From Anaerolineae bacterium (GTDB taxonomy: Bacteria; Chloroflexota; Anaerolineae; Aggregatilineales; Phototrophicaceae): a stretch of 64,000 nucleotides of DNA. The notes under the pieces were generated by a model. It was not told the DNA's origin. It searched no databases and worked only from the letters and a program-made list of their open reading frames with translations. The stretch covers positions 496,001 to 560,000 of the forward strand of contig JALHQT010000003.1 in NCBI GenBank assembly GCA_022841825.1, in the 5' to 3' direction. The translations under genes and the position numbers were made by a program. Of the stretch, positions 1-64,000 are shown one piece after another. How positions within the stretch are numbered: position 1 is the stretch's first letter; each line of letters starts with the position of its first letter.

Positions 1-745
1 GGGTGCGCAGCTCGTGGGCGACATCCGCCAGCAGATTGCGCCGCAGCGTCTCCGTGCGTTCCAGGTCGGCAGCCATCTCGTTAAAGGCGCTTGCCACTGC
101 ACGAAGCTCGGTGCTGCCCTTCACCTCCGCGCGTGCTTTGAAGTCGCGCCTGCCAAAGCGCCGCGCCGTGTGTTCGAGACGCGCCAGCGGTGCCGCCAGT
201 GAACGGCTGAGGATGACACCGCCGCTCAATCCGAGAACTGCCGAGATCACCGCCAGTCCGACCAGCGCCGTACTGATTTGGCGCAGCAGAAATGCCTGCG
301 AGTCGGCATTGGGCAAGAAGCTGGAAAGCGCCCGTTCTTGCGAGATGACCAGCGTGCCGCGCAGGCGTTCCCCCACCACAAGTGGGATCGCGACCCGGTT
401 GACTTCCATGTCGTCAGCCTGGGCGCTGTCTGATCCGGCGCTTTTGTAGACGAGCACGCCACCCTCGTTGAGCAGCGAAAGCGAAAACGAGCGCCCTTCA
501 GGTCCGCGGGGCAGCGAAAGGTCGTAGGATTGAAGCAGCGTTTCCACTCCTTCCCATCCCTGATTTGCCGCGTAATAGTTGCTGAGTTGCTCGGTCAGGC
601 TGCCGGGAGACGTCAGCTCCATGCGGATGAAGAACATGAGTGTGCCGCTGTTGGTCACCAGCAGCCCGATGCTTGCCAAAAGCAGCGGTCCCAGCAGAAC
701 CACCAAGGCGAACGCCAGGCTTAGGCGCACCCACAGACGGTTCAT
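1..745 (-). CDS. Membrane sensor histidine kinase, HAMP type (3' part outside window)
   Basis: This is the N-terminal 248 codons of an inner-membrane sensor kinase. A signal-anchor helix spans residues 8-30, an extracytoplasmic sensor region follows to about 155, a second helix lies near 158-182, and a HAMP segment near 180-232 leads into the H-box LLADVAHELRT, with the phosphorylatable His at 244. The catalytic ATPase domain lies beyond the window start. The start ATG overlaps the stop of the upstream response regulator as ATGA, so the two are translationally coupled and should form one two-component system. The ligand is unknown. The nearby ABC export genes and the tandem binding protein are plausible outputs or partners, by position only. 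Confidence 0.9.
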   Translation of the reverse strand, partial: MNRLWVRLSLAFALVVLLGPLLLASIGLLVTNSGTLMFFIRMELTSPGSLTEQLSNYYAANQGWEGVETLLQSYDLSLPRGPEGRSFSLSLLNEGGVLVYKSAGSDSAQADDMEVNRVAIPLVVGERLRGTLVISQERALSSFLPNADSQAFLLRQISTALVGLAVISAVLGLSGGVILSRSLAAPLARLEHTARRFGRRDFKARAEVKGSTELRAVASAFNEMAADLERTETLRRNLLADVAHELRT

Positions 746-1443
746 CGGGCTTCTCCAAGGCGGTAGCCGACGCCGTAGACGGTCTGAATGTAGACCGGAT
801 GTGCCGGGTCTGGCTCGATCTTCTTGCGCAGGTTGCGGATGTGGCTGTCGAGCGTGCGTTCCAGGCTTTCGTAGTCGTAACCCAGTTTGCGCAGGATCAG
901 GTCGGCGCGGCTGAAGGGGACGCCGGGGCGGCGCAGCAGCGTGACCAGCAGGTTGAACTCGGTCGGCGTCAGTTCGACGGGCTGCCCGTCGAGCAGCGTT
1001 GTCCGCCGCAGGACATCGACTTCCAGCGCCTCATACGACAGCCGCTCCTCGCTCGCCTGATCGCTGCTGTGAGCGCGCCGGAAGACGGCGCGTGCGCGCG
1101 CCACGATCTCACGCGGGTTGAAGGGCTTGGTCACATAGTCGTCCGCGCCAACCTCCAGCCCCAGAATTTTGTCCATGTCCTCGACACGCGCCGTCAGCAT
1201 GAGGATATAGACATGACGCAGTTCCGGACGACTGCGGATGTGGCGGGTGATGTCCAGCCCGTCTTTATCGGGCAGCATTAGGTCGAGGATGAGCAGATCG
1301 GGGCATTCGTGCGCCAGGATGCTCATCGCCGTGCGCCCATCGTAGGCGATGCTGACGCGGAAATCCGCCTGTTCCAGATACGCGCGCAGCACGCGGACGA
1401 TCTCTTTATCATCTTCGACAATCAGAATGTGTTCGTTCGGCAT
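742..1443 (-). CDS. OmpR-family response regulator
   Basis: A 233-residue regulator with an N-terminal receiver domain (acidic pocket D11/D12, phosphoacceptor D54, T84, K106 in the TKPF motif) and a C-terminal winged-helix DNA-binding domain (about 130-230, ending in the usual YGVGYR hairpin). It overlaps the downstream kinase gene by four bases (ATGA), so the kinase at the window start is almost certainly its cognate. OmpR-type regulators bind direct repeats spaced about one helical turn. Such repeats (TTCTCC) occur in the divergent promoter region 8272-8398, which makes the MacB-like exporter a candidate target; this is inference. The ribosome-binding site in front of the ATG is weak. Confidence 0.95.
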   Translation of the reverse strand: MPNEHILIVEDDKEIVRVLRAYLEQADFRVSIAYDGRTAMSILAHECPDLLILDLMLPDKDGLDITRHIRSRPELRHVYILMLTARVEDMDKILGLEVGADDYVTKPFNPREIVARARAVFRRAHSSDQASEERLSYEALEVDVLRRTTLLDGQPVELTPTEFNLLVTLLRRPGVPFSRADLILRKLGYDYESLERTLDSHIRNLRKKIEPDPAHPVYIQTVYGVGYRLGEAR

Positions 1444-1708
1444 AACTCACACTCGATATGAATACAACCGCAGAACGCCAATAATCTTCGAGCCATCACG
1501 GGCGCACACACGGGTGCGCCCCTACAACCAACGTGTCCGTAGGGGCGGACACATGGGTCCGCCCGCCGGCGCGCAGAGAACGCAAAGAAATTTCCAACAC
1601 GGAGGACATCGGGCATGATCCTCGTCCTCCGTGTTCCTTCGTACGCTTCGCGCCTTCGTGTTTCAATCCTGGCTGTGCGCTCTTGCGCTTATGTTCCTAT
1701 TCTAGGGG
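1444..1708. repeat. Intergenic stretch with two palindromes
   Basis: No gene is seen here. The stretch contains a 7+6+7 inverted repeat at 1501-1520 (GGCGCAC/GTGCGCC) and an 8+6+8 inverted repeat at 1543-1564 (GGGCGGAC/GTCCGCCC). Both are followed or preceded by the CGTAGGGGCG-like wording that recurs at other gene borders in this window. They may act as transcription stops for the binding-protein gene or as dispersed palindromic elements. The remainder, 1565-1708, shows nothing recognisable. Confidence 0.5.
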
Positions 1709-3988
1709 CTATTCCCCTTCGCAGCCGATGAGACATACACCGTCGTCGTAGCGAGCCATGACATCGAGCGCGCCGCCTTGCAGGCTGAGGAGCGCGACGT
1801 TGCGGCTCATCTCGCTGCTGCCGTAGGCATCCGGGCGGTAGCTGCCCTGTACGCCGACGAAGCTGTCGAGGTCGGTCAGCCATGTCCGCAAGCCGCTCGT
1901 GCCCGCCTCATCCAAGCCGCGCCCGATCAGATGTACGGCGTCGTAGTAGGCGGCAGCCTGCGGGAGGGGGTCGGCACCATAGCGTTCACGATACTGCGTG
2001 GTAAAGGCGCTGCCGAACCAATCCTGACCATCCGCCCACCAGCTCACCGGCGCGGCGACCTCGAAGGACAGCGTGCCGAGCGTCTCCGCGAAGGCGGGCG
2101 TCATGAAGCCGTAGACCAGCACGCCATCCCAGCCGCGCGCCGTCAGTTCCGCCATCAGTGCCGACGCGGCGGGCTGCGATGACCACACGCTGACCGCTTC
2201 GACATTCGCCGCGACCATCTGGTCGGCAATGCCCGCAAAATCGGCAGCATCAACGGCATGTTCCAATTCCAGCGCAACCTCGCCGTCGTCGCTGGCGTTG
2301 ACGACATCATTGAACGCCTCCGCGCTGTCCAGCCCGTAATCGGTACGGACGGCAATCGAGGCGAAGCGCGTGAGTTCACGCACATCAACCAGGTAGCGGG
2401 CAGCCGCATCCGCCAGTGACGCATCGGTCGCGCGCATCTGGAAGAGATAGCCGCCGCTGTTCAACCCGATCTGGTCGAGCGTCGCCGAGACAAGCTGGAT
2501 GGTCTCGCTGGTTTCGGCGCGGAAGGCGTTTGGCATGACCTGAGCGTTGGTATCGGGACCGATGACCAGCGCGACGCCATCCTCGACTGCCTGCGCAAAG
2601 GCAGCTTCGGCGGTCTCGGCGTTGGTGGCATTGTAGGCGACCAGATCGAGCAGATAGCGCGTGCTGTTGGGTCCGACGATGCCGCCCGCGTCGTTGATCT
2701 CACGCATGGCAAGGCGCGCTGCATCTTCGATCTGCGTGCCGATGCCCTCTGCCGCGCCGTCGAGCGAGGCGATCAAGCCGATGCGCAGGGTCTCGGTCGT
2801 CGTCGCGGCGACTGCGCTGCTATCCGCCCACCACAGGTCGGCGCAGTTCTGGCATACGCCGCCCGCGTATTGCGCCGCTTCGATCAGCATCCCATTGGGC
2901 TGCGCCTGCACAATGCGGAGCGCGTCGGTCTGCGTATTATCGTAAGCACCCTGAACGCCCACATAGTCCGCGTTGGTCAGGTTGGTGCGGATGGCGCTGG
3001 CGTCGATGCCGACATCGCTGATCGACTGCGCGAGCATGAAGACCGCATCATAGTAGGTGGCGGCTGCGTCGGGCGGTGTGATGCCCCACTGCGCGCGGTA
3101 ATCGGCGGCGAACGCCTGGGAGCGCGCATCGTAGGCGCTCGCGCTCCAGGCAGCGGGTCCATAGATGCCCGCCGTTAGTTCCGCGCCCGCGTCGGCGATG
3201 AAAGCATCATCCAGACTCGCGTGAACGACCATGCCATCCCAGTTGATCGCACGCAGCTCGTCGAGCAGCGCAATCATCTGCGCGTCGAGCGCCCAAACCA
3301 GCAGCGCCTCGGCGTCGCTGTCGCGCAGCGTGCGCACATCTTCGCTGAAGTCGTCCTCGTCGGCTTCGCGCACCAGGTCGAGGACGATGTTCGCCTCGCC
3401 CGCTGCCGTCCGGAAGGCTTCGGTGCCTGCCAGCGCTTCGTCGGTATTGGACGAAAGGACGGCGATGCGTGTCAGATGGCGCTCATCCACGAGATAATTC
3501 GCCAGCGCATCCGCCCGATCATCATGGGTGGCGGCAGCGCGGAAGCTGCCATTTCCGCTTGGCGCAGTTGCCGCGCCGCTGATGACTGCCAGCCCCTGTG
3601 TCCCGGCGTCGGCGACTGCCTGCGCATCCTCACCGTCATGGAGACCCAGGATGGCGATGGCGTCGTCGCCGACGGCTTCGTCGAGCGCGTCGAGGGTGTC
3701 GGCAGTGCTATCCGCACCATAGAAGACGACTTCCAGGTTGTAGCGGTCGCCGTTCGAGGCGCGCACGCCCGCTTCGTCGTCATCATCGCCCGCGTTGATC
3801 TGGTCGGCGGCGGTAACGGCTGCCTGATAGAGCTGCTGGTCAAGTTCCGCGCCGCGCCCATTTTCGCGCCCGATAAAGCCGATGCGCAGCGTATCCAGCG
3901 AGTCGTCCTGCGCGCCGACGGTGGCGATTGCGCCGACGCCGATTGTGGCGACCAACGCACCGAGTGTGATCCAGTTCCGCAATTTCAT
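1709..3988 (-). CDS. Exported protein with two tandem type-1 periplasmic-binding-protein domains
   Basis: The start ATG at 3988 is preceded by AAGGAG at good spacing and gives 759 residues. A signal peptide (about 1-26) ends in VGA-QDD with no lipobox cysteine. Two homologous ligand-binding units follow: one from about 34 (DTLRIGFIG) to 385, and one from about 399 (ETLRIGLIA) to the end. Each closes with a VGVQG(A/S)Y segment and a cysteine pair (GVCQNC and GVCLIGC). Each unit resembles the leucine/branched-chain amino-acid receptor fold (Peripla_BP_6), whose members normally carry a single unit of about 370 residues. No permease or ATPase for branched-chain uptake lies nearby, so a sensory or scaffold role beside the kinase pair is possible. 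Ligand unknown. Confidence 0.8.
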   Translation of the reverse strand: MKLRNWITLGALVATIGVGAIATVGAQDDSLDTLRIGFIGRENGRGAELDQQLYQAAVTAADQINAGDDDDEAGVRASNGDRYNLEVVFYGADSTADTLDALDEAVGDDAIAILGLHDGEDAQAVADAGTQGLAVISGAATAPSGNGSFRAAATHDDRADALANYLVDERHLTRIAVLSSNTDEALAGTEAFRTAAGEANIVLDLVREADEDDFSEDVRTLRDSDAEALLVWALDAQMIALLDELRAINWDGMVVHASLDDAFIADAGAELTAGIYGPAAWSASAYDARSQAFAADYRAQWGITPPDAAATYYDAVFMLAQSISDVGIDASAIRTNLTNADYVGVQGAYDNTQTDALRIVQAQPNGMLIEAAQYAGGVCQNCADLWWADSSAVAATTTETLRIGLIASLDGAAEGIGTQIEDAARLAMREINDAGGIVGPNSTRYLLDLVAYNATNAETAEAAFAQAVEDGVALVIGPDTNAQVMPNAFRAETSETIQLVSATLDQIGLNSGGYLFQMRATDASLADAAARYLVDVRELTRFASIAVRTDYGLDSAEAFNDVVNASDDGEVALELEHAVDAADFAGIADQMVAANVEAVSVWSSQPAASALMAELTARGWDGVLVYGFMTPAFAETLGTLSFEVAAPVSWWADGQDWFGSAFTTQYRERYGADPLPQAAAYYDAVHLIGRGLDEAGTSGLRTWLTDLDSFVGVQGSYRPDAYGSSEMSRNVALLSLQGGALDVMARYDDGVCLIGCEGE

Positions 3989-4014
3989 GATGTTCGTTCT
4001 CCTTGTCATAGCTC

Positions 4015-4137
4015 GCCTGGGGTTCAAAACCCCAGGCTAAATTGGATTTGTAAGCCCGTAAACGGGCTGGCGTTGCTCATGTTCAGCCCGTTTACGGGCT
4101 TTTTCTGGTTCGTAGCCTCCGGTTTTGAACCGGAGGC
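4015..4137. repeat. Inverted pair of a compound palindromic element
   Basis: Two copies of one element of about 54 bases face each other. Each copy consists of a 23-base palindrome (4015-4037 and 4115-4137, arms of 10 around a 3-base loop), a 12-13 base spacer, and a 16-base palindrome AGCCCGTAAACGGGCT (4053-4068) or its complement (4085-4100). The 23-base palindromes differ at paired positions (GCCTGGGG versus GCCTCCGG) but both keep perfect arms. The block sits between the binding-protein gene and the end of the permease gene, so it could terminate the exporter operon. Confidence 0.75.
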
Positions 4138-4183
4138 GAATGCAGGTCGAGAAATCGATGTCCAAGACCACGTCGCAATCTGT

Positions 4184-6040
4184 TTACTCGTATCTGAGCG
4201 CTTCGATGGGTTCGAGCGCTGCCGCACGGTTGGCGGGGTAAACGCCGAAGAAAATGCCGACGATGGCTGAGAAGCCCAGCCCCAACGCAATCGAGTCCCA
4301 CGTGATGAGCGCGGTCAACAGTCCCGAGGCGTTGACCAACTGCGCGATGCCAATGCCGAACAACACGCCCAGGATTCCACCGAGGACGCTGAGGAAGATC
4401 GTCTCGATGAAGAACTGCTGTGAGATGTGCCCACGCCGTGCGCCAATCGCCTTGCGCAAGCCGATCTCCTTGGTGCGTTCGGTGACGGAGACGAGCATGA
4501 TGTTCATGATGCCGATCCCACCGACCAGCAGCGAGACCCCGGCGATAGCGCCCAACAGGACGGTGAAGATGCCGGTGATGGTGCTGGCGGTATCGAGCAG
4601 GCTCTGCTGATTGAGGATGCTGAAATCATCGTCCTCATCCGCATCCAGGCGATGCTCACGACGCAGTAGAGCGGTCAGGTCAGCGATGACCGCATCGACG
4701 TTGTCCGTGTTGGTGACGCCGACGACGATGCTGGAGACCAGCTCGTCGCTGCTGCCTGCACGCCTGGCATTAAAGAGCTGGCGGTACCCCGTCGTGAGGG
4801 GGACGTGGACTTCGAGGTTTGGATCTGCGCCAAAGCCGCCATCCTGCTCCGCCAGCACGCCGATGATCTCAAAGCGCGTGCCATCAATGCGAATGTCGCG
4901 CCCGACCGGGTTCAGCCCGCCGAACAGCTCCTCTGCCGCGCTCTGCGCCAGGACTGCCACACGTTCGGCACCGTTGTAAGAGGCTTCCGACAGGTAACTC
5001 CCGATTTCGATGTCGATGTTGCGGACGTCGGCGTAATTCTCGGTCACACCACGCACCGTCGTCTGAAGGCGCTCGGATTCCGAGCGAACATCCAGCGTAC
5101 CGCTGTACTGAGGCAGTACGGCGTAGATACCGGAGATGCTGCGTTCGATGGCTAACGCATCGTCATATGTGAGCGTATCGGAGCGCCCACCCAATCCCTG
5201 CGCTCCTGGGGGTCCCCCGGTAACGGCTGCGCCGGGCGAGATCGTCAGCAGGTCAAGCCCTGTGCTGGTGATTTGCTCGGTGACGGAGGCGGATGCGCCG
5301 CGACCGACCGCCAGCATCGAGACGACCGCCGCGACACCGATGATGATGCCGAGCATAGTGAGCGCTGAGCGCATCTTGTTCGCAAGCAGCGCATCGATGG
5401 CGACGCTCAGATTCTGCGACAGGCTCAAGCCGGAGCGTTTGACCTTCGGGATGAGCGCCTTCACCTGCGCCCGACTCTCGTCGATTTGGAGGCGCGGGAT
5501 GAAGACCTGCGCCAGCAAACCGACCGTGCCGACCAGACCGAGCCAGTAGCCGGGACTCGTCAGGCTGACGAGGTTGATTGGGATGGGCAGCAGGTTATCC
5601 GCCGCGAAGAACAGGACGAAGAACGCGCCCGCCGCCAGGGCGAAGACGAACGTCACGCCCGACGCCAGCTTGCTCCGGCGCGGCTGCCAAAGGCTGACGC
5701 CGACCATGACAAGGGCGACGACCGCCGCCAGGACGACCAGCCCCTGACCGAGCACCGTCGGGTTGCCTCCCGGCAGTTGTCCACCGGGTAAGCCGGGCAG
5801 TCCTGCGGGTGTGGTGGCAGAGCCAGTTGCGGGCGCAGCCGTCGCCGGGGCGTCGAACCCGGCGGGTGGGGCGAAGGTATCGCTTGTGCTGGTGCTCGCG
5901 CCTGCGCTGCTGCCCGGCGGGTTGGCGAGCGCGCCCGCGAAATCGACCCAGGGATTGAAGGCGACCGCGCCAATCCCGATCAGCAGCGCACAGACGACGA
6001 TCAGTATGCTCTTGCTGTGAGGCAGGAGACGCTTAAACAT
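4184..6040 (-). CDS. MacB-like ABC transporter permease with N-terminal membrane extension
   Basis: A 618-residue permease of the MacB/FtsX family, the membrane subunit of a tripartite mechanotransmission exporter. The first 200 residues are not part of the usual family core: an N-terminal helix (about 10-30), a Ser/Thr/Pro/Gly-rich linker, and two or three helices around 95-185. The canonical part then begins (helix near 220-245, MacB periplasmic core to about 470, C-terminal FtsX domain with three helices). Conserved FtsX wording is visible (GGIGIMNIMLVSVTERTKEI, then GLRKAIGARR). The start overlaps the stop of the ATPase gene by eight bases. With the ATPase and adaptor it forms one operon. 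Substrate unknown; such systems move peptides, macrolides or lipoproteins. Confidence 0.9.
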   Translation of the reverse strand: MFKRLLPHSKSILIVVCALLIGIGAVAFNPWVDFAGALANPPGSSAGASTSTSDTFAPPAGFDAPATAAPATGSATTPAGLPGLPGGQLPGGNPTVLGQGLVVLAAVVALVMVGVSLWQPRRSKLASGVTFVFALAAGAFFVLFFAADNLLPIPINLVSLTSPGYWLGLVGTVGLLAQVFIPRLQIDESRAQVKALIPKVKRSGLSLSQNLSVAIDALLANKMRSALTMLGIIIGVAAVVSMLAVGRGASASVTEQITSTGLDLLTISPGAAVTGGPPGAQGLGGRSDTLTYDDALAIERSISGIYAVLPQYSGTLDVRSESERLQTTVRGVTENYADVRNIDIEIGSYLSEASYNGAERVAVLAQSAAEELFGGLNPVGRDIRIDGTRFEIIGVLAEQDGGFGADPNLEVHVPLTTGYRQLFNARRAGSSDELVSSIVVGVTNTDNVDAVIADLTALLRREHRLDADEDDDFSILNQQSLLDTASTITGIFTVLLGAIAGVSLLVGGIGIMNIMLVSVTERTKEIGLRKAIGARRGHISQQFFIETIFLSVLGGILGVLFGIGIAQLVNASGLLTALITWDSIALGLGFSAIVGIFFGVYPANRAAALEPIEALRYE

Positions 6041-6794
6041 GATGCTCCTCCACGACCACGCCGTCGCGCATGGCGATGGTGCGGTCAGCCTGCGCCGCGA
6101 TCTCTGGCGAATGCGTGACGAGGATCAGCGTGATGCCGCGCTCGTCATGGAGCTGGCGGAACAGCCGCATGATCTCTTCGCCCGTCTTGGTGTCCAGGTT
6201 GCCTGTCGGCTCATCCGCCAGGACGATGGCGGGGCTGTTGACGAGCGCGCGGGCGATGGCGACGCGCTGCTGCTGACCGCCGGACAGCTCGTTCGGCTTG
6301 TGATGAGACCGTGTGCCCAAGCCGACCAGTTCAAGGACCTCTTTGGCGCGCCGATTACGTTCGCTACCACTCACCCCGGCGTAGACCAGCGGCAGCCCGA
6401 CATTGTTCAGCGCATTGGTGCGACCGAGGAGATTGAACTTCTGAAAGACGAAGCCGATGCGATAGTTGCGAATGTCCGAAAGGCTGTCATCGCTCATCTG
6501 CGCGATCTCGGTGCCATCGAGTTTGTACGAACCGCTGGTCGGCTTGTCGAGCGCGCCAATGATCGTCATCAGCGTGCTCTTGCCGGAGCCAGACGGTCCG
6601 ACGATGGCGACGAATTCGCCTTTGTCGATGCGGATCGAGACGCCATCCAGCGCGCGGACTTCGGTATCACCCATCGTATAGATCTTGGTCAGGTCGTGCG
6701 TCTCGATGACCGGCTGGGCAGATGCAGCGGCTGCCGCATCGAGCACCGCCAGCGATTCGCGCACGTAGTCAGCGGTGAGTAGCTGCGCGCTCAT
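6033..6794 (-). CDS. ABC transporter ATP-binding protein, LolD/MacB type
   Basis: A 253-residue cytoplasmic ATPase that powers the adjacent MacB-like permease. Walker A GPSGSGKST lies near 66-74, the Q-loop at VFQKFN, the signature LSGGQQQR near 170-177, Walker B VLADEPTGNLD near 191-201, and the switch histidine in LVTHSPE. The first 30 residues precede the family's normal beginning (VIETHDLTKIY), so a shorter protein is possible, but no better start is visible. Its start shares one base with the adaptor stop (TGATG) and its end overlaps the permease start by eight bases, which indicates tight translational coupling. Confidence 0.95.
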   Translation of the reverse strand: MSAQLLTADYVRESLAVLDAAAAASAQPVIETHDLTKIYTMGDTEVRALDGVSIRIDKGEFVAIVGPSGSGKSTLMTIIGALDKPTSGSYKLDGTEIAQMSDDSLSDIRNYRIGFVFQKFNLLGRTNALNNVGLPLVYAGVSGSERNRRAKEVLELVGLGTRSHHKPNELSGGQQQRVAIARALVNSPAIVLADEPTGNLDTKTGEEIMRLFRQLHDERGITLILVTHSPEIAAQADRTIAMRDGVVVEEHHV

Positions 6795-8203
6795 CAGCCG
6801 CCTCCGAAGGGCAGCCCGCTGCCGCCCGCGCTGGTGGTTTCCGCCGGGATGATGACCGTCAGTCCTTCGGTCAGGTCGCCAGTGACGACCGTGAAACCGT
6901 CGATGGTTTCGCCAGTCGAGACGGGAACGCGAGTCGTCGCGTTATCGCCATTGAGAATTTCGACAAACTCGTCCTGACCCTCGCGCTGGATCGCCTGGGT
7001 CGGCACGACCAGCGCGTCCGCGATGCTGCCGACCAGGATTTCGACATCGGTGGTCATGCCGATACGGATCGGCAGCTCGTTATCATTGGTGATGTCCACG
7101 CGCACTTCGTAAGTGACGATGCCGTCGTTGTTCGTGCTGGTCGGGGCGATGCGGGTGACCGTACCGTCGATCTCCGCGCCGTCCAATGCTTCCGGGCTGA
7201 TGCGCGCGGGCTGCCCGACTTCGACCTGCGCGATGTCCAGCTCATCGACACTCACGTCGATATGCATCGCACTGTGATCGACCAGGGTGATGACCGTGCT
7301 GCCCGTATTGACGAGCTGCCCGGGGTTGAGGTTGACGTTGGCGACGATGCCGCTGAACGGCGCGATGATCTCGGCATCTGCCAGTGCCGCGCGGGCGCTT
7401 TCGACATTCAGATGCGCCTGTTCCAACTGCGCCTGCGCCGAGGCGATCTGCTGCTCGGTCGCGCCCGTCAGCAGGTCGTCGAGCGCCGCCTGTGCCTGAT
7501 CGACGCTCGCCTGCGCGGCGAGGACGGCGGCTTCGTACTGCATGTCCGGTGTCGTCTCGTTGCACTGCGCGACCGCGACGTTGTAGGTGCTCTGGGCGCT
7601 GCGCAGACTTTCGCCTGTTTCCGAGTCGGGGTCGGGGATGAATGCAGCATCCATGCTGTAGCCGTCGCTGAGGTAATCTGCGTAGGCATCCTGCGCACGG
7701 GTCAGCGTATCCTGCGCGCTTTCGACATTGGCGCAGTTGATGGTGATGTTGTTCGCTGCCGTGTTGGCGTTATTCTGCGCCTGGGTTAACTGCGACTGCG
7801 CGCTCGCCAGCGCTGCCTGTGACTGCGTGATCTCACGAACGGTCGGCTCAGAGACCAGATCGTCATAGTTGCTCTGCTGGACGATCAGCGCCTGCTCCTG
7901 GCGGGCGATCTGGTTTTGCAGGTCGGCTGTGTCGATGCTTGCCAGCACATCGCCCGCGCTCACTTCGTCGCCCACTTCGACCGCAACGTCGGCGACGATC
8001 CCCGTTGTGCCAAACGAAAGCAGCACTGTTTCGACGGGGGCGATGGTGCCTGTGGTTTCGATAGTCGTGCCGAGGGTGGCGCGTTCGACCTGCGCGGTCG
8101 TCGCGTCCTGCGCGCCGACGGGCGCAGCCCCGCCTTGCGACAGCACGCCGATCAGCGCCGCCGCGACGGCGATGAGTCCCAGAGCGATCAATCGTTTCTT
8201 CAT
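6794..8203 (-). CDS. Periplasmic adaptor subunit of the MacB-like exporter (HlyD/RND-MFP family)
   Basis: A 469-residue membrane-fusion protein. A signal or anchor peptide (about 4-31, ending PVGAQDA) leads into a first lipoyl half (VSAGDVLASID), a long alanine- and glutamine-rich coiled-coil hairpin (about 95-275, QARxALxQA-type repeats), the second lipoyl half (IIAPFSGIVANVNLNPGQLV), and beta-barrel and membrane-proximal domains. It bridges the permease to the outer layer in diderm relatives. In a monoderm it would act outside the membrane as a substrate chaperone. It is first in the operon; the start is preceded by GAGGAGGC. The short C-terminal GGSGLPFGGG tail is typical of this subfamily. 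Confidence 0.93.
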   Translation of the reverse strand: MKKRLIALGLIAVAAALIGVLSQGGAAPVGAQDATTAQVERATLGTTIETTGTIAPVETVLLSFGTTGIVADVAVEVGDEVSAGDVLASIDTADLQNQIARQEQALIVQQSNYDDLVSEPTVREITQSQAALASAQSQLTQAQNNANTAANNITINCANVESAQDTLTRAQDAYADYLSDGYSMDAAFIPDPDSETGESLRSAQSTYNVAVAQCNETTPDMQYEAAVLAAQASVDQAQAALDDLLTGATEQQIASAQAQLEQAHLNVESARAALADAEIIAPFSGIVANVNLNPGQLVNTGSTVITLVDHSAMHIDVSVDELDIAQVEVGQPARISPEALDGAEIDGTVTRIAPTSTNNDGIVTYEVRVDITNDNELPIRIGMTTDVEILVGSIADALVVPTQAIQREGQDEFVEILNGDNATTRVPVSTGETIDGFTVVTGDLTEGLTVIIPAETTSAGGSGLPFGGG

Positions 8204-8271
8204 GGTGGTAGCCTCCTCACAAGGTGTGCGGCGAGCGATATGCCGCCGCTGTACACAGGTGTATGAGGTTC

Positions 8272-8398
8272 AGTCTAGGGGGCGATTCTGGAGAAGTTAT
8301 GGAGAGGCAGTGCAGCTTATGTGCAAGTTGTGAAGGCTAAGAATTGCATCGAACTTCAATCCCGCCTCCACAGGTTCTCCAGATTGTTCTCCTAGACT
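8272..8398. promoter_or_regulatory. Divergent promoter region with paired TTCTCC repeats
   Basis: The gap between the adaptor gene (leftward) and the secreted-protein gene (rightward) carries a mirrored motif. Rightward, TTCTCC at 8375-8380 and 8387-8392 runs directly into TAGACT at 8393-8398. Leftward, the complement reads CTCTCC-n5-TTCTCC (8306-8290) and then CCTAGACT (8279-8272). The 11-12 base spacing of the hexamers fits an OmpR-type dimer, and TAGACT fits a -10 element of the form TAnnnT. The regulator is inferred, not shown; the pair encoded at 1-1443 is the nearest candidate. Confidence 0.5.
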
Positions 8399-8437
8399 CG
8401 CCCTTGTGCATCAGCATTGAATCTAAGGAGAACAATC

Positions 8438-9358
8438 ATGACGACACCGTTCCGTAAGGCGCTCACGCTCGTGGGCGTCGCGGGCATCCTGGCACTGGCA
8501 CCAGGCGCTGCCTCCGCACAAGAGACGGTCGATCCGGCGCTGCTGGCGACGGTCGAGACGGCGCTGGAAAGCACGCGCGCGTTCGACAGCCTGCGCATCA
8601 GCACGCAGTCGCTGACCGAGAGCAGCGCTCAGTTTGGCAACCTGAGCATTCAGAACAGCAGCACGCTGGATCTGATGCGCACGGACGCGGACTCGGACTG
8701 GAACGCGGCGGGTGAGATCAGCCTCATCAGCGAGCTGCCCGTCATCAGCACGCTCAGTCTTGGCGCGGAGATGGTGCGCCTGGACGGCGTTACGATTGTA
8801 CGCTTTGGCGACCTGCCGGATGGGCTGCCGATTGATCTGCCGCAGACGTGGACGACCACTGACGATCTTGAGGCGGGCGGTGGCATTGTGCCGCTGCCGA
8901 CGACGGCGGAGGCGCTGCTCGGCGCACTCATGCTGCCGATCTCGGCGGACAGCGTAACGGTCATCGCCGCACTGCCGGAGGACGAAATCGACGGGCAGGC
9001 GATGTCTGTCACGCAGCTTTCGCTTGACCCAGCGGCGGTGCTTGAGAGCGAGGCGTCGGGGCTGTTGACACTTGGGGGAGGTCGGGGCTTAGGCGGTGGT
9101 AATCTGCCCGGCGGGCTGACGCCTCCCGGCGGCGCGCCGCTCCCGGCGGAGGTTGTGTCGCCGTCGCCGGAGGACATCCAGGTGACGCTGGCGGTCTACA
9201 TCGGCGCAGACGATGGGCTTGTGCATCGTATCTACCTGCTGGTGAACATCGCAGGCAGCGACGATGGCAGCACGCCTGCCACGACCATCACGACGATCAG
9301 CGACTTCTCGAATTTGGGTGAGCCGGTCGAGATTGCGATGCCAATCATCGGCGAGTGA
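8438..9358 (+). CDS. Predicted secreted protein of unknown function
   Basis: A 306-residue product. The ATG at 8438 has AAGGAG seven bases upstream; an upstream TTG at 8417 is less likely. A clear signal peptide (about 1-28, cleaved after GAASA-QET) is followed by a region resembling secreted beta-rich proteins, with a central low-complexity Gly/Pro stretch near residues 208-235 and a C-terminal strand-rich segment ending in EPVEIAMPIIGE. No enzymatic motif is visible. It is divergent from the MacB-like exporter and appears to share its promoter repeats, so it may be a cargo or accessory of that system. The layout recalls outer-surface lipid-binding proteins, but I cannot assign a family. Confidence 0.8.
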   Translation: MTTPFRKALTLVGVAGILALAPGAASAQETVDPALLATVETALESTRAFDSLRISTQSLTESSAQFGNLSIQNSSTLDLMRTDADSDWNAAGEISLISELPVISTLSLGAEMVRLDGVTIVRFGDLPDGLPIDLPQTWTTTDDLEAGGGIVPLPTTAEALLGALMLPISADSVTVIAALPEDEIDGQAMSVTQLSLDPAAVLESEASGLLTLGGGRGLGGGNLPGGLTPPGGAPLPAEVVSPSPEDIQVTLAVYIGADDGLVHRIYLLVNIAGSDDGSTPATTITTISDFSNLGEPVEIAMPIIGE

Positions 9359-9375
9359 GGAACGTTCACCCTTGA

Positions 9376-11823
9376 GTGCCGGATGTGTTCTTCAGCTACG
9401 ATGTGCTGGGCAACCGCCTGAGCATGACGGAGAAGAACGGGGCGGCGACGGTGCGCAAGGCGACCTATGGCTACGACCGGATGGGACGGCTGACGAGCGC
9501 CGGGTTCGATTGGGATGGCAATGGCACGGTCGAGGAGACGGTGGGGTATGCCTACGACGGGGTAGGACAGCGGACGACGCTGACGCTGCCGGATGGCAAG
9601 ACGGTGAGCTACAGCTACGACGCACGCGGGCGACTGACCAGCCTGACGGACTGGGCGAGCCAGAGTGCCAGCTACAGCTACGACGGCGCGAGCCGGCTGG
9701 TGAGCCGGACGGCAAACGGCATCACGATGACGCAGGTGCATGACGCGGCGGGGCGGCTGCTGTCACGGGAGCACAAGGCTGGCGCGACGCTGTTGAGCAG
9801 CTTCATCTACACGCTGAACGCGCGCGGGGACCGGACGCAGAAGGGCGAGAACATCCGCCAGAACGGGGGCGCGTACGACAATGGTGCCTACTACATGTTC
9901 TATGACGGTCAGCGCCGAGTGCGCCAGGTGATGCAGTACGGAAGCGGCGGATCAGGACCCCTGTACGAATACGATCATGCTTTCGACGTGGCGGGCAACC
10001 GCACGCAGGAGGTCGTGAGGATCGACGCGGCGGAGACGACGACCGACTACGAGTACGACGACGCGAATCGGATGACGCGCAGGCGTGTGAACGCGGGTGC
10101 GTGGACGAACCTGAGCTACGACAACGCCGGGCGCATGACCAGCGACGGAACGAACACCTATGCGTGGGATCGTGCCAATCGCCTGCTCTCGATGGGCGGC
10201 GCGAGCTACGCCTACGACGGCGCGGGACGGCGCATTGCGCAGACCGTGAGCGGCGTGACGACGAACTACCTGCTCGACGGGTCGATGGACTTGTGGGAGA
10301 CGCTGACCGCCACGACGGGCGCAAATGTCACGCGCTACGTGCATGATCCGCTGGGCGTGCTGGCGCAGCATGACGGCACGAGCTGGGACTGGATGCTGGC
10401 GGATGGCTTGGGCAGCGTGCGTAACGTTGTGGATGGCAGCGCGAACGTGTTGTGGAGCAGCCACTACGCGCCCTACGGCTCGCCCTACGGCGGGACGGGC
10501 ACGTCACAAACCGCCTACGGCTTCACAGGCGAGCCGACCGACGGCAACGGACTGGTCTACCTGCGCAACCGCTATTACGCGCCCGGCATCGGCATCTTCG
10601 CCAGCATCGATCCGCTGGAGACGGCGAACCGCTATGCGTATGTCGGCGGCAACGTCGTGAACGCGACGGACCCGAGTGGGTTGCTGATGGGCTTCGGAGG
10701 CACAAACACGGGTAAGTCTACGGGCAAAGGCACGGGTGCAGTTAAGCCCCTGGAAGTGAAAAAACCGCCGGTGACGCCGTGGGCATGGAACACTAATCCG
10801 AACCCGACGCCAGTTGCGCCCTGGGGACAAAATGCCAATCCAAATCCAACGCCCTACACGCCGCCGACAAAGACGACGCATGGCGTGCAGAGTGGGTCAC
10901 CCACAGACGGAAACACGCTGCTGCGTCAACCGACGACGGTTAATCAGGCGACAACGTTTGAAAACATGACGCCTGGGCAGCAACTCTTCACTTCGCTTCT
11001 TCAAGGGGTCATCTTGGATGTCGTGTACGATGTTGACCTAACTAATCCCAATGGAGGTATTTTTCCTTGGCTCTCATGGTACCAAGATGGGAACGGTCCT
11101 GCTCGAGTCAATGAAGCCTATCGCGCCGTGACTGACATTATGCGTGCGATTGCTGCTGAGGCGACTGGCGGCAACTATTCCCAGGCAGTTGATGTATTCC
11201 GACGCTCCTTAGGGGGTACGGACCTTCAACTTGTTCCAGGCAATGCCAGTGCCGCAACTGAGGATAGATTGCGTCCTGATGCAGCAGCAAGTACTAGCAC
11301 CGTAGGTCGCGAGCCACCGGTAATCTACCTGTATCAAAACCCGGAAGGAGCTGGAGCAGGGTTTGTCCATAGTCGGCAAAACATCGTCCATGAGTTTGGA
11401 CATGCATTTGTACGTAGGACTTCGGGCTTACCGAACAACCCGGCAGCCCTATGGGATCAGATCAACACCGTCGTAAGCCCCTTTGCCAGTACTGAACAAG
11501 GGTGGTTGAACGCAATAGATTTGCGCCAAAATCGGTATGCACTTGATAGCTTCGTTGGTCCAACCGCAGTGCAGCAGTATCGGGAGGAACAGATTGCGGA
11601 TATGTTCTTGTACTGGACATATGGCAATGGTCGTCAACCATCGGGCAGCGTTCCATACCAGTTTGATGTGAACAACCCAGATGACCAAACACGTCGTCGT
11701 GCCGAGGCTCTGGAAAACTTTATCTATGGCGGAACATGGACGGATGTAAATCCTGCTGGGACTGAGACTCTGCTTCAGAGTCCTGGTGCTGCGGCTTGGT
11801 TGATGGCGGCTGCACAAAGATAG
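9376..11823 (+). CDS. 5'-truncated RHS-repeat protein with C-terminal HEFGH metallopeptidase domain
   Basis: The 815-residue frame begins with GTG directly after an in-frame TGA and has no ribosome-binding site or signal peptide, so it is probably the 3' part of a larger RHS gene. Residues 1-395 are YD repeats (YDxxGRL/TSL wording). The RHS core ends with LRNRYYAPGIGIFASIDPLE (from 396) and DPSG (432-435). A Pro/Asn-rich linker follows to about 500. The variable tip carries HEFGH at 672-676 and EEQIAD at 737-742, the layout of a gluzincin-type zinc peptidase. RHS tips are typically toxins released from the cocoon-like core. Base composition falls towards AT from about 10980, consistent with exchange of the tip. 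Confidence 0.8.
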   Translation: MPDVFFSYDVLGNRLSMTEKNGAATVRKATYGYDRMGRLTSAGFDWDGNGTVEETVGYAYDGVGQRTTLTLPDGKTVSYSYDARGRLTSLTDWASQSASYSYDGASRLVSRTANGITMTQVHDAAGRLLSREHKAGATLLSSFIYTLNARGDRTQKGENIRQNGGAYDNGAYYMFYDGQRRVRQVMQYGSGGSGPLYEYDHAFDVAGNRTQEVVRIDAAETTTDYEYDDANRMTRRRVNAGAWTNLSYDNAGRMTSDGTNTYAWDRANRLLSMGGASYAYDGAGRRIAQTVSGVTTNYLLDGSMDLWETLTATTGANVTRYVHDPLGVLAQHDGTSWDWMLADGLGSVRNVVDGSANVLWSSHYAPYGSPYGGTGTSQTAYGFTGEPTDGNGLVYLRNRYYAPGIGIFASIDPLETANRYAYVGGNVVNATDPSGLLMGFGGTNTGKSTGKGTGAVKPLEVKKPPVTPWAWNTNPNPTPVAPWGQNANPNPTPYTPPTKTTHGVQSGSPTDGNTLLRQPTTVNQATTFENMTPGQQLFTSLLQGVILDVVYDVDLTNPNGGIFPWLSWYQDGNGPARVNEAYRAVTDIMRAIAAEATGGNYSQAVDVFRRSLGGTDLQLVPGNASAATEDRLRPDAAASTSTVGREPPVIYLYQNPEGAGAGFVHSRQNIVHEFGHAFVRRTSGLPNNPAALWDQINTVVSPFASTEQGWLNAIDLRQNRYALDSFVGPTAVQQYREEQIADMFLYWTYGNGRQPSGSVPYQFDVNNPDDQTRRRAEALENFIYGGTWTDVNPAGTETLLQSPGAAAWLMAAAQR

Positions 11824-11870
11824 CTCAGCATTCGGCTAACCGAGAAGTCGTGGACTAAGCAGCCCGCTGG

Positions 11871-11908
11871 ACTCTCACCACATGCGCTATAATGCGTGTG
11901 GTGAGAGT
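11871..11908. promoter_or_regulatory. 12-base inverted repeat enclosing TATAAT
   Basis: Perfect arms ACTCTCACCACA (11871-11882) and TGTGGTGAGAGT (11897-11908) flank a 14-base centre that contains TATAAT at 11888-11893. It lies between the RHS gene and the following gene. It may be an operator over a -10 box for the downstream gene, or a hairpin ending the RHS transcript. There is no run of T residues after the right arm, which weakens the terminator reading. Confidence 0.5.
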
Positions 11909-11939
11909 ATGGGTAGCGATGAATTTGAAGGCTTGTAAT

Positions 11940-12884
11940 ATGAAGAACGAGGCTCTTGTCGGCTTGATGGTCTGTATCATTATTGCCTCACTTGGAATCT
12001 CGCGTTCAATTGCAGCTTCTCGCGCTGAAAATGCGTCTAACACGATGTATTTGTCTCTAGGAGCAGACCCAACTCCATACTTTACATTACCCCCATCTTA
12101 TACACCTGCCTACTTGCAGCCCAATGATGATCAACTTGAGGATTACAATCGTCAGTTTGATGCGCCAAGCTGTACCATGCCCTGCTTGTGGGGCATGACG
12201 CCAGGAGTATCGCGCCTAGAAGATGTCTATGCGTTGTTTCAAAGCGCAGGTTTTTTGGGTAACCTGGATGAGGGTGGCGTGTTGATGTTTGGTCATGGTG
12301 GAGAACGAGAAATCAACTCTGGAGGGATCGGATTCCAGTTTGGTGGTGTCAGCCAGTCAACAAGCGTGACTTTTAGACTAGTCGACGATGTCTTGGCTTC
12401 TGCTTCTCTTAGAGCAGAAAGTCCTTCCCTCTGGCAAGATGTCAATACGTCTCCGCTGCGGCTTTCCACTGTTCTCTCTCAGTTGGAGTCGATCCCAGAA
12501 ATGTACATGGTAGGCGTTCGCCCGCACGGTCTTTGGCTGAATTTCTTAGGGATGATGTTATATTTTAGGGAAGAAGGTGTATTACTGGTTTATCAGTTTG
12601 ACTTTAGTGGCGATTGGGAGACACAACCTTCATCAGGAGGACTTCCAGAATTACGTAGGACATGTCCGACCCTAACCAATACGTGGCGTCTCACATGGCA
12701 TTTCTGGGATGCAAGCAGATATGATTGGAATGATGTGATTACTGAAATAAGTTCCTTAGAATACTATCCGACCGTAGATGAAGTTCTCGGCATCAGTGCT
12801 GCAACATTTGTGCAGTATTTCCGCGCTCATCCTGATGGGTGTATTGAGTCGGCTGTGAGCGACACGTACTACATGGGTGAATGA
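11940..12884 (+). CDS. Membrane-anchored or secreted protein of unknown function, candidate RHS immunity gene
   Basis: I place the start at ATG 11940 (MKNEALVG), giving 314 residues. In-frame ATGs at 11892 and 11919 exist, but the first falls inside the TATAAT box. An N-terminal hydrophobic helix (LVGLMVCIIIASLGI) acts as signal or anchor. The only visible motif is CTMPCLWGMTPGVS near residue 75, a Cys-x-x-Pro-Cys-x-x-Gly-x-x-Pro-Gly wording I have seen in uncharacterised Chloroflexota proteins. It follows the RHS metallopeptidase gene by about 115 bases and shares its lower GC content, the position where an immunity gene is expected. Function is unproven. Confidence 0.65.
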   Translation: MKNEALVGLMVCIIIASLGISRSIAASRAENASNTMYLSLGADPTPYFTLPPSYTPAYLQPNDDQLEDYNRQFDAPSCTMPCLWGMTPGVSRLEDVYALFQSAGFLGNLDEGGVLMFGHGGEREINSGGIGFQFGGVSQSTSVTFRLVDDVLASASLRAESPSLWQDVNTSPLRLSTVLSQLESIPEMYMVGVRPHGLWLNFLGMMLYFREEGVLLVYQFDFSGDWETQPSSGGLPELRRTCPTLTNTWRLTWHFWDASRYDWNDVITEISSLEYYPTVDEVLGISAATFVQYFRAHPDGCIESAVSDTYYMGE

Positions 12885-12885
12885 T

Positions 12886-12917
12886 CGTAGGGCGCAAAAA
12901 CCCGTAGGGTGCAAAAA
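12886..12917. repeat. Tandem direct repeat CGTAGGGyGCAAAAA
   Basis: Two copies, at 12886-12900 and 12903-12917, differ at one base (C/T) and are spaced by two bases. They lie just after the stop of the preceding gene and before the transposase remnant. They may be a leftover of an insertion end. Confidence 0.6.
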
Positions 12918-12935
12918 TCCCATCCGCGCGTGATT

Positions 12936-13211
12936 TCAAGCGGTATCCTTGTAATAATCCCCGATGATTCCGCTCAAAACGTCGCGGCGGCGCACCTTAC
13001 CCGCCGGACTTGCGGGCGGACGCGAGATGGGTGTCAACTGCGCTAGCCCTTGATGCGGTCGCGCGGTGTTGTGGTAGGTGACGTATTCTCGCATGACGCT
13101 GAGCAAATGCGCTTCGTTGACGATGAGGAGTTTGTTGAGGCATTCTTCACGGACGGAGCGAACCCACCGCTCGGCGTAAGCGTTGGCATTCGGGGCGCGA
13201 GAGGGTGACAA
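12936..13211 (-). pseudogene. Transposase C-terminal remnant (integrase core, DDE type)
   Basis: The 91-residue frame begins inside the catalytic core with the wording APNANAYAERWVRSVREECL, followed by YHNTARPHQGL. This is the part around the catalytic Glu and the conserved C-terminal segment of rve-type (IS3/IS481-like) transposases. The N-terminal helix-turn-helix and the first two catalytic Asp residues are missing. Sequence upstream (13212-13340) is unlike the family in every frame, so the gene is a fragment. It ends GIIGDYYKDTA, a tail that recurs at 24168-24200. Confidence 0.8.
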
Positions 13212-13342
13212 TCGCTGTCAATCGCCACAAAGCGAAGAAGACCCCGCATCATCGATCCTCTCGCAAAGCCCCAAGCGTCGCGCTGCCTGGGGCGCAAATC
13301 CACCGAAACGAAACCCAACGCTGCAAGATCAGCAGCGACCAG

Positions 13343-13500
13343 AACATCCTCACGCAGGTGGAGTACGACAAGGCGGGGCGGCGCACCGCGATGCGCGACC
13401 CGCGCGGCAAGCGGACGACGTATGCTTACGACGCGCTCGACCGCCGGACAGGGCTGACCGACCCGCGCGGCAGCCTTTGGACGACCGCCTACTCGTCGCC
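13343..13500 (+). pseudogene. RHS/YD-repeat fragment
   Basis: About 50 codons read as two YD repeats (VEYDKAGRRTAMRDPRGKRT, then YAYDALDRRTGLTDPRG) in the same orientation as the truncated RHS gene at 9376. There is no start signal, and the similarity ends abruptly at both sides. It is best read as debris of an RHS gene, perhaps the same one, broken by the insertion whose transposase remnant lies next to it. Confidence 0.7.
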
Positions 13501-13543
13501 GGCGCATCGGCGGGCGCGGGCGGCTGTGCTTGCGCTGGCGGGG

Positions 13544-13825
13544 CTAACGGAAATTGTTGCGCTTGGCTGCGGCGCGTTCACGGCGGAAAGTTTCGCGATC
13601 CATTGCTCGTTTATGAGACCAGCGTGGAGGAGTCTCCACCTCCTGCTTTGGAGCCAAGCCAGCCGGAACGTCCTTGGGGATAACGTCGATGGGCTGCTTG
13701 TTCTCCAGATTAGTCATGTAGGAGGTGAGCATATTCCCAAACGCCTCCGGATAGTCCGAACCGAGCGATTTGAGAATCGCATCAATTTCTTCGGGACTTT
13801 CGAGCTTCTTCATTTTTGGCTCCAT
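13544..13825 (-). CDS. Small hydrophilic protein of unknown function
   Basis: A 93-residue product with AAGGAG nine bases before the ATG. The first half is acidic and helical (SPEEIDAILKSLGSDYPEAF); the C-terminus is strongly basic (RETFRRERAAAKRNNFR). No transmembrane segment or known motif is visible. It follows the 207-residue membrane protein gene by 46 bases on the same strand, so it is probably the third gene of the heliorhodopsin transcript. The stop lies close to the accessory patch, so the C-terminus could have been altered by that insertion. Confidence 0.6.
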   Translation of the reverse strand: MEPKMKKLESPEEIDAILKSLGSDYPEAFGNMLTSYMTNLENKQPIDVIPKDVPAGLAPKQEVETPPRWSHKRAMDRETFRRERAAAKRNNFR

Positions 13826-13871
13826 GACTTATGCTCCTTGGGAGATGTAGTGAACAATTTAACCCTCCACG

Positions 13872-14495
13872 TTAGCTTTGGTCATGTGACCTATCTGCCC
13901 GGTTATCGCCATAGGCACGGATTGATTCGCCCTGCCCACCGACGGGTGCGGTGACCAGTGGCTGAGGAACGGGCACTGCTTTGCCACGCACCGCATAAAA
14001 CCATCGGTGTTCGGTGAGGCTCGACACGTAGTAGAGAGCCACCAGGATGACAACCCCCGTTGCGATGAGTGTGGTGCGGTAGTTGATGTCGCTCAGAGGC
14101 TGTGTAGTCGCAACCAGGTTTGCAGCGGTGGTAGCAGCGAAGGTGACCACGCCTGCAGCACCCGAAGAACGAATCACCCTGAATTCACTCTCGCCGGGAG
14201 GGAGCGCAAATTCAAACAGATTCGTGAGGCTGCTGCCGGTTCCCTGCCGCACGGAAGGACCTGAAACGTCCGCAATTGTGCTGGCAACGACGGTAAAGTT
14301 ACGGGTGCTGTTCAACTGTACCGGGATCGCTTGATCCGATGGATTGGTCAGCGCAACCATTCCCTCGCCAACCGTGAAGCTGAGGTTGGCACCAGAGTAA
14401 ATGCTTGTGCGCACGGAGTCCACTGCCCACAAGACAGCTCCAACGATGACGATAACCGCCAGGATTCCTTTGAGCATTGTCCAATTCATCTTCAT
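13872..14495 (-). CDS. Two-helix membrane protein with exposed domain, heliorhodopsin neighbour
   Basis: A 207-residue product with GGAGG upstream of ATG 14495. A first helix (about 8-26, LKGILAVIVIVGAVLWAV) is followed by roughly 110 residues of strand-rich sequence with no cysteine, a second helix (about 140-162, TTLIATGVVILVALYYVSSL), and a Pro-rich cytoplasmic tail. This gives an extracytoplasmic sandwich with both ends inside. I do not recognise the family. It lies 92 bases after the heliorhodopsin stop, same strand, with no obvious terminator between, so the two are likely co-transcribed. Confidence 0.75.
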   Translation of the reverse strand: MKMNWTMLKGILAVIVIVGAVLWAVDSVRTSIYSGANLSFTVGEGMVALTNPSDQAIPVQLNSTRNFTVVASTIADVSGPSVRQGTGSSLTNLFEFALPPGESEFRVIRSSGAAGVVTFAATTAANLVATTQPLSDINYRTTLIATGVVILVALYYVSSLTEHRWFYAVRGKAVPVPQPLVTAPVGGQGESIRAYGDNRADRSHDQS

Positions 14496-14587
14496 TTCCT
14501 ATTCCTCCGTACTTTGCAGATCCGACAATTGCAAGAAGATGGGGCTGCACGGCGAAAGTCATCGTGCAGCCAGGGTTTGGCGTCAAT

Positions 14588-15391
14588 CTAGCTCGGCTGA
14601 AGCTGCCCCGCCCAGATTTGCCAGGCGAGCACGGACTTTGCCACCAGACTTAACACAATGTAGGCGTACTCGCCGAACAGGTAGTTCTTCCAGAACCCAA
14701 TACCGCGATATTGCAGCCACATATTGAGCGCAAAGATGTTGAAGAAGACGAAGATCGAGATGAGGATTGCGTAGACAAAGCCGGGTATCTCTGTATCGAC
14801 GGATTGCGCTGCTCCGGCGATGTAAAGCACGATCACAATCCACGGGATGATTCCCGCGATACACCCATAAATGAACGCGGTCCAGTCTGTTTTGGATGTC
14901 GTCTGATTGTGCAGTTCCATCATCAAACCAAACAGATTCATCATCGCATTCAAGCCGAAGATCAGTATCAGGGTCGATAGATCGTAGATTCCAACCAGCA
15001 TTCCAATGAGCACAAGCATGAGCGATGAACTGAGCGCGTATTCGTACCAACGCGCAGGATTAAACTTGCGCTTGAGATTCTTGACGTACCACTGATAGAG
15101 AACCGTCCCCAGCAGGAGGTGTGCTGCTGCGGACATCAGCAGGAAGAGCGCGACTGCGGGACCAAACGGGATGCTGCTCGTCTGTTGGAGATTTTGCTCC
15201 AGGCTGAAGCTCCCGTTTCCAACCACAGCACGAAGGTAAAGCGTGCTGAGCGAAATGCTGAAGTCCGAACTCAACGCAATCATTGCGATGCCCTGGATGA
15301 GGTGAAATATCCCCATCACGATATTGAAGCGTCGTAAATTGACGAAGATACGGGCGGGTGGCATAGGGTCGGAGGCGACTGCGGCTGCCAT
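14588..15391 (-). CDS. Heliorhodopsin
   Basis: A 267-residue seven-helix retinal protein. AAGGA lies seven bases before the ATG. From memory of the type member 48C12, the matches are close. Helix 3 reads RWYEYALSSSLMLVLIG, with counterion E117 (the equivalent of E107). Helix 7 reads YIVLSLVAKSVLAWQIWAG, with the retinal-binding Lys at 252 (the equivalent of K241). The two inner-side histidines are kept (H30 in MGIFHLIQG, H91 in SAAAHLLLG). Helix 6 has SIFVFFNIFALNMWLQY. Heliorhodopsins insert with the N-terminus in the cytoplasm, opposite to type-1 rhodopsins, have slow photocycles and usually do not pump, so sensing or enzyme regulation is suspected. A divergent histidine kinase starts 205 bases away. 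Confidence 0.95.
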   Translation of the reverse strand: MAAAVASDPMPPARIFVNLRRFNIVMGIFHLIQGIAMIALSSDFSISLSTLYLRAVVGNGSFSLEQNLQQTSSIPFGPAVALFLLMSAAAHLLLGTVLYQWYVKNLKRKFNPARWYEYALSSSLMLVLIGMLVGIYDLSTLILIFGLNAMMNLFGLMMELHNQTTSKTDWTAFIYGCIAGIIPWIVIVLYIAGAAQSVDTEIPGFVYAILISIFVFFNIFALNMWLQYRGIGFWKNYLFGEYAYIVLSLVAKSVLAWQIWAGQLQPS

Positions 15392-15596
15392 TTAGAGTCC
15401 TTATGTTGCAATCGAGAACTGATCCACTCTCATGGTAGATCGTTTCTCAAAGTCGCTCACCCTACATAGCAATGATCTTTTTGTCATCCAACAGGAGCAT
15501 CTTTTTGCTTATCGCGCTGCACTCCGCCATCATCAAGGAAGGCAAAGGTCAAAATTCTCACCCTTAGCCCAGTAACGGCGGAAGTGGAGCGTGACC
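15392..15596. promoter_or_regulatory. Divergent control region between heliorhodopsin and GAF kinase genes
   Basis: This 205-base gap must hold the promoters of both divergent units. It contains a direct repeat ATCTTTTTG at 15475-15483 and 15499-15507, a period of 24 bases. No strong -35/-10 pair was recognised on either strand. Confidence 0.4.
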
Positions 15597-17123
15597 ATGA
15601 GTGACCTCCAGGAAAAAGTCCAGGTAGTTCAGAGTTGGCTTGATGAGCTTCGACAGGACCGTCCTGCAAATCCACCCAGAGTAAACGTGAACGAAACAGT
15701 GCTGACTCAGGTATTGGAAGTGATTCAGCAGAGCGCTGCTGGTTCTGGCGGACCCGATGTGTCCCAGAACTATGCTGACCTGGAGCGGCAAGTTCAGAAG
15801 CAGACAGTGGCGCTCACCCGCGCAACCAACGCTTTGAAGCGCCAGATTACCCAGCGCGAGACAGCAGCACAAAAGCTGCGAAAAGCGTATAACGACCTGG
15901 AGGTGCATCTTCAGGATCACATCGCGTATCAGTCAAAGCTGAACCAGCGATTACAGGAACAGATCGAGGAAGAAAAGCGCACCCAGGTGGGCAAGCAGGA
16001 GGAGAAGGCGCTAAGCGAAGCTTTGCGAGACACACTTGCAACCATGAGCAGCACCGTCGATCTGGACAAAATCCTCGATCACATCCTCGACACCGTCAAA
16101 AGAGTCACGCCTTACGATGGAGCCAACATCCTGTTTGTCGAGTCAGATCTTGTTCATGTGGTGCGTCAGCGCGGCTACCAGGCGAGGGGGCTGGACAAAG
16201 ACTGGCTAAACCAGCGCATTCCAATCACCAAGTTGGCAGTTCTGCAGCAGTTGATGGATGTCGGCAAATCGATGGCGATCCCAGACACCACGACTTCACC
16301 CCTGTGGATAGGTTTCCCGAACTTAGCCTGGGTCAATTCCAATGTCATCGCTCCCATTCGCTCCAACGGCAAAATCCTGGGCTTCCTCTCACTCGACAGC
16401 GCGACACCCGGCTACTTTACCGAGGTTCATGCTGAACGATTACAAACCTTTGCTGATCAGGCAGCGATTGCCATTCAAAATGCTCGCCTGCTGGAACGCG
16501 CTAAACGAGCGGCGATCCTGGCGGAGCGCAATCGATTGGCAAACGAACTGCACGATACCATTTCCCAAACCCTTTGGTCGATGAGTCTTCTGACGGAACG
16601 TATCTCTGCTATATGGGAAATTGATCAGGAAGAGGGGCGGCGCAGCCTTCTGACATTACACCTGTTGGCGCAAAACGCGCTGGGTGAAATGCGCTCTTTG
16701 CTTCTGGAATTGAGTCCGTCAGCCCTGACCAAGGGAAAATTGGGGGATCTCATCCGCCAAGCGGCTGAGGTGATCAGCAATCGCACCGCGTTGAGCATTT
16801 CAGTCACGGTCGAAAACCAAGAGCCGATTCCGCCGGATGTCCACTTTGCTCTCTACCGAGTCGTTCAGGAAGCACTCAATAATGTTGTTCTGCACGCCCA
16901 GGCAAACAAAGTTGAAGTCTACTTCAACAGTGATGGCAGGCGGGTTGAACTGTCTGTTCATGACAATGGTGTGGGTTTCGATCCATCTGAAATCGGCATT
17001 GGTCACCTGGGCTTAAGCATCATGAACGATCGCATCAAGAGTATTGGCGGAACGCTCGAAACCAGCAGTCACAAAGGAGAAGGGTCCCGTATTCGGGTCG
17101 TTTGGATCGCGCCCACTGCTTGA
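15597..17123 (+). CDS. Soluble GAF-domain histidine kinase, NarL/DesK-type (HisKA_3)
   Basis: A 508-residue cytoplasmic kinase; GTGGAG seven bases before ATG 15597 decides the start over the GTG at 15591. Residues 1-50 are unassigned, about 58-145 form a coiled coil, and a GAF domain spans about 147-300. The H-box ANELHDTISQTL has its His at 319, and the N-box is near 425 (EALNNVVLHAQANKVEV). No transmembrane helix or PAS domain is present, so the signal reaches it through the GAF ligand or a partner protein. The regulator gene follows 50 bases downstream. It is divergent from the heliorhodopsin gene, which makes a light-linked input an attractive but unproven idea. Confidence 0.93.
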   Translation: MSDLQEKVQVVQSWLDELRQDRPANPPRVNVNETVLTQVLEVIQQSAAGSGGPDVSQNYADLERQVQKQTVALTRATNALKRQITQRETAAQKLRKAYNDLEVHLQDHIAYQSKLNQRLQEQIEEEKRTQVGKQEEKALSEALRDTLATMSSTVDLDKILDHILDTVKRVTPYDGANILFVESDLVHVVRQRGYQARGLDKDWLNQRIPITKLAVLQQLMDVGKSMAIPDTTTSPLWIGFPNLAWVNSNVIAPIRSNGKILGFLSLDSATPGYFTEVHAERLQTFADQAAIAIQNARLLERAKRAAILAERNRLANELHDTISQTLWSMSLLTERISAIWEIDQEEGRRSLLTLHLLAQNALGEMRSLLLELSPSALTKGKLGDLIRQAAEVISNRTALSISVTVENQEPIPPDVHFALYRVVQEALNNVVLHAQANKVEVYFNSDGRRVELSVHDNGVGFDPSEIGIGHLGLSIMNDRIKSIGGTLETSSHKGEGSRIRVVWIAPTA

Positions 17124-17173
17124 CGCATGATACAATGGAGATGGGCTGCTGATACAATCGGGGCGTGCTAAAA

Positions 17174-17839
17174 ATGGAATCTCCAGTGTCAACTCCGATT
17201 CGGATTGGTGTCGTTGACGATCACGCCATGCTGCGTAAGGGATTGGCTGTCTTCTTGATGAGCTATCCGGATCTCAAGCTGGTTGGCGAAGCATCCAATG
17301 GCAAGGAGGGCTTGACTCTCTGTGCCGAGCAACACCCCGACATCATCCTGATGGACCTGATGATGCCGATCATGGACGGCATCGCCGCGACCCGCCATAT
17401 CCGCCAGGACTTTCCAAATATTCAAGTGATTGCACTCACCAGCTTTGGTGAAGAACGGCTGATTAAGGATGTACTGGAAGCTGGCGCAATCAGCTACCTG
17501 TTCAAAAAAGCGTCCGCAGACGATCTTGCCAATGCTATCCGTGCCGCGCATAACGGTATTTCGACGTTTGCGCCGGAAGTCACCGATATTCTCATCCAGT
17601 CGATTGGCAGACCTCATTCGGTGTTTGAGGAATTGACCCCACGCGAACGTGAAGTGCTTCGTCTTCTGGTCAAGGGGATGTCTAACAACGAGATTTCGAG
17701 CGCCCTAACCATCAGTGGCGCGACCACAAAGAACCATGTCAGCAATATATTGTCCAAGTTAGGGGTGACGACACGGGTTGAAGCGATTGTTTTGGTGATG
17801 ACACAGAGCCTGAGTCTCGGCGATTTCTATATTTCCTAA
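17174..17839 (+). CDS. NarL-family response regulator
   Basis: A 221-residue regulator from ATG 17174; an in-frame GTG at 17165 would add three residues. The receiver has D15/D16, phosphoacceptor D61 (ILMDLMMP), T89 in ALTSFG and K111/K112. The LuxR-type helix-turn-helix (about 155-215) reads LTPREREVLRLLVKGMSNNE. The preceding GAF kinase is the obvious cognate. The following run of stress genes on the same strand (18155-22608) is a reasonable regulon candidate, by position only. Confidence 0.93.
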   Translation: MESPVSTPIRIGVVDDHAMLRKGLAVFLMSYPDLKLVGEASNGKEGLTLCAEQHPDIILMDLMMPIMDGIAATRHIRQDFPNIQVIALTSFGEERLIKDVLEAGAISYLFKKASADDLANAIRAAHNGISTFAPEVTDILIQSIGRPHSVFEELTPREREVLRLLVKGMSNNEISSALTISGATTKNHVSNILSKLGVTTRVEAIVLVMTQSLSLGDFYIS

Positions 17840-18154
17840 CGTATCAGCTTCAGTGATTGTGAAGACTGGCTTGATCCTCCGGATACCCTACTGATAAATC
17901 CTCCCTGCGTCGGATGCTCGCAAGAGCCAAGAAGACTAGACTGAGTATAAGCTCCCTTAGCATTCGAATATCATTCGTCTCGCGTCTTTGGGAGATTTGC
18001 CCCTTCGGCGACCCACAGCTCACTAACCACAATGCTCGCGCATCAGCCGCCCTGTTCTGATGCATGACACAACCAGAATTACCCGCTCAATCCTCGCCAC
18101 CTTGTGTGGATGCCGACCACTTTCGCCCTGATTTAACAGAAAGCAAATCGCTCT
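17840..18154. other. Intergenic region of 315 bases
   Basis: No gene is seen on either strand. CTAGACTGAGTATAAG at about 17936-17951 contains TAGACT, the same hexamer found in front of other genes here, but it lies more than 200 bases from the next ATG. Nothing else was recognised. Confidence 0.4.
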
Positions 18155-18991
18155 ATGAACACGACCATTGTCGCTATTTACGATGACATTGTTGTCGCAC
18201 GTCAGGTTGTTGAAGATCTTGTGCAAGCCGACTTTGCACGCGATTCAATCAGCCTTGTCACCAACGATGCGCAGAATCAATACAGTCACTATCTGGACAA
18301 AAGCTACACTCCGAAGACGGATGCGGTTACTTCTGGCGAAGGCGCGGGGTTTGGGGCAGTCGTCGGTGTACTGACAGGCATTCTTGTCGGCGCGGCGGCA
18401 TTGACCATCCCCGGCATTGGCTTGGCAATCGCAGCGGGTCCGATTGTTGGCGCGGTCACTGGCGTCCTGGCTGGAGCCGTGACGGGCGGCATTGTCGGCG
18501 CGCTGGTCAAAAGCGGCGTCCCCGAAGACGATGCCCCTTACTATGCCGAAGGGATACGCCGCGGCGGGACGCTGGTCAGCATCGAGACTCCCGATACCCT
18601 GCGTGCGCAAGATATTCTCAGTCGGCACGGTTCCATCAACATCCACGAACGCAGCAGTTTGTGGCGGCAAGCGGGATGGTCAGGGTTCGGTGACGAACAA
18701 GACGATACAAAAGATAAAGCGGCTTCCGACATGCTCGGTACGGGCATTCATGGTGGGGCGCACAGCCCAATAAAGGATCGCACCCATGAGGAAGATACAG
18801 CGACAGACCCGCCGATCAAGTCATTGACTGAAGATGTGCCTGAAGATGTGCCTGTTGATGACGAGGATACGGTCAAGACAGTTCCAGTGATTGTCTCAAG
18901 CCCCATGAGTGCAATCGTGCTGCCCGCTGGAACCCTTCTTCCGACGGTCGAAGTACCGGCTCGTCTTGATGACGCGGGCACCGCTCACTGA
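18155..18991 (+). CDS. General-stress-type glycine-zipper protein
   Basis: A 278-residue product. Residues 1-60 resemble the small alpha/beta domain of the Bacillus general stress protein 17M type (TTIVAIYDDIVVARQVVEDL). A long Gly/Ala/Val segment (about 68-118) has the spacing of a glycine-zipper membrane hairpin, and residues 125-160 return to an alpha/beta pattern (YYAEGIRRGGTLVSIETPD). The last 100 residues are acidic and probably disordered. Proteins of this type appear in desiccation and osmotic stress sets in cyanobacteria and Chloroflexota. It heads the run of small stress genes. The ribosome-binding site is weak. Confidence 0.75.
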   Translation: MNTTIVAIYDDIVVARQVVEDLVQADFARDSISLVTNDAQNQYSHYLDKSYTPKTDAVTSGEGAGFGAVVGVLTGILVGAAALTIPGIGLAIAAGPIVGAVTGVLAGAVTGGIVGALVKSGVPEDDAPYYAEGIRRGGTLVSIETPDTLRAQDILSRHGSINIHERSSLWRQAGWSGFGDEQDDTKDKAASDMLGTGIHGGAHSPIKDRTHEEDTATDPPIKSLTEDVPEDVPVDDEDTVKTVPVIVSSPMSAIVLPAGTLLPTVEVPARLDDAGTAH

Positions 18992-19126
18992 TTCGCGTGC
19001 ATCCATGGACGAGAAGATCACCCCAATGGATGACAAAAGAACCCACTCGAAGATGGATGCCTGGATGAGGTACCCATCGTAGACTGAGTACAGAGGTAGT
19101 CCTGAACATAGTTGGAGCGAAGAATC

Positions 19127-19402
19127 ATGGATCAAATGGGATGGCTCGCCTGGTTAGTCGTCGGAGCGGTTGCCGGTTGGTTGGCAAGCATGGTGATGAA
19201 AACGAACGGACAGCAGGGGCTGCTCATGGACATCGTTGTCGGCATCGTCGGTGCCTTTATCGGTGGTTTTCTGTTCAACCAGTTCGGAGCAGCAGGTGTA
19301 ACGGGCTTCAATATCTGGAGCGTTATGGTGGCTTTCGTCGGTGCGATAGTCTTGCTGGCGCTGCTGCGCCTGTTGAGCGGACGCCGAACATTTTCTCGAT
19401 AA
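19127..19402 (+). CDS. GlsB/YeaQ/YmgE-family stress membrane protein
   Basis: A 91-residue protein with three hydrophobic segments (about 4-24, 33-55, 62-85). The family wording is clear: VVGAVAGWLASMVMK, GLLMDIVVGIVGAFIGGFLF. GGAG nine bases before ATG 19127 fixes the start. The family is linked to envelope and acid stress; its biochemical role is unknown. A paralogue lies at 41425-41688. A TAGACT hexamer sits 41 bases upstream (19080-19085). Confidence 0.93.
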   Translation: MDQMGWLAWLVVGAVAGWLASMVMKTNGQQGLLMDIVVGIVGAFIGGFLFNQFGAAGVTGFNIWSVMVAFVGAIVLLALLRLLSGRRTFSR

Positions 19403-19497
19403 GTCCGTGTAGAGTAATTTCCGATAGGGGCACCGGTGATTTATTGCCCGTGCCTCTCGACAAAACATGGTGATCAACGAAATGAGGGTACAGAGAA

Positions 19498-19782
19498 ATG
19501 AACAGTGATCGTATCTACTACAGCCACGACGCCGAAATGCATGCAATGCGCAACAGAGCAGTGCTGACGTTAGCATTTGTGACGTTTGGCCTGGGGATCG
19601 GAGCCGTATTAGCCGTCCTCTTTTCCCCTATCTCTGGCAAAAAAGCCCGCCACGAGTTCGCTGAGAGTGTCGGAGATGGACTGAATACGGGCCGCGAGTC
19701 AATTGAACCGCTTATCAAGCGGCTTGAAGAACAATTCAATGATCTGCGTAAAAGCGTTGATGACCGAATGAAACACGCCTAG
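19498..19782 (+). CDS. YtxH-like small membrane protein
   Basis: A 94-residue protein. The N-terminus reads RIYYSHDAEMHAMRNR, followed by one transmembrane helix (about 22-42, ending AVLFSPISGKKAR, the usual YtxH junction) and an amphipathic C-terminal helix that could be a coiled coil. YtxH proteins are general-stress proteins of unknown function. A paralogue with the same YYSxDAE opening is at 51709. Confidence 0.85.
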   Translation: MNSDRIYYSHDAEMHAMRNRAVLTLAFVTFGLGIGAVLAVLFSPISGKKARHEFAESVGDGLNTGRESIEPLIKRLEEQFNDLRKSVDDRMKHA

Positions 19783-19838
19783 CACATCGACGAAGTTTCT
19801 CGTCCTGGCTCATTTTGTCTAGAGTGGAATGGTGAAAC

Positions 19839-20507
19839 ATGATACGTTCGATTGTGATTGTCCCTGATACTGAGCCAGAGGCGGTCATTGAAGCCAACCC
19901 TGTATCCTCAGTCAATGGGGCAGCGGAAAATGTTTCAGCCGTTCCACTCACCCTACGTCGTAACCTCACCCAGGAAAACCTGCTGCTGGATCGCATCAGC
20001 AATCAGCTCAACGAACTGGAAGCGAAATTGCTGAGTGACAGTGACGATAAACACGCACAAAAGTCGGTCTATCGCATCAAACAGCATCTGATTGGGCTGC
20101 GACAGATGATCGCCCCGCAGCGGGAAGTGCTGTCGAATCTCATTGGCGAGCAGCGTGTCTCCAGCAGTAGTGATATTCGAGATTTGTTTCGTCACCTCTA
20201 CGAGCGTCTGCTGGGAATTTATGATGTGATTGACTCGCAGCGGGATCTAACCAATAACGTGCTGGAAATCATCGCTAATCAACAGTCACGCAAGATGGGT
20301 GAGGCTGTCAACCGCCTCACGATCATTTCGCTCGTGTTCTTGCCCTTCACCTTTTTCGTGGGTTTATTTGACTCGAATTTCTTCACTATCGGCGAAACTG
20401 TGACGCTGCCGATTAATGGTCTGGTGATTTCTATTCTAATTACGCTTCTTATGATCGTGTCTATTGTGGTTATGCGCCTGATTTTTCAGCGGCACGGCTG
20501 GGTTTGA
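19839..20507 (+). CDS. CorA-like protein, N-terminally short, degenerate selectivity motif
   Basis: A 222-residue product that matches only the C-terminal half of CorA magnesium channels: a long stalk helix (about 90-160), then NRLTIISLVFLPFTFFVGLF as pore helix 1 and a second helix (about 192-213). In true CorA the loop after helix 1 carries Gly-Met-Asn; here it reads DSN (178-180), with only the Asn kept. The cytoplasmic alpha/beta domain of about 150 residues is replaced by a short unrelated N-terminus. Transport activity is doubtful; a regulatory or divergent channel role is possible. The gene sits within the stress run. Confidence 0.8.
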   Translation: MIRSIVIVPDTEPEAVIEANPVSSVNGAAENVSAVPLTLRRNLTQENLLLDRISNQLNELEAKLLSDSDDKHAQKSVYRIKQHLIGLRQMIAPQREVLSNLIGEQRVSSSSDIRDLFRHLYERLLGIYDVIDSQRDLTNNVLEIIANQQSRKMGEAVNRLTIISLVFLPFTFFVGLFDSNFFTIGETVTLPINGLVISILITLLMIVSIVVMRLIFQRHGWV

Positions 20508-20608
20508 AGGTAGTTCTGACTATTTAGTCCTGGTTTAAGACACATTACTTGTTGCCCAGATGCAAAAATTCAGAGGTTCATAAGGACTAATAGACCAGGG
20601 AGTGAGCT

Positions 20609-21037
20609 GTGAAACAAGAAATGGGTTTGTGGATTGACCATAGGCAGGCTGTTATCGTGAACCTCGACCAAGAGGAAACAATAAAACGGATAACCTCCAA
20701 TATGGAAAAGCATGTTCGTTATTCCGGGGCATCAGAGGCGAGTGGTACAAACGAATCCCACAATGACACCACAGAGGACGGACGCGACAGACGGTTTTAT
20801 GACCAGCTTGACCGATACTACGATGAGGTCATCTCATCTCTTCGTGATGCAACCTCGATTCTGATACTGGGTCCTGGCGAGGCGAAGAGTGAGCTTCGCA
20901 AACGGCTGGACAGTCACGGACTCGGTGATCGTATCGTTGCTGTCAAAACCACTGACAAGATGACTGATGCACAGATTGCGGCAGAAGTGCGGCAGCACTT
21001 TCGAGACTCACAACGCAATTCGAATAGAACTTCCTGA
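20609..21037 (+). CDS. Small protein with a WIDHRQA opening, possibly eRF1-domain-like
   Basis: A 142-residue cytoplasmic protein starting at GTG 20609 behind AGGGAGTGAG. It opens MGLWIDHRQAVIV, has an acidic middle, and a C-terminal part reading ILILGPGEAKSELRKRL and then VAVKTTDKMTD. That second half recalls the end of eRF1-type domains (GPGEAK then a beta-strand), a fold found in bacterial stress-linked homologues. The assignment is tentative. Context is the stress gene run. Confidence 0.7.
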   Translation: MKQEMGLWIDHRQAVIVNLDQEETIKRITSNMEKHVRYSGASEASGTNESHNDTTEDGRDRRFYDQLDRYYDEVISSLRDATSILILGPGEAKSELRKRLDSHGLGDRIVAVKTTDKMTDAQIAAEVRQHFRDSQRNSNRTS

Positions 21038-21072
21038 TATCAGGAAGTAGCTAAAGAAACGTGAGGCCCCGT

Positions 21073-21345
21073 ATGAACACCAAAAGGCAAATCTCCCTTG
21101 AGGAAGCACGCTCGGTTGGAACAAAGCTTGGGATCGACTGGACGAAAATTGATCTGGAGCAGTTTCGGCGCGGGCTTGATGTCGAACTCGAACATGGCGC
21201 GTGTGACCCAGAGACCAACGTCACGAACGATGATCCCGTATTGACGGGGAAAATCGCCTGGGCACATCTGAAAGAGATCTGCGACTACTACACGCGGTTG
21301 GATCGACTCGAAGCCGAGTCAAAGGTTGAGGGCTTGAACAATTGA
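21073..21345 (+). CDS. DUF5661 family protein
   Basis: A 90-residue soluble protein. The wording LEQFRRGLDVELEHGACDPE, TNVTNDD and KIAWAHLKEICDYYTRLD matches the DUF5661 family as I remember it. I use ATG 21073 rather than the upstream GTG at 21061. Function unknown; the family often sits in small-protein stress clusters like this one. Confidence 0.8.
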   Translation: MNTKRQISLEEARSVGTKLGIDWTKIDLEQFRRGLDVELEHGACDPETNVTNDDPVLTGKIAWAHLKEICDYYTRLDRLEAESKVEGLNN

Positions 21346-21407
21346 CGCACTGTCATTCAAGCCCACTTCCAACTCTATATCCGCATCCATGAGGAGGCAG
21401 GAAAGAA

Positions 21408-21833
21408 ATGACAGAGAATGAGCTACGTAGTCAAGAGTTGAACCGGCACGAAGAAAGAGTCGACCGGAATATTGAACATCATCAAGCTGTGAATCTGGGC
21501 GAAAAGCAACGGGGCATCGCGGCGGCCAATCAGAATTCTTCTGTCGCACGAATCATCAATATCGTCTACTTCCTGTTTGGGGCAGTGGAACTGCTGCTCG
21601 TCGTTCGCGTAGTTCTGGTTCTAGCCGGCGTGAATGCAGCAAATGCTTTCGCAGGGTTCGTTTACGGATTGTCAGCACCGTTTGTGGCGTTGTTTGCGAG
21701 CCTGATGCAAAACCCCACACTGGGAGGCACCTCGGTGCTGGAAATCACTACACTCATCGCCATGCTGGTGTGGGCGATCGTGGCATGGCTGGTGGCGCGG
21801 CTGATTTGGCTGGTACTGAGTCGTCCACGGTAG
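21408..21833 (+). CDS. YggT-family membrane protein
   Basis: A 141-residue protein with GGAGG upstream of the ATG. A charged N-terminal stretch of about 50 residues is followed by two or three helices (about 47-75, 80-100, 115-137) with YggT wording (INIVYFLFGAVELLLVVRVV). YggT proteins are small integral membrane proteins linked to osmotic tolerance and division. It lies in the stress run, 60-odd bases after the DUF5661 gene. Confidence 0.85.
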   Translation: MTENELRSQELNRHEERVDRNIEHHQAVNLGEKQRGIAAANQNSSVARIINIVYFLFGAVELLLVVRVVLVLAGVNAANAFAGFVYGLSAPFVALFASLMQNPTLGGTSVLEITTLIAMLVWAIVAWLVARLIWLVLSRPR

Positions 21834-21918
21834 AAATTGATCGCGTGGCGACTATCGACTCCGCCAATGATGATGTCTGCATTGAAACGTTCGTTAATCA
21901 GTGAAAAGGGAAATGACG

Positions 21919-22134
21919 ATGGCAACAACTGGAAACTGGGACAAGGTGAGCGGCAAATGGAAGCAGATCACGGGTGAAGTCAAGAAACAGTGGGGCACCC
22001 TGACGGACGATGAACTCATGGAGATCAATGGCGACCGCGAAATACTGGCGGGCAAACTCCAGGAGAAATATGGCATCGCCAAAGAACAAGCCAACAGGCA
22101 AATTGACAAGTGGGCGGACAAACTGAAGCTTTAG
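21919..22134 (+). CDS. CsbD-family stress protein
   Basis: A 71-residue hydrophilic protein. AAAAGGG sits about eight bases before ATG 21919; GTG 21901 and ATG 21913 are alternatives. It has CsbD wording: WDKVSGKWKQITGEVKKQWG, LTDDEL, INGDREILAGKLQEKYG. CsbD proteins are sigma-B-type stress proteins of unknown action. A paralogue is encoded at 41756-41968. Confidence 0.93.
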   Translation: MATTGNWDKVSGKWKQITGEVKKQWGTLTDDELMEINGDREILAGKLQEKYGIAKEQANRQIDKWADKLKL

Positions 22135-22164
22135 CAGCTTCAACCAACGAAGCAGGACAAAACC

Positions 22165-22608
22165 ATGAATTGCCAGGAAATGATGTCTCAACACCCTGAG
22201 TGCTGTGTTGCGAGTGATAAAGTCTATACAGTTGCGCAGCGGATGCAAAGCGAGAATATCGGCGCGCTGCCCGTGGTGGACAACTATGTCACCAAGAAAC
22301 TGGTAGGAATCATCACTGATCGTGATTTAGCCATTAAGGTGGTCGGTGCCAGTCGCGATGCAACCAGCACCCGGATTGCGGACGTGATGACACCGGATCC
22401 CGTAAGCTGCCACCCTGAAGACGATCTTGATGCGACACTGCGCACTATGGCAAGTTACCAAATCAGACGAATCCCTGTCGTTGACGAGTTTGGGCAAGTC
22501 GTTGGAATCATTGCCCAGGCGGACATCGCGATACATCTGGACGACCACGAAAAGGTACGGCAGATGGTGAACGAGGTTTCGCAACCCAGCTTGATTCCAA
22601 GCCCTTAG
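22165..22608 (+). CDS. Tandem CBS-domain protein
   Basis: A 147-residue protein made of two CBS motifs. The first ends GIITDRDLAIKVV, the second GIIAQADIAIHL; between them is VMTPDPVSCHPEDDL. Such stand-alone CBS pairs bind adenosine nucleotides and sense energy state. It closes the stress run and is followed by a strong hairpin at 22640-22681. Confidence 0.93.
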   Translation: MNCQEMMSQHPECCVASDKVYTVAQRMQSENIGALPVVDNYVTKKLVGIITDRDLAIKVVGASRDATSTRIADVMTPDPVSCHPEDDLDATLRTMASYQIRRIPVVDEFGQVVGIIAQADIAIHLDDHEKVRQMVNEVSQPSLIPSP

Positions 22609-22639
22609 CGCCCATCTGAGGTTGTAAGCAGGATCTTCA

Positions 22640-22681
22640 CTTCGTACGCCGATCACTGACGATCGCGATCGGCGTACGAAG
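22640..22681. terminator. 15-base stem hairpin after the stress run
   Basis: Perfect arms CTTCGTACGCCGATC (22640-22654) and GATCGGCGTACGAAG (22667-22681) enclose 12 bases. There is no T tract, so it may be a transcript-end stabiliser or a dispersed palindrome rather than an intrinsic terminator. Confidence 0.55.
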
Positions 22682-22724
22682 CCGTAAGCCTGGAAATCAT
22701 GACGAATATACGCAGGAGAATGCA

Positions 22725-23006
22725 ATGTCTATGGATAACAAGCAGTTTGGCGCTTCGTTTGTTCGTACATCTACTTCCACACCACAACTGGGGCAGGTCA
22801 TCACGCATGTTGGCGAAACCCTCCCCGATGGCTGGCTACCCTGCGATCACCGAATGCTGCGACGAGCCATGTACCCGGAACTATTCGATGTCATCGGCAC
22901 CAAATATGGTGATGGTGATGGAAGCAACACGGCTTTTAATCTACCCCCTAGCTCGTCGCCGGACTCAAATGTCCGTTCGATTATGTTCGTGGGCAAACCA
23001 AGGTAG
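22725..23006 (+). CDS. Stand-alone phage tail-collar domain protein
   Basis: A 93-residue protein with AGGAGA upstream of the ATG. The wording GETLPDGWLPCDHRMLRRAM, YPELFDVIGTKYGDGDGSN and FNLPP is that of the tail-collar domain found at the tip of phage fibres and in the microcystin-dependent-protein group. No other phage gene is near. The body is only one domain long and lacks a signal peptide, so it may be a domesticated relic or part of a contractile apparatus encoded elsewhere. Confidence 0.85.
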   Translation: MSMDNKQFGASFVRTSTSTPQLGQVITHVGETLPDGWLPCDHRMLRRAMYPELFDVIGTKYGDGDGSNTAFNLPPSSSPDSNVRSIMFVGKPR

Positions 23007-23057
23007 ATAGTGCGCTGGACAGCTCCTGCCCTCCCTGTCTAGCGACGCTGCGAGACC

Positions 23058-23921
23058 CTATGGTACGACACCCGTCAGATTCGCCAGTTCTGCGCTGACG
23101 TCCCACAGCTTCTTGGCGACTGCCATATCGTTCGCCTGGGGGGCTGCCGGGACAATTTTTGAGTCGTAGAAGTATTTTCCGCTGATGCCGTCCACGTCAG
23201 GTGAGGAGGCAAGAAAGATCGGTGTTTCCGCGCCTCTTTCCGGAGACCGTGCGATCAGAGGGACGATGACCCGCATGATCTTCATGAAGAAGCCAGAGTT
23301 GTTGCTCCCGAATCCGGTATTGACAAAGCCCGGATGCAGAGCATTGACGGTGACGCCGGTTCCTGTCAGGCGCTTTGCCAATTCCGTCGTAAACAGAATA
23401 TTCGCCAGCTTCGAATGTCCATACGCGCCAATCCCGTAATTCCGCTCGCCCTGAAGGTTGTCGAACTCGATTTTGCCGCCCGTATGTCCATTGGATGACA
23501 CATTGATGATCCGCGCGGGGGCGCTGGCTTTCATCGTGTCGAGGAGCAAATGGGTGAGCAGGAAGTACGCCAGATGATTGAGAGCGAACGTCAATTCGAT
23601 ACCATCCACACTGAGCTGGCGCTCCAGGAATACGCCGCCCGCGTTGTTGAGCAGGACATGCAGGTGTGAGTATCTGCGCTTGAATTCATCTGCCAGGCGT
23701 CGAATGTCCTGCTGGGATGACAAATCCGCGAGCAGGGACTCGACGGTTTTGCTGCTGCTCGCGGCGCGAATTTCTTCAACCACCTGCGCGGTTTTCTGAG
23801 CATTTCGCCCTACGATGACGACCGTTGCGCCCATACAGGCGAGTCCCAGTGCGGTGCTTTTGCCAATCCCGTTCGTGCCGCCCGTAATCAGTCAAATCTT
23901 TCCCTGCATCGTCATCGCCAT
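23058..23921 (-). pseudogene. Short-chain dehydrogenase interrupted by in-frame TGA
   Basis: The natural start is ATG 23921 (MAMTMQGKI), with AAAGGA upstream. Codon 10 is TGA (23894-23892), and the same frame then continues LITGGTNGIGKSTAL, the NAD(P)-binding motif, to the end at 23058. Intact relatives would have 287 residues. NNAG and the catalytic YGHSK are present in the remainder, so only this stop breaks the gene. Restarting at ATG 23834 would lose the cofactor site. Either a recent nonsense mutation, a sequencing error, or stop-codon readthrough is required. Confidence 0.8.
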
Positions 23922-24530
23922 GTTTCCTTTATCCTTCGGTTTGTATTTGTATTCCATGACCCGCTTTTCCGGAAGCAGCATGGGAAGGCTGTCTTTCACC
24001 GCACTGCGATCCTGATGCAGGATCAACGATGTAAGTGACCAAGTGAAAATGGGCTGGTTAAGACAATGGAAGATTTTCAGAGGAGGCTTATCGCGTATTG
24101 AGCCAGTGTACACCTCATCCGCATGAATTACGAGATGGGGTCTAAAAATACCATCCGTGCCCATTTGCGCCGTGTCCTGGTCGTAATCGCCGATGATTCC
24201 GAGAGGGAAGGCTATCCGACTCACCGTACCAGGGACTGGTTCATTCCGAACACGAGCTTAGCCATCCCACTTCCATTCTCCATGCGGTACATCCGGGCGG
24301 TTTTGCGTGTGTCATGCGTACGCTTGTACGCTATAGGCTGCATCGATGTGACTTCATGTCGAAATCGGTCTTGGGGTGCGCATGGACGCCCCACGCTCAG
24401 GCTATGGCTGCTGACGAATGTGGCGAATGACGTGGTGGGGGGCGATCCAGCCGCCTGTGCAGCGTCTGAGTGGTACAAGTCCATAATAATCCGATAGACT
24501 TGTCACACTTCGCCGTTTGCTGCGCATAAA
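23922..24530. other. Long intergenic region with a transposase tail scrap
   Basis: About 600 bases without a credible gene. On the minus strand, 24200-24168 encodes GIIGDYDQDTA, nearly identical to the C-terminal tail of the transposase remnant at 12936 (GIIGDYYKDTA), so a related element once lay here. The remaining frames are unlike known proteins. Confidence 0.5.
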
Positions 24531-24971
24531 ATGGTCATGATCATCGAATTCACTGGCGAAATCTGGTTCTGGAAGGGTCCAGCCCCTTGGTTTTATGTCA
24601 CCATGTCGGCGGAGCAAAGCCAGGATCTAAAGGCGATATCGGCGGCTGTGACCTATGGTTGGGGTGTGATTCCGGTCTATGTTCGGATCGGCATCACCAC
24701 CGGGGCGGACGAACGTCCGAATGTCATGGCAGGGCTGAAGCAGTCAGGTGTGAACCGCATCTGCTCAGATCGTCCCCAAACTGTCGCGCCGCAGCCCGCC
24801 ATGTTAAGTCCGGATTACTGGCGTTCACGCCCCGCGCCAAAGAAAATCGGGTTCGTGATCGCCCACATGTCGCCTTTGGCGTCGCGCAGCTCGACAGTCG
24901 CCCAGCGCGCCTGCCCAGCGTCCAGCGTCCAGCTCGCCTCACCCGTCTCGCCTGCGTTGCGCATCTCATGA
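24531..24971 (+). pseudogene. DUF1905-domain protein, truncated
   Basis: The first 55 codons read as a DUF1905 beta-barrel (EFTGEIWFWKGPAPWFYVTM, then YGWGVIPVYVRIG). The family normally continues with a KTEW-type strand and about 35 more residues. Here similarity stops at about 24690 and the open frame runs on into the 3' end of the convergent PHP gene. The gene is therefore probably broken by recombination. Confidence 0.5.
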
Positions 24972-26179
24972 ACCGCACCATTGACGATCAGGCGCAGTAC
25001 ATCGCCGTCGTGTGCATGCTTCCAACGGGCGGTCAGCGTAGCGCCTTCGTCCGGCAGTGAGTCGCCCATCATCGACTGCGCGCCAGAAGCGCTGGTCGCG
25101 GTGAGCAGCAGTTCGGGTCCCGCGCTGATGTAGGAATGCCCCTGCTTGAGCGCGGCGATGATGCCGTCCTCGCTGAACGTCTCCGCATAGACGACATTGC
25201 TGGCGGCGCGACCATGCGCATCGACGGGTGGACACTCGTGGATGTCGGTGCCGCTGGTGGCGACGAGGCGGTGCCCTTCGTTGAGCCATTGGTAGTAGAG
25301 CTGCACACCCTGTTCGTTGTAATCCGCCCACCAGCCATTCCAGATTTCGACGGCAGGTGCGTTGCCGGGCATCATGTCCAGATGTTCCCAATGGCAGCCG
25401 CAGCATTCCGGGTCGCCCGGTGCCATCGGATGCGCGATGATGAACAGCCGCCCCTTATCCAGCACAAGCTGCGCCAGTTCAGGCATCGTCAGTTCACGTT
25501 CGGTGCCAATGCGCCAATCGAAATACTCGTGAATGCCGAGCGCCAGCGCATGACCGAGGAACGTTGAAAGCTCAGTGCCACCGATGGCGACAAAGCCTTC
25601 TTCCGCCAGGCTGCGGTGCTGCGCCAGACCGGAGATCGTGTTGTGGTCGCTGAGCGTGACGAAATCTAAGCCATGACCCCGCATGAAGGCGACAAATTCG
25701 GGAATATCCCAACTGCCGTCGGAATGGATGGTATGCCCATGCAGGTCACCACGATACCAACCTGGACCGCGATCGGGTGTCTGCCCGGCTGCGTAGTGCG
25801 GTGCACCTTCGGCGATAGGGTCGTTCGACCATTCCACGGTCAAGCGGTAGCTGACCGGGACAGGCGGCATGACGCGATGCGAAAGCAGGAAGATTGTCCA
25901 CGTCCCGGCAGGCAGCCCACCGGGCAGCGTACCGGGCGTCGCCGAATTGAGCGCGACATGCCAGCCGTCCGCCATCGGTCGCGACCACTCGCCACGCACA
26001 CCGTTCGGATCGTGGATGGCGAAGCTGATCTGCTGGGGGAACGGCTGCCCCTCGGTATGGATAGGGGAGTAATCGAACTGTGCGTGAATCCGTGTTGTCC
26101 CTTCGGGGATGTCGAACTGGCAGGGGATGACGCGGCGGTTGTCGGCAGGGGTCAGCGTTCCTTCGAATACTGTCTTCAT
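24815..26179 (-). CDS. PHP-domain metal-dependent hydrolase (CehA/McbA-like)
   Basis: A 454-residue protein; the start ATG 26179 overlaps the upstream ATPase stop as ATGA and has AAGGAG. Residues 1-140 form a beta-rich domain. The PHP part begins [14 protein letters not shown] (145-158), with further metal ligands in SDHNTISG (177-184), the IIAHP segment and the GTDIHE segment. Family members are phosphoesterases or hydrolases acting on small molecules. As the last gene of an importer operon it may process the imported compound. No signal peptide is seen. Confidence 0.85.
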
Positions 26180-28311
26180 GATGGCTCCTTGTGGGCTTCC
26201 TGAGATGCGGTGGTGCGGCTGCCGGGGATGGTGATCCCGGCGAGATCGAGTTCGTCGGCATAATGGCAGGCGGCGAGCGCGCCCGATGTCATCTCGCGCA
26301 GTGCGGGAGTCTCGTGTTTGCAGCGTTCCTGCGCATAGCGGCAGCGCGGGTGAAAGGCGCAACCGGATGGCGGATTCGCCGGGTCTGCAACCTCGCCTTC
26401 CAGACGGATGCGTGTTTCTGAGCGGCGCTGCTGCGGGTCTGGCTCCAGCACTGCCGAGAGCAGCGCTTCTGTGTAGGGATGGCGCGGTTTAGCGAACAAG
26501 GTTTCGGTCGGCGCAAGTTCGACGATCTTGCCCGCGTACATGACGGCGACACGGTCGCTGATGTGCGCCACGACGCTCAGATCGTGCGAGATAAAGAGAT
26601 AGGTAAGGCGATATTCCTCCTGCAATTCGCGCAGCAGATTAAGGATTTGCGCGCGCACCGAAACGTCGAGCGCCGACACGGGCTCGTCGGCGACGATCAG
26701 CCGCGGTGTCGAGGCGAGCGTGCGCGCGATGCTGATGCGCTGGCGTTCGCCGCCGCTGAAGGCGTGCGGGTAACGGCGGATGTACTCCGGGCGCAGCCCC
26801 ACTTTGGTCAGCAGGTCGCGCACGCGCGCTTCAATCGTCTCGTCATCCATATCACTGTTGACGCGCAGCGTCTCGCCGATAATTTCGACCACGGGCAGGC
26901 GCGGGTTGAGCGAGGAATACGGGTCCTGGAAGACCATACGAATTTCGCGCCAGAGCGCTTTCAGGGCACCGCCATGCAGGGTCGCCAGATCAATCGTCTT
27001 TTCACCCGCACCGGTGTAGTGAACCGCGCCGCTCGTCGGTTTGTAGAGCCGCATGATGCACTGCCCCAGCGTGGTCTTGCCACAACCGGACTCGCCAACT
27101 AACCCCAGCGTCTCGCCCTCGTAGATGGCAAACGAGACGCCATCGACCGCCTTGACATGCCCCACTGTGCGATTGAAGAAGCCTTTTGTGATCGGGAAGT
27201 GCATTTTGAGTTGATCGACATTCAGCAGCGTGCGCTGAGGATGTGGGGACACGACAGAGACTCCACTGTCATCGAGCAGCGTCGGAATGTCCTGGATGTT
27301 CACTGTGTATCGGGTGTCGTAGGCGAGGCAGCGTACACTGCGCGCGTCCTCGATGGCGAGGGTCTCCGGCACGATGGCATCGCACAACCCCGCTTGTGCA
27401 GACACGCAGCGCGGGTGAAACGAACAGCCCTGCGGTCGGTTGAGCGGGTGCGGCACCATGCCTTCGATCACGTCCAGTCGTGCCCGCCGCTGCCTATCCA
27501 GCTTGGGGATCGAGCGCAGCAGTGCGCGGGTATACGGGTGCCTGGGGTCGCGCAGGACTTCATCGACGGTGCCATGTTCGATGACAGCACCGAGATACAT
27601 GACGGCGACTTCATCCGCGATTTCGGCGACCACGCCCAGGTCGTGGGTGATGAACAGCATCGACATCCCCGACTGCTGCTGCAAATCGCGCATCAGGTCG
27701 AGGACGACCGCTTGCGTCGTCACGTCGAGCGCCGTCGTCGGTTCATCGGCGATCAGCAGCTTTGGCTCGCAGACGAGCGCCATCGCAATCATGGCGCGCT
27801 GGCGCATACCGCCGGATAGTTCGAAGGTGTAGGCATCGACCAGTTCCGCCGGGCGCGGAATGCCGACCTTGCGCAGGGCGGCGATGGCTTGCGCGCGGGC
27901 ATCCTGCTTGCTGATCGGCATGTGCCAGCGCAGCACTTCCATGATCTGGTTGCCGATGGTGTAGAGCGGCGACAGCGCCGACATCGGCTCCTGGAAGATC
28001 ATGGCGATGTCCTTGCCACGCACGGCGCGCAGCTCCTCGCCGAAGGGGTCGAGCTGCGTCAGGTCGATGCTCGACTCTGGCGTCGGATGAAAGCGGATTG
28101 CGCCTTCGACGATTCTGCCGGGCGGATCGACCACCTGGAGAATGGAGCGCGCCGTGATCGATTTGCCGCAGCCGGACTCGCCCACGACGCAAACCGTCTT
28201 GCCGCGCGGAATCTTCAGGCTGACGCCATCGACCGCCTTGACGACTCCCTCAGGCGTAAAGAAGTGCGTGCGCAGGTTGTCGATTTCGAGCAGGCTGTCG
28301 TGAAGGGGCAT
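26176..28311 (-). CDS. Fused double ATPase of a Dpp/Opp-type importer
   Basis: 711 residues containing both nucleotide-binding subunits (DppD plus DppF) in one chain. Unit 1 has GESGCGKS near 43, LSGGMRQR and [11 protein letters not shown]. Unit 2 has GESGCGKT near 405, FSGGERQR and [11 protein letters not shown]. Each unit ends with the family's C-terminal cysteine cluster ([13 protein letters not shown] and [12 protein letters not shown]), which binds an iron-sulfur centre in relatives. The genes before it encode two permeases. Its stop overlaps the PHP gene start. Fusion is unusual for characterised systems but recurs in the sister cluster at 37593. Confidence 0.93.
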
Positions 28312-28326
28312 CGTCTCTCCCGTGCG

Positions 28327-29475
28327 CTAGAGGTAGGGGTCGGCAGCGTCGCGCAGACCGTCGCCGAGGAAGTTGAGCGAAAGCACGGCGATGATGACCG
28401 CCAGACCGGGCAGAAGCAGCCAGGGCGCAGTCGAGATCGAGCGGATATTCTGCGCTTCCTGCAGCAGTACGCCCCAACTGACCGACGGCGGGCGCAATCC
28501 GATGCCGAGGAATGAGAGCGCCGTCTCCGCCAGGATCATGCCGGGGATAGCGAGCGTGACGACCGCGATGATGTGCGACAGGAAAGACGGCAGCATGTGG
28601 CGGAAGATGACGCGCATCGGCGAACAGCCATCCAGCCGTGCCGCCTTGACGAAGTCCTCCGTCTTGAGCGCTAGAAAGCGCCCGCGCACGACGCGCGCCA
28701 GCCCCATCCAGCCGAGCAGCGATAGGATGATGGTGATGAAGAAGTAGACCTGTTCCGGAGCAATGCCCGGAGGGATGGCAGCGGCGAGCGCGATCCAGAG
28801 AGGGATTGAGGGCAGCGATTGCAGAAACTCGATCAGTCGTTGAATCAGATTGTCGATCCACCCGCCGAAGTAACCGGAGATGCCGCCGAGCAGGACGCCG
28901 AAGAACAGACTGAAGATGACACCCACCAATCCGATGGTCATCGAGATCTGCGTGCCGAAGATGGTACGCGAGAGGATGTCACGTCCCAGGCGATCCGCGC
29001 CCAGCAGGAACATCGGGTCCCCTTGATTGGCGGGTCCGATCAGGTGGATATTGCCCTGGATGATGCCAAGGATCGTGTAAGGCTCGCCCTGGACGAAAAA
29101 ACCGACGGGATAACGCACGTCCGGATCGATGACGAAGTTGCGCCGTCCAGCATTTAGATCGACCTCGACCGTGTAGCCATTGACGTAGGGTGCAAACGCC
29201 CAAACGCCGGCGGTCTCCTGGAAGAGATGGAGTGTCTGCGGTGGAGCATAGGTATAGGTGGCGCTGTAGGCGTCGGCGGAAAACGGCGCGAGAAACCCTG
29301 CGAAGATCGCCACAAGATAAATCATGAGCGTGACGATGCCCCCGATCATGGCGAGGCGATGCCTGCGGAACTTCCACCACATCAACTGCCACTGACCGGC
29401 GACGACTGCGCGCTCACGGCGGCGTGTTTCGCGCGTTCGCTCGGGGCTGGGTGTGATCACCCGTGCTTCTGCCAT
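28327..29475 (-). CDS. Importer permease, OppC/DppC type
   Basis: A 382-residue permease. A basic cytoplasmic N-terminus, helix 1 (about 38-62), then an extracytoplasmic insert of about 85 residues (65-150) before the membrane core, where LLGADRLGRDILSRTIFG opens the conserved region. The EAA loop reads LKTEDFVKAARLDG, followed by IFRHMLPSF. The insert is longer than in standard DppC (about 300 residues total). It follows OppB by 18 bases and precedes the fused ATPase by 15. Confidence 0.93.
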   Translation of the reverse strand: MAEARVITPSPERTRETRRRERAVVAGQWQLMWWKFRRHRLAMIGGIVTLMIYLVAIFAGFLAPFSADAYSATYTYAPPQTLHLFQETAGVWAFAPYVNGYTVEVDLNAGRRNFVIDPDVRYPVGFFVQGEPYTILGIIQGNIHLIGPANQGDPMFLLGADRLGRDILSRTIFGTQISMTIGLVGVIFSLFFGVLLGGISGYFGGWIDNLIQRLIEFLQSLPSIPLWIALAAAIPPGIAPEQVYFFITIILSLLGWMGLARVVRGRFLALKTEDFVKAARLDGCSPMRVIFRHMLPSFLSHIIAVVTLAIPGMILAETALSFLGIGLRPPSVSWGVLLQEAQNIRSISTAPWLLLPGLAVIIAVLSLNFLGDGLRDAADPYL

Positions 29476-29493
29476 GTGTTGTGACCCCTCACC

Positions 29494-30480
29494 TTACCGA
29501 AAGCGGATGCGCGGGTCGAGCCACGCCAGCAGGATGTCTGAGAAGAGCGTTCCGATGACGGCGAGTACACTGAGGAGCAGCAGGGTGCCGCCCGCCAGGA
29601 ATGCATCCTGGTTGCGCAGCGCTTCGAGCAGCATCGGACCCATCGTTTGCAGGCTGAGGACGACCGATACGATGGTCGCGCCGGAGACAAGATTGACGAA
29701 GACATCGTTCAGGCTGGAAACGAACGGGTTGAGCGCATGACGCAGCGGATACTTGATGATCAGCCACCATTCCGGCAGCCCTTTGGTGCGCGCGGTCGTC
29801 ACGTAGGGGCGGCGCAGCTCGTCCAGCATATTGGCGCGCAAGGTGCGAATGAGTGACGCGATGCCGCCAATCGAGAGGACGACCATCGGTATCCATAAAT
29901 GCGAAAGGAAGTCGCCAACCCTCGCCAGCGACCAGGGCGCTTCGACAAATTCCGGCGAGAACAAGCCGCCAACGCTTTGCCCGAAATAGCGGAATGACAC
30001 ATACAGCAGCACGAGCGCGATCAGGAAGTCGGGGATGGCGACGCCGACGAAGGCGATGAAGGTCGCCATTGTGTCGCCGGGCGAATAACGGCGCACCGCC
30101 GAATAGACGCCGATGGGAATCGCAATCGCCCAGATGAATAACATGCTTGATAAGGACAGCAGGAAAGTCAGCCCCAGTCGCTCCGAGACGAGTTGGGAGA
30201 CGGGCAAGTTGAGCCGGAACGAGATGCCAAAATCGCCGCGCGTGGCGATGGCGGAAACCCAGCGCAGGTACTGCTCTGGCAGCGATGCGCCCAGCCCGTA
30301 CTGCATGCGCATGCCTTCTTCTTCTTCTAGCGAGATGACTTCACCCGTCATCCGCGCCTGCGTCACCAGTTGATCGACAAAATCGCCGGGCGGGATCGAG
30401 ATGACGACGAACGTCACTATCGAAATCGCGATCAACGTTGGGATCATGTAGAGGATGCGCCTGAGGATGTACTGCGCCAT
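29494..30480 (-). CDS. Importer permease, OppB/DppB type
   Basis: A 328-residue permease with six predicted helices. Family wording includes YILRRILYMIPTLIAISIVTF at the start, and the EAA loop RPYVTTARTKGLPEWWLIIKYPLRHAL. The PGDF segment near 33 and the long first periplasmic loop are usual. It pairs with the OppC subunit downstream to form the channel for the solute captured by the binding protein at 30625. Confidence 0.93.
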   Translation of the reverse strand: MAQYILRRILYMIPTLIAISIVTFVVISIPPGDFVDQLVTQARMTGEVISLEEEEGMRMQYGLGASLPEQYLRWVSAIATRGDFGISFRLNLPVSQLVSERLGLTFLLSLSSMLFIWAIAIPIGVYSAVRRYSPGDTMATFIAFVGVAIPDFLIALVLLYVSFRYFGQSVGGLFSPEFVEAPWSLARVGDFLSHLWIPMVVLSIGGIASLIRTLRANMLDELRRPYVTTARTKGLPEWWLIIKYPLRHALNPFVSSLNDVFVNLVSGATIVSVVLSLQTMGPMLLEALRNQDAFLAGGTLLLLSVLAVIGTLFSDILLAWLDPRIRFR

Positions 30481-30624
30481 CGATCATCCGTTTCTTTACG
30501 TGGGCGGACGCGCCGTTGCGCGTCCCTACCGACATAGTTGGGTGGGGACGCCCAATGGCGCGCCCCACCACAAATTGCCGTATTCGTAGGGACAAGGCAT
30601 GCCTTGTCCGCCGTAATGATGCGT
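30481..30624. repeat. Three clustered palindromes between binding-protein and permease genes
   Basis: Perfect inverted repeats lie at 30506-30525 (GGACGCGC-CGTT-GCGCGTCC) and 30590-30609 (GGACAAGGC-AT-GCCTTGTCC). An imperfect one covers 30541-30569 (GGTGGGG/CCCCACC outer arms). In an importer operon such stems commonly reduce read-through so that the binding protein is made in excess. They also belong to the dispersed family seen at 35689, 57161 and 60481. Confidence 0.6.
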
Positions 30625-32580
30625 TTAGTTCGCAGGCGCGATGAAGAACGTCTCGAAGTTGGCGGGACCGGGACCCGGATACAGCCAACCCGCCAGCAGC
30701 GGATCGGGGACGTTCTGAAGTTCGTTGCTGACGACGCGGTAGCCACCGCTCGGCAGGCTGAGACCGATGGTGAAGAAGCCCTCGGCGGAAAGCTGGAGGA
30801 ACTCGGTCATCAGCTCGACCTGGGTCGCGCTGTCGGCGGTCGCGTTGATTTCGCTGACCAGCTCGTACTGACGCTGGAGGCTGGCGGGCGGCACGACGGG
30901 TTCGACGGCGACTTCGGCATCCGGGTTCAGGCGCAGGGCGTCCCAGGCGAGCCAACCAGAAGCCGCTTCTGGCGTGAAGCTGTCGCGCGCGGCGAGCAGC
31001 GGCTGGAGACCGAGACCGTTTTCGCCGACCCAGACGAAGGCGTCGGTTTCGGGCAGCGCGGCGCGGTCACGCCAGACATCGTTGGTCGTCACGTCAACCG
31101 TGACCTCGATGCCAACTTCTTCCCAACCGCGTTCGACGAGCTGCATGATGTCCACCCATTCGGGGCGGAAATCGCGATTGATGACGACGGTGAAGGTCAT
31201 CCGTTCGCCATCCGGGCGCAGGCGGAAGCCCTCGGCATCGCGTTCCGGCAGCACCTGGTCGAGCGCGGCGTTGGCGGCATCGACGTCATACTCGGTGTAC
31301 TGGGTGGCGAGCTGCTCGTTGTAGAGCGGCGATTCAGGACGGGGACCCTGCTGGAAGGGCATGCCCTGTCCCAGGAAGATCGTGTCGATGATGGTCTGAC
31401 GATCCATCGCCTGCGAGAGACCAATGCGGAAGTTAATGTCCTGGAAGATCTCCGCCTTGACCTGATCTTCGCTGTTGTACTTGATGTGAAGCTGCATCGT
31501 GTTGAAGTTGCTGTCGATGCTCTCCACGAAACGGTAGTCGCCGCTTTCCTGATTGTCGAAGAAGACCGCGCGGTTCAGCAGGGTGTTGACCGCATCATCC
31601 GACAGCGAGTCGCGCCCATCGATGGTCGCCAGCAGCGCCACTTCCGGGTCGGTGATCAGGGTGAAGACGCGCTCGTCAATGTAGGGGAGCTGGTTGCAAG
31701 CCGGATCGACTTTGAAGTAGTACGGGTTGCGCGCCAGGACGAAGCGTTCTGCGCCGATGTAAGAAGCCACCGGATACCAGGGCTGCATGGTCGGGCGGTT
31801 CGGGTCGTTGTACTCGGCAGGCGCGCCATACGAACCGACGTTGCCGTTCCACCAGGTGCCGAACTCGGTCTGACCTGCCGCCGCCATCATCTCGGCGACG
31901 CCTTCGGGGTTCAGATCGATGTCGAACTGTTCCATGTAGTGAGCGGGGAACTGCGTGATGCGGACGCCGTAGGCGGTCGAGAGCAGTTGCAGTAACAGAC
32001 CGTGCGGCTGGCTCCATGAGAAGCTGAAGGTCAGCGGGTCGATCTGAGTGAAGGTGCCGACTTCGCCGTTAACGACGAAGTAGGGGTACGGACCATTGGG
32101 GCGAATGTTCGGGTTGGTCTCGACACGAGTCCACCAGAAGGCGATGTCGTCGGTCGTGAACAGCTCGCCATCCGACCAGCGCATTCCTTCGCGCAGACGG
32201 AAGGTGTAGGTGCGACCTTCGTCGCCGATCTCCCAGCTTTCGGCAATATTGGGGATCACTTCGCTGCCATCGACGTTCCAGCGCACGAGGTTCTCGTAGC
32301 CATACTGGCGGAATTCGGCAAGACGGCTGCCATTGTAGAGGTCGTTCATCGCGCCGCCGTACTGACCGATTGTGCCCACGTGGGGCGTGACGACGACCGG
32401 GTTAACCGGCAGACGTTCTGCGACGGACGGGAGTTCTCCAGCGGCGACACGTTCCGCCAGCACGGGTGCTTCGTTGTAGCTTTCGCAGACCGGCGTGTCC
32501 TGAGCGAGCAAAGTCATCGGTGCCAGCAGGAGGGCAGCCATGACCGACGCAAGGAACAAAATGCTACGATACCGCTTCAT
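30625..32580 (-). CDS. Extracellular solute-binding protein, family 5 (peptide/oligosaccharide type)
   Basis: A 651-residue exported binding protein. The signal peptide (about 1-26, cleaved before QDTPV) has no lipobox. The SBP_bac_5 core is visible: ESWEIGDEGRTYTFRLREGMRWSDGE is represented by TFRLREGMRWSDGE near 130, then RIGLSQAMDRQTI near 395 and a C-terminal lobe to 651. At 651 residues it is longer than DppA (about 530), as in Thermotoga-type oligosaccharide binders. Substrate unknown. It heads the leftward importer operon; a conserved 21-base element lies 119 bases upstream. Confidence 0.93.
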   Translation of the reverse strand: MKRYRSILFLASVMAALLLAPMTLLAQDTPVCESYNEAPVLAERVAAGELPSVAERLPVNPVVVTPHVGTIGQYGGAMNDLYNGSRLAEFRQYGYENLVRWNVDGSEVIPNIAESWEIGDEGRTYTFRLREGMRWSDGELFTTDDIAFWWTRVETNPNIRPNGPYPYFVVNGEVGTFTQIDPLTFSFSWSQPHGLLLQLLSTAYGVRITQFPAHYMEQFDIDLNPEGVAEMMAAAGQTEFGTWWNGNVGSYGAPAEYNDPNRPTMQPWYPVASYIGAERFVLARNPYYFKVDPACNQLPYIDERVFTLITDPEVALLATIDGRDSLSDDAVNTLLNRAVFFDNQESGDYRFVESIDSNFNTMQLHIKYNSEDQVKAEIFQDINFRIGLSQAMDRQTIIDTIFLGQGMPFQQGPRPESPLYNEQLATQYTEYDVDAANAALDQVLPERDAEGFRLRPDGERMTFTVVINRDFRPEWVDIMQLVERGWEEVGIEVTVDVTTNDVWRDRAALPETDAFVWVGENGLGLQPLLAARDSFTPEAASGWLAWDALRLNPDAEVAVEPVVPPASLQRQYELVSEINATADSATQVELMTEFLQLSAEGFFTIGLSLPSGGYRVVSNELQNVPDPLLAGWLYPGPGPANFETFFIAPAN

Positions 32581-32699
32581 TCGGTTGTGTACCTTTCACC
32601 AAGAGTGAATATCACAGGAACCAGGGGAGGGCGACCTGCGCAGAGCGCAGCCAGCAGAAAGCGAGGACCGAATGCTTCACGCGTGAGCAACATAGGGAA

Positions 32700-32720
32700 G
32701 TTAGCGACCGTCATTTAAGG
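32700..32720 (-). promoter_or_regulatory. Candidate operator, copy 1
   Basis: Read towards the leftward binding-protein gene this is CCTTAAAT-GACG-GTCGCTAAC. It matches the element at 34117-34137 at 18 of 21 positions, in the same orientation relative to transcription. The half GAC-n-GTC gives weak dyad symmetry. It lies in non-coding sequence, so conservation by coding constraint is excluded. Confidence 0.6.
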
Positions 32721-32783
32721 TCACACTTCACTCCCTTTAAGTGGCGATTAATTTTCATCACGCAATCACTAACGTAATTTTGT

Positions 32784-33845
32784 TTACGCGCCTTCAGCAA
32801 GTCGCAGAGATGGGAACGTGCTCTCGATAGTCTTCTGCTGACCGTCCGCACCCGACTCTTGTGCCTTGATCATGATTTCGAGTACGTGGTAGGCATGTTC
32901 TGGCGTGACCAGTGGGTGCGCGCCCGTTTGAATACATTCGACGGTGTGGCGCAAGCCATCCGTCCATGTCCATTCGGGGTGTGTTTCGGCGAAGACCTGC
33001 CATGCCCCGACTTCATTCAGCCACAGCTCATAGCCGCGCGGGCGAAAATCGTCGCCCATCAACTGAATCGTCCCCTGACTGCCGTACACCTCGATACCGG
33101 CGGTGCGATACTTCTGGATAGTGAAGCCGGTTGTGGCGACGGCGAAGATGGCATCGCCAAAATCGAGCAGCGTATGGGAATTGTCGTCCGCTTCGACCGG
33201 GATCGTCTGCCCGTCGATGATGCGCTCGTGCACCGCGCTGCCCGACATTGCCATCACGCGCTTCGCAGGACCCAGCAGCCCGGTCAGCGACGTGATGTTG
33301 TAGACGCCGAGGTCGAACATCGCCCCGCCGCCCTTCTGGTAAAACCAGGGTCCCCAGGTGGGTCCCGAATGCCCATAGAGCGAGCGCGCCATGTATGGGC
33401 GTCCGATATCGCCGCCCTGGATGCGTCGCCAGATCGTGCGATAGGTAGGGCTGAGGATGCTGTAGGGTGCGGGGACAAGGTAGCCCGCGCTTGTCCTGGC
33501 GGCTTCGACGAGCTGTATGCCTACGTCGAGATTGGGCGCGAAGGGCTTTTCCACCTGGACGTGCTTGCCAGCCGCAAGGGCGGCGAGCGCAATCGGTCCG
33601 TGAGTTTGCATCGAGGTGTAGATCAGGACGAGATCGACATCGCTGCGGGACAGCACATCCTCGTAATTCGTCGTGAAGTGGGCAAAGCCATAGGTGTTGA
33701 GTGCATCGTCGCGGTGCTTTTCCAACAGATCGCAGGCGATGACATGCTCTACGACGCCTTGCCAGCGCAGGCGCTCATGCCAGCGCAGGTAGGTGCGCGC
33801 CACACGACCGAAGCCGATGAGACCGATGCGAACAGGCTGTGTCAT
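32784..33845 (-). CDS. Gfo/Idh/MocA-family oxidoreductase
   Basis: A 353-residue NAD(P)-dependent oxidoreductase of sugars or inositols. The Rossmann motif is IGLIGFGRVARTYLRWH (about 7-23), and the family's EKP motif appears as AGKHVQVEKPF (near 92-102). The C-terminal alpha/beta substrate domain starts near 130. It lies between the two divergent importer clusters, reading into the leftward one. Together with the TIM-barrel isomerase at 39514 it points to a sugar rather than a peptide as the imported substrate (inference). Confidence 0.93.
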   Translation of the reverse strand: MTQPVRIGLIGFGRVARTYLRWHERLRWQGVVEHVIACDLLEKHRDDALNTYGFAHFTTNYEDVLSRSDVDLVLIYTSMQTHGPIALAALAAGKHVQVEKPFAPNLDVGIQLVEAARTSAGYLVPAPYSILSPTYRTIWRRIQGGDIGRPYMARSLYGHSGPTWGPWFYQKGGGAMFDLGVYNITSLTGLLGPAKRVMAMSGSAVHERIIDGQTIPVEADDNSHTLLDFGDAIFAVATTGFTIQKYRTAGIEVYGSQGTIQLMGDDFRPRGYELWLNEVGAWQVFAETHPEWTWTDGLRHTVECIQTGAHPLVTPEHAYHVLEIMIKAQESGADGQQKTIESTFPSLRLAEGA

Positions 33846-34173
33846 GATGTTTGCGCCTTGTAAATCGCTGAAAATGTCTGCAATGGAGCGGGTGCCGTCA
33901 GGGTCGTCCAGCGCTCGGAAGAGCAGGCGAGCAAAACCACCCCGACTTGATCCACCAGGCAGTATGCAGGAAATGGATAGCGTAGACGGAGCACGTTAAA
34001 CGATCGGCGTATGGGCTTTAATGGCACATTAAGTATGGTTAGTCGGTTCGATCATCATCCAGCCGCCAACCTAAACCGGCACTTCTCCGCAATCCCTTAA
34101 ACGAACGACATCAAAGCCTTAAAGGGCAGTCGCTAACCTTTGCGGGTGACAGACCTTTTTGAGAGGGAATAAG
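33846..34173. other. Divergent intergenic region of 328 bases
   Basis: No gene is seen. The right end carries the 21-base element at 34117-34137 and a partial second copy starting CCTTAAAC at 34095. Further CTTTAAT and CATTAAG words occur near 34015-34032. It must hold promoters for the oxidoreductase (leftward) and the second binding-protein gene (rightward). Confidence 0.5.
34117..34137 (+). promoter_or_regulatory. Candidate operator, copy 2
   Basis: Reads CCTTAAAG-GGCA-GTCGCTAAC, 36 bases before the GTG of the second binding-protein gene. It matches copy 1 at 32700-32720 in 18 of 21 positions. Being close to the start codon it could overlap the promoter or leader and act as a repressor site. 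Confidence 0.6.
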
Positions 34174-35661
34174 GTGAAGACCCGCACATTACCACTCCTC
34201 ATCTGCCTTTGTCTCTTGCTTATCGTCGGTGTCGCGCACGCACAGGATGAACGCGGGACTCTCCGCATCAACCATGCGATGGAATTTGGCGGGCTAGAAT
34301 CGCTCGATCCGATTTCACAGTATCGTTTCTTCGATGTCAACGCCCGTCTCTATAACCGCCTCGTCCGCGCGGATGCGCAGGGGCTGCCCGCGCCGGAACT
34401 GGCGACCGAGTGGTCACCGAACGACGACGCCACTGAATGGACTTTTCTCCTCCGAGAGGGTGTGCTATTTCACGATGGCGAGACGCTGACCGCCGCCGAT
34501 GTCGCCTACAGCTTTAATCGCATCATCGATCCGGCGGTTGATACGCCTGTGCGCGCTGTGCTGGGCATCATGAACCGCGTTGAGGCGGTCGATGATACGA
34601 CTGTGCGCTTTGTTCTCAATGCCCCCCATGCCGATTTCCCGCTGCTGCTGACCGATTACCGCGCGCTCGTCATCGCCGAGGGCAGCGCCGATAGGATCGA
34701 GCAGACAGGCAACGGCACCGGTCCGTTCCGCCTGGAGACGCTCGACCTGGAAGGCACAACCCGCCTGGTCGCGTTCGATGAGTATTGGGAGGGCGTACCG
34801 CAACACGGCGTGGTCGAAATATTCCCGATCCCCGATGCTACCGCCACCCTTCAGGCATTCCTCGCCGGACAGATCGATATCTACAGCGCAACAGTCGCCG
34901 AAGTCCCGCTCTTCAATCAGGATCAGGTCTACGTGCAATATCTGTTCTCTGGCGGCTGGGAGGGCATGGTCATGCGCACCGATACACCTCCCTTTGACGA
35001 TGTCCGCGTGCGCCGCGCGCTGCGCGTCGTCGCCGACCGTCAGGCGATGCTCGATCTGGCGCTCGGTCCTAACGGCGGCACCATCGCCTGTGACAGCCCG
35101 GTGTGGCCCGGCGACCCTTACTTCTCTCAAATGAACTGCCCGCAGGACATCGAGCTGGCACGACAACTGCTGGCAGAGGCGGGCTATGCCGACGGCATCA
35201 CCGTTGACCTCTATCTGTCCGACCTGTCGCAGACCTGGACCACGCTTGCGGAGGTCTACCAGCAGCAGGCAGCGCAGGCAGGCATCACCGTGAACCTCAA
35301 TATGACCTCGTCCGATGGCTATTGGTCGGACGTATGGATGATCGAGCCGTTCACATTCACCTCGTGGGGTCAGCGCCCAGCAGACCAGATCCTCAATGAG
35401 GGTTGGCGCAGCGGCGCAGATTGGAACGAGACCTACTGGAACCGCTCCGATTTCGACTCTTTGCTCGATCGTGCACGATCTGCTCTGGACTTTGCGCAGC
35501 GCAAGGAACTCTACGCAGATGCACAGGAAATGCTGTGGATGGAAGGTGGGGCGCTCATCCCGTATTTCACAAACACAGTGCGCGCTGTCAACAACGCCGT
35601 GACACTGCCCGAGATCGATTACGACATGGTCCCCTGGTGGGAAGTGACGGTCAATCGCTAA
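34174..35661 (+). CDS. Extracellular solute-binding protein, family 5 (second importer)
   Basis: A 495-residue binding protein from GTG 34174 behind AGAGGG; TTG 34159 is an alternative. The signal peptide (about 1-23, ending VAHA-QDE) has no lipobox. Family wording: LATEWSPNDDATEWTFLLR, EGVLFHDGETLTAADVAYS, GTGPFRLE, VRRALRVVADRQAM. It is shorter than its counterpart at 30625 and clearly divergent from it, so the two importers probably take different substrates. First gene of the rightward cluster. Confidence 0.93.
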   Translation: MKTRTLPLLICLCLLLIVGVAHAQDERGTLRINHAMEFGGLESLDPISQYRFFDVNARLYNRLVRADAQGLPAPELATEWSPNDDATEWTFLLREGVLFHDGETLTAADVAYSFNRIIDPAVDTPVRAVLGIMNRVEAVDDTTVRFVLNAPHADFPLLLTDYRALVIAEGSADRIEQTGNGTGPFRLETLDLEGTTRLVAFDEYWEGVPQHGVVEIFPIPDATATLQAFLAGQIDIYSATVAEVPLFNQDQVYVQYLFSGGWEGMVMRTDTPPFDDVRVRRALRVVADRQAMLDLALGPNGGTIACDSPVWPGDPYFSQMNCPQDIELARQLLAEAGYADGITVDLYLSDLSQTWTTLAEVYQQQAAQAGITVNLNMTSSDGYWSDVWMIEPFTFTSWGQRPADQILNEGWRSGADWNETYWNRSDFDSLLDRARSALDFAQRKELYADAQEMLWMEGGALIPYFTNTVRAVNNAVTLPEIDYDMVPWWEVTVNR

Positions 35662-35688
35662 TCCGATAGGGCAAGGGATATTGAAAGA

Positions 35689-35708
35689 GGACGAGGCTTG
35701 CCTCGTCC
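35689..35708. repeat. Palindrome GGACGAGGC-TT-GCCTCGTCC
   Basis: A perfect 9+2+9 inverted repeat between the binding-protein and permease genes, the same relative place as the stems at 30506-30609 in the sister operon. It may attenuate read-through. It overlaps no gene and ends 25 bases before the permease ATG. Confidence 0.6.
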
Positions 35709-35733
35709 CTACGGATCGGGTCCTGGGGAACAC

Positions 35734-36687
35734 ATGCTGAAGCTCGCGCTGCAACGGGTAATCCTGGCGGTTTTTACGCTGGCGATGGTGGCGGTCGTCG
35801 TGTTTGCGACGACCGAACTGCTGCCCGGCGATGTCTGCACGGCATTCCTGGGGCGCGATGCGCGTGACGTTGAGCGCCTGGAACGCTGCCGCGAGGAACG
35901 TGGATTGAATCGCCCGGCGGTCGAACGCTTTGGCGAATGGGCGGGCGGGCTTCTGAGTGGTGACCTCGGCACATCCGTTATCCGCGACCGCCCCATTGCT
36001 GACGTGATCGGCAGCCGGCTGCGCAACACCTTTGTGCTGGGCATCGCGGCGGCTGTCGTGGGCATCCCGCTCGCCGTAGGGCTGGGCGTGCTGATCGCCA
36101 TCAAGCGCGACACCGCGCTGGATGTGACGATTTCTTCGACCGCGCTTTTCGCCATGACGCTTCCCGACTTCGTCACGGCGACGGTGCTGGTCTTCATTTT
36201 CAGTTTCGTCCTCGGCTGGTTCCCTGCGGTAACGCTCATCAATGTCAACGCGCCAATTGCTGAACTGCTGCCGAATATCATTCTGCCCATCATGGTGCTG
36301 ACGTTCGTGATGGTCGCTCATATCATGCGGCTGGTGCGCACCAGCACCATTGAAGTGCTTGCCAGCGATTATGTGCAGATGGCACGCTTGAAAGGCGTGC
36401 CCTTCCGCCAGATCGTCTGGCGGCACGTGCTGCCTAACGCCATGCTGCCCGCCATCAACATCGTCGCGCTCACGCTGGGTTGGCTGCTCGGCGGCACAAC
36501 CATCATCGAAAGCATCTTTAACTACCCCGGAATCGGCACCCTGCTGCTCAATGCCATCTCGGATCGCGATCTGCCCCTGGTGCAAAGCCTGGCACTGCTG
36601 ATGGCGCTGATCTACATCGGTCTCAATCTGATCGCCGACCTGCTGACGCTGGCGCTCAATCCGCGCCTGCGTACGCTGCGCGCCTGA
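35734..36687 (+). CDS. Importer permease, DppB type (second importer)
   Basis: A 317-residue permease; TGGGGAA lies just before ATG 35734. It has six helices and family wording at the start (LKLALQRVILAVFTLAMVAVVV, seen in part), with ELLPGDVC near 33 and the EAA loop DYVQMARLKGVPFRQIVWRH then VLPNAMLPAINIVALTLGW. It forms the channel with the DppC subunit that follows. Confidence 0.93.
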   Translation: MLKLALQRVILAVFTLAMVAVVVFATTELLPGDVCTAFLGRDARDVERLERCREERGLNRPAVERFGEWAGGLLSGDLGTSVIRDRPIADVIGSRLRNTFVLGIAAAVVGIPLAVGLGVLIAIKRDTALDVTISSTALFAMTLPDFVTATVLVFIFSFVLGWFPAVTLINVNAPIAELLPNIILPIMVLTFVMVAHIMRLVRTSTIEVLASDYVQMARLKGVPFRQIVWRHVLPNAMLPAINIVALTLGWLLGGTTIIESIFNYPGIGTLLLNAISDRDLPLVQSLALLMALIYIGLNLIADLLTLALNPRLRTLRA

Positions 36688-36702
36688 AAACAGGAGGCTG
36701 CC

Positions 36703-37596
36703 ATCGCCACTTACGACGCCACCCGACTGCTTCACACGCTGCGCACCGCCTCATCGGGCGGCGTGCTGCGCGCGCTCCTGCGCTCACGCAGCGGGGTGGT
36801 TGGCATCAGCATCGTCATGCTCCATCTCGTGATTGCGCTCATCGCGCCGTTGATTGTGCCTTACGACCCGTCGGCACAAAGCGTGCGGCTCGCGCTCAAC
36901 GCACCCTCCAGCCAACACCCGTTTGGCACCGATCACCTGGGGCGTGACGTCTTCACGCGGACGCTGCTGGGTGGTCAGACTGCGCTGGCGATCACGCTCA
37001 TCAGCGCCTCGCTTGCGATTGTCTGGGGCGGAATGGTCGGCGTCGCGTTGGGTTTCATCGGTGGGCGGATTGACGAGCTGTTCATGCGGCTGGTCGATGC
37101 ACTGCTGGCGATTCCCTGGTTGCTCTTTCTGCTGCTCATCGTGAGCGTGCTTGGGCGCGAGAACTGGGTGCTGATTGTGGTGCTGACGTTCTTTTACGGA
37201 CTGCCCGCCATCCGCATCGTCCGCGCGGCGACGCTTGACTTCGTCGCCCGCGACTTCATCACGGCGGCGCGCGCCCGCGGTGAAGGCACCCTCACCATTG
37301 TGCGGCGCGAACTCTTGCCGAATGTGCTCGACGTGCTGCTCGTCGAAGGCGCGATGCAGTGGTCGTGGATGCTGCTCGGCTTCAGCTCCCTTTCGTTTCT
37401 CGGCTTCGGCGTCACGCCGCCCACGCCTGATTGGGGGCTGATGATCAGCGACAACACACGTACCTTCTCACTTTACCCCTGGGCGACCTTCTACCCGCTT
37501 TTCGCCCTGAGTTCACTCATCATCGGCATTAACCTGGCGGCGGACGCCCTGGCAAAGGCGCTGGGCATCGACCGCACGCAGGGAGCGCCGCTGTGA
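36703..37596 (+). CDS. Importer permease, DppC type, probable ATC start
   Basis: The open frame extends upstream of the first standard start (GTG 36763) to ATC 36703, which sits five bases after a perfect AGGAGG (36692-36697). No ATG, GTG or TTG is available near that site. From ATC the protein has 297 residues with a normal 25-residue cytoplasmic lead (ATYDATRLLHTLRTASSG) before helix 1. From GTG 36763 it would have 277 and almost no lead. The core is typical: HPFGTDHLGRDVFTRTLLGG and the EAA loop RDFITAARARGEGTLTIVRR. Its stop overlaps the next GTG (GTGA). Confidence 0.85.
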   Translation: MATYDATRLLHTLRTASSGGVLRALLRSRSGVVGISIVMLHLVIALIAPLIVPYDPSAQSVRLALNAPSSQHPFGTDHLGRDVFTRTLLGGQTALAITLISASLAIVWGGMVGVALGFIGGRIDELFMRLVDALLAIPWLLFLLLIVSVLGRENWVLIVVLTFFYGLPAIRIVRAATLDFVARDFITAARARGEGTLTIVRRELLPNVLDVLLVEGAMQWSWMLLGFSSLSFLGFGVTPPTPDWGLMISDNTRTFSLYPWATFYPLFALSSLIIGINLAADALAKALGIDRTQGAPL

Positions 37597-39497
37597 ATAC
37601 ACCGCTGGTTGAAATCGAGCATCTTCGTGTCGGCTATCGCAACGCCAGCGGCGAGATGATCCATGTGCTGCGCGATGTCTCGCTGGACGTCAGCATGGGT
37701 GAGAGCATCGGCATCGTCGGCGAAAGCGGTTGTGGAAAAAGCACCCTGGCGCTGGCATTCATGGGTTATCTGCGCCGAGGCAGCGAACGCATCGCTGGGA
37801 CAGTTCGCTTTGATGGGCGCGATCTCTTTGCGTTGGACGACAAAGCGCTGACGCGGCTGCGCGGCGGGCAGATCGCCGTCATACCACAGAATGCGGGTCA
37901 GGCGCTGACCCCAACCCTGCGCATCGGAGCGCAAATCGCCGAAGCGTTGGCGCTGCATACGACGCTGTCCCCGAAAGCCGTGAGCAGTCGCGTGGTCGAG
38001 CTGCTGATGCAGGTGCGATTGCCAACGCCGGAAGTCCTGGCGCGAAGGTATCCCCATGAGCTTTCCGGCGGACAGCAGCAGCGTGTCGCTATCGCAATGG
38101 CAATCGCCAGCCAACCGTCACTGCTGGTGCTGGACGAGCCGACGACCGGACTGGACGTCACAACTCAGGCGGCAATCCTCGATCTCCTGGCGGGCTTACA
38201 ACGTGAGATGGGCGTGGCGATGATCTGCGTCAGCCACGATATCGGCATGATAGCGCGCCTGAGTCAGCGCGTCGCCGTGCTGTATGGCGGTGAAATCGCC
38301 GAGATGGGCGAGACGCAAGCCTTGCTGCGCAAGCCGCTGCATCCCTATACGCGCGGACTGCTCGCCGCGATCCCAACCATCCACGATACTGCGATTCCGC
38401 GCGGCATATCGGGGCACCCGCCCATCTTCACCGACTATTCGGTCGGCTGCGCGTTTGCTCCACGCTGCGCACATGCCGACGAAACATGCCGGGACGTCAG
38501 CCCGGCACTCGATCTGCATCGCAGTGATGATGTCCGGCAGGTGCGCTGCCACCACTTCGCCAGTCTTCTTGAAAAGACACCACCGCCGCCGCTCAATCGT
38601 GTGCCCAGTGTGCCACCGGGTGAGCAGCACAGCCCGCTCCTGGAGCTGGTCGATGTCTCGATGCGCTACGGTCATGACGGGATTGTTGAAGTGATCCGCC
38701 GCCGCATGAGCAACGAGGCATCGGATCGACCCATGACGGTACAAGCGGTCGGTTTCTCGGTTCATCGTGGCGAGACCGTCGCGCTGGTCGGTGAAAGCGG
38801 CAGTGGCAAATCGACGATTGTGCGCGCGATTTCGGGTTTGATGCGCCCGCTTGCAGGCGGTATCGCCTTCGCCGGGAAACCGCTCGCAGGCAGCATCGAC
38901 CAACGCCCGCAGGAGGTTCGCCGTGCGATCCAGATCATCTTTCAGAACCCGGATGCATCCCTCAATCCGCGTCATACCGTCGCGGACATCCTGGCGCAGC
39001 CGCTGCGGCTTTATTTCCGCCTCAACGAGCGTGAATGTCGCCAGCGTGCTGCGGCGCTGCTGGAACGTGTTCGGCTGAACACGGCGTATCTGACACGTTA
39101 CCCGGCGCAGCTTTCCGGCGGGGAAAAGCAGCGCGTTGCCATCGCCCGTGCCTTCGCCGCCGAACCTGATCTCGTCCTGTGTGATGAGATTACGTCGGCA
39201 CTCGACGTGTCGGTGCAGGCAGCGATACTGGAGCTGCTGGTCGATCTTCAGCGTGAGCGCGGCACGGCTTACATCGTCATCGCCCACGATCTGGCAGTCG
39301 TGCGCGCCCTGGCAGACCGCGTCGCCGTCCTGAAGGGCGGGCGCATCTGCGAGATCGATTCCGTCGATGAAGTTTACGCTCCGCCCTATCACCCGTATAC
39401 CGAGCAGCTCCTGGCTTCGGTTCTGCAATTGCCCGCTCATGCAGCCAACGGGGCAGGCTATGCCCTGCCCACCTACACCATCTCGCCTTCTCGCTAG
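37593..39497 (+). CDS. Fused double ATPase of the second importer
   Basis: 634 residues with two nucleotide-binding units. Unit 1: GESGCGKST near 44, LSGGQQQR and LVLDEPTTGLD. Unit 2: GESGSGKST near 400, LSGGEKQR and LCDEITSALD, where the usual P of DEP is I. Unit 1 keeps its C-terminal cysteine cluster (FAPRCAHADETC); the second unit lacks it. The last 18 residues (from about AANGAG) are encoded by a GGGCAGG/CCTGCCC palindrome of the intergenic type, so the C-terminus appears extended by a repeat. The GTG start overlaps the permease stop. Confidence 0.93.
   Translation: MNTPLVEIEHLRVGYRNASGEMIHVLRDVSLDVSMGESIGIVGESGCGKSTLALAFMGYLRRGSERIAGTVRFDGRDLFALDDKALTRLRGGQIAVIPQNAGQALTPTLRIGAQIAEALALHTTLSPKAVSSRVVELLMQVRLPTPEVLARRYPHELSGGQQQRVAIAMAIASQPSLLVLDEPTTGLDVTTQAAILDLLAGLQREMGVAMICVSHDIGMIARLSQRVAVLYGGEIAEMGETQALLRKPLHPYTRGLLAAIPTIHDTAIPRGISGHPPIFTDYSVGCAFAPRCAHADETCRDVSPALDLHRSDDVRQVRCHHFASLLEKTPPPPLNRVPSVPPGEQHSPLLELVDVSMRYGHDGIVEVIRRRMSNEASDRPMTVQAVGFSVHRGETVALVGESGSGKSTIVRAISGLMRPLAGGIAFAGKPLAGSIDQRPQEVRRAIQIIFQNPDASLNPRHTVADILAQPLRLYFRLNERECRQRAAALLERVRLNTAYLTRYPAQLSGGEKQRVAIARAFAAEPDLVLCDEITSALDVSVQAAILELLVDLQRERGTAYIVIAHDLAVVRALADRVAVLKGGRICEIDSVDEVYAPPYHPYTEQLLASVLQLPAHAANGAGYALPTYTISPSR
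39451..39470. repeat. Intergenic-type palindrome inside the ATPase 3' end
   Basis: Arms GGGCAGG (39451-39457) and CCTGCCC (39464-39470) around six bases. The wording resembles the dispersed palindromes between genes, but here it is translated as part of the ATPase C-terminus. Confidence 0.5.
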
Positions 39498-39513
39498 ACA
39501 AAGGGATTACCAG

Positions 39514-40344
39514 ATGTCAACCTCCACGAACACCTCACTTCCCATCATCGGAGCTGCAATGGAAATGGCGAGCCTGCCCAAGTACATCGACTGGCTTGTC
39601 GACAAGCAGCGCCCGCTGGAAATCCAGGACCCGTGCAACTATGACGTCCTGGACGGCGATTGGAAGCCGGCGATCGTGGAAGCGCGCGCGCTGCTCAGTC
39701 GTCATGGCTACAGCGGGCGGATGGGGATTCACGCTGCCTATAGTGGGCTTGATCTGTCATGCAGCGACCCGCTGATTAACGAAGTGATCGCCAAACGTCA
39801 TCGCCAATGTCTGGAGTTTGGCGCGGAGCTGGGGGCGACACATATGGTTTTGCACAGTCCATTTCTCTGGTTCGGCAATGTGCATACCAATTACATGCCG
39901 CGCAGCGAACGCCAATGGATGATTGATCTTGCCCACCAGGTGCTGACGCCGCTGATGCCGATGGCGGAGCAGATGGGCTGCGCCTTCGTCTTCGAGGTGT
40001 GCAGCGATCTGCATGTCGTCCCGCTGCTCGACCTGGTGCGCTCTTTCGACTCGTCCCATGTGCGCCTGAGCATCGACACCGGGCACGCCTTCGTCATGCA
40101 GCAGCAGGGCGGACCCACGCCGGAGCAGTGGGTTTACGAAGGCTCGGATGTGTTGGAACATGTGCATATACAGGATGTCGATGGGCAGGCAGATCGCCAC
40201 TGGCAGATCGGCAAGGGCAACATCAACTGGTATGCCTTCTTTAAGGCGCTGCGTGAGACGCAGATCAATCCGCGTCTGCTCCTCGAAATAGACGAAATTC
40301 AGGAGTCGGCGGAATGGCTCATGCAGCAGGGGCTGGTGCAGTAA
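39514..40344 (+). CDS. Sugar phosphate isomerase/epimerase-like TIM-barrel protein
   Basis: A 276-residue protein from ATG 39514, with AAGGG upstream. The AP-endonuclease-2-like TIM-barrel pattern is visible: GYSGRMGIHAAY, THMVLHSPFLW, CAFVFEVCSDLHV, VRLSIDTGHAFV, LEHVHIQDVDGQADRH, NPRLLLEIDE. The His, Glu and Asp ligands for a divalent metal are conserved in kind. It is the last gene of the rightward importer cluster and probably isomerises an imported sugar or its acid. Confidence 0.88.
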   Translation: MSTSTNTSLPIIGAAMEMASLPKYIDWLVDKQRPLEIQDPCNYDVLDGDWKPAIVEARALLSRHGYSGRMGIHAAYSGLDLSCSDPLINEVIAKRHRQCLEFGAELGATHMVLHSPFLWFGNVHTNYMPRSERQWMIDLAHQVLTPLMPMAEQMGCAFVFEVCSDLHVVPLLDLVRSFDSSHVRLSIDTGHAFVMQQQGGPTPEQWVYEGSDVLEHVHIQDVDGQADRHWQIGKGNINWYAFFKALRETQINPRLLLEIDEIQESAEWLMQQGLVQ

Positions 40345-40391
40345 GGCACCTATCAGTGCGCCGCCAATGATGGATTTCAATGCTGCACGGC

Positions 40392-41078
40392 TTATTGAGG
40401 GATTTGCACCCGCCAGCGAACCGTAACCGTTGTGCCCTGATTGACACCAGGACTCTCGATTTGAATATCGCCGCCGTATGCCTGCACGATCGCTCCCACA
40501 ATCGACAAGCCCAATCCCGAACCCGGTACGTCGCGCAGGCGAGCGCGGTCCGCCCGGTAAAAACGCTCAAAGAGATGCGGCAGATGTTCGGGAGCGATCC
40601 CGATTCCCGTGTCGGTCAGGGTATGAATCATCATCTGGTCTTCGCACACGAGCGACCAACGCACTGATCCGCCGTTCGATGTGTACTTGAGTGCATTGTC
40701 GAGCAGGTTGCGAAATACCAGCGTCAGATGCGCCAGATTGACATGGATGTGAATCGCCTGGTCTGGAGCAGTCAGCGAGAGGGTGATCCCTTTCGCTTCG
40801 GCTTGGGGCAGCATTTGATTCCGCAGTGCGGATGCAAAGCGCACGATGTCCACCTGGTCGCACCCCAGTTCCATCCGATCCACATCGAGCCGCGCCAACA
40901 GGGTAAACCCCTGTACCATGCTGGTCAACCGGGCGATTTCCGCCTCAATCTCGTCGAGATATTTGCGCGCCGCCGCATCTTCAGCGAGTGCCGGGGACCG
41001 CTTCAGGGCTTCGGTGCGGAGTTGTCGTTCGAATAACAGGGCGCATCGAGATGGACTGATGCCCGGCTCAAGCGACAA
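40392..41078 (-). pseudogene. Sensor histidine kinase, 5'-truncated
   Basis: The frame retains the end of the dimerisation helix (EIEAEIARLTSMVQGFTLLA) and a full ATPase domain (NLLDNALKYTSNGGSV; DTGIGIAPEHLPHLFERFYR; GSGLGLSIVGAIVQAYGG). Upstream, the H-box His (SHELRTPL in relatives) is absent and the similarity stops. The only start is a TTG inside the T tract of the neighbouring terminator. It is a fragment, not an expressed kinase. Confidence 0.8.
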
Positions 41079-41102
41079 AAAAGGGCGCTTTGGAGCGCCC
41101 TT
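41077..41102 (-). terminator. Rho-independent terminator, leftward
   Basis: On the minus strand a 9-base stem AAGGGCGCT/AGCGCCCTT with a 4-base loop (41102-41081) is followed by a run of six T. It ends the transcript coming from the GlsB/YciE-type genes. This is the cleanest intrinsic terminator in the window. Confidence 0.85.
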
Positions 41103-41120
41103 GCTTGGCAGGTAGCTGAC

Positions 41121-41402
41121 TCAGGAACGATTCGAGCGGCTGGAGGTGGTGCTGCTTTCGTTGCTGCCGCGACCAGAACCGCCATTCGTGGTCTGTGACG
41201 CAACCTGTTCGTTGATCTTGATGCCCACAGAAGACAGCAGTTCATCCGTCTGCTTCTCCTCATCGAGCGTCTGGCGAAGCAGGCGGCTTAGTTCGTTATG
41301 CGTGAGCGCGTCGGCGTAAGCACAGACGGTGCCATACGCGGCGATCTCGTAGTGCTCGACGCGCTGCGCGGCACCGACTGTGAGACACGTCTGATAGTCC
41401 AC
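41121..41402 (-). pseudogene. YciE/YciF-type (DUF892) ferritin-like protein, 5'-truncated
   Basis: About 93 codons match only the last helices of DUF892 proteins (AAQRVEHYEIAAYGTVCAYA, then LLRQTLDEEKQTDELL), followed by a Ser/Gly/Asn-rich tail. In-frame TGA lies just upstream (about 41418), and the first 90 or so residues of the four-helix bundle are missing. The break falls right after the GlsB stop codon at 41425, suggesting a deletion junction there. A terminator follows the gene. Confidence 0.75.
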
Positions 41403-41424
41403 CGGGATGGCGGAAGATCAGGCG

Positions 41425-41688
41425 CTAGGCACGGCGAAGTAAACGCAGCAGCGCCAATAAGACGATCGCGCCGATGAACGCGACCAGAATGCTTCCAATG
41501 TTCAACCCGGTGACCGCGCCGCCGACACCGAGCAGGTTGAGCAGGAAGCCGCCGATAAGACCGCCGACGATGCCGACGATGATGTCTGCAAGCAAACCCT
41601 GTTCCGCGTTGGTTTTCATGACGATGCTGGCGAGCCAGCCCGCGATAGCCCCGACGATCACCCAGATGAGAATATTGATCGGATCCAT
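41425..41688 (-). CDS. GlsB/YeaQ/YmgE-family stress membrane protein (second copy)
   Basis: An 87-residue protein from ATG 41688, with AAGGAG ten bases upstream. Three hydrophobic segments carry the family wording IVGAIAGWLASIVMK, GLLADIIVGIVGGLIGGFLL, AIVLLALLRLLRR. It is close to the copy at 19127. It follows the CsbD gene on the same strand, mirroring the GlsB-CsbD pairing of the larger stress run. Confidence 0.93.
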   Translation of the reverse strand: MDPINILIWVIVGAIAGWLASIVMKTNAEQGLLADIIVGIVGGLIGGFLLNLLGVGGAVTGLNIGSILVAFIGAIVLLALLRLLRRA

Positions 41689-41755
41689 GTGTAGTCTCCT
41701 TGCTGATCTGTGCTGTGCAATATGCTGTGAGGCAGAAGTCAATCAGCCGCTGCGA

Positions 41756-41968
41756 TTAGTTTTCGCGGTAGGCGTGTTCCCACTCGTCAATCTCACGATC
41801 GACATCGTCCTTCGCCATGCCGTAACGCTCGCGGATCTTCCCCGCCAACTTCTCACGGTTGCCCTGGATCTGCTCCAGGTCATCGTCGGTCAGGTCACCC
41901 CATTTGGCGCGTACATCGCCCTTGAACTGCTGCCACTTTCCGGCAATACGATCCCACAATCCGTCCAT
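41756..41968 (-). CDS. CsbD-family stress protein (second copy)
   Basis: A 70-residue hydrophilic protein. ATG 41968 lies nine bases after AAGGAG; an ATG at 41974 is too close to it. The family wording is DRIAGKWQQFKGDVRAKWG, LTDDDLEQIQGNREKLAGKI, RERYGMAKDDVDREIDEW. It is a clear paralogue of the gene at 21919. Confidence 0.93.
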   Translation of the reverse strand: MDGLWDRIAGKWQQFKGDVRAKWGDLTDDDLEQIQGNREKLAGKIRERYGMAKDDVDREIDEWEHAYREN

Positions 41969-42251
41969 GGTCATTGTCTCCTTATTCAGACAGCGAGAGC
42001 GGTGTACCTCACAGTACATAGTTCCCAGTGTAGAGCGACTATCAAGCCGAATGATGACCCGCACGGTCACGCTGCCCTAGGTCAGACGACCTATACGCGC
42101 CTCATACCCCCCACTTGACCTAGAGGCGCATCCTCTGCGCAGCACATCACTAGAACTAAATAAAGACCTATATTGCGTAAGCAGATGTGTTGTTTGTCGA
42201 AACGATTTCTCTGACCACTGTCGCTGGCGAACGAAATTGAAAGGGAGCTTC

Positions 42252-44495
42252 ATGAAGTGTGTGCTGACCGTACATTATGAGGCGAACGGCGTATTGCGCG
42301 CGCCGACACTGCTGATACGTCACGGTGAGGGAGAGGCTCAGGCTGTGCCAGCCTCCGAAATGAATGAAAACCATGCTCTGTTTACGGTCGAAGTCGACTC
42401 AAAAGACCTGTTGATTCGTTTCGCGGTTGGAGAAGACCATGAGCCTGACACGCTGTGGCGGCGTGTGCACTTTGGTAGAAGCCGCAAGCTGGAAATCTGG
42501 TGCCGGAGCTGGCACCCGTTCGTGATGCTCTCCGAACCTCAAGCGGTTGACTCGCGCACGGCTGCGGACATGGCAGCGCGGGACTTCACCTGGGGGCAGT
42601 ACATCAGCGAGACGGGCGGACGGTTCGCGCTGGGTGCCAACCCACTGCGAGATGGTGGCGCGCTCTTCAGCTTCTTTCATCCGCACGCGGCGCGTATCTA
42701 TGTCACCGGCAGCTTCAACGACTGGCAGTATCCGGGACGCGATGATGCCGACAGCAGTCGTTTCATCCCGATGAGCCTTCATCGAGGCCATTTTGACCAG
42801 CCGAACGTGTGGATGGCACAGGTGGATAATGCGAAGGTGGGCGATGAATATCAGTTTTACGTCGCCTACGATATGCAGGTTGGCAAACACAGTCACGCCG
42901 CCGCCCTGGTGACCGATCCGTACGCGCGCTGCTTCGGCGCAGATTACGAGCAGAACAACGCCAAGATCGTCGACGCGGGCGGCTTTGCCTGGGAATATGG
43001 CGACTACACGACCCCCGCCATCCACGACTTAATCCTTTACGAGCTGCATGTCCATGGCTTTACGCATGGGCACGCCGATATCGCCCCCGAACACCAGGGA
43101 ACCTACCAGGGTGTCGTTGACCGGCTCCACGCAGGCTACTTCGACCGCCTGGGGGTCAGCGCGCTCTATCTAATGCCGTTGGCGGAGGCGCCAACGCCGC
43201 AGGGACCCCATTCACTGGGCTACAACACCGCCGTCTTCACCGCCCTGGAGCGCGATTTCGGCACGCCCGATGACCTGCGGCGTCTTGTCAACGCAGCGCA
43301 CCAGCGCGGGATCGCCGTCATTGTCGATCAGGTCTTTAACCACACGGCGAACGAGTTCAATCCGCTGTGGAAGCTGATTCTCGATCACCCGGACGAATGG
43401 GAACGCGGGGATGAGGGCGGCTTGTATTTCAGCGGCGCGTCGCCCTGGGGCAATCGCACGGCGACCGAGCGCGTCGAGGTGCAGAACATGCTGATCGACG
43501 TCTGCAAGCAGATGATTGTCGAATATCACATCGACGGCTTCCGCTTCGACTACACCCACAGTTCGACCATGCATCACGACTTTATGAATCGCCTGGCGGA
43601 CGAACTGCAAGCGCTCAAGCCGGATGTCATCCTGATCGCCGAGAACATGCCGAACGAAAGCGACCTTAATCGCGAAGGCTACAACGGCTTCGTACAGTGG
43701 CATAACCGCTTCCACGATGGGGTCAAGGCGCTGCTGCGCGAAGGCACGTTTGAGGCGATGGACAACCATCCCGAGATCGTTGGAGAGATGTTTTACTTCT
43801 CTAAAGGCGAATGGGCGGCACATACCAACAATGTTGTCAATTACAGCGAGAGCCATGACGAGAACAGCACCGCCTTTGAAGTGGGCACCAATGGCGATCC
43901 GAACCTGAGCACACCGCAGGCAAAGACGCGTAAGGCGATGCTTGGCTTCGCGGCGTCGATGCTGGCGCTGGGACAGCCGATGCTCTACATGGGTCAGGAA
44001 TTCGGTGTTGAACGTGAACGCAATTTCGTCTACTACGAGCGCCCGGAAAATCCGGAGGATCACCAATTCTTCGACTGGGCAGCAGCCATGATCCATCTGC
44101 GCCGTCGCTATCCTGCACTCCGGCTGCATGGCTATGACCCGATGGCGGATGGTCACTTCCAGTGGATCGCCGGTCCGTGGCTGGACGAACGACATGGGGC
44201 AGGTAAGCGGGTGATCGGCTGGCGCGCGACCCCGACCGCCAGCACCTTTGACCAGATGATTGTCCTGATTAACTTCGAGAATCACGCGGTCGATATCGAT
44301 CTGGAGCTGGGGTTCCCCGGTATCTGGGTGCGTCTCGCCACGATCGATTCTGTCAATGACCTGTCGCCGACGGGCGACAACCACGCGCAGCATGTCGACA
44401 GTATCAGCTCGCCAGATGGCAGGCTGCCCGGCTTCGTGCTGCCGGATTCGAGCGTGTTTATCTACAAATGGGAAGCAGAGAACGAGGGAACATGA
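42252..44495 (+). CDS. GH13 alpha-glucan enzyme with CBM48, branching-enzyme-like
   Basis: A 747-residue protein from ATG 42252, with AAGGGAG upstream. Residues 1-125 form an N-terminal domain, a CBM48-like module covers about 130-225 (VTGSFNDWQ), and the catalytic barrel starts near 255 (ILYELHVHGFT). The four GH13 regions are present: DQVFNH (359-364), GFRFDYTHS with nucleophile D433, LIAENMP with acid/base E464, and SESHDE with H535/D536. Glycogen branching is the best guess; trehalohydrolase-type activity is possible. Its stop overlaps the following receiver gene start (ATGA), an unusual coupling. Confidence 0.9.
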   Translation: MKCVLTVHYEANGVLRAPTLLIRHGEGEAQAVPASEMNENHALFTVEVDSKDLLIRFAVGEDHEPDTLWRRVHFGRSRKLEIWCRSWHPFVMLSEPQAVDSRTAADMAARDFTWGQYISETGGRFALGANPLRDGGALFSFFHPHAARIYVTGSFNDWQYPGRDDADSSRFIPMSLHRGHFDQPNVWMAQVDNAKVGDEYQFYVAYDMQVGKHSHAAALVTDPYARCFGADYEQNNAKIVDAGGFAWEYGDYTTPAIHDLILYELHVHGFTHGHADIAPEHQGTYQGVVDRLHAGYFDRLGVSALYLMPLAEAPTPQGPHSLGYNTAVFTALERDFGTPDDLRRLVNAAHQRGIAVIVDQVFNHTANEFNPLWKLILDHPDEWERGDEGGLYFSGASPWGNRTATERVEVQNMLIDVCKQMIVEYHIDGFRFDYTHSSTMHHDFMNRLADELQALKPDVILIAENMPNESDLNREGYNGFVQWHNRFHDGVKALLREGTFEAMDNHPEIVGEMFYFSKGEWAAHTNNVVNYSESHDENSTAFEVGTNGDPNLSTPQAKTRKAMLGFAASMLALGQPMLYMGQEFGVERERNFVYYERPENPEDHQFFDWAAAMIHLRRRYPALRLHGYDPMADGHFQWIAGPWLDERHGAGKRVIGWRATPTASTFDQMIVLINFENHAVDIDLELGFPGIWVRLATIDSVNDLSPTGDNHAQHVDSISSPDGRLPGFVLPDSSVFIYKWEAENEGT

Positions 44496-44905
44496 TGCTC
44501 AATGGGTTGTTCAGCAACAGTCGCAAAGAAGTCGAAACGAAGACAGTGATGGCGGTTGGCGATGACCCGGAGTCGCTCGCATTTCTGTCGTCGACACTCG
44601 AAGGCGATGGCTATCGGGTGTTGAGCGCCGCTGGCGTCGAAGCGGCACTCGACGCGCTCATCGATCTCGACATGCCTGACCTGTTCATTAGCGACTTTCG
44701 CGATCCGCAAGTCGATGGGACTGAATTCGTCCGCAGACTGAGCCTGCGTTATGGCAAGTCTTCGCTCGCACCTGTGATCTTCCTGCTGGACTCGGTCGAG
44801 GACGAACAGGTCGCCCATGAGACGGGGGCGCAGGATGTTCTCGCCAAGCCATTAAGCACTGAGGCACTCCTGCAATGTGTCAAGTCTGTAGTGGCGAAAA
44901 TCTGA
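44492..44905 (+). CDS. Single-domain response regulator (receiver only)
   Basis: A 137-residue protein. After a 17-residue lead the receiver runs to the end: acidic pair in AVGDDPES, phosphoacceptor Asp in DLFISDFRDPQ, and Lys in VLAKPLS. The Thr/Ser position in VIFLLDS is Leu-Asp-Ser, slightly off the norm. No output domain is present. ATGA overlap couples it to the GH13 gene upstream; a possible alternative start is ATG 44495. The transporter gene follows 16 bases later, so all three are likely one transcript. Confidence 0.88.
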   Translation: MMLNGLFSNSRKEVETKTVMAVGDDPESLAFLSSTLEGDGYRVLSAAGVEAALDALIDLDMPDLFISDFRDPQVDGTEFVRRLSLRYGKSSLAPVIFLLDSVEDEQVAHETGAQDVLAKPLSTEALLQCVKSVVAKI

Positions 44906-44921
44906 AAGAATCGGGGTCACC

Positions 44922-46022
44922 ATGACGCTCGCCTTCATCTTCAAAGCCACGCTGACCATCTTCGTTGCGCTGGCGCTCGCCTACGTCGTCGCGCTCACGC
45001 TCAATGTCTGGGTCAGCGTTCTGGTTGCTATCGTCGTTGCTTCGGCGCTGCGCAAGCCGATATTGCGTTTGCGCGAGTGGCGCGTGCCACAGCCTGTTGC
45101 AGTCCTCACCGTCTACGGGATATTGGCAGTCTCCACCTTCACACTGTTGGTGCTCGTTTTGCCACCCGTCGTGAATCAACTCACGGGTTATCTGACCAAT
45201 GAAGATCGCCTGGCGAACCGAATCATCACCGCGAAAAACTGGATCGAACGCACGGCGACCGACCTCACCGGCAGCCCATTTGAGATGGGGATCGAGAGTG
45301 AGAATATCCGCGATGCGGTGACCGATCTTTTGCAGCAGCTTCGGGTGACCGCGCCATCACTCCTCGGCAACGCGACGGGGTTCATCGGGGAGTTCATCCT
45401 GATTATCGCCATGGGGTTGTACTGGATGAGTACGCGCGAACGCGCCGAAGCCTTCCTGGTGGAACTGACACCGTTGAGCCGCCGCCCACAGGCTCAGGCG
45501 ATCCTCAATGAAATCGAAACTGGGCTTGGGAGTTACGTTCGCTCGATTGTGCTGGTTTCGGTTTTGGTGGGCAGCGCCTGTTTCATCATCCTGACGATTT
45601 TTCGTATCCCAAACGCGGTGTCGATCAGCTTCTTCTACGCGGTTGCGACCGCAATTCCGATCATTGGCGGTCTGATTGGTGTGGTGTTGGCGACTTTTCT
45701 GGCGCTGCTCAGTTCGCCCAGCGCCGCTGTCATCGTCCTGCTCGTGACATTCTTCCTACAACAGGTGGAAAACTACTGGCTGACGCCACGGTTGATGTCT
45801 CAAGGTTCCGATTTTGACCCGCTGCTGGTGGTGGTCTTCGTCTCGATGGGCTTCACGCTCGGCGGCGTGACCGGGGGGCTGCTGGCAATCCCGGTCGCGG
45901 GCACTGTCTCAATCCTGGTCAAGCATCTGATCCTCGAACCTCGCAAAGCCAGTGTGACGCCGACCAGGATTGATGGCGGCGTCCTTCTGCTCAATGAACA
46001 CCCGGAACTTCCCAAAGCGTGA
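44922..46022 (+). CDS. AI-2E family (PerM-type) transporter
   Basis: A 366-residue membrane protein with seven or eight helices. It opens with helix pairs (about 5-45, 60-85), then a cytoplasmic or periplasmic helical stretch to about 145. The family's C-terminal wording follows: IPIIGGLIGVVLATFLALL, QQVENYWLTPRLMSQGSDFD, PLLVVVFVSMGFTLGGVTGG. Members export small signals or act as sodium/proton antiporters. It is the third gene of the GH13-receiver unit. Confidence 0.93.
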   Translation: MTLAFIFKATLTIFVALALAYVVALTLNVWVSVLVAIVVASALRKPILRLREWRVPQPVAVLTVYGILAVSTFTLLVLVLPPVVNQLTGYLTNEDRLANRIITAKNWIERTATDLTGSPFEMGIESENIRDAVTDLLQQLRVTAPSLLGNATGFIGEFILIIAMGLYWMSTRERAEAFLVELTPLSRRPQAQAILNEIETGLGSYVRSIVLVSVLVGSACFIILTIFRIPNAVSISFFYAVATAIPIIGGLIGVVLATFLALLSSPSAAVIVLLVTFFLQQVENYWLTPRLMSQGSDFDPLLVVVFVSMGFTLGGVTGGLLAIPVAGTVSILVKHLILEPRKASVTPTRIDGGVLLLNEHPELPKA

Positions 46023-46042
46023 GCATTAAGTATCTATCCGAC

Positions 46043-46115
46043 AACCTCACCCCCTTAATCCCCCTCTCCGTGTACGGAGAGGGGGACGCGAGCGAAGCGA
46101 GCAGGGGGTGAGGTT
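46043..46115. terminator. Nested hairpins between convergent genes
   Basis: Outer arms AACCTCACCCCC (46043-46054) and GGGGGTGAGGTT (46104-46115) enclose an inner perfect stem CCCCCTCTCCGT-gt-ACGGAGAGGGGG (46060-46085). It can act in both directions for the transporter and the leftward NarL regulator. The wording is like a repeat widespread in bacterial genomes (CCTCACCCCC... GGAGAGGGGG), so it may be a dispersed element. Confidence 0.7.
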
Positions 46116-46151
46116 AAGCTTACGGATAGGTTCTAAGCCCGACAACTCGGC

Positions 46152-46790
46152 TTAATGTACCAATCCATGCTCGATCGCCCGCGCGACCGCCTGGGTGCGG
46201 CTGATCGTGCCGAGCTTGCTAAGGATGCTGCTGACGTGGTTCTTGACGGTGGAACTGCTGATGTAAAGCCGCTCGCCGATGACACGATTGTTCAGCCCCT
46301 CCGTCATGAGCGCCAGCACCTCGCGCTCGCGGTCCGTCAGGTCATAACCGATGGGCGGCGGCTGTGTGGCGACGCGCATCAGCACCTGCGTGGCTTCCGG
46401 CGAGAGCGTGGGCTGCCCGCGATATGCCTTGCGGATAGCGCTCGCCAGCTCGTCTCCGGAAGTATTCTTCATCATGTAGCTCATTGCGCCGTTCTTGATG
46501 GCGTTTTGCACCGTATCGGGGTCGCCGAAGCTCGTCAGGGCGATGATCTGCGTCTCTGGGCAGTGCCGCCGGAGCAGGGGCAGCGCCTCAAGCCCGCTCA
46601 TGCGGGGCATGTTCATGTCCAGCAGCATCACATCCGGGTTGAGATGCCGACACAGATCGACCGCTGCCTGTCCATCCTTGCCTTCGCCGATGATCTCCAG
46701 GTCAGTGAACTGCTCCAGCAGCACGCGCAGCCCCTTGCGTACCATGTCATGGTCATCGACCAGCAGAATACGGATTGTCGTGTTTTCCAT
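46152..46790 (-). CDS. NarL-family response regulator
   Basis: A 212-residue regulator. Receiver: D12/D13 in LLVDDHDM, phosphoacceptor in VMLLDMNMP, T in ALTSFG, K in YMMKNTSG. LuxR-type DNA-binding domain: LTDREREVLALMTEGLNNRV near 148. It starts three bases after the stop of the upstream hybrid kinase, which should be its phosphodonor. Close in sequence style to the regulator at 17174. Confidence 0.95.
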   Translation of the reverse strand: MENTTIRILLVDDHDMVRKGLRVLLEQFTDLEIIGEGKDGQAAVDLCRHLNPDVMLLDMNMPRMSGLEALPLLRRHCPETQIIALTSFGDPDTVQNAIKNGAMSYMMKNTSGDELASAIRKAYRGQPTLSPEATQVLMRVATQPPPIGYDLTDREREVLALMTEGLNNRVIGERLYISSSTVKNHVSSILSKLGTISRTQAVARAIEHGLVH

Positions 46791-46793
46791 GGT

Positions 46794-48734
46794 TCAATTC
46801 CTCACTATACTCACGGGTAACATTACAGTGACTTGTGTGCCCTGTCCTGCATTACTCTCGATGTGAAGCTGCGCACCGATGCTGTCGGCGCGTTCACGCA
46901 TGATGTTGAGTCCGAGGCTTGTCGGTCGCTGATCTCCTGTCGAAAAGCCGCGCCCATCGTCGCGCACGCTCAAAATCAGCGCCTGTTCCGACTGGCGAGC
47001 CTGGACGGTGATGGTCGTCGCTCCCGCGTGCTTGACCACGTTGTTGATGGCTTCCTGGACAATTCGGTAGAGGGCGATTTGTATATCACCTGAGAGCAGT
47101 GGAATGTCCTCGATGTCGAACTGAATGTGAATCTGCTGATTGGCGAGTGTCGCCTGCAAGTACTGTTCAAACAACTGCTTCAGCCCGACCTGCGTCAGGC
47201 TGGCAGGGCGTAGTTCGAGCAGCAGCACACGCATTTCTGTCAGCGCGCTGGCGAGCAGGCGATAGACTTCGTCGAGCAGCGCATGTGCCTGTGTCGGATG
47301 GGTCGTCCACTGGCGCAGACTCGCCTCCGCCATCGTCTGCGCGGAGAACAGCGTCTGGCTGACCGAATCGTGCAGCTCTCGGGCGAGGCGCTGGCGCTCC
47401 TGGACAGCGGCAAGTTCTTTCGAGCGGCGGTAAAGCCGCGCGTTCTGAATGGCGATGGCTGCCTGTGCCGCAAAAGCCTTCAAACGCCCGGCTGTATTCT
47501 CTTCAAAGCAGTTGGGGCGTTGGCAGAAGATATTGATGAAGCCGATGACTTCATCCTGCAGGGTAATCGGCGCGCCCAGATAACTGCGCATGTGTGCAAT
47601 GGGAGGATAGGTGTGCGCTTCGGTCAGGGTGTCGAGGCTGCCCAGCACGACCGGCTGACGCGACTGGCGCATCTGGTCGAGGATAGGGACGGCGTGGATG
47701 CTGGTACGGATGCCGACTAATTCCTGAGTCGCGATTCTGCTCCCCCCGCGACTGCGCGCGACATGAAACTCGTCTTCCTCGATCAGGACGATATTGGCAG
47801 CGTCGCTAGGGACGACCTGATGGATGTTCTCCAGTACGCGGTCGAGGACGACATCCATCTCCAGCGTACTGGTCAGTCCCTCAGCTGTGTTCCGCAGCGC
47901 TTCAGCAAAAAGGCGCTGCTCAATCTCCGCGAACTCGGCGTACTTGCGGACGGTGATGTCGGTATACTGCTCGATGCGCCCGCCCGTGTACATGCCCTCA
48001 CGAATCGGTTGGCTCCAGTGTTCGAGCCAGCGTTCCTCGCGCTGTTCCCCAGCGGTGACGTGGCACTCGAAACGGTCGGGGAAGTCGCCATCTTCATAGG
48101 CGCGCAGCAGGCGTGCGGAATAGTCGTCCGGGTCGGCGAAGATGCATTTGAGCTTACTGTCGATCAGGACGCGCGAGTCCTCGCCCAGGATCTCTTCGCG
48201 GTTGACGCCGAAGTACTTTTCGACCGCCTCATTCATCCACCCAACGCGGAGTTCACGATCCAGGATCAGCACACCGACAATCGAGGTGTTGAACACGTCG
48301 TCGATCAACGAGCGGTATGCCTGCTCGCTGCGACGGACGCTTTCCTCGCCGCGATGACGCTCACGGGCATACTGAATCGAACGCTGAAGCCCACGCCCAT
48401 TGACTTCACCCTTGATCAGGTAGTCCTGCGCGCCCGCCTGGACTGCCTCGATGCCGAGCTGCTCATCGTGCGACCCGGTCAGAACGACCAGCGGCATGTG
48501 CGCGAGGTCTTCTTTCAGGCGGTGGACAGTCTCCAAACCGCTGCTATCCGGCAGCGACAGATCGATGAGTGCCAGGTCAAAGGCGGTTTCGTGGGCGGCG
48601 GCTAGCCCATCCTCGAGCGTTTCGGCGCAGGTGAGTTGGTATCCCGGGACGTTGCGCAGCATCTCCTGAATCAGCCGGGCGTCCCCAGGATTATCTTCGA
48701 TCAGCAGAATGTTCATCGGCTCGTTTACGGACAT
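46794..48734 (-). CDS. Hybrid histidine kinase: receiver-PAS-GAF-HisKA_3
   Basis: A 646-residue soluble protein. N-terminal receiver (about 7-125; LLIEDNPGDARL, phosphoacceptor in LALIDLSLP), PAS domain (about 140-265), GAF domain (about 285-430), then a NarL-type kinase core with LARELHDSVSQTLFSA near 450 and an HATPase domain ending in RADSIGAQLHIES. A receiver at the N-terminus means it can be switched by another kinase, so it may act as a relay within this block. It is followed at three bases by the NarL regulator. Confidence 0.93.
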   Translation of the reverse strand: MSVNEPMNILLIEDNPGDARLIQEMLRNVPGYQLTCAETLEDGLAAAHETAFDLALIDLSLPDSSGLETVHRLKEDLAHMPLVVLTGSHDEQLGIEAVQAGAQDYLIKGEVNGRGLQRSIQYARERHRGEESVRRSEQAYRSLIDDVFNTSIVGVLILDRELRVGWMNEAVEKYFGVNREEILGEDSRVLIDSKLKCIFADPDDYSARLLRAYEDGDFPDRFECHVTAGEQREERWLEHWSQPIREGMYTGGRIEQYTDITVRKYAEFAEIEQRLFAEALRNTAEGLTSTLEMDVVLDRVLENIHQVVPSDAANIVLIEEDEFHVARSRGGSRIATQELVGIRTSIHAVPILDQMRQSRQPVVLGSLDTLTEAHTYPPIAHMRSYLGAPITLQDEVIGFINIFCQRPNCFEENTAGRLKAFAAQAAIAIQNARLYRRSKELAAVQERQRLARELHDSVSQTLFSAQTMAEASLRQWTTHPTQAHALLDEVYRLLASALTEMRVLLLELRPASLTQVGLKQLFEQYLQATLANQQIHIQFDIEDIPLLSGDIQIALYRIVQEAINNVVKHAGATTITVQARQSEQALILSVRDDGRGFSTGDQRPTSLGLNIMRERADSIGAQLHIESNAGQGTQVTVMLPVSIVRN

Positions 48735-48755
48735 CGAGAGCGCCTCGCTTGGTGA

Positions 48756-49205
48756 CTAATCAGGGGGCAGTCGCACAATCGAGAACCAGAAGTTCTCAAT
48801 GGTTTTGACGATTTCGATGAACCGCTGGAAATCGACCGGCTTGGTGATATAGCAGTTGGCATACAGATCGTATGCCTGTAAGATGTCGTGGTCATCATCC
48901 GATGTGGTCATGACGACAATCGGAATGCGGCGCAGTGACTCTTCGTCCTTGATGGCATGTAAGACTTCGCGCCCATCCATGCGCGGGAGATTCAGATCCA
49001 GCAGGATGATGTCTGGACGCGGCGCTGCCTGAAAGCTGCCGCGACGATAGAGAAAGTCCATGGCTTCCACCCCGTCGGTGACGATATGCAGGGTGTTCTT
49101 GACCTTGCTGTCTTTCAGGACTTCCTGGGTCAGTCGGGCATCGCCGGGATTGTCCTCGACCAGCAGGATGTCGATAGGCTGCACAGCGCGTGAATTAGGC
49201 ATCAT
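48756..49205 (-). CDS. Rcp1-like single-domain response regulator
   Basis: A 149-residue receiver. The lead is DILLVEDNPGDARLTQEVLK, the phosphoacceptor is in DIILLDLNLP, T in VVMTTSDDD, K in CYITKPVDF. This is the subgroup that serves phytochrome-like kinases. It overlaps the end of the upstream kinase by 11 bases, so the pair is co-translated. No output domain. Confidence 0.93.
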   Translation of the reverse strand: MMPNSRAVQPIDILLVEDNPGDARLTQEVLKDSKVKNTLHIVTDGVEAMDFLYRRGSFQAAPRPDIILLDLNLPRMDGREVLHAIKDEESLRRIPIVVMTTSDDDHDILQAYDLYANCYITKPVDFQRFIEIVKTIENFWFSIVRLPPD

Positions 49206-51474
49206 CTTCCTCGCTTCCGTTCTTCAGATGGTCGGCGACTGTGAAGTAGAACGTTGCGCCGCTGCCGGGCTGTGAGGTCACCCAGATGTGCCCCCCATGT
49301 CGTTCGACGACCCGTTTGCAAATGGCGAGACCAATCCCGGTGCCTGTGTACTTTCCATGCCCGTGCAGGCGTTGAAAAATAATGAAGATGCGCTCCTGAT
49401 ATTTCGCATCAATACCGATCCCATTGTCGCGGATGGCAAACTGCCAGGCACCGGAGACTCTTTCGGCGGTGATGGTGATTTCCGGCGGGTCTTCCGAGCG
49501 GAACTTGATGGCGTTGCTGATCAGGTTTTGCAGGAGCTGCACCATCTGTCCGTGATCGGCGGTGATTTCGGGCAGCGCCTCGGCATGAATGAGTGTCCCG
49601 GTCTGCGCGATGGTGATCTCCAGGTTCCGACGCACTTCCCCCAGCACCGTATTCATATCGACCGAAGTGTAGAGTCCCTTACGAGTCTCCACGCGCGAAT
49701 ACAACAGCAAGTCCTGAATCAGCCGCTTCATACGGTTAGAACCATCGACGGCGTAGTGGATGAAGTCTTTGCCGTCCTGATCCAATTTGTCTTGATAGCG
49801 CGACTCGATCAATTGCAGGTAGCTGGAGATCATGCGCAGCGGTTCCTGCAAATCGTGCGATGCGACATAAGCAAACTGCTTGAGTTCGTCGTTGGAATTC
49901 TTCAGGCGTGTCATGTATCTCTTGAGCAGGGCTTCCCCGCGTTTGCGCTGGCTTACATCCATGATGACGCCGCACACGCGGGTACTCTGGTCATCCACCC
50001 CGCGCTGTACGATTGCCGCATACGACTCGACGGGGATGATCCGCCCGTCGCGCGCTTTCATGCGGAATTCCATCACGCCAGTCTCCGCCCCTGTGAAGAT
50101 GTTCATCGCCTGCTCGGCGGCTTGCGGCATGTCTTCCGGCACGACGATCTCGGACCAGATGGGCGGGTCTGCGTACCAACGCTCAACCGGGTATCCTAGC
50201 ATGTCCTGCGCGTAGCGGTTGACGTAGAGTATCTTCTGGGTGCCATCAGGCTTGCCCGCCCCTTCCCAGACCAGACCCGGGACGCGCGCGAGGATGCTTT
50301 CCAGGCGTTTACGCTGACTCTCCACTTCCGCGCTGAGTGTCTCGCGCTCAAGTTCGATGCGACGCCGTTGGGTGATGTCTACCGCGGATGGCAGCAGGGC
50401 GTAGATGTGCCCCTCTTCATCACGGATAGGCGAGAGGATGAAGTCAATAGTGGCGAACTGCCCCTCTCCAACCCGTATATCGACATCGAAACGCACGATT
50501 TCGCCGTTTTTGACTTGGGCAATTGCCTCTCGCATTCTTGTCTGAACGCCTGGATCGTAAGACAACGGGTAGAGGTCAGCGAAGGGTTTGCCCATTACAT
50601 CTTCGCGCTTCAGGTTTGCCAGCGCCAGCGCCGGGAGGTTCACCTCGATGACATTGCCATCCAGATCCAACATGCCGACCAGCGCCGGGAGGTTATCGAG
50701 GATCTGGCGCAGGCGGTACTGGGCATCCACGCTTTCTGTGATGTCCCGAAAGATGTTGACCGCCAGACGCGGCTTGCCAGTTTCGTCCAGCAGCGGGGCA
50801 GTGGACAGATGCACCCATTTCTCACTGCCATCGTCGAGATAGCGGAGTTTGAAGCGGATTGTACCCCCCACGCCCTCCTGGAAGACTCGCGTGCGCGGCA
50901 GGCAGTCATAAGGGAGCGGCTGCCCATCCTCACCGAAGAGGGTGAAGCGGCGCTGCGCCGCAGCAGCGCTCAGCCCGATCATCGCTTCAACCGAGGGATA
51001 CCCGGTGAGGACTGCCGCCGCTTTGTTGGCGAACATGACCTGCCCTTGCTCATCCTGCGCTGTCACGGCGTCGTCGATGTGAGTCAGGAGCGCCTGGAGT
51101 TCGTCATGGCGGCGCACGCTCTGACGCAAGGTCGTCAACCGCGCGTGATTGAGCCAACTGATGAGGATTGCGACACTCGCGAAGATGATCAGATGTGAGA
51201 AGTTGCCAGAGCTGGTGCCGAACTGACCAATCGGCGGGATCAGTACCAATTCGACCACGAGTATCGAGAGCGACGTTGCCGCAAGCCCGGCTGCCAACCC
51301 CGCCATAAAAGCCACTAACGCCACAGCACCATAGAAGAACGCGAACGGTGTCGCATAAATCATATTCGAGAAGAGCAGTGACAAAAGCAGTGCGATCATG
51401 ACCAACAAGAGCGTGGTGGCAATATTCCCGATGGTCTGCGGTGATGGAAGACCCAACTCACGGATGAGGGACAT
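49195..51474 (-). CDS. Membrane PAS histidine kinase, phytochrome-like kinase core
   Basis: About 759 residues from ATG 51474; in-frame starts at 51525 and GTG 51576 would add 17 or 34. Three or four helices (about 14-110) resemble a DUF4118-type sensor, followed by a run of three PAS domains (near 115-240, 245-365, 385-515) and the HisKA core VASHDLQEPLRMISSYLQLI near 530. The ATPase domain ends in GTGIGLAICKRVVERHGG. This kinase type usually signals to Rcp1-like receivers, and the gene for one overlaps its 3' end. Confidence 0.9.
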   Translation of the reverse strand: MSLIRELGLPSPQTIGNIATTLLLVMIALLLSLLFSNMIYATPFAFFYGAVALVAFMAGLAAGLAATSLSILVVELVLIPPIGQFGTSSGNFSHLIIFASVAILISWLNHARLTTLRQSVRRHDELQALLTHIDDAVTAQDEQGQVMFANKAAAVLTGYPSVEAMIGLSAAAAQRRFTLFGEDGQPLPYDCLPRTRVFQEGVGGTIRFKLRYLDDGSEKWVHLSTAPLLDETGKPRLAVNIFRDITESVDAQYRLRQILDNLPALVGMLDLDGNVIEVNLPALALANLKREDVMGKPFADLYPLSYDPGVQTRMREAIAQVKNGEIVRFDVDIRVGEGQFATIDFILSPIRDEEGHIYALLPSAVDITQRRRIELERETLSAEVESQRKRLESILARVPGLVWEGAGKPDGTQKILYVNRYAQDMLGYPVERWYADPPIWSEIVVPEDMPQAAEQAMNIFTGAETGVMEFRMKARDGRIIPVESYAAIVQRGVDDQSTRVCGVIMDVSQRKRGEALLKRYMTRLKNSNDELKQFAYVASHDLQEPLRMISSYLQLIESRYQDKLDQDGKDFIHYAVDGSNRMKRLIQDLLLYSRVETRKGLYTSVDMNTVLGEVRRNLEITIAQTGTLIHAEALPEITADHGQMVQLLQNLISNAIKFRSEDPPEITITAERVSGAWQFAIRDNGIGIDAKYQERIFIIFQRLHGHGKYTGTGIGLAICKRVVERHGGHIWVTSQPGSGATFYFTVADHLKNGSEEDDA

Positions 51475-51708
51475 GAAATACGTCTCTATGATGCCCGACG
51501 GTATCGACTTAACCCCACTATACATGAACTCTATAGCTGGGTGGATGAGAGGAGTGGCGGGGTTGCTATCACCCACTTGACCTATGTGCGATTGCCCATG
51601 TCACCCCTTAGCCAGAGTGCTGGACAGACCTTCTGAAGGCATTCCATACGACGTATGCTGAAGGTGTTCCATAAGTGTGTCGTTAGGTGATGGATGGAGA
51701 ATCGAACC

Positions 51709-51930
51709 ATGTCCGAGCGTATGTACTACAGCCGCGATGCGGAGATACGCGCGCAGCGGCAGAAACTGATCACAGTGCTCCTGGCGGTCGCACTCAGTCT
51801 GAGTGTAGGCACGATTGTGACGCTGCTGCTGGCTCCGCGCAAAGGCGAGGACATTCGCCGCATGGTCGGCGAACAGTTGAATGAGGTTGCCGAGAGTGTC
51901 AAGGAGCGTGTGCAAGATGCGCGTGGATAA
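51709..51930 (+). CDS. YtxH-like small membrane protein (second copy)
   Basis: A 73-residue protein from ATG 51709, nine bases after GGAG. It opens MSERMYYSRDAEIRAQRQKL, has one helix (about 20-42, ending LLLAPRKGEDIRR) and a C-terminal amphipathic helix. It shares the YYSxDAE opening with the protein at 19498. Its end overlaps the next small gene. Confidence 0.85.
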   Translation: MSERMYYSRDAEIRAQRQKLITVLLAVALSLSVGTIVTLLLAPRKGEDIRRMVGEQLNEVAESVKERVQDARG

Positions 51931-52102
51931 CACCTCGCTGGCGACGGTCGCCGGGGCATTCATCCTGGATCGTCTGAGCCGACGCTTTCACTGGGCGCGC
52001 TGGATGCGGCGGCTGCTGCCGATTGCGGCTGTCGCCATCACCTGGCTGCGCAGCCGCGCGAAGTCAGAGCGGAATTTATCGTCGCTGCCGACGAGCCAGT
52101 AA
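51917..52102 (+). CDS. Small basic protein of unknown function
   Basis: A 61-residue product from ATG 51917 with AAGGAG ten bases upstream, lying inside the YtxH gene's 3' end. It has a moderately hydrophobic middle (ARWMRRLLPIAAVAITWLRS) rich in Arg and Trp, which suggests peripheral or single-pass membrane attachment. I do not recognise a family. The overlap with YtxH suggests co-translation. Confidence 0.55.
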   Translation: MRVDNTSLATVAGAFILDRLSRRFHWARWMRRLLPIAAVAITWLRSRAKSERNLSSLPTSQ

Positions 52103-52121
52103 TCCATAGGAGAGTCTCTCC

Positions 52122-52904
52122 ATGCTGCTGAAGGACAAGGTCGTCCTGATCACGGGCGCGAGTTCCGGCATCGGGCGTGCCGCGGCATTTCTGTTCGCGC
52201 GCGAAGGAGCGTCCGTCGGTGTGCTGGGGCGCACCGCATCTGAAGTGGAGCGTACCACACGGACCATCCGGGACTTCGGCGGCGAAGCCTTTGCGCTGAC
52301 CGCCGACGTTTCCGACATGCGCGACATGGAGGAAGCTGTCCGCGCTATGGTCCAGCGCTACGGGCGGCTGGATATTGTCTTCGCCAACGCGGGGATAAAC
52401 GGCGTGTGGGCATCGCTGGACACCCTGACGCCGGAAGACTGGGATCAGACGCTCGACATCAACCTGAAGGGGACGTTTCTGACGGTCAAAGCGGCGCTGC
52501 CCTATCTCAAGCAGCGTGGCGGTTCCATTCTCATCACCTCGTCGGTGAATGGAACGCGCATGTTCAGCAACACTGGGGCGACGGCGTATGCCTGCTCGAA
52601 AGCAGCGCAGGTCGCCTTTGCGAAGATGACCGCGCTCGAACTGGCACAGCACCGCATCCGCGTCAACGTGATTTGCCCCGGCGCGATTGAGACCAGCATC
52701 GACGAGAACACCGAACGCAAAGACCTGGACGAGATCCGCGAGCCGGTCGAGTTCCCGGAAGGCGAAATTCCGCTCACGGATGGCGTGCCGGGAACATCGG
52801 AACAGGTCGCCGAGCTGGCGCTGTTCCTGGTTTCAGACCGCGCCAGTCACATTACTGGGACGGAAGTGTGGATTGATGGCGCGCAGTCGCTTTTGCAGGG
52901 CTAA
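52122..52904 (+). CDS. SDR-family oxidoreductase
   Basis: A 260-residue classical short-chain dehydrogenase. TGASSGIGRAAAF near 11-23 binds the cofactor, NAGINGVWAS follows near 90, the catalytic Ser is in LITSSVNGT and Tyr/Lys in AYACSKAAQVAF, with the C-terminal GTEVWIDGAQS as usual. The Arg after the glycine motif (LGRTASE) suggests NADPH. The substrate cannot be told. TAGGAGAG precedes the ATG. Confidence 0.93.
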   Translation: MLLKDKVVLITGASSGIGRAAAFLFAREGASVGVLGRTASEVERTTRTIRDFGGEAFALTADVSDMRDMEEAVRAMVQRYGRLDIVFANAGINGVWASLDTLTPEDWDQTLDINLKGTFLTVKAALPYLKQRGGSILITSSVNGTRMFSNTGATAYACSKAAQVAFAKMTALELAQHRIRVNVICPGAIETSIDENTERKDLDEIREPVEFPEGEIPLTDGVPGTSEQVAELALFLVSDRASHITGTEVWIDGAQSLLQG

Positions 52905-52929
52905 GCCGATGGTCGAAGTAAAGCGTGGC

Positions 52930-52953
52930 ACGGACGCCATGAATGCCGTCCGT
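52930..52953. terminator. Hairpin between convergent genes
   Basis: Arms ACGGACGCCAT and ATGCCGTCCGT (11 bases, one mismatch) around two bases, placed between the SDR gene and the leftward phosphatase gene. Likely a bidirectional transcription end; there is no T tract. Confidence 0.5.
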
Positions 52954-52963
52954 TGAAACTGGC

Positions 52964-53554
52964 TTAGCTGCTCACCGGCGACTGCGCCGGCGGCAACACC
53001 TGGGGCTGCGCATTCTCGACTGCAAATTCGATCAGACGCTCCTGCTGCGCCTTTGTCGGGCGGATGAACGGGCGGACGCGGCGAATCATCTTCCATGCTT
53101 CGTCCGGCGTCAGCCCGGTTCTGACCAGATACGCCGCGACCAGCGTTGGGCTGCGCCCCAAGCCTTCCCAGCAGTGGACGTAAACTTTGCCGCCCTTTGC
53201 CAGCTCTTCTTCGAGGAACTGCACCCCCAGGAGAATATGTGCCTGGCTGGGCGCGGTGTTATCGATGGTGGGCAGATACAGGTAGCGCAGCGCCAATCCA
53301 CCGACGTCCGCCTGATAGTCATATTCCTGACGCAGATTGATCACCCCGGTAATGCCGCGCCGGATGAGCGCTGCCCACACTTTCCGCGCGGGCTGTCCGC
53401 CGAGCAGGATCGACGGTGTGATCCAACCGAAGTAGTAGGAAGGTCTGCCCGTAACCCAGCGAATAAGCTTGTCGACTCCGGCGATCAGCGTCGGGTACAG
53501 CCCCTGAGTATGCAGTTGTTCACGCAGGCGTTTGATCTCTGTCCAGCGACTCAT
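52964..53554 (-). CDS. Dual-specificity protein-phosphatase-like protein
   Basis: A 196-residue protein from ATG 53554 (GGAG eight bases upstream; a TTG at 53557 is the alternative). The P-loop VYVHCWEGLGRSPTL contains catalytic Cys128 and Arg134, and the likely general acid is in the LPTIDNTAPS loop. This fold includes PTPMT1-type phosphatidylglycerophosphate phosphatases. The 5' end overlaps the lipid-kinase gene by 35 bases, which favours a lipid substrate, although protein phosphatase activity cannot be excluded. Confidence 0.88.
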   Translation of the reverse strand: MSRWTEIKRLREQLHTQGLYPTLIAGVDKLIRWVTGRPSYYFGWITPSILLGGQPARKVWAALIRRGITGVINLRQEYDYQADVGGLALRYLYLPTIDNTAPSQAHILLGVQFLEEELAKGGKVYVHCWEGLGRSPTLVAAYLVRTGLTPDEAWKMIRRVRPFIRPTKAQQERLIEFAVENAQPQVLPPAQSPVSS

Positions 53555-54497
53555 CAACAGACTCCGTTTCGGCGGGGACGGTGTTCGGCGGCACGACGAT
53601 TCGCAGGGCGGCGGGGATGACTTCGGCGCTCACCCGCTTGCTGCGCTTGAGCGGTTCCCCATCGCGCGCGACAAGCTGGCGGTGCTTCATTTGCACGGTG
53701 ACCTGTTTCGCCTGCCAGTGGTCCACATCAACGCCGCCGTTTTCCGTCGGGTTGGGCAGCAGGCTGCGCAGGATATGATAAAAGGTTTTGAGCAGCGTGC
53801 CCGCCCGCATATCGCGAATGACGATGACATCGAGCAGTCCATCGCCCACATCGCTGTTGTAGGTGAAGCGCAGATTGGGAATCCCGATCCCGCTGGAATT
53901 GCAGATCATGCAGGTGATGCCGGGGCGCACATGCGTTTCGCCATCGATGGTCAGGATGTAAGAGGTGGGGCGCAAAGTACGCAGCAGGCGGAGGGCATTT
54001 TCGAAGTAGGCGAGCCGCCCCTTTTTCGACTTATCGCCACGCGCCGCCTGGGCGGACATTTCCGCCTCGTAACCAATGCCCGCCCGCAGCAGAAAAACTT
54101 CGTTATCAATCGACCCCATATCGACCTCGCGCGTCGTCAGCTCCGGGCTGAGGGCGAGCGCGAGCGCATCTTCAAGCCGGGTCGGAATATTCAGATCGAT
54201 CGCCATCACATTTGCGGTGCCGCCCGGCAGCATCAACAGCGGCGTGCTGCTGTGCATGACGCCTGCCGCCGCTTCCATCATCGTGCCATCGCCGCCATAC
54301 GCTGCGACGAGATCGACGCCCCGGCGGACGGCTTCCTTCGCGAAGCGGGTCGCGTCTCCGCTCGCTTCCGTCAGATGCACTGTCGAATCGAGTTGGTCGG
54401 CATGTGTTTCCAGGAAGGCGGTGATGATGTCGAGCGCAGAACGGTTGATGCCGGAGGCGGGATTGACGATGAAGGTGACTCGTCTTTTTTCAGTCAT
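53520..54497 (-). CDS. Diacylglycerol-kinase-family lipid kinase
   Basis: A 325-residue protein from ATG 54497. DAGK catalytic wording: FIVNPASGINR (8-18), AAYGGDGTMMEAAAG with the GGDGT nucleotide motif, and LMLPGGTANVMAIDL. The C-terminal lid domain ends near 300. Such enzymes phosphorylate diacylglycerol, sphingoid bases or polyprenols on the inner membrane face. The coupled phosphatase gene could act on a product of the same pathway. Confidence 0.92.
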   Translation of the reverse strand: MTEKRRVTFIVNPASGINRSALDIITAFLETHADQLDSTVHLTEASGDATRFAKEAVRRGVDLVAAYGGDGTMMEAAAGVMHSSTPLLMLPGGTANVMAIDLNIPTRLEDALALALSPELTTREVDMGSIDNEVFLLRAGIGYEAEMSAQAARGDKSKKGRLAYFENALRLLRTLRPTSYILTIDGETHVRPGITCMICNSSGIGIPNLRFTYNSDVGDGLLDVIVIRDMRAGTLLKTFYHILRSLLPNPTENGGVDVDHWQAKQVTVQMKHRQLVARDGEPLKRSKRVSAEVIPAALRIVVPPNTVPAETESVDESLDRDQTPA

Positions 54498-54572
54498 GAC
54501 AGGTTCTTTCTTATCGCGCACCAGGACGCAATGAAGCCTGGAGTTCCAGGCTTCTGCATCTGTGGGGTGCCG

Positions 54573-54737
54573 CTAGCGAACTGTCCGGCGACCGAAGAGC
54601 AGTGAAACGACGAACAGTACGAGGAAAATGACGAACAGGAGTTGAGCGATGCCTGCGGCTGTGCCCGCGATCCCGCCGAAACCAAAGACAGCGGCGATGA
54701 TTGCGATCACCAGGAAGAGCAGTGCGAGGTTCAACAT
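54573..54737 (-). CDS. DUF1328/YtjA-type small membrane protein
   Basis: A 54-residue protein found by reading the gap between genes. AGGAG lies eight bases before ATG 54737. Two hydrophobic helices are joined by a Gly/Ala turn: [20 protein letters not shown] then [20 protein letters not shown], ending LFGRRTVR. This matches the DUF1328 family, found widely in stress-induced gene sets. It fits the small stress proteins elsewhere in the window. Confidence 0.9.
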
Positions 54738-54997
54738 AGTGGTGTCTCCTTACCGATAGACCCTGCCAGATACAGAGAGTCTATGACAAAGGTGGCGCGG
54801 CGGAGCGTGCCCGTCAGGGCAATCAACCGTAGGTCAGGTGGGGGGTTGTGTCTGCTTCCGCCGCACTGTGGCGGACGTGTGCGTGGATGTGGCGGAATAG
54901 GTCACTTGTAGGAGGCACAATCGCCAGCATGTCTCTTCAACGGGCTGCCGAAGATCCGTACCGTGTGAGCATCGTACGGTATTAAAGAGGAAACCCT

Positions 54998-55384
54998 ATG
55001 AATGATTTGCCGCTGCACACCATCCCGCGCGGGGCACTGGTATTCGACAGGTTGGGACGCCCGGTGGGGAATGTCGATTATGTGCAGACTCCGGACGTTC
55101 GGCGTGCAAACGACTTCGTGCGTGATGATCATGAAGTCAATAATCGTCAGGGCATCTGGGACTTTGCGGAAGACATTCTCGAACTCGTCTTTCAGGGTGA
55201 TGACCAGTTCAGTGATGACCTGGTTGCTCGCATCGAGAACGGAGGCTACCTGCATGTGATCAAGCCCGATGGTTCAGGGGTCTTTGTGTTTTGGGATCAA
55301 GTTGCTCATGAAGAAGACGGCGCGATCTTCCTGAATATGGAAGCACACGATCTCCTGAGCCATCAGCCTTCGACCGCCCGTTGA
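54998..55384 (+). CDS. Small PRC-barrel-like protein of unknown function
   Basis: A 128-residue soluble protein with AGAGGA upstream of ATG 54998. The first 40 residues (GALVFDRLGRPVGNVDYVQT) have the beta-pattern of a PRC-barrel, and the C-terminal part (GYLHVIKPDGSGVFVFWDQV) repeats a similar pattern. These domains occur in stress and RNA-processing proteins. The family assignment is tentative. Confidence 0.65.
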   Translation: MNDLPLHTIPRGALVFDRLGRPVGNVDYVQTPDVRRANDFVRDDHEVNNRQGIWDFAEDILELVFQGDDQFSDDLVARIENGGYLHVIKPDGSGVFVFWDQVAHEEDGAIFLNMEAHDLLSHQPSTAR

Positions 55385-55424
55385 AGGGTGCATTTCATCG
55401 CTTGGGCGGCGGGCTGTAAACTGC

Positions 55425-55460
55425 GCAGTACAGGGCTTGACACGTCAAGCTCTGTACTGC
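55425..55460. terminator. 17-base stem hairpin between convergent genes
   Basis: Arms GCAGTACAGGGCTTGAC (55425-55441) and GTCAAGCTCTGTACTGC (55444-55460) with a two-base loop; the single G/T mismatch is a wobble pair in RNA. It separates the PRC-like gene from the leftward glycosylase gene and can serve both directions. Confidence 0.7.
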
Positions 55461-55491
55461 TCATCATTGAGCGGCAATTCAGCCAGGCGAC

Positions 55492-56136
55492 CTAATGGAG
55501 CAGCCACAACTCGGTGGCGACGGCATGTATCACGCGCATATCATGCGCCAGCGTCTTCATGCAGCGCGAGTCGTACAGCGCGGCTGAAGGATGGAGCAGG
55601 GGGACGACCTTCACTCTGCCATAGTCCGCCTGACCGACCATCACCTCGCCATGCATATCGACCACGCGCGCGTTTTCATGTGGGACGCGGAAGCGCGAGA
55701 GCACATAGCTCATCGTCAGCCGTCCCATCGGCACGACGAGCAGCGGGCGCAGGATGTCGATCTCTTCTTCCAGATAACGGGCGTAATGGTTGATCTCGCT
55801 CTCGACAGGATTGCGTCCTTCGGGCGTACGATCTTTGATCAGATTCGTCAGATAGATGTACTTGCGATCAATCTTGTAGAGTTTGATCAGATCATGGAGT
55901 AAATGTCCCGCTGCCCCTATAAAAGGGCGCCCAAAGACGGCTTCGCGTGCGCCTGGTGCTTCGCCAATAAACATGATTTGCGCATCGGGGCTGCCTTCAC
56001 CACAGACGGGGCGATAGCCGTTTTCCATTCGTTGGCTATAGAGAGGGGCGTGAGTATCGGTTTCTAATGCTCTGTGGAGTTCTTCGAACCGCTGACCTTT
56101 GGTATCGGTTCGGGTCTGAGAATCAATATCGACCAT
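55492..56136 (-). CDS. Uracil-DNA glycosylase, family-4-like, without iron-sulfur cysteines
   Basis: A 214-residue protein. The active-site motif GEAPGAREAVFGRPFIGAAG starts at 58, and the second motif LLHPSA lies at 180-185, as in family 4/5 enzymes that remove uracil from DNA. Family 4 members coordinate a 4Fe-4S cluster with four cysteines; here only C45 and C192 exist, and the usual NVVKCRP reads NLIKDRT. The cluster is therefore probably absent. Either a cluster-free subgroup or a changed function. It is a single gene, convergent with 54998. Confidence 0.85.
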   Translation of the reverse strand: MVDIDSQTRTDTKGQRFEELHRALETDTHAPLYSQRMENGYRPVCGEGSPDAQIMFIGEAPGAREAVFGRPFIGAAGHLLHDLIKLYKIDRKYIYLTNLIKDRTPEGRNPVESEINHYARYLEEEIDILRPLLVVPMGRLTMSYVLSRFRVPHENARVVDMHGEVMVGQADYGRVKVVPLLHPSAALYDSRCMKTLAHDMRVIHAVATELWLLH

Positions 56137-56360
56137 TAGTTTCTTCCTTCGAGCTGTCGTTTGTTACGCAGGATATACAATTGCACTCCCGATGTGATCG
56201 ACCGAATCGCCAGTATCCAGCTAGGACAGATGGGGGATCATATTTCCCATGACCGACCACCCGCCACTCTTCCCAGGACGAAACTATCCATCCTGCCCAT
56301 AGAGCCGCTGGGATGTTCGCCTAGAGTGAGCCTATAGCTTGGTATACGAGGAGAAACAAG

Positions 56361-57140
56361 ATGAGTTCACAAACGGTGGAGCGGGATCGCCTTCGTACAG
56401 ATGCAGCGGTCAGCAGCACCTATGATCGTGATGATCGCGATTGGTCCATGAATCTCACTGCGGTCATCGATCGTGTGCGTTGGGCGTCGATCCTGGCGGG
56501 TTTGTTCACCGTGCTGGCGACGCTGGCGACACTCACCGTCCTGGGCATCGCGGTTGGCTTGTCCACCTTTGACGCCAATGCGACCGATCGGTTTGGGATG
56601 GGCGCGGGTGTTTATGGCGCGGTCAGCGCGATCATCGCATTCCTGTTTGGCGGTTTCATCGCGGCGCGCACGGGCGCGGTGGCGGGGTCGGGCAATGGCT
56701 TGCTGAATGGTGCGATGGTTTGGATCGTGACTGTCGTCCTGATCGTCAACTTCCTGGGCACGGGCATCGGCACCCTGCTCGGCACGGCGGGTTCTGTGGC
56801 GACGACGGCGGTCACAGTCGCCAGCGATGCCGCGGCTGTCGCAGCGACCAATCCGGAAGTGGTCGACGCCGCGCAGAATGCGCTGCCGACGCCGGTCGGC
56901 GCGGACCCCAATGCGCCCGCTGATCCTGCTGCTGCCATCGCGCCGATTGTCGAGGATGTACAGCAGCAGCTCGAACAGGTGACGCCGCAGGAGGTCGAGG
57001 CTGCCGCCCGTAATGCCAGCGGTGCCGCCTGGAGCGCGCTCCTCGCACTGGGCTTGACGGCGCTTGCCGCCATGCTGGGCGGTGTCCTGGGGATGCGCAG
57101 TTACCCGACCGACGTTGCGGTCGTGAGGCAGAATCAGTAA
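56361..57140 (+). CDS. Multi-pass membrane protein of unknown function
   Basis: A 259-residue protein with GAGGAG before the ATG. After 40 hydrophilic residues come helices near 42-68, 84-104 and 113-135, an Ala/Pro/Asp-rich exposed segment (about 150-215), and a final helix near 220-240. The gly-rich helices (FGMGAGVYGAVSAIIAFLFG, GFIAARTGAVAG) recall small envelope proteins with a YrzE/TIGR04086-like pattern, but I cannot name the family. A CTAGAGT word sits 34 bases upstream. Confidence 0.75.
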   Translation: MSSQTVERDRLRTDAAVSSTYDRDDRDWSMNLTAVIDRVRWASILAGLFTVLATLATLTVLGIAVGLSTFDANATDRFGMGAGVYGAVSAIIAFLFGGFIAARTGAVAGSGNGLLNGAMVWIVTVVLIVNFLGTGIGTLLGTAGSVATTAVTVASDAAAVAATNPEVVDAAQNALPTPVGADPNAPADPAAAIAPIVEDVQQQLEQVTPQEVEAAARNASGAAWSALLALGLTALAAMLGGVLGMRSYPTDVAVVRQNQ

Positions 57141-57160
57141 CGGATGACCACAGGTTGACT

Positions 57161-57192
57161 GCAAACGGACGAGCTTTGCCTCGTCCGTTTGC
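57161..57192. terminator. 13-base stem hairpin between convergent genes
   Basis: Perfect arms GCAAACGGACGAG (57161-57173) and CTCGTCCGTTTGC (57180-57192) around six bases. The core GGACGAG...CTCGTCC belongs to the dispersed palindrome family. It lies between the membrane-protein gene and the leftward kinase. Confidence 0.65.
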
Positions 57193-57221
57193 GTTTATGC
57201 TGAGACCTTAACGTAGGGAAA

Positions 57222-59129
57222 TCAGCCCATTCGTGCGGGCAGGGCGAAATAGAAGGTCGCGCCCGCGCCTATTTCCGATTTCACCCAGATGCGCCCATCG
57301 TGGCGTTCCACCACTTTTTTGCAGATCGCCAGCCCGATGCCCGTTCCGCTGTATTTGGAGCGACTGTGCAGGCGCTGGAAGATGACGAAGATCCGTTCGG
57401 CGTTCTTCGGGTCGATGCCAATGCCATTGTCCGCCACGCTAAAGATCCACTCGTTATGCTGCCTTTGGACACTGACGTGAACTTTCGGCGGGGCATCTGC
57501 ACGGAACTTGAGCGCGTTGCCGACCAGATTTTGCAGCAGTTGTGTCAGCATGTTGGCATTGCCGCACACGGTCGGCAGCGGTTCGACCGTTACGACCGCC
57601 TGGCACTCCTCGATCTTGCTGGCGAGGTGTTGCAGCACATGTTGGGCGATCTGATTCATATCGACAGGCTGGAATTGCTCCGGATTGGCCTGCACGCGCG
57701 AATGTGTCAGTAAATCGTGAATGAGCGCCTGCATGCGGGTCGCGCCATCCAGCGCGAAGGCGATGAACTCGCGGGCATCGGCGTCGAGCTGTGGCGTATA
57801 GCGCTGATCGATGAGCTGGAGATAGTTGGTGATCATGCGCAGCGGCTCTTGCAAATCGTGCGACGCCACAGAGGCGAACTGCTGAAGCTCCTCGTTCGAG
57901 CGCTTCAATTCCTCCTCGGCACGGCGGCGCGCCGTCACATCCGTCATGATGCCGCGCGCGCCGATGGGATTTCCGTCGGCGTCACGCGTGATAGCGGTGC
58001 GCGCCTCGACTGTGACAACCTGTCCCGCTTTGCCGATGAAGCGAAATTCAAAGGACTGCGGTTCTGCGGCTGTGAAATTTACCGCGCTTTTCTGCTTGGC
58101 AAGTTCAAGATCGTCCGGATGAATCCATTCCAAGCCTTTATCGGGGCTTTGGTTCCATTCATCCAGGGTATAGCCGAGCAGTTTTTCGCCATAGTTGTTG
58201 ATGTAAACCATGGTTTGTCCCTGCGCCGGGTCGCCTTCGCCTTCCCAGACCATGACGGGAACGGTATTGAGGAGCGCCTCCAGACGGTCGTGCTGCTGGT
58301 TGATCACCTGCGCCTGTTGGACGATCTTGGCTTGGAGCGTCTTCTGTTCTGCTTCAGCCGTGTGGCGCTCCGTGACATTTCGGAAGACGTTGACGGCGCA
58401 CTGTACAGTCCGCTTTTCATCAAGGATGGGGGCGGCGACGATGTGAAACCAACGTTCGCCCTCAAAATAGGGACTTTCCGAGCGCAGCGTGATCTCCGCC
58501 CACGCGCCATGCTTGAACACCTTCTGGAAGGGCATATCGTCAATATCCAGCAGCTGCCCGTTCTCATCGTACATATGGTAGCTGCTGCGGATTTCGTCAG
58601 GGACGATCTCCTTGAGTTTTTGTGGCGATAAACCCGTGACCTGGGCAGCAGCGGCATTGGCGTAGATGTAGACACCACCGCTGTCCTGCACGGTGATGCC
58701 GTCGCTCACCGCGTTGAGGATCGCCTCCAACTGTTGGGTCGTCCGTATAAGCTGTAGGTTGGTCTCCCGGACTTTTTCCTGCGACCAGGCGATGATGAGG
58801 GTGATGCCGAAGAACATCGCGTACCAGAGTGGCATTTGTGACGCCATGAAGTCTGGTTTGATCAATACCGACTCCACCAGGATGACTGACCACGCCCCGC
58901 TGATGGCCGCTCCGACCAATCCGCCCTGGTAAGTGCAGATGCTGACCGCCGCGACGAAAAGGAAGAGTGTCAGGCTGGGGACGTGTTGTCTGAGCAATAA
59001 TGTAAGCGCCAAGGCGAAAGCCGGAAGGCTAAGAGAGAAGAGGATCTTTCTCCAGCCTATCTGTGGTGCCACCAGGAGGGCGTTTTGTCCCAAAGAAAAG
59101 CGTTTCGCAACTTCATTCACGATTGACAT
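57222..59129 (-). CDS. Membrane PAS histidine kinase
   Basis: A 635-residue kinase. Four helices (about 28-120; ILFSLSLPAFALALTLLL onwards) form a membrane sensor module, then two PAS domains (about 130-260 and 285-405), the HisKA core VASHDLQEPLRMITNYLQLI near 415, and an HATPase domain (DNGIGIDPKNAERIFVIFQR; GTGIGLAICKKVVERHDG). It is a close relative of the kinase at 49195 but has no receiver gene beside it, so its partner is elsewhere, perhaps the Rcp1-like protein at 48756. Confidence 0.93.
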   Translation of the reverse strand: MSIVNEVAKRFSLGQNALLVAPQIGWRKILFSLSLPAFALALTLLLRQHVPSLTLFLFVAAVSICTYQGGLVGAAISGAWSVILVESVLIKPDFMASQMPLWYAMFFGITLIIAWSQEKVRETNLQLIRTTQQLEAILNAVSDGITVQDSGGVYIYANAAAAQVTGLSPQKLKEIVPDEIRSSYHMYDENGQLLDIDDMPFQKVFKHGAWAEITLRSESPYFEGERWFHIVAAPILDEKRTVQCAVNVFRNVTERHTAEAEQKTLQAKIVQQAQVINQQHDRLEALLNTVPVMVWEGEGDPAQGQTMVYINNYGEKLLGYTLDEWNQSPDKGLEWIHPDDLELAKQKSAVNFTAAEPQSFEFRFIGKAGQVVTVEARTAITRDADGNPIGARGIMTDVTARRRAEEELKRSNEELQQFASVASHDLQEPLRMITNYLQLIDQRYTPQLDADAREFIAFALDGATRMQALIHDLLTHSRVQANPEQFQPVDMNQIAQHVLQHLASKIEECQAVVTVEPLPTVCGNANMLTQLLQNLVGNALKFRADAPPKVHVSVQRQHNEWIFSVADNGIGIDPKNAERIFVIFQRLHSRSKYSGTGIGLAICKKVVERHDGRIWVKSEIGAGATFYFALPARMG

Positions 59130-59437
59130 GGGTTGTGTTCTGCCTTTGAGACTTCTGTATACAGACTTAGCGTTTCAACAATGCTGCTTCTGTCTACCTC
59201 TCATTTTAGCTACTTGTCCCCCCAGCGGATCACCTAAAGGTGCTATTCTGAAACCCGTCTCAAACACCACATACGAAAAATACAGGTCGGGTGACCCAGC
59301 AGAAGGCGCGACAGGTAGTCCTTTTCGTATAGCCTCTGGATAGTACGATGGATCCAACATGCTCGATCAACATCACGAAAGTTGGGTTCTTCTGCCAGGA
59401 ACTGTGGCGGTATGTAACATACAGAAAGCGAAAGATC
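59130..59437. other. Intergenic region of 308 bases
   Basis: It holds the divergent starts of the kinase (leftward) and the DUF2188 gene (rightward). An open frame from ATG 59348 joins the DUF2188 frame but has no ribosome-binding site. No repeat or structured element was recognised. Confidence 0.4.
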
Positions 59438-59863
59438 ATGCCCTGGACTCATACAGATTACCCGCCATCGCTGAAGAACATGGATCCCCACATCCGCGAG
59501 AAGGCGATTGACATCGCCAATGCGCTGATCGACGAGGGGTACGTGGTTGGCAGCGCGATCCCGATCGCGATTGCACAAGCGCGGAAATGGGCGGAGGGCG
59601 ATAGCAGCAAAGACCGCAGTCGCAACTATCACGTCGTGCCGCACCCGCGCGGGTGGGCGATTCGCCGTGCCAATGGCGAGCGTGCATCGGTGGTGGTGGA
59701 AAACAAAGAGGAAGCACGCAATCAGGCAATCGCGCTGGCGACTGCCGAAAGCGTCGATGTGATCCTGCATGGTGATGACGGTCAGATTGAGGATTACATC
59801 CCGCTTTTGAGCGACTCGCAGCCCGCGGTCAACCGTGCTGTTGAGGACAACACTGCGGATTAA
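59438..59863 (+). CDS. DUF2188-domain protein
   Basis: A 141-residue protein; ATG 59438 (MPWTHTDYPPSLKNMD) is chosen over ATG 59348 because conservation should begin there. The first part, YPPSLKNMDPHIREKAIDIA, is a small helical module often found with stress proteins (ChaB-like wording). The second part, NYHVVPHPRGWAIRRANGER, is the DUF2188 core. Function unknown. It precedes the SRPBCC gene on the same strand. Confidence 0.82.
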   Translation: MPWTHTDYPPSLKNMDPHIREKAIDIANALIDEGYVVGSAIPIAIAQARKWAEGDSSKDRSRNYHVVPHPRGWAIRRANGERASVVVENKEEARNQAIALATAESVDVILHGDDGQIEDYIPLLSDSQPAVNRAVEDNTAD

Positions 59864-60017
59864 GCGTGAACCGGCACCCCAACAGGGCGAGTAGCAGGTG
59901 TGACCCAGGAACGCTTTCGCCACTTTACCTATGTGGGGTGTGCCCACCTGCTGCATTCAGCACATCAAGGATATTGGTACTGTGGCAGGAGTGCAAGCAG
60001 AGATGAAGGAATCTCCA

Positions 60018-60464
60018 ATGGCAGAGTTCACGCACTCTATCGATGTCAATGTGCCCCTGTCCACCGCCTACAACCAGTGGACGCAGTTCGAGGACTTCCC
60101 GCATTTCATGGAAGGTGTCGAAGAAGTGCGCCAGTTGGACGACAAACGTCTGTTCTGGCGCGCGGAGATCGGTGGTGTCGAGAAAGAATGGTATGCCGAT
60201 GTCGTCGAGCAGATTCCGGATACGCGCATCGCGTGGACCAGCATCACGGGTGCGCCGAATGCCGGTGTGGTGGATTTCCACTACATCAGCCCGGACACCA
60301 CGCGTGTCACCCTGAGCATCGATTACGAGCCTGAAGGCGTGATCGAGAACCTCGGCAGCGCGCTCGGTCTCGTCAAGAGCCGCATGGCGAAAGACCTGGA
60401 ACGCTTCAAGAACTTCATCGAAGCGCGCGGGGTCGAAACCGGCGGATGGCGTGGTCACGTCTAA
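60018..60464 (+). CDS. SRPBCC-family (cyclase/dehydrase-like) protein
   Basis: A 148-residue protein from ATG 60018, with AAGGAA eight bases upstream. START-like fold wording: SIDVNVPLSTAYNQWTQFED, FPHFMEGVEEVRQLDDKRLF, then RITVTLSIDYEP-type strands (TRVTLSIDYEPEG) and a C-terminal helix (VKSRMAKDLERFKNFIEARG). The fold binds hydrophobic ligands; many homologues are in stress clusters next to small DUF proteins, as here. Ligand unknown. Confidence 0.9.
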   Translation: MAEFTHSIDVNVPLSTAYNQWTQFEDFPHFMEGVEEVRQLDDKRLFWRAEIGGVEKEWYADVVEQIPDTRIAWTSITGAPNAGVVDFHYISPDTTRVTLSIDYEPEGVIENLGSALGLVKSRMAKDLERFKNFIEARGVETGGWRGHV

Positions 60465-60480
60465 CGCGGTAACGCGCTGA

Positions 60481-60506
60481 TGCGGACGGGGTACGCCTCG
60501 TCCGCA
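60481..60506. repeat. Palindrome after the SRPBCC gene
   Basis: Arms TGCGGACG (60481-60488) and CGTCCGCA (60499-60506) around ten bases, with wording close to the dispersed GGACGAGG family. It may end the SRPBCC transcript. Confidence 0.55.
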
Positions 60507-60561
60507 CAGTCGTACTTCGATTCTACGAACTTCCATATAGGCAAGAGGGCGGGGATCATGA

Positions 60562-60669
60562 CCAAGGCGCTCGGCGGTCAGCGCTGCGCTGTTGGGCGTG
60601 ACCGGGTTTTTTGGTGGCGAGCTGATCAGCCGCTATCGAGTCAGTGTCCATCCAAGGTCGGAGCACTAA
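60562..60669 (+). pseudogene. C-terminal scrap resembling a DUF2231 membrane protein
   Basis: A stop-bounded frame of 35 codons reads SAVSAALLGVTGFFGGELIS and ends at TAA 60667. The pattern Ala-rich helix, then GWLGGEL-like segment and a short basic tail is that of the last helix of DUF2231 proteins. No start signal is present, so it is a remnant. The hydrolase ATG follows immediately at 60670. Confidence 0.4.
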
Positions 60670-61794
60670 ATGTTCAAAAGCTTTTTCATGGCTGGGTTTG
60701 AATGCTCGACGCATCGTCTGATCACGGGCGAGCGCCTCGACTTAGTAGCAGCGACTCAGCACGATAAACACGTCCAGACGGATTACCTTCGTATGCAAAC
60801 GCTCGGCGTCATGACGGTGCGTGAGGGCGTGCGTTGGCATCTGGTCGAAAGCACACGCGGGCACTACGACTTTTCCAGTGTGCTGCCGATGATTAGATCA
60901 GCACGGCAGCTAGGGGTGCAGGTGATCTGGGATTTGTTCCATTACGGCTATCCCGATCACGTTGATCCATTTTCCCCAGCGTTCATCTCGTCATACCAAC
61001 GCTACGTCCGCGCGTTCGCCCGCCTCCTGCGCAGCGAGAGCGACGAAATCCCTGTGGTATGCCCCATCAACGAGATCTCGTTCTTTTCCTGGGCGGGAGG
61101 CGATAGCCAGCATCTCAATCCATACACAGTTGGGCGCGGCTTTGAATTGAAGCGACAGCTTGTGCGGGCTGCGATTGAGGGCATCGAAACGTTGTGGGAT
61201 GTGAATGCCGACACGCGGATTGTGCAATGCGATCCCGTCATCCACATTGTCCCACACCCAGACCGCCCACATGAACAGGCGGATGCGCTGGGGTATCGCG
61301 AGGCGCAGTTTCAGGCGTGGGATATGCTGAGTGGTCGTCTGTGTCCGGAATTGGGGGGACGACCTGCGTATCTCGACATCATCGGCGTGAACTACTATCC
61401 GCATAACCAATGGGTCTACAACGGCGAGTACCTCAAACCGCATGATCCACGTTATCGCCCACTGCACGAGCTGCTCTGCGAAGTCCATAAACGCTACGAA
61501 CGCCCCCTGTTCATCGCAGAAACCAGCGCGGAAGATGGCGAACGTGTCCCATGGCTCAGTTATGTATGCCGTGAGGTGAGGATGGCAAGGAAGCTCGGCG
61601 TGCCGCTGCATGGCATCTGCTGGTACCCCATTCTCAACCATCCGGGGTGGGTGGACGGTCGTCACTGCCACAACGGCATGTGGGATTACAGCGACTCGTA
61701 TGGCAGGCGACCGCTGGTGACGGCACTCGCCCACGAATGGATTCGCCAGCAGATGACCTTCCACCAGGTCACCCCCCTCGAACTAACCACTTGA
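60670..61794 (+). CDS. Beta-glucosidase-like TIM-barrel glycoside hydrolase
   Basis: A 374-residue protein. Barrel wording includes VREGVRWHLVESTRGHYDFS, VQVIWDLFHYGYPDHVDP, the acid/base region VVCPINEISFFSWAG and the nucleophile-like segment PLFIAETSAEDG. This is the layout of clan A glucosidases, shorter than GH1 (about 450). No signal peptide is seen, so it acts inside the cell. It is the first gene of a sugar cluster with a glycosyltransferase and a flavoprotein mutase. No clear ribosome-binding site precedes the ATG. Confidence 0.8.
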   Translation: MFKSFFMAGFECSTHRLITGERLDLVAATQHDKHVQTDYLRMQTLGVMTVREGVRWHLVESTRGHYDFSSVLPMIRSARQLGVQVIWDLFHYGYPDHVDPFSPAFISSYQRYVRAFARLLRSESDEIPVVCPINEISFFSWAGGDSQHLNPYTVGRGFELKRQLVRAAIEGIETLWDVNADTRIVQCDPVIHIVPHPDRPHEQADALGYREAQFQAWDMLSGRLCPELGGRPAYLDIIGVNYYPHNQWVYNGEYLKPHDPRYRPLHELLCEVHKRYERPLFIAETSAEDGERVPWLSYVCREVRMARKLGVPLHGICWYPILNHPGWVDGRHCHNGMWDYSDSYGRRPLVTALAHEWIRQQMTFHQVTPLELTT

Positions 61795-61904
61795 ACCATC
61801 TCGCGTTCCTGCGCCAGACGCTCCTGTCGTGCGGCTAAATGCGGTGTACTTGAGAAGTTCTAGGCATCGCACTGCACCAAACATCAGGGGAAAGGATAAC
61901 GTCT

Positions 61905-63098
61905 GTGCAGGACTTGATTTGCATCAGCCACTTGCGCTGGGACTTTGTGTGGCAGCGCCCGCAGCACATCATGGCGCGGTTGGCAAAAGACCAGCGCGTA
62001 TTCTTCGTCGAAGAGCCGATTGCGTCGGAAGAAGCCACGCAGCCAGAGCTGCAAAGCTATGTGTGGGAAGGCGATGACGGTGCGAAAGTAACGGTCATCC
62101 GGCTGATCCAGCCAGTGAGTTCGCTGCGTTGGATTGGACATGGCGATCCACTGACGACATCCACCTATCACACGCTGCTGCGCGATTACCTTCAGACGCA
62201 GCGCGTGCGCCAGGCGCAGATGTGGTTGTACACACCGATGGCACTTGGTTTCGTGCAGGCGCTGCGCCCTAAGCTGGTTGTCTATGATGTCATGGATCAG
62301 CTTTCCGCGTTTAAGGGCGCACCCAGCCAACTTGTCCAGCGCGAGCGAGATGCACTTTCCCGTGCGGATGTGGTCTTTACCGGGGGGATCAGCCTGTACT
62401 ATGACAAGCGTCCCTATGCCGGGAGCATTTACCCGTTTCCCAGCGGCGTGGAAGCAGAGCATTTCGCGCGTGCGCGGCACCGCCACCACTTCCCACTGCC
62501 AGCAGAGCTGGCGAACATGCAGGGACCCATTCTCGGCTATTACGGCGTGATCGATGAGCGGATGGATTTGCCGCTGCTGCGTTACGTCGCGGAACAGCAC
62601 TCTGAGTGGAACATCGTCCTGGTCGGTCCCGTCGTCAAGATCGACCCACAGGATGTGCCGCAGCTTCCGAATATTCATGTGCTTGGGATGAAAACCTACG
62701 ATCAGCTTCCTGGTTACCTGGCGCACTTCGATGTGGCGCTGATCCCATTTGCTATGAATGACGCGACGCGATTCCTCAGCCCGACCAAGACGCTGGAGTA
62801 CCTGGCAGCCAACAAACCTGTCGTTTCAACCCCCGTCCACGATGTGATCGAGCTGTACGGCTCCGTTGTCAATGTCGGTTACACGCCGCACGAAATCGTC
62901 CAGCATGTCGAAGATGCCCTGTCTCATCCTCAGCCCCAGGCGCAGCAGGGCGAAGTGCAGCGACTGCTCGAAGAGTATTCCTGGGATGTCATCGTCGGGC
63001 GGATGAAGCGCCTGATCTGGCGAAAAGCACAGGCGCAGCATCTTCTGGGTACCGCTGCCCTCTCACCGTCTGGATCGTCAGCATATTCATCAGAGTAG
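61905..63098 (+). CDS. Glycosyltransferase (GT-B fold, GT4-like)
   Basis: A 397-residue protein from GTG 61905, with AAAGGA eight bases upstream. It opens LICISHLRWDFVWQRPQHIM, the typical start of a group of GT4-like enzymes, and has SGVEAEHFARA, ILGYYGVIDERMDLPLLRYV and VALIPFAMNDATRFLSPTKT then LEYLAANKPVVSTPV in the nucleotide-sugar half. It lies between the glucosidase-like gene and the mutase-like gene, so it probably builds a surface glycan. Confidence 0.92.
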   Translation: MQDLICISHLRWDFVWQRPQHIMARLAKDQRVFFVEEPIASEEATQPELQSYVWEGDDGAKVTVIRLIQPVSSLRWIGHGDPLTTSTYHTLLRDYLQTQRVRQAQMWLYTPMALGFVQALRPKLVVYDVMDQLSAFKGAPSQLVQRERDALSRADVVFTGGISLYYDKRPYAGSIYPFPSGVEAEHFARARHRHHFPLPAELANMQGPILGYYGVIDERMDLPLLRYVAEQHSEWNIVLVGPVVKIDPQDVPQLPNIHVLGMKTYDQLPGYLAHFDVALIPFAMNDATRFLSPTKTLEYLAANKPVVSTPVHDVIELYGSVVNVGYTPHEIVQHVEDALSHPQPQAQQGEVQRLLEEYSWDVIVGRMKRLIWRKAQAQHLLGTAALSPSGSSAYSSE

Positions 63099-63107
63099 GA
63101 GCAGGGG

Positions 63108-64000
63108 ATGACAGAGTCATCAATGGAACAGAGGATCGTCATTCTGGGCGCGGGTCCTACAGGTTTGGGCGCTGCCTATCGCCTGCAGGAGCTGGGTTAC
63201 CGGAACTGGACGATTTACGAACGTAACAGTTATGTGGGTGGGCTGGCGACCAGCTTCAGCGACAGCGCGGGTTTCACCTACGACATCGGCGGGCACGTCA
63301 TGTTTTCGCACTACAAGTATTTCGATGATCTGGTCGATAAGCTGTTGGGCGACAATTACACCGAGATCATGCGCGAAGCGTGGGTGTGGATGATGGATCG
63401 CTTCGTGCCGTATCCATTCCAGAACAACATTGGCTACCTGCCGCGCGAAGTCGCGCTGGAGTGCATCATGGGGTTGGTCGAGGCGCAGCGCAATCCGGAC
63501 GCGCTGCACAAAGCGACCAACTTCAACGACCTGATCGATGCGCAGTTTGGCGAAGGCATCGCCAAATACTTCATGAAGCCGTACAACTTCAAGGTTTGGG
63601 CACATCCCGTCAGCCACATGAGCCGCGACTGGCTGGGCGAGCGTGTCGCAATGCCCAACCTGGAGCGCATCATCAAGAACGTCATGTTCGACCAGGCGGA
63701 TAAGGGCTGGGGTCCGAACAACAAGTTCAAGTACCCACTGTATGGCGGCACGGGCGGTCTGTATACGCCGTTCGTCAAGTACATCGGCGACAACCTGGTC
63801 GTCAACAAGACTGCCGTTCGGATTGATCCCGTCATCAAGCGCGTCTACTTCAGCGATGGCGAAGCGGTCGATTACGATCTGCTGCTCTCGACCATGCCGC
63901 TCGATCTGCTGGTGCAGCGCCTTGAAGCGCCGCCGGAACAAGTCATCCGTGCGACGAGCGGGCTGCACCATTCCAGCGGCTATATCGTGGGGGTGGGCGT
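63108..64000 (+). CDS. UDP-galactopyranose-mutase-like FAD protein (3' part outside window)
   Basis: An open frame from ATG 63108, AGGAG upstream, reaching the window end (297 codons seen). The FAD-binding motif VILGAGPTGLGAAYRLQELG is followed by YERNSYVGGLATSF and DIGGHVMFSHYKYFDDLVDK, the usual opening of UDP-galactopyranose mutases and related amine-oxidase-like proteins, then YNFKVWAHPVSHMSRDW. Mutases make UDP-galactofuranose for glycans. It follows the glycosyltransferase by nine bases, so they are co-transcribed. Confidence 0.88.
   Translation, partial: MTESSMEQRIVILGAGPTGLGAAYRLQELGYRNWTIYERNSYVGGLATSFSDSAGFTYDIGGHVMFSHYKYFDDLVDKLLGDNYTEIMREAWVWMMDRFVPYPFQNNIGYLPREVALECIMGLVEAQRNPDALHKATNFNDLIDAQFGEGIAKYFMKPYNFKVWAHPVSHMSRDWLGERVAMPNLERIIKNVMFDQADKGWGPNNKFKYPLYGGTGGLYTPFVKYIGDNLVVNKTAVRIDPVIKRVYFSDGEAVDYDLLLSTMPLDLLVQRLEAPPEQVIRATSGLHHSSGYIVGVG

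Follow-up and report, generated by a model that had tools for sequence, protein, structure and literature searches.

In the VraSR and LiaSR two-component systems, the histidine kinase (VraS or LiaS) is membrane-bound with a short two-helix input, and related envelope-stress systems include a third membrane component, LiaF or VraT, that feeds back. Type-1 sensory rhodopsins signal through a transducer that is itself a membrane protein bound to the rhodopsin. Heliorhodopsins belong to a different family from LiaF/VraT, and their function has been argued largely from gene neighbors. The initial annotation of the locus described here held that heliorhodopsins lack a known output; outputs have in fact been reported for some, the partners named in the accessible text being glutamine synthetase (PMC9529153), a photolyase (PMC9769723) and an ABC transporter (PMC11109279). 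A general heliorhodopsin-kinase link is likewise already published (Bulzu et al. 2021, PMC8612252). The accessible text of that study places heliorhodopsins near HisKA kinases with GAF/PAS domains and response regulators, reports two-component genes as over-represented near heliorhodopsins generally, names Chloroflexi among the phyla, and proposes a link to oxidative stress from proximity, same-strand operons and transcripts.

The locus studied here lies in a 64-kb stretch of DNA, analyzed whole and hereafter called the window (Table 1). It shares with the neighborhoods in the accessible text of PMC8612252 the same kind of kinase and regulator near a heliorhodopsin, but differs from what is given there in that the pair is divergent, an operator is defined, module genomes without heliorhodopsin are compared, and heliorhodopsin is read as a target. 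It belongs to the same protein family as the partnered heliorhodopsins and its function is again argued from an adjoining gene, but none of the partners named in the accessible text of those three reports is among the annotated adjacent genes, which encode a 207-aa membrane protein and the kinase.

Table 1. Features of the heliorhodopsin locus (window coordinates).
Feature	Position	Strand	Basis
Low-GC block	11001..24700		500-base windows mostly 47-57%
207-aa protein, hydrophobic segments near both ends (by eye)	13872..14495	-	Hydropathy maximum 2.5
Heliorhodopsin, 267 aa	14588..15391	-	PF18761, 329.5 bits; aligned to 6is6/7clj; residues counted
-10-like TACCATGA, heliorhodopsin side	15430..15437	-	Suggestive only
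Operator B-like stretch, heliorhodopsin side	15458..15481	-	p = 8.4e-4 (scope in text)
Operator A, between heliorhodopsin and kinase, TTGTCATCC-N4-GGAGCATCTTTTT	15481..15506	+	Profile score 17.8
Histidine kinase, GAF-HisKA_3-HATPase_c, soluble	15591..17123	+	Pfam domains; orthologues found
NarL/LuxR-type response regulator	17165..17839	+	Receiver and GerE/LuxR domain
YflT-like gene promoter: degenerate operator A, operator B, -10	17869..17949	+	R1, 48.4 bits, in training set
YflT-like stress protein	18155..18991	+	PF11181
GlsB promoter: operators A and B, -10 TAGACT	19010..19092	+	R1, 65.5 bits, in training set
GlsB/transglycosylase-associated (Transgly_assoc) membrane protein	19112..19402	+	PF04226; likely start ATG 19127
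YtxH-like protein	19498..19782	+	PF12732, E 4.5e-8, below family cut-off
CorA-like membrane protein, C-terminal part of family	19839..20507	+	PF01544
Rest of same-strand run: weak baeRF-like match, DUF5661, YGGT, CBS pair	20609..22608	+	Pfam

Gene content of the locus

As the initial annotation had read, the heliorhodopsin keeps its retinal lysine (K252), counterion (E117) and both inner histidines (H30 and H91). E117 aligns with the glutamate of structure 6is6; the 7clj chain, otherwise near-identical to 6is6, carries Asp at the equivalent position. Possible retinal supply genes seen in the host, for a phytoene synthase and a carotenoid oxygenase of the RPE65 type, make retinal plausible (a search for the retinal oxygenase family PF15461 gave no match and is uninformative, since its controls matched nowhere either). 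The gene for the 207-aa protein lies on the same strand, 92 nt downstream of heliorhodopsin, and its product matches no Pfam family at cut-off. Homologues occur near the kinase or stress genes in two heliorhodopsin-less genomes, G019 and G463 (tblastn, loci L149 and L151). The protein is the nearest candidate for a heliorhodopsin partner, though in G454, the other genome with the pair, its gene has decayed to a degenerate remnant.

On the other side, the kinase gene starts 199 nt from heliorhodopsin at GTG 15591, or 205 nt away at ATG 15597, the gap originally noted. Its product has a coiled-coil-like N-terminal region (by eye) and lacks hydrophobic segments (the highest Kyte-Doolittle mean over 19 residues is 1.01); His321, in 'NELHD', is its likely phospho-acceptor. 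The description of a membrane-free GAF kinase with a NarL regulator thus stands, but not that of a kinase without an obvious sensor, the GAF domain itself being of a sensor type. A bilin chromophore on this GAF domain was considered and rejected, as the kinase contains no cysteine. A HisKA_3 kinase adjoins a NarL-type regulator, as in VraSR/LiaSR-like systems; the kinase core matches DesK/VraS, and VraR is the best match of the regulator among solved structures (4.5e-49). Unlike VraS and LiaS, the window kinase is soluble and carries a GAF domain in place of the two membrane helices, and no LiaF/VraT-like gene was found among the window proteins scanned.

Kinase and regulator are followed by the same-strand run of stress-type genes that had been described (YflT-like, GlsB, YtxH-like below cut-off, CorA-like, DUF5661, YGGT and CBS). 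Heliorhodopsin and this stress module lie in a block of low GC (with higher values of 64% between 13.0 and 13.5 kb and of 59% where the block ends on the right) within DNA of about 60-66%, with a transposase and RHS-type sequence within and beside its left part. The block was probably acquired.

Distribution of the module and of heliorhodopsin

Of the 154 genomes of the order, 8 encode close orthologues of the kinase (E<=1e-110), counting the window's own. The conserved module comprises the GAF/HisKA_3 kinase, the VraR/NarL-type regulator, and the YflT-like, GlsB, YtxH-like and CorA-like proteins. Heliorhodopsin is present in two of the eight, the window's genome and G454 (the latter searched twice, as G454 and as the genome of locus L034). 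G445, G024, G418 and G463 carry the kinase and regulator beside GlsB and further stress genes without it. The GAF region aligns in every heliorhodopsin-less orthologue (that of G432 is cut, but starts at its beginning), and kinase N-termini do not follow heliorhodopsin presence, being shorter both in G454, which has the gene, and in G463, which lacks it (by eye). In an unrooted tree of kinase plus regulator, the window pair groups with heliorhodopsin-less G445 (bootstrap 100). Within the family, heliorhodopsin occurs in 3 of 98 genomes, and in none of the 14 other members of the genus; the nearest other family heliorhodopsin (73%) is that of G021, where the 16 kb examined contain no kinase of this kind.

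The head-to-head pair, for which recurrence at other heliorhodopsin loci had been suggested as a check, was found again in one of 80 fetched loci; in 64 of these, the sequence extends 2 kb or more upstream from the heliorhodopsin match. The two genomes that keep this order have kinases 24% different. With an iterated kinase profile, a kinase lies within 10 kb in 11 of 71 loci and a regulator in 8 (the window plus 70 of the 80, ten being left out where the ORF caller missed the heliorhodopsin); we claim no enrichment from these counts, as many flanks are short, a single kinase seeded the profile and the counts are raw rather than set against a background. ABC transporters form the commonest shared neighbor cluster (by eye), recurring within 5 kb in 12 of the 71 loci; the cluster after it in size recurs in 6.

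A conserved operator and its promoters

Operator A is an inverted repeat with the ideal form TCATCC-N4-GGATGA. Sites were first gathered by pattern search; looser or differently spaced patterns matched many places everywhere, and the pattern count (2 found against 0.13 expected) is circular because the pattern was derived from those two sites. Scored over all 64 kb with a profile built from five sites of other genomes, the GlsB site ranks first (18.1), the heliorhodopsin-kinase site second, and the next match reaches 13.1. When each genome is left out of the profile in turn, the best matches of L153 (the G454 locus), L147, L149 and L151 fall upstream of the kinase or GlsB, as do those of L146 and L148, which contributed no sites. 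This distal operator precedes the kinase gene whether or not heliorhodopsin is present, and in the window's genome and G454 it falls in the gap between heliorhodopsin and kinase. Its orientation is constant: all seven kinase sites face the kinase one way, and it faces the gene the opposite way in all five GlsB sites found and both heliorhodopsin sites. Between operator A and the likely GlsB start lie 85-91 nt in G024, G445 and the window, and about 249 nt in the two G463 copies; for heliorhodopsin the distance is a GlsB-like 90 and 80 nt. No operator site was found before GlsB in G454, and the GlsB site of G418 has a poor operator A. The sequence comparison thus gives good support to a shared operator between heliorhodopsin and kinase, in line with the shared control region initially proposed.

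A conserved operator-plus-promoter arrangement precedes GlsB and/or YflT in six module genomes. The GlsB promoter ranks first of 127838 window positions with a profile trained on other genomes only, and that of the YflT-like gene is second in the window by an untrained profile without operator A. Model R1 matches all eight kinase-bearing genomes (six supplied training sequences) and, more weakly, 3 of 13 others; an untrained match of 49.5 bits in G454 lies before a YflT paralogue that is not part of the module, and the kinase-upstream regions of G445 and G019 match over positions 3-52 and 6-49.

A promoter on the heliorhodopsin side of the operator is only suggested. The operator B-like stretch there was evaluated over 52304 positions (low-GC block plus L153) with heliorhodopsin-less training, as the best of three registers. 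The -10-like TACCATGA has the same offset from operator A as TATACTGA in GlsB promoters, that of L153 being off by one base; p is 0.0078 and 0.0021 (best of three registers, before correction for them) when training includes the window and L153 promoters, and a weaker 0.014 in each of the two genomes, likewise uncorrected for registers, with heliorhodopsin-less training. Four regions upstream of the kinase that have neither heliorhodopsin nor GlsB there show no such box (lowest p 0.052). With a profile of five GlsB promoters from heliorhodopsin-less genomes, the heliorhodopsin side ranks second of 127838 positions in the window and second of 26838 in L153, a score that comes mostly from operators present upstream of the kinase anyway. 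At E<=1, R1 does not recover the window's heliorhodopsin promoter and matches that of L153 only over positions 3-53; its lack of matches in 79 other heliorhodopsin loci therefore says little. These p-values are optimistic, because pattern searching supplied the sites and testing began only after the promoter had been spotted, and the two heliorhodopsin cases may represent one inherited event.

Discussion

On balance, we favor somewhat the view that the locus is the stress regulon of a VraSR/LiaSR-like pair, with heliorhodopsin as an optional target of the regulator. The DNA itself shows the genes, a module that is conserved whether or not heliorhodopsin is present, and a conserved operator with constant geometry. 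The soluble GAF kinase would phosphorylate the NarL/VraR-type regulator, which we infer to bind the operator. Acting at operators A and B, the regulator would activate the operon that it shares with the kinase as well as GlsB and YflT, where the operators are placed upstream of a TATACTGA-type -10 box; such apparent autoregulation through an inverted-repeat operator is a further likeness to VraSR/LiaSR. Heliorhodopsin is most likely another target because, in the window's genome and in G454, it lies beyond the kinase's operator at GlsB-like spacing. If the operator drives it, heliorhodopsin would be made when the stress system fires, and any later role would follow from there. Control more likely runs from the regulator to heliorhodopsin than from heliorhodopsin to the stress switch.

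The initial annotation proposed the opposite direction, a light-to-stress circuit. In it, heliorhodopsin would be the light sensor of the soluble kinase, acting on its coiled coil or GAF domain and so controlling the stress genes. Speaking for it are the head-to-head order, retained by two genomes with diverged kinases, the over-representation reported in PMC8612252 and the plausible retinal supply. Type-1 sensory rhodopsin pairs likewise have a rhodopsin next to a signaling gene, but with a membrane-bound transducer. A dedicated transducer would not be expected without its rhodopsin; this kinase is soluble and mostly found in genomes without heliorhodopsin (six of eight), the tree partner of the window pair included. 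An obligate sensor-kinase pair is thereby ruled out, and the low carriage, the single recurrence and the tree grouping indicate that heliorhodopsin is not the required sensor of the kinase. Together with the kinase's own conserved GAF region, N-termini that do not track heliorhodopsin and the absence of such a kinase from the 16 kb examined at the G021 locus, this leaves the circuit unsupported and a sensor role improbable.

Chance neighborhood, in which heliorhodopsin hitch-hikes on a mobile stress block with neither a functional nor a regulatory link, is unlikely. It fits the low-GC block with its transposase and RHS-type sequence, the rarity of heliorhodopsin, and an operator A that belongs to the kinase where heliorhodopsin is absent; it accords less well with two diverged genomes having retained both the adjacency and the spacing, while in one of them the gene downstream of heliorhodopsin decayed, and with a heliorhodopsin side that has a -10-like box and is spaced as at GlsB. 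Heliorhodopsin might instead be target and regulator at once, a light-sensitive third component feeding back on the kinase in the manner of LiaF/VraT. The VraR-like regulator, the membrane protein adjoining a soluble kinase and the shared operator are consistent with this, but heliorhodopsin is optional in the module and of another family, and we regard the idea as decidedly improbable. Its fullest form, a closed loop in which heliorhodopsin, induced by the VraR-like regulator and activated by light, would in turn adjust the soluble kinase, serving it as an exchangeable third component, is a long shot; if true, an older stress system would gain light dependence once a heliorhodopsin gene is plugged in beside its operator.

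Here one and the same stress module occurs both with heliorhodopsin and without it, and the conserved operator points to a direction of control that can be put to the test. It also marks out a stress regulon of this lineage whose members can be sought by sequence. If the target reading is right, the inference that a kinase next door makes heliorhodopsin its sensor would need the reverse check, that of heliorhodopsin as a stress-induced product.

Genes at the heliorhodopsin locus

The locus is real, and every part of it named in the initial annotation is present at the coordinates given there (see table). The heliorhodopsin matches PF18761 with 329.5 bits and retains K252, E117, H30 and H91; at the aligned position of E117, 6is6 likewise has glutamate and 7clj has Asp. 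In the kinase, a GAF domain is joined to HisKA_3 and HATPase_c, and no hydrophobic segment was found. Its neighbor is a NarL/LuxR-type regulator, with VraR as the closest solved structure, and downstream of the regulator lie stress-type genes (YflT-like, GlsB, YtxH-like, CorA-like), all on the same strand. This run ends with a 93-aa protein that carries a phage tail collar domain (PF07484). The genome encodes 20 HisKA_3 domains, and a second HisKA_3 kinase within the window shares 36% identity with the first across residues 127-504.

Coordinates of features in the window
Feature	Position	Strand	Remark
RHS-type sequence	9376-11823		in or next to left part of low-GC block
Low-GC block	11001-24700		mostly 47-57% GC vs ~60-66% around; whole stress module inside
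Transposase (rve_3) fragment	12936-13211		in or next to left part of low-GC block
33-nt imperfect repeat	12940 and 24169		
207-aa membrane protein gene	13872-14495	-	downstream of heliorhodopsin
Heliorhodopsin	14588-15391	-	divergent from kinase
Operator B-like	15458-15481		
Operator A	15481-15506		inverted repeat
Kinase	15591-17123	+	
Regulator	17165-17839	+	
93-aa protein	22725-23006		PF07484
Second HisKA_3 kinase	46821-47951		G000:C3:542821-543951

Distribution of heliorhodopsin and kinase

Heliorhodopsin is patchily distributed: in the class sample it occurs in 48 of 396 genomes, in the family in 3 of 98, and the 14 other genus members all lack it. Close kinase orthologues are rare, with 8 among 154 genomes of the order, counting the window's own; the seven others are 61-76% identical to the window kinase, and next-best kinases reach at most 45%. 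Two of the eight kinase-bearing genomes encode heliorhodopsin: the window's own and G454, the genome of locus L034 (coordinates identical), and these share the order heliorhodopsin-operator-kinase-regulator-YflT-GlsB-YtxH-CorA. Among heliorhodopsin-less genomes, G445, G024, G418 and G463 carry GlsB with at least one of YflT, YtxH and CorA beside the kinase and regulator (upstream sequence in G418 spans only ∼560 bases), and G019 retains the kinase and regulator along with a 207-aa protein homologue. The contig of G432 ends at the kinase. Genome G021 encodes a 73% identical heliorhodopsin, and this kinase is absent from the 16 kb fetched there.

The initial annotation had proposed a test of whether the gene order recurs; by tblastn, the head-to-head pair recurred once (L034) among the best 80 of 117 heliorhodopsin loci, with weaker kinase matches in L075, L076 and L107. 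Upstream sequence of 2 kb or more from the heliorhodopsin match was available in 64 of these 80 loci, and 5 kb on both sides in 40. One gene cluster, ABC transporter-like by eye, recurs no further than 5 kb from heliorhodopsin in 12 of 71 loci (including L042, L043 and L051), in agreement with the ABC transporter reported as a heliorhodopsin partner (PMC11109279). Three archaeal loci (L092, L098 and L105; Euryarchaeota/Thermoplasmata by title) share a homologous gene that is divergent from heliorhodopsin and lies ∼2.4 kb upstream; by eye, it resembles a GAF-type signaling protein.

A shared operator and a candidate heliorhodopsin promoter

The inverted repeat in the heliorhodopsin-kinase gap resembles one before GlsB. 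Further sites were gathered from other genomes by pattern search, and a profile of five sites, none from the window, placed both window sites at the top of the 64 kb (18.1 and 17.8; next 13.1). With leave-one-genome-out profiles, the top match fell upstream of the kinase or GlsB in stretches L153 (G454), L147, L149 and L151; in L146 and L148, which contributed no sites, top matches were weaker and upstream of the kinase (16.1 and 15.2). The top match of L150 lies between the regulator and the following gene, and L152 had no match above 10.8. Operator orientation toward the kinase is constant (7/7), and at the five GlsB sites found and at both heliorhodopsins the opposite side faces the gene. 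The operator stands 91 (window), 91 (G024) and 85 nt (G445) from the likely GlsB ATG, ∼249 nt in both G463 copies, and 90 and 80 nt from the likely heliorhodopsin ATG in the two genomes. No site was found upstream of GlsB in G454, and operator A is poor before that of G418. An operator shared by heliorhodopsin and kinase is well supported by these sequence comparisons.

Across six genomes, the promoters of GlsB (six) and YflT (two) give a gap-free alignment of 86 columns that contains operator A, degenerate in two of the promoters, then operator B and, at fixed offset, a TATACTGA-type -10. The resulting model, R1, trained without any heliorhodopsin promoter, matched in 11 of 21 genomes (E≤0.1): all eight kinase-bearing genomes, six being training sources, and 3 of 13 others, more weakly (G368 30.8, G013 23.5 and G482 18.7 bits). 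At this threshold, 6 of 7 other genus members gave no match, nor did G021. Both matches in the window genome are module training members (150 of 206 first-look candidates scored). An untrained match lies upstream of YflT in G445 (48.5 bits). Four more, all beyond the module and with gene names assigned by eye, precede a YflT paralogue (G454, 49.5 bits), a 334-aa membrane-type protein (G019, L160, 43.2), a NarL-type regulator gene (G454, L171, 35.4) and a small membrane-type protein (G368, L161, the 30.8-bit match).

When a profile was trained on five GlsB promoters from heliorhodopsin-less genomes only, the heliorhodopsin side ranked second of 127838 positions (window) and of 26838 (L153). Without operator A, the window gave p = 3.8e-4 (rank 48); L153 gave 7.4e-5 with a one-base shift and 0.012 unshifted. 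The -10 part alone gave 0.0078 (window) and 0.0021 (L153, shifted), or 0.014 and 0.014 with training limited to heliorhodopsin-less genomes, each the best of three registers; it was not seen in four kinase-upstream regions lacking heliorhodopsin and GlsB (lowest p 0.036; 0.052 in a repeat test). Because R1 missed the heliorhodopsin promoter of the window at E≤1, matched in that of L153 only the operators (these also occur upstream of the kinase where heliorhodopsin is absent) and matched none of 79 other heliorhodopsin loci, and because the pattern was spotted before being tested, we grade the heliorhodopsin promoter as suggestive.

Origin of the arrangement and its reading

In an unrooted kinase-plus-regulator tree of the eight genomes, the window joins heliorhodopsin-less G445 (bootstrap 100), with G454 on the other side; the remaining nodes are weak (28-54). 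The kinase alone is equidistant from G445 and G454 (76%), and it is the regulator that separates them (85% to G445 vs 77% to G454). The heliorhodopsin tree pairs the window with L034 (0.997), then L035 (1.0). Heliorhodopsin was either lost in G445, or gained or moved more than once, and either course implies that it is dispensable to the kinase. The heliorhodopsin-less module of G024 is also a lower-GC stretch, and the stretches of G445, G019 and G463 have even GC (∼48-50%). The simplest reading is that the window lineage may have acquired the module horizontally.

The initial annotation proposed a light-to-stress circuit in which heliorhodopsin feeds the kinase. The general idea is already published: Bulzu et al. 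2021 (PMC8612252), whose supplementary maps may include this locus type, tied heliorhodopsins to kinases and response regulators in several phyla, Chloroflexi among them; other reported partners are glutamine synthetase (PMC9529153) and photolyase (PMC9769723). The specific sensor circuit is not favored. Heliorhodopsin under a stress response regulator was not found in titles and abstract openings among the matches listed from a largely open-access literature. In G463, one GlsB lies opposite the kinase across the operator, and the other, which has the same promoter, precedes a 207-aa protein homologue on the same strand; in the window, heliorhodopsin lies opposite the kinase, followed by the 207-aa gene, which in G454 is a decayed remnant (L153:1-620; stops and frame changes) beside a still open heliorhodopsin. 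These layouts are consistent with heliorhodopsin occupying the position of a stress gene, and a link running from the regulator to heliorhodopsin is the better-supported, testable reading compared with the sensor circuit.
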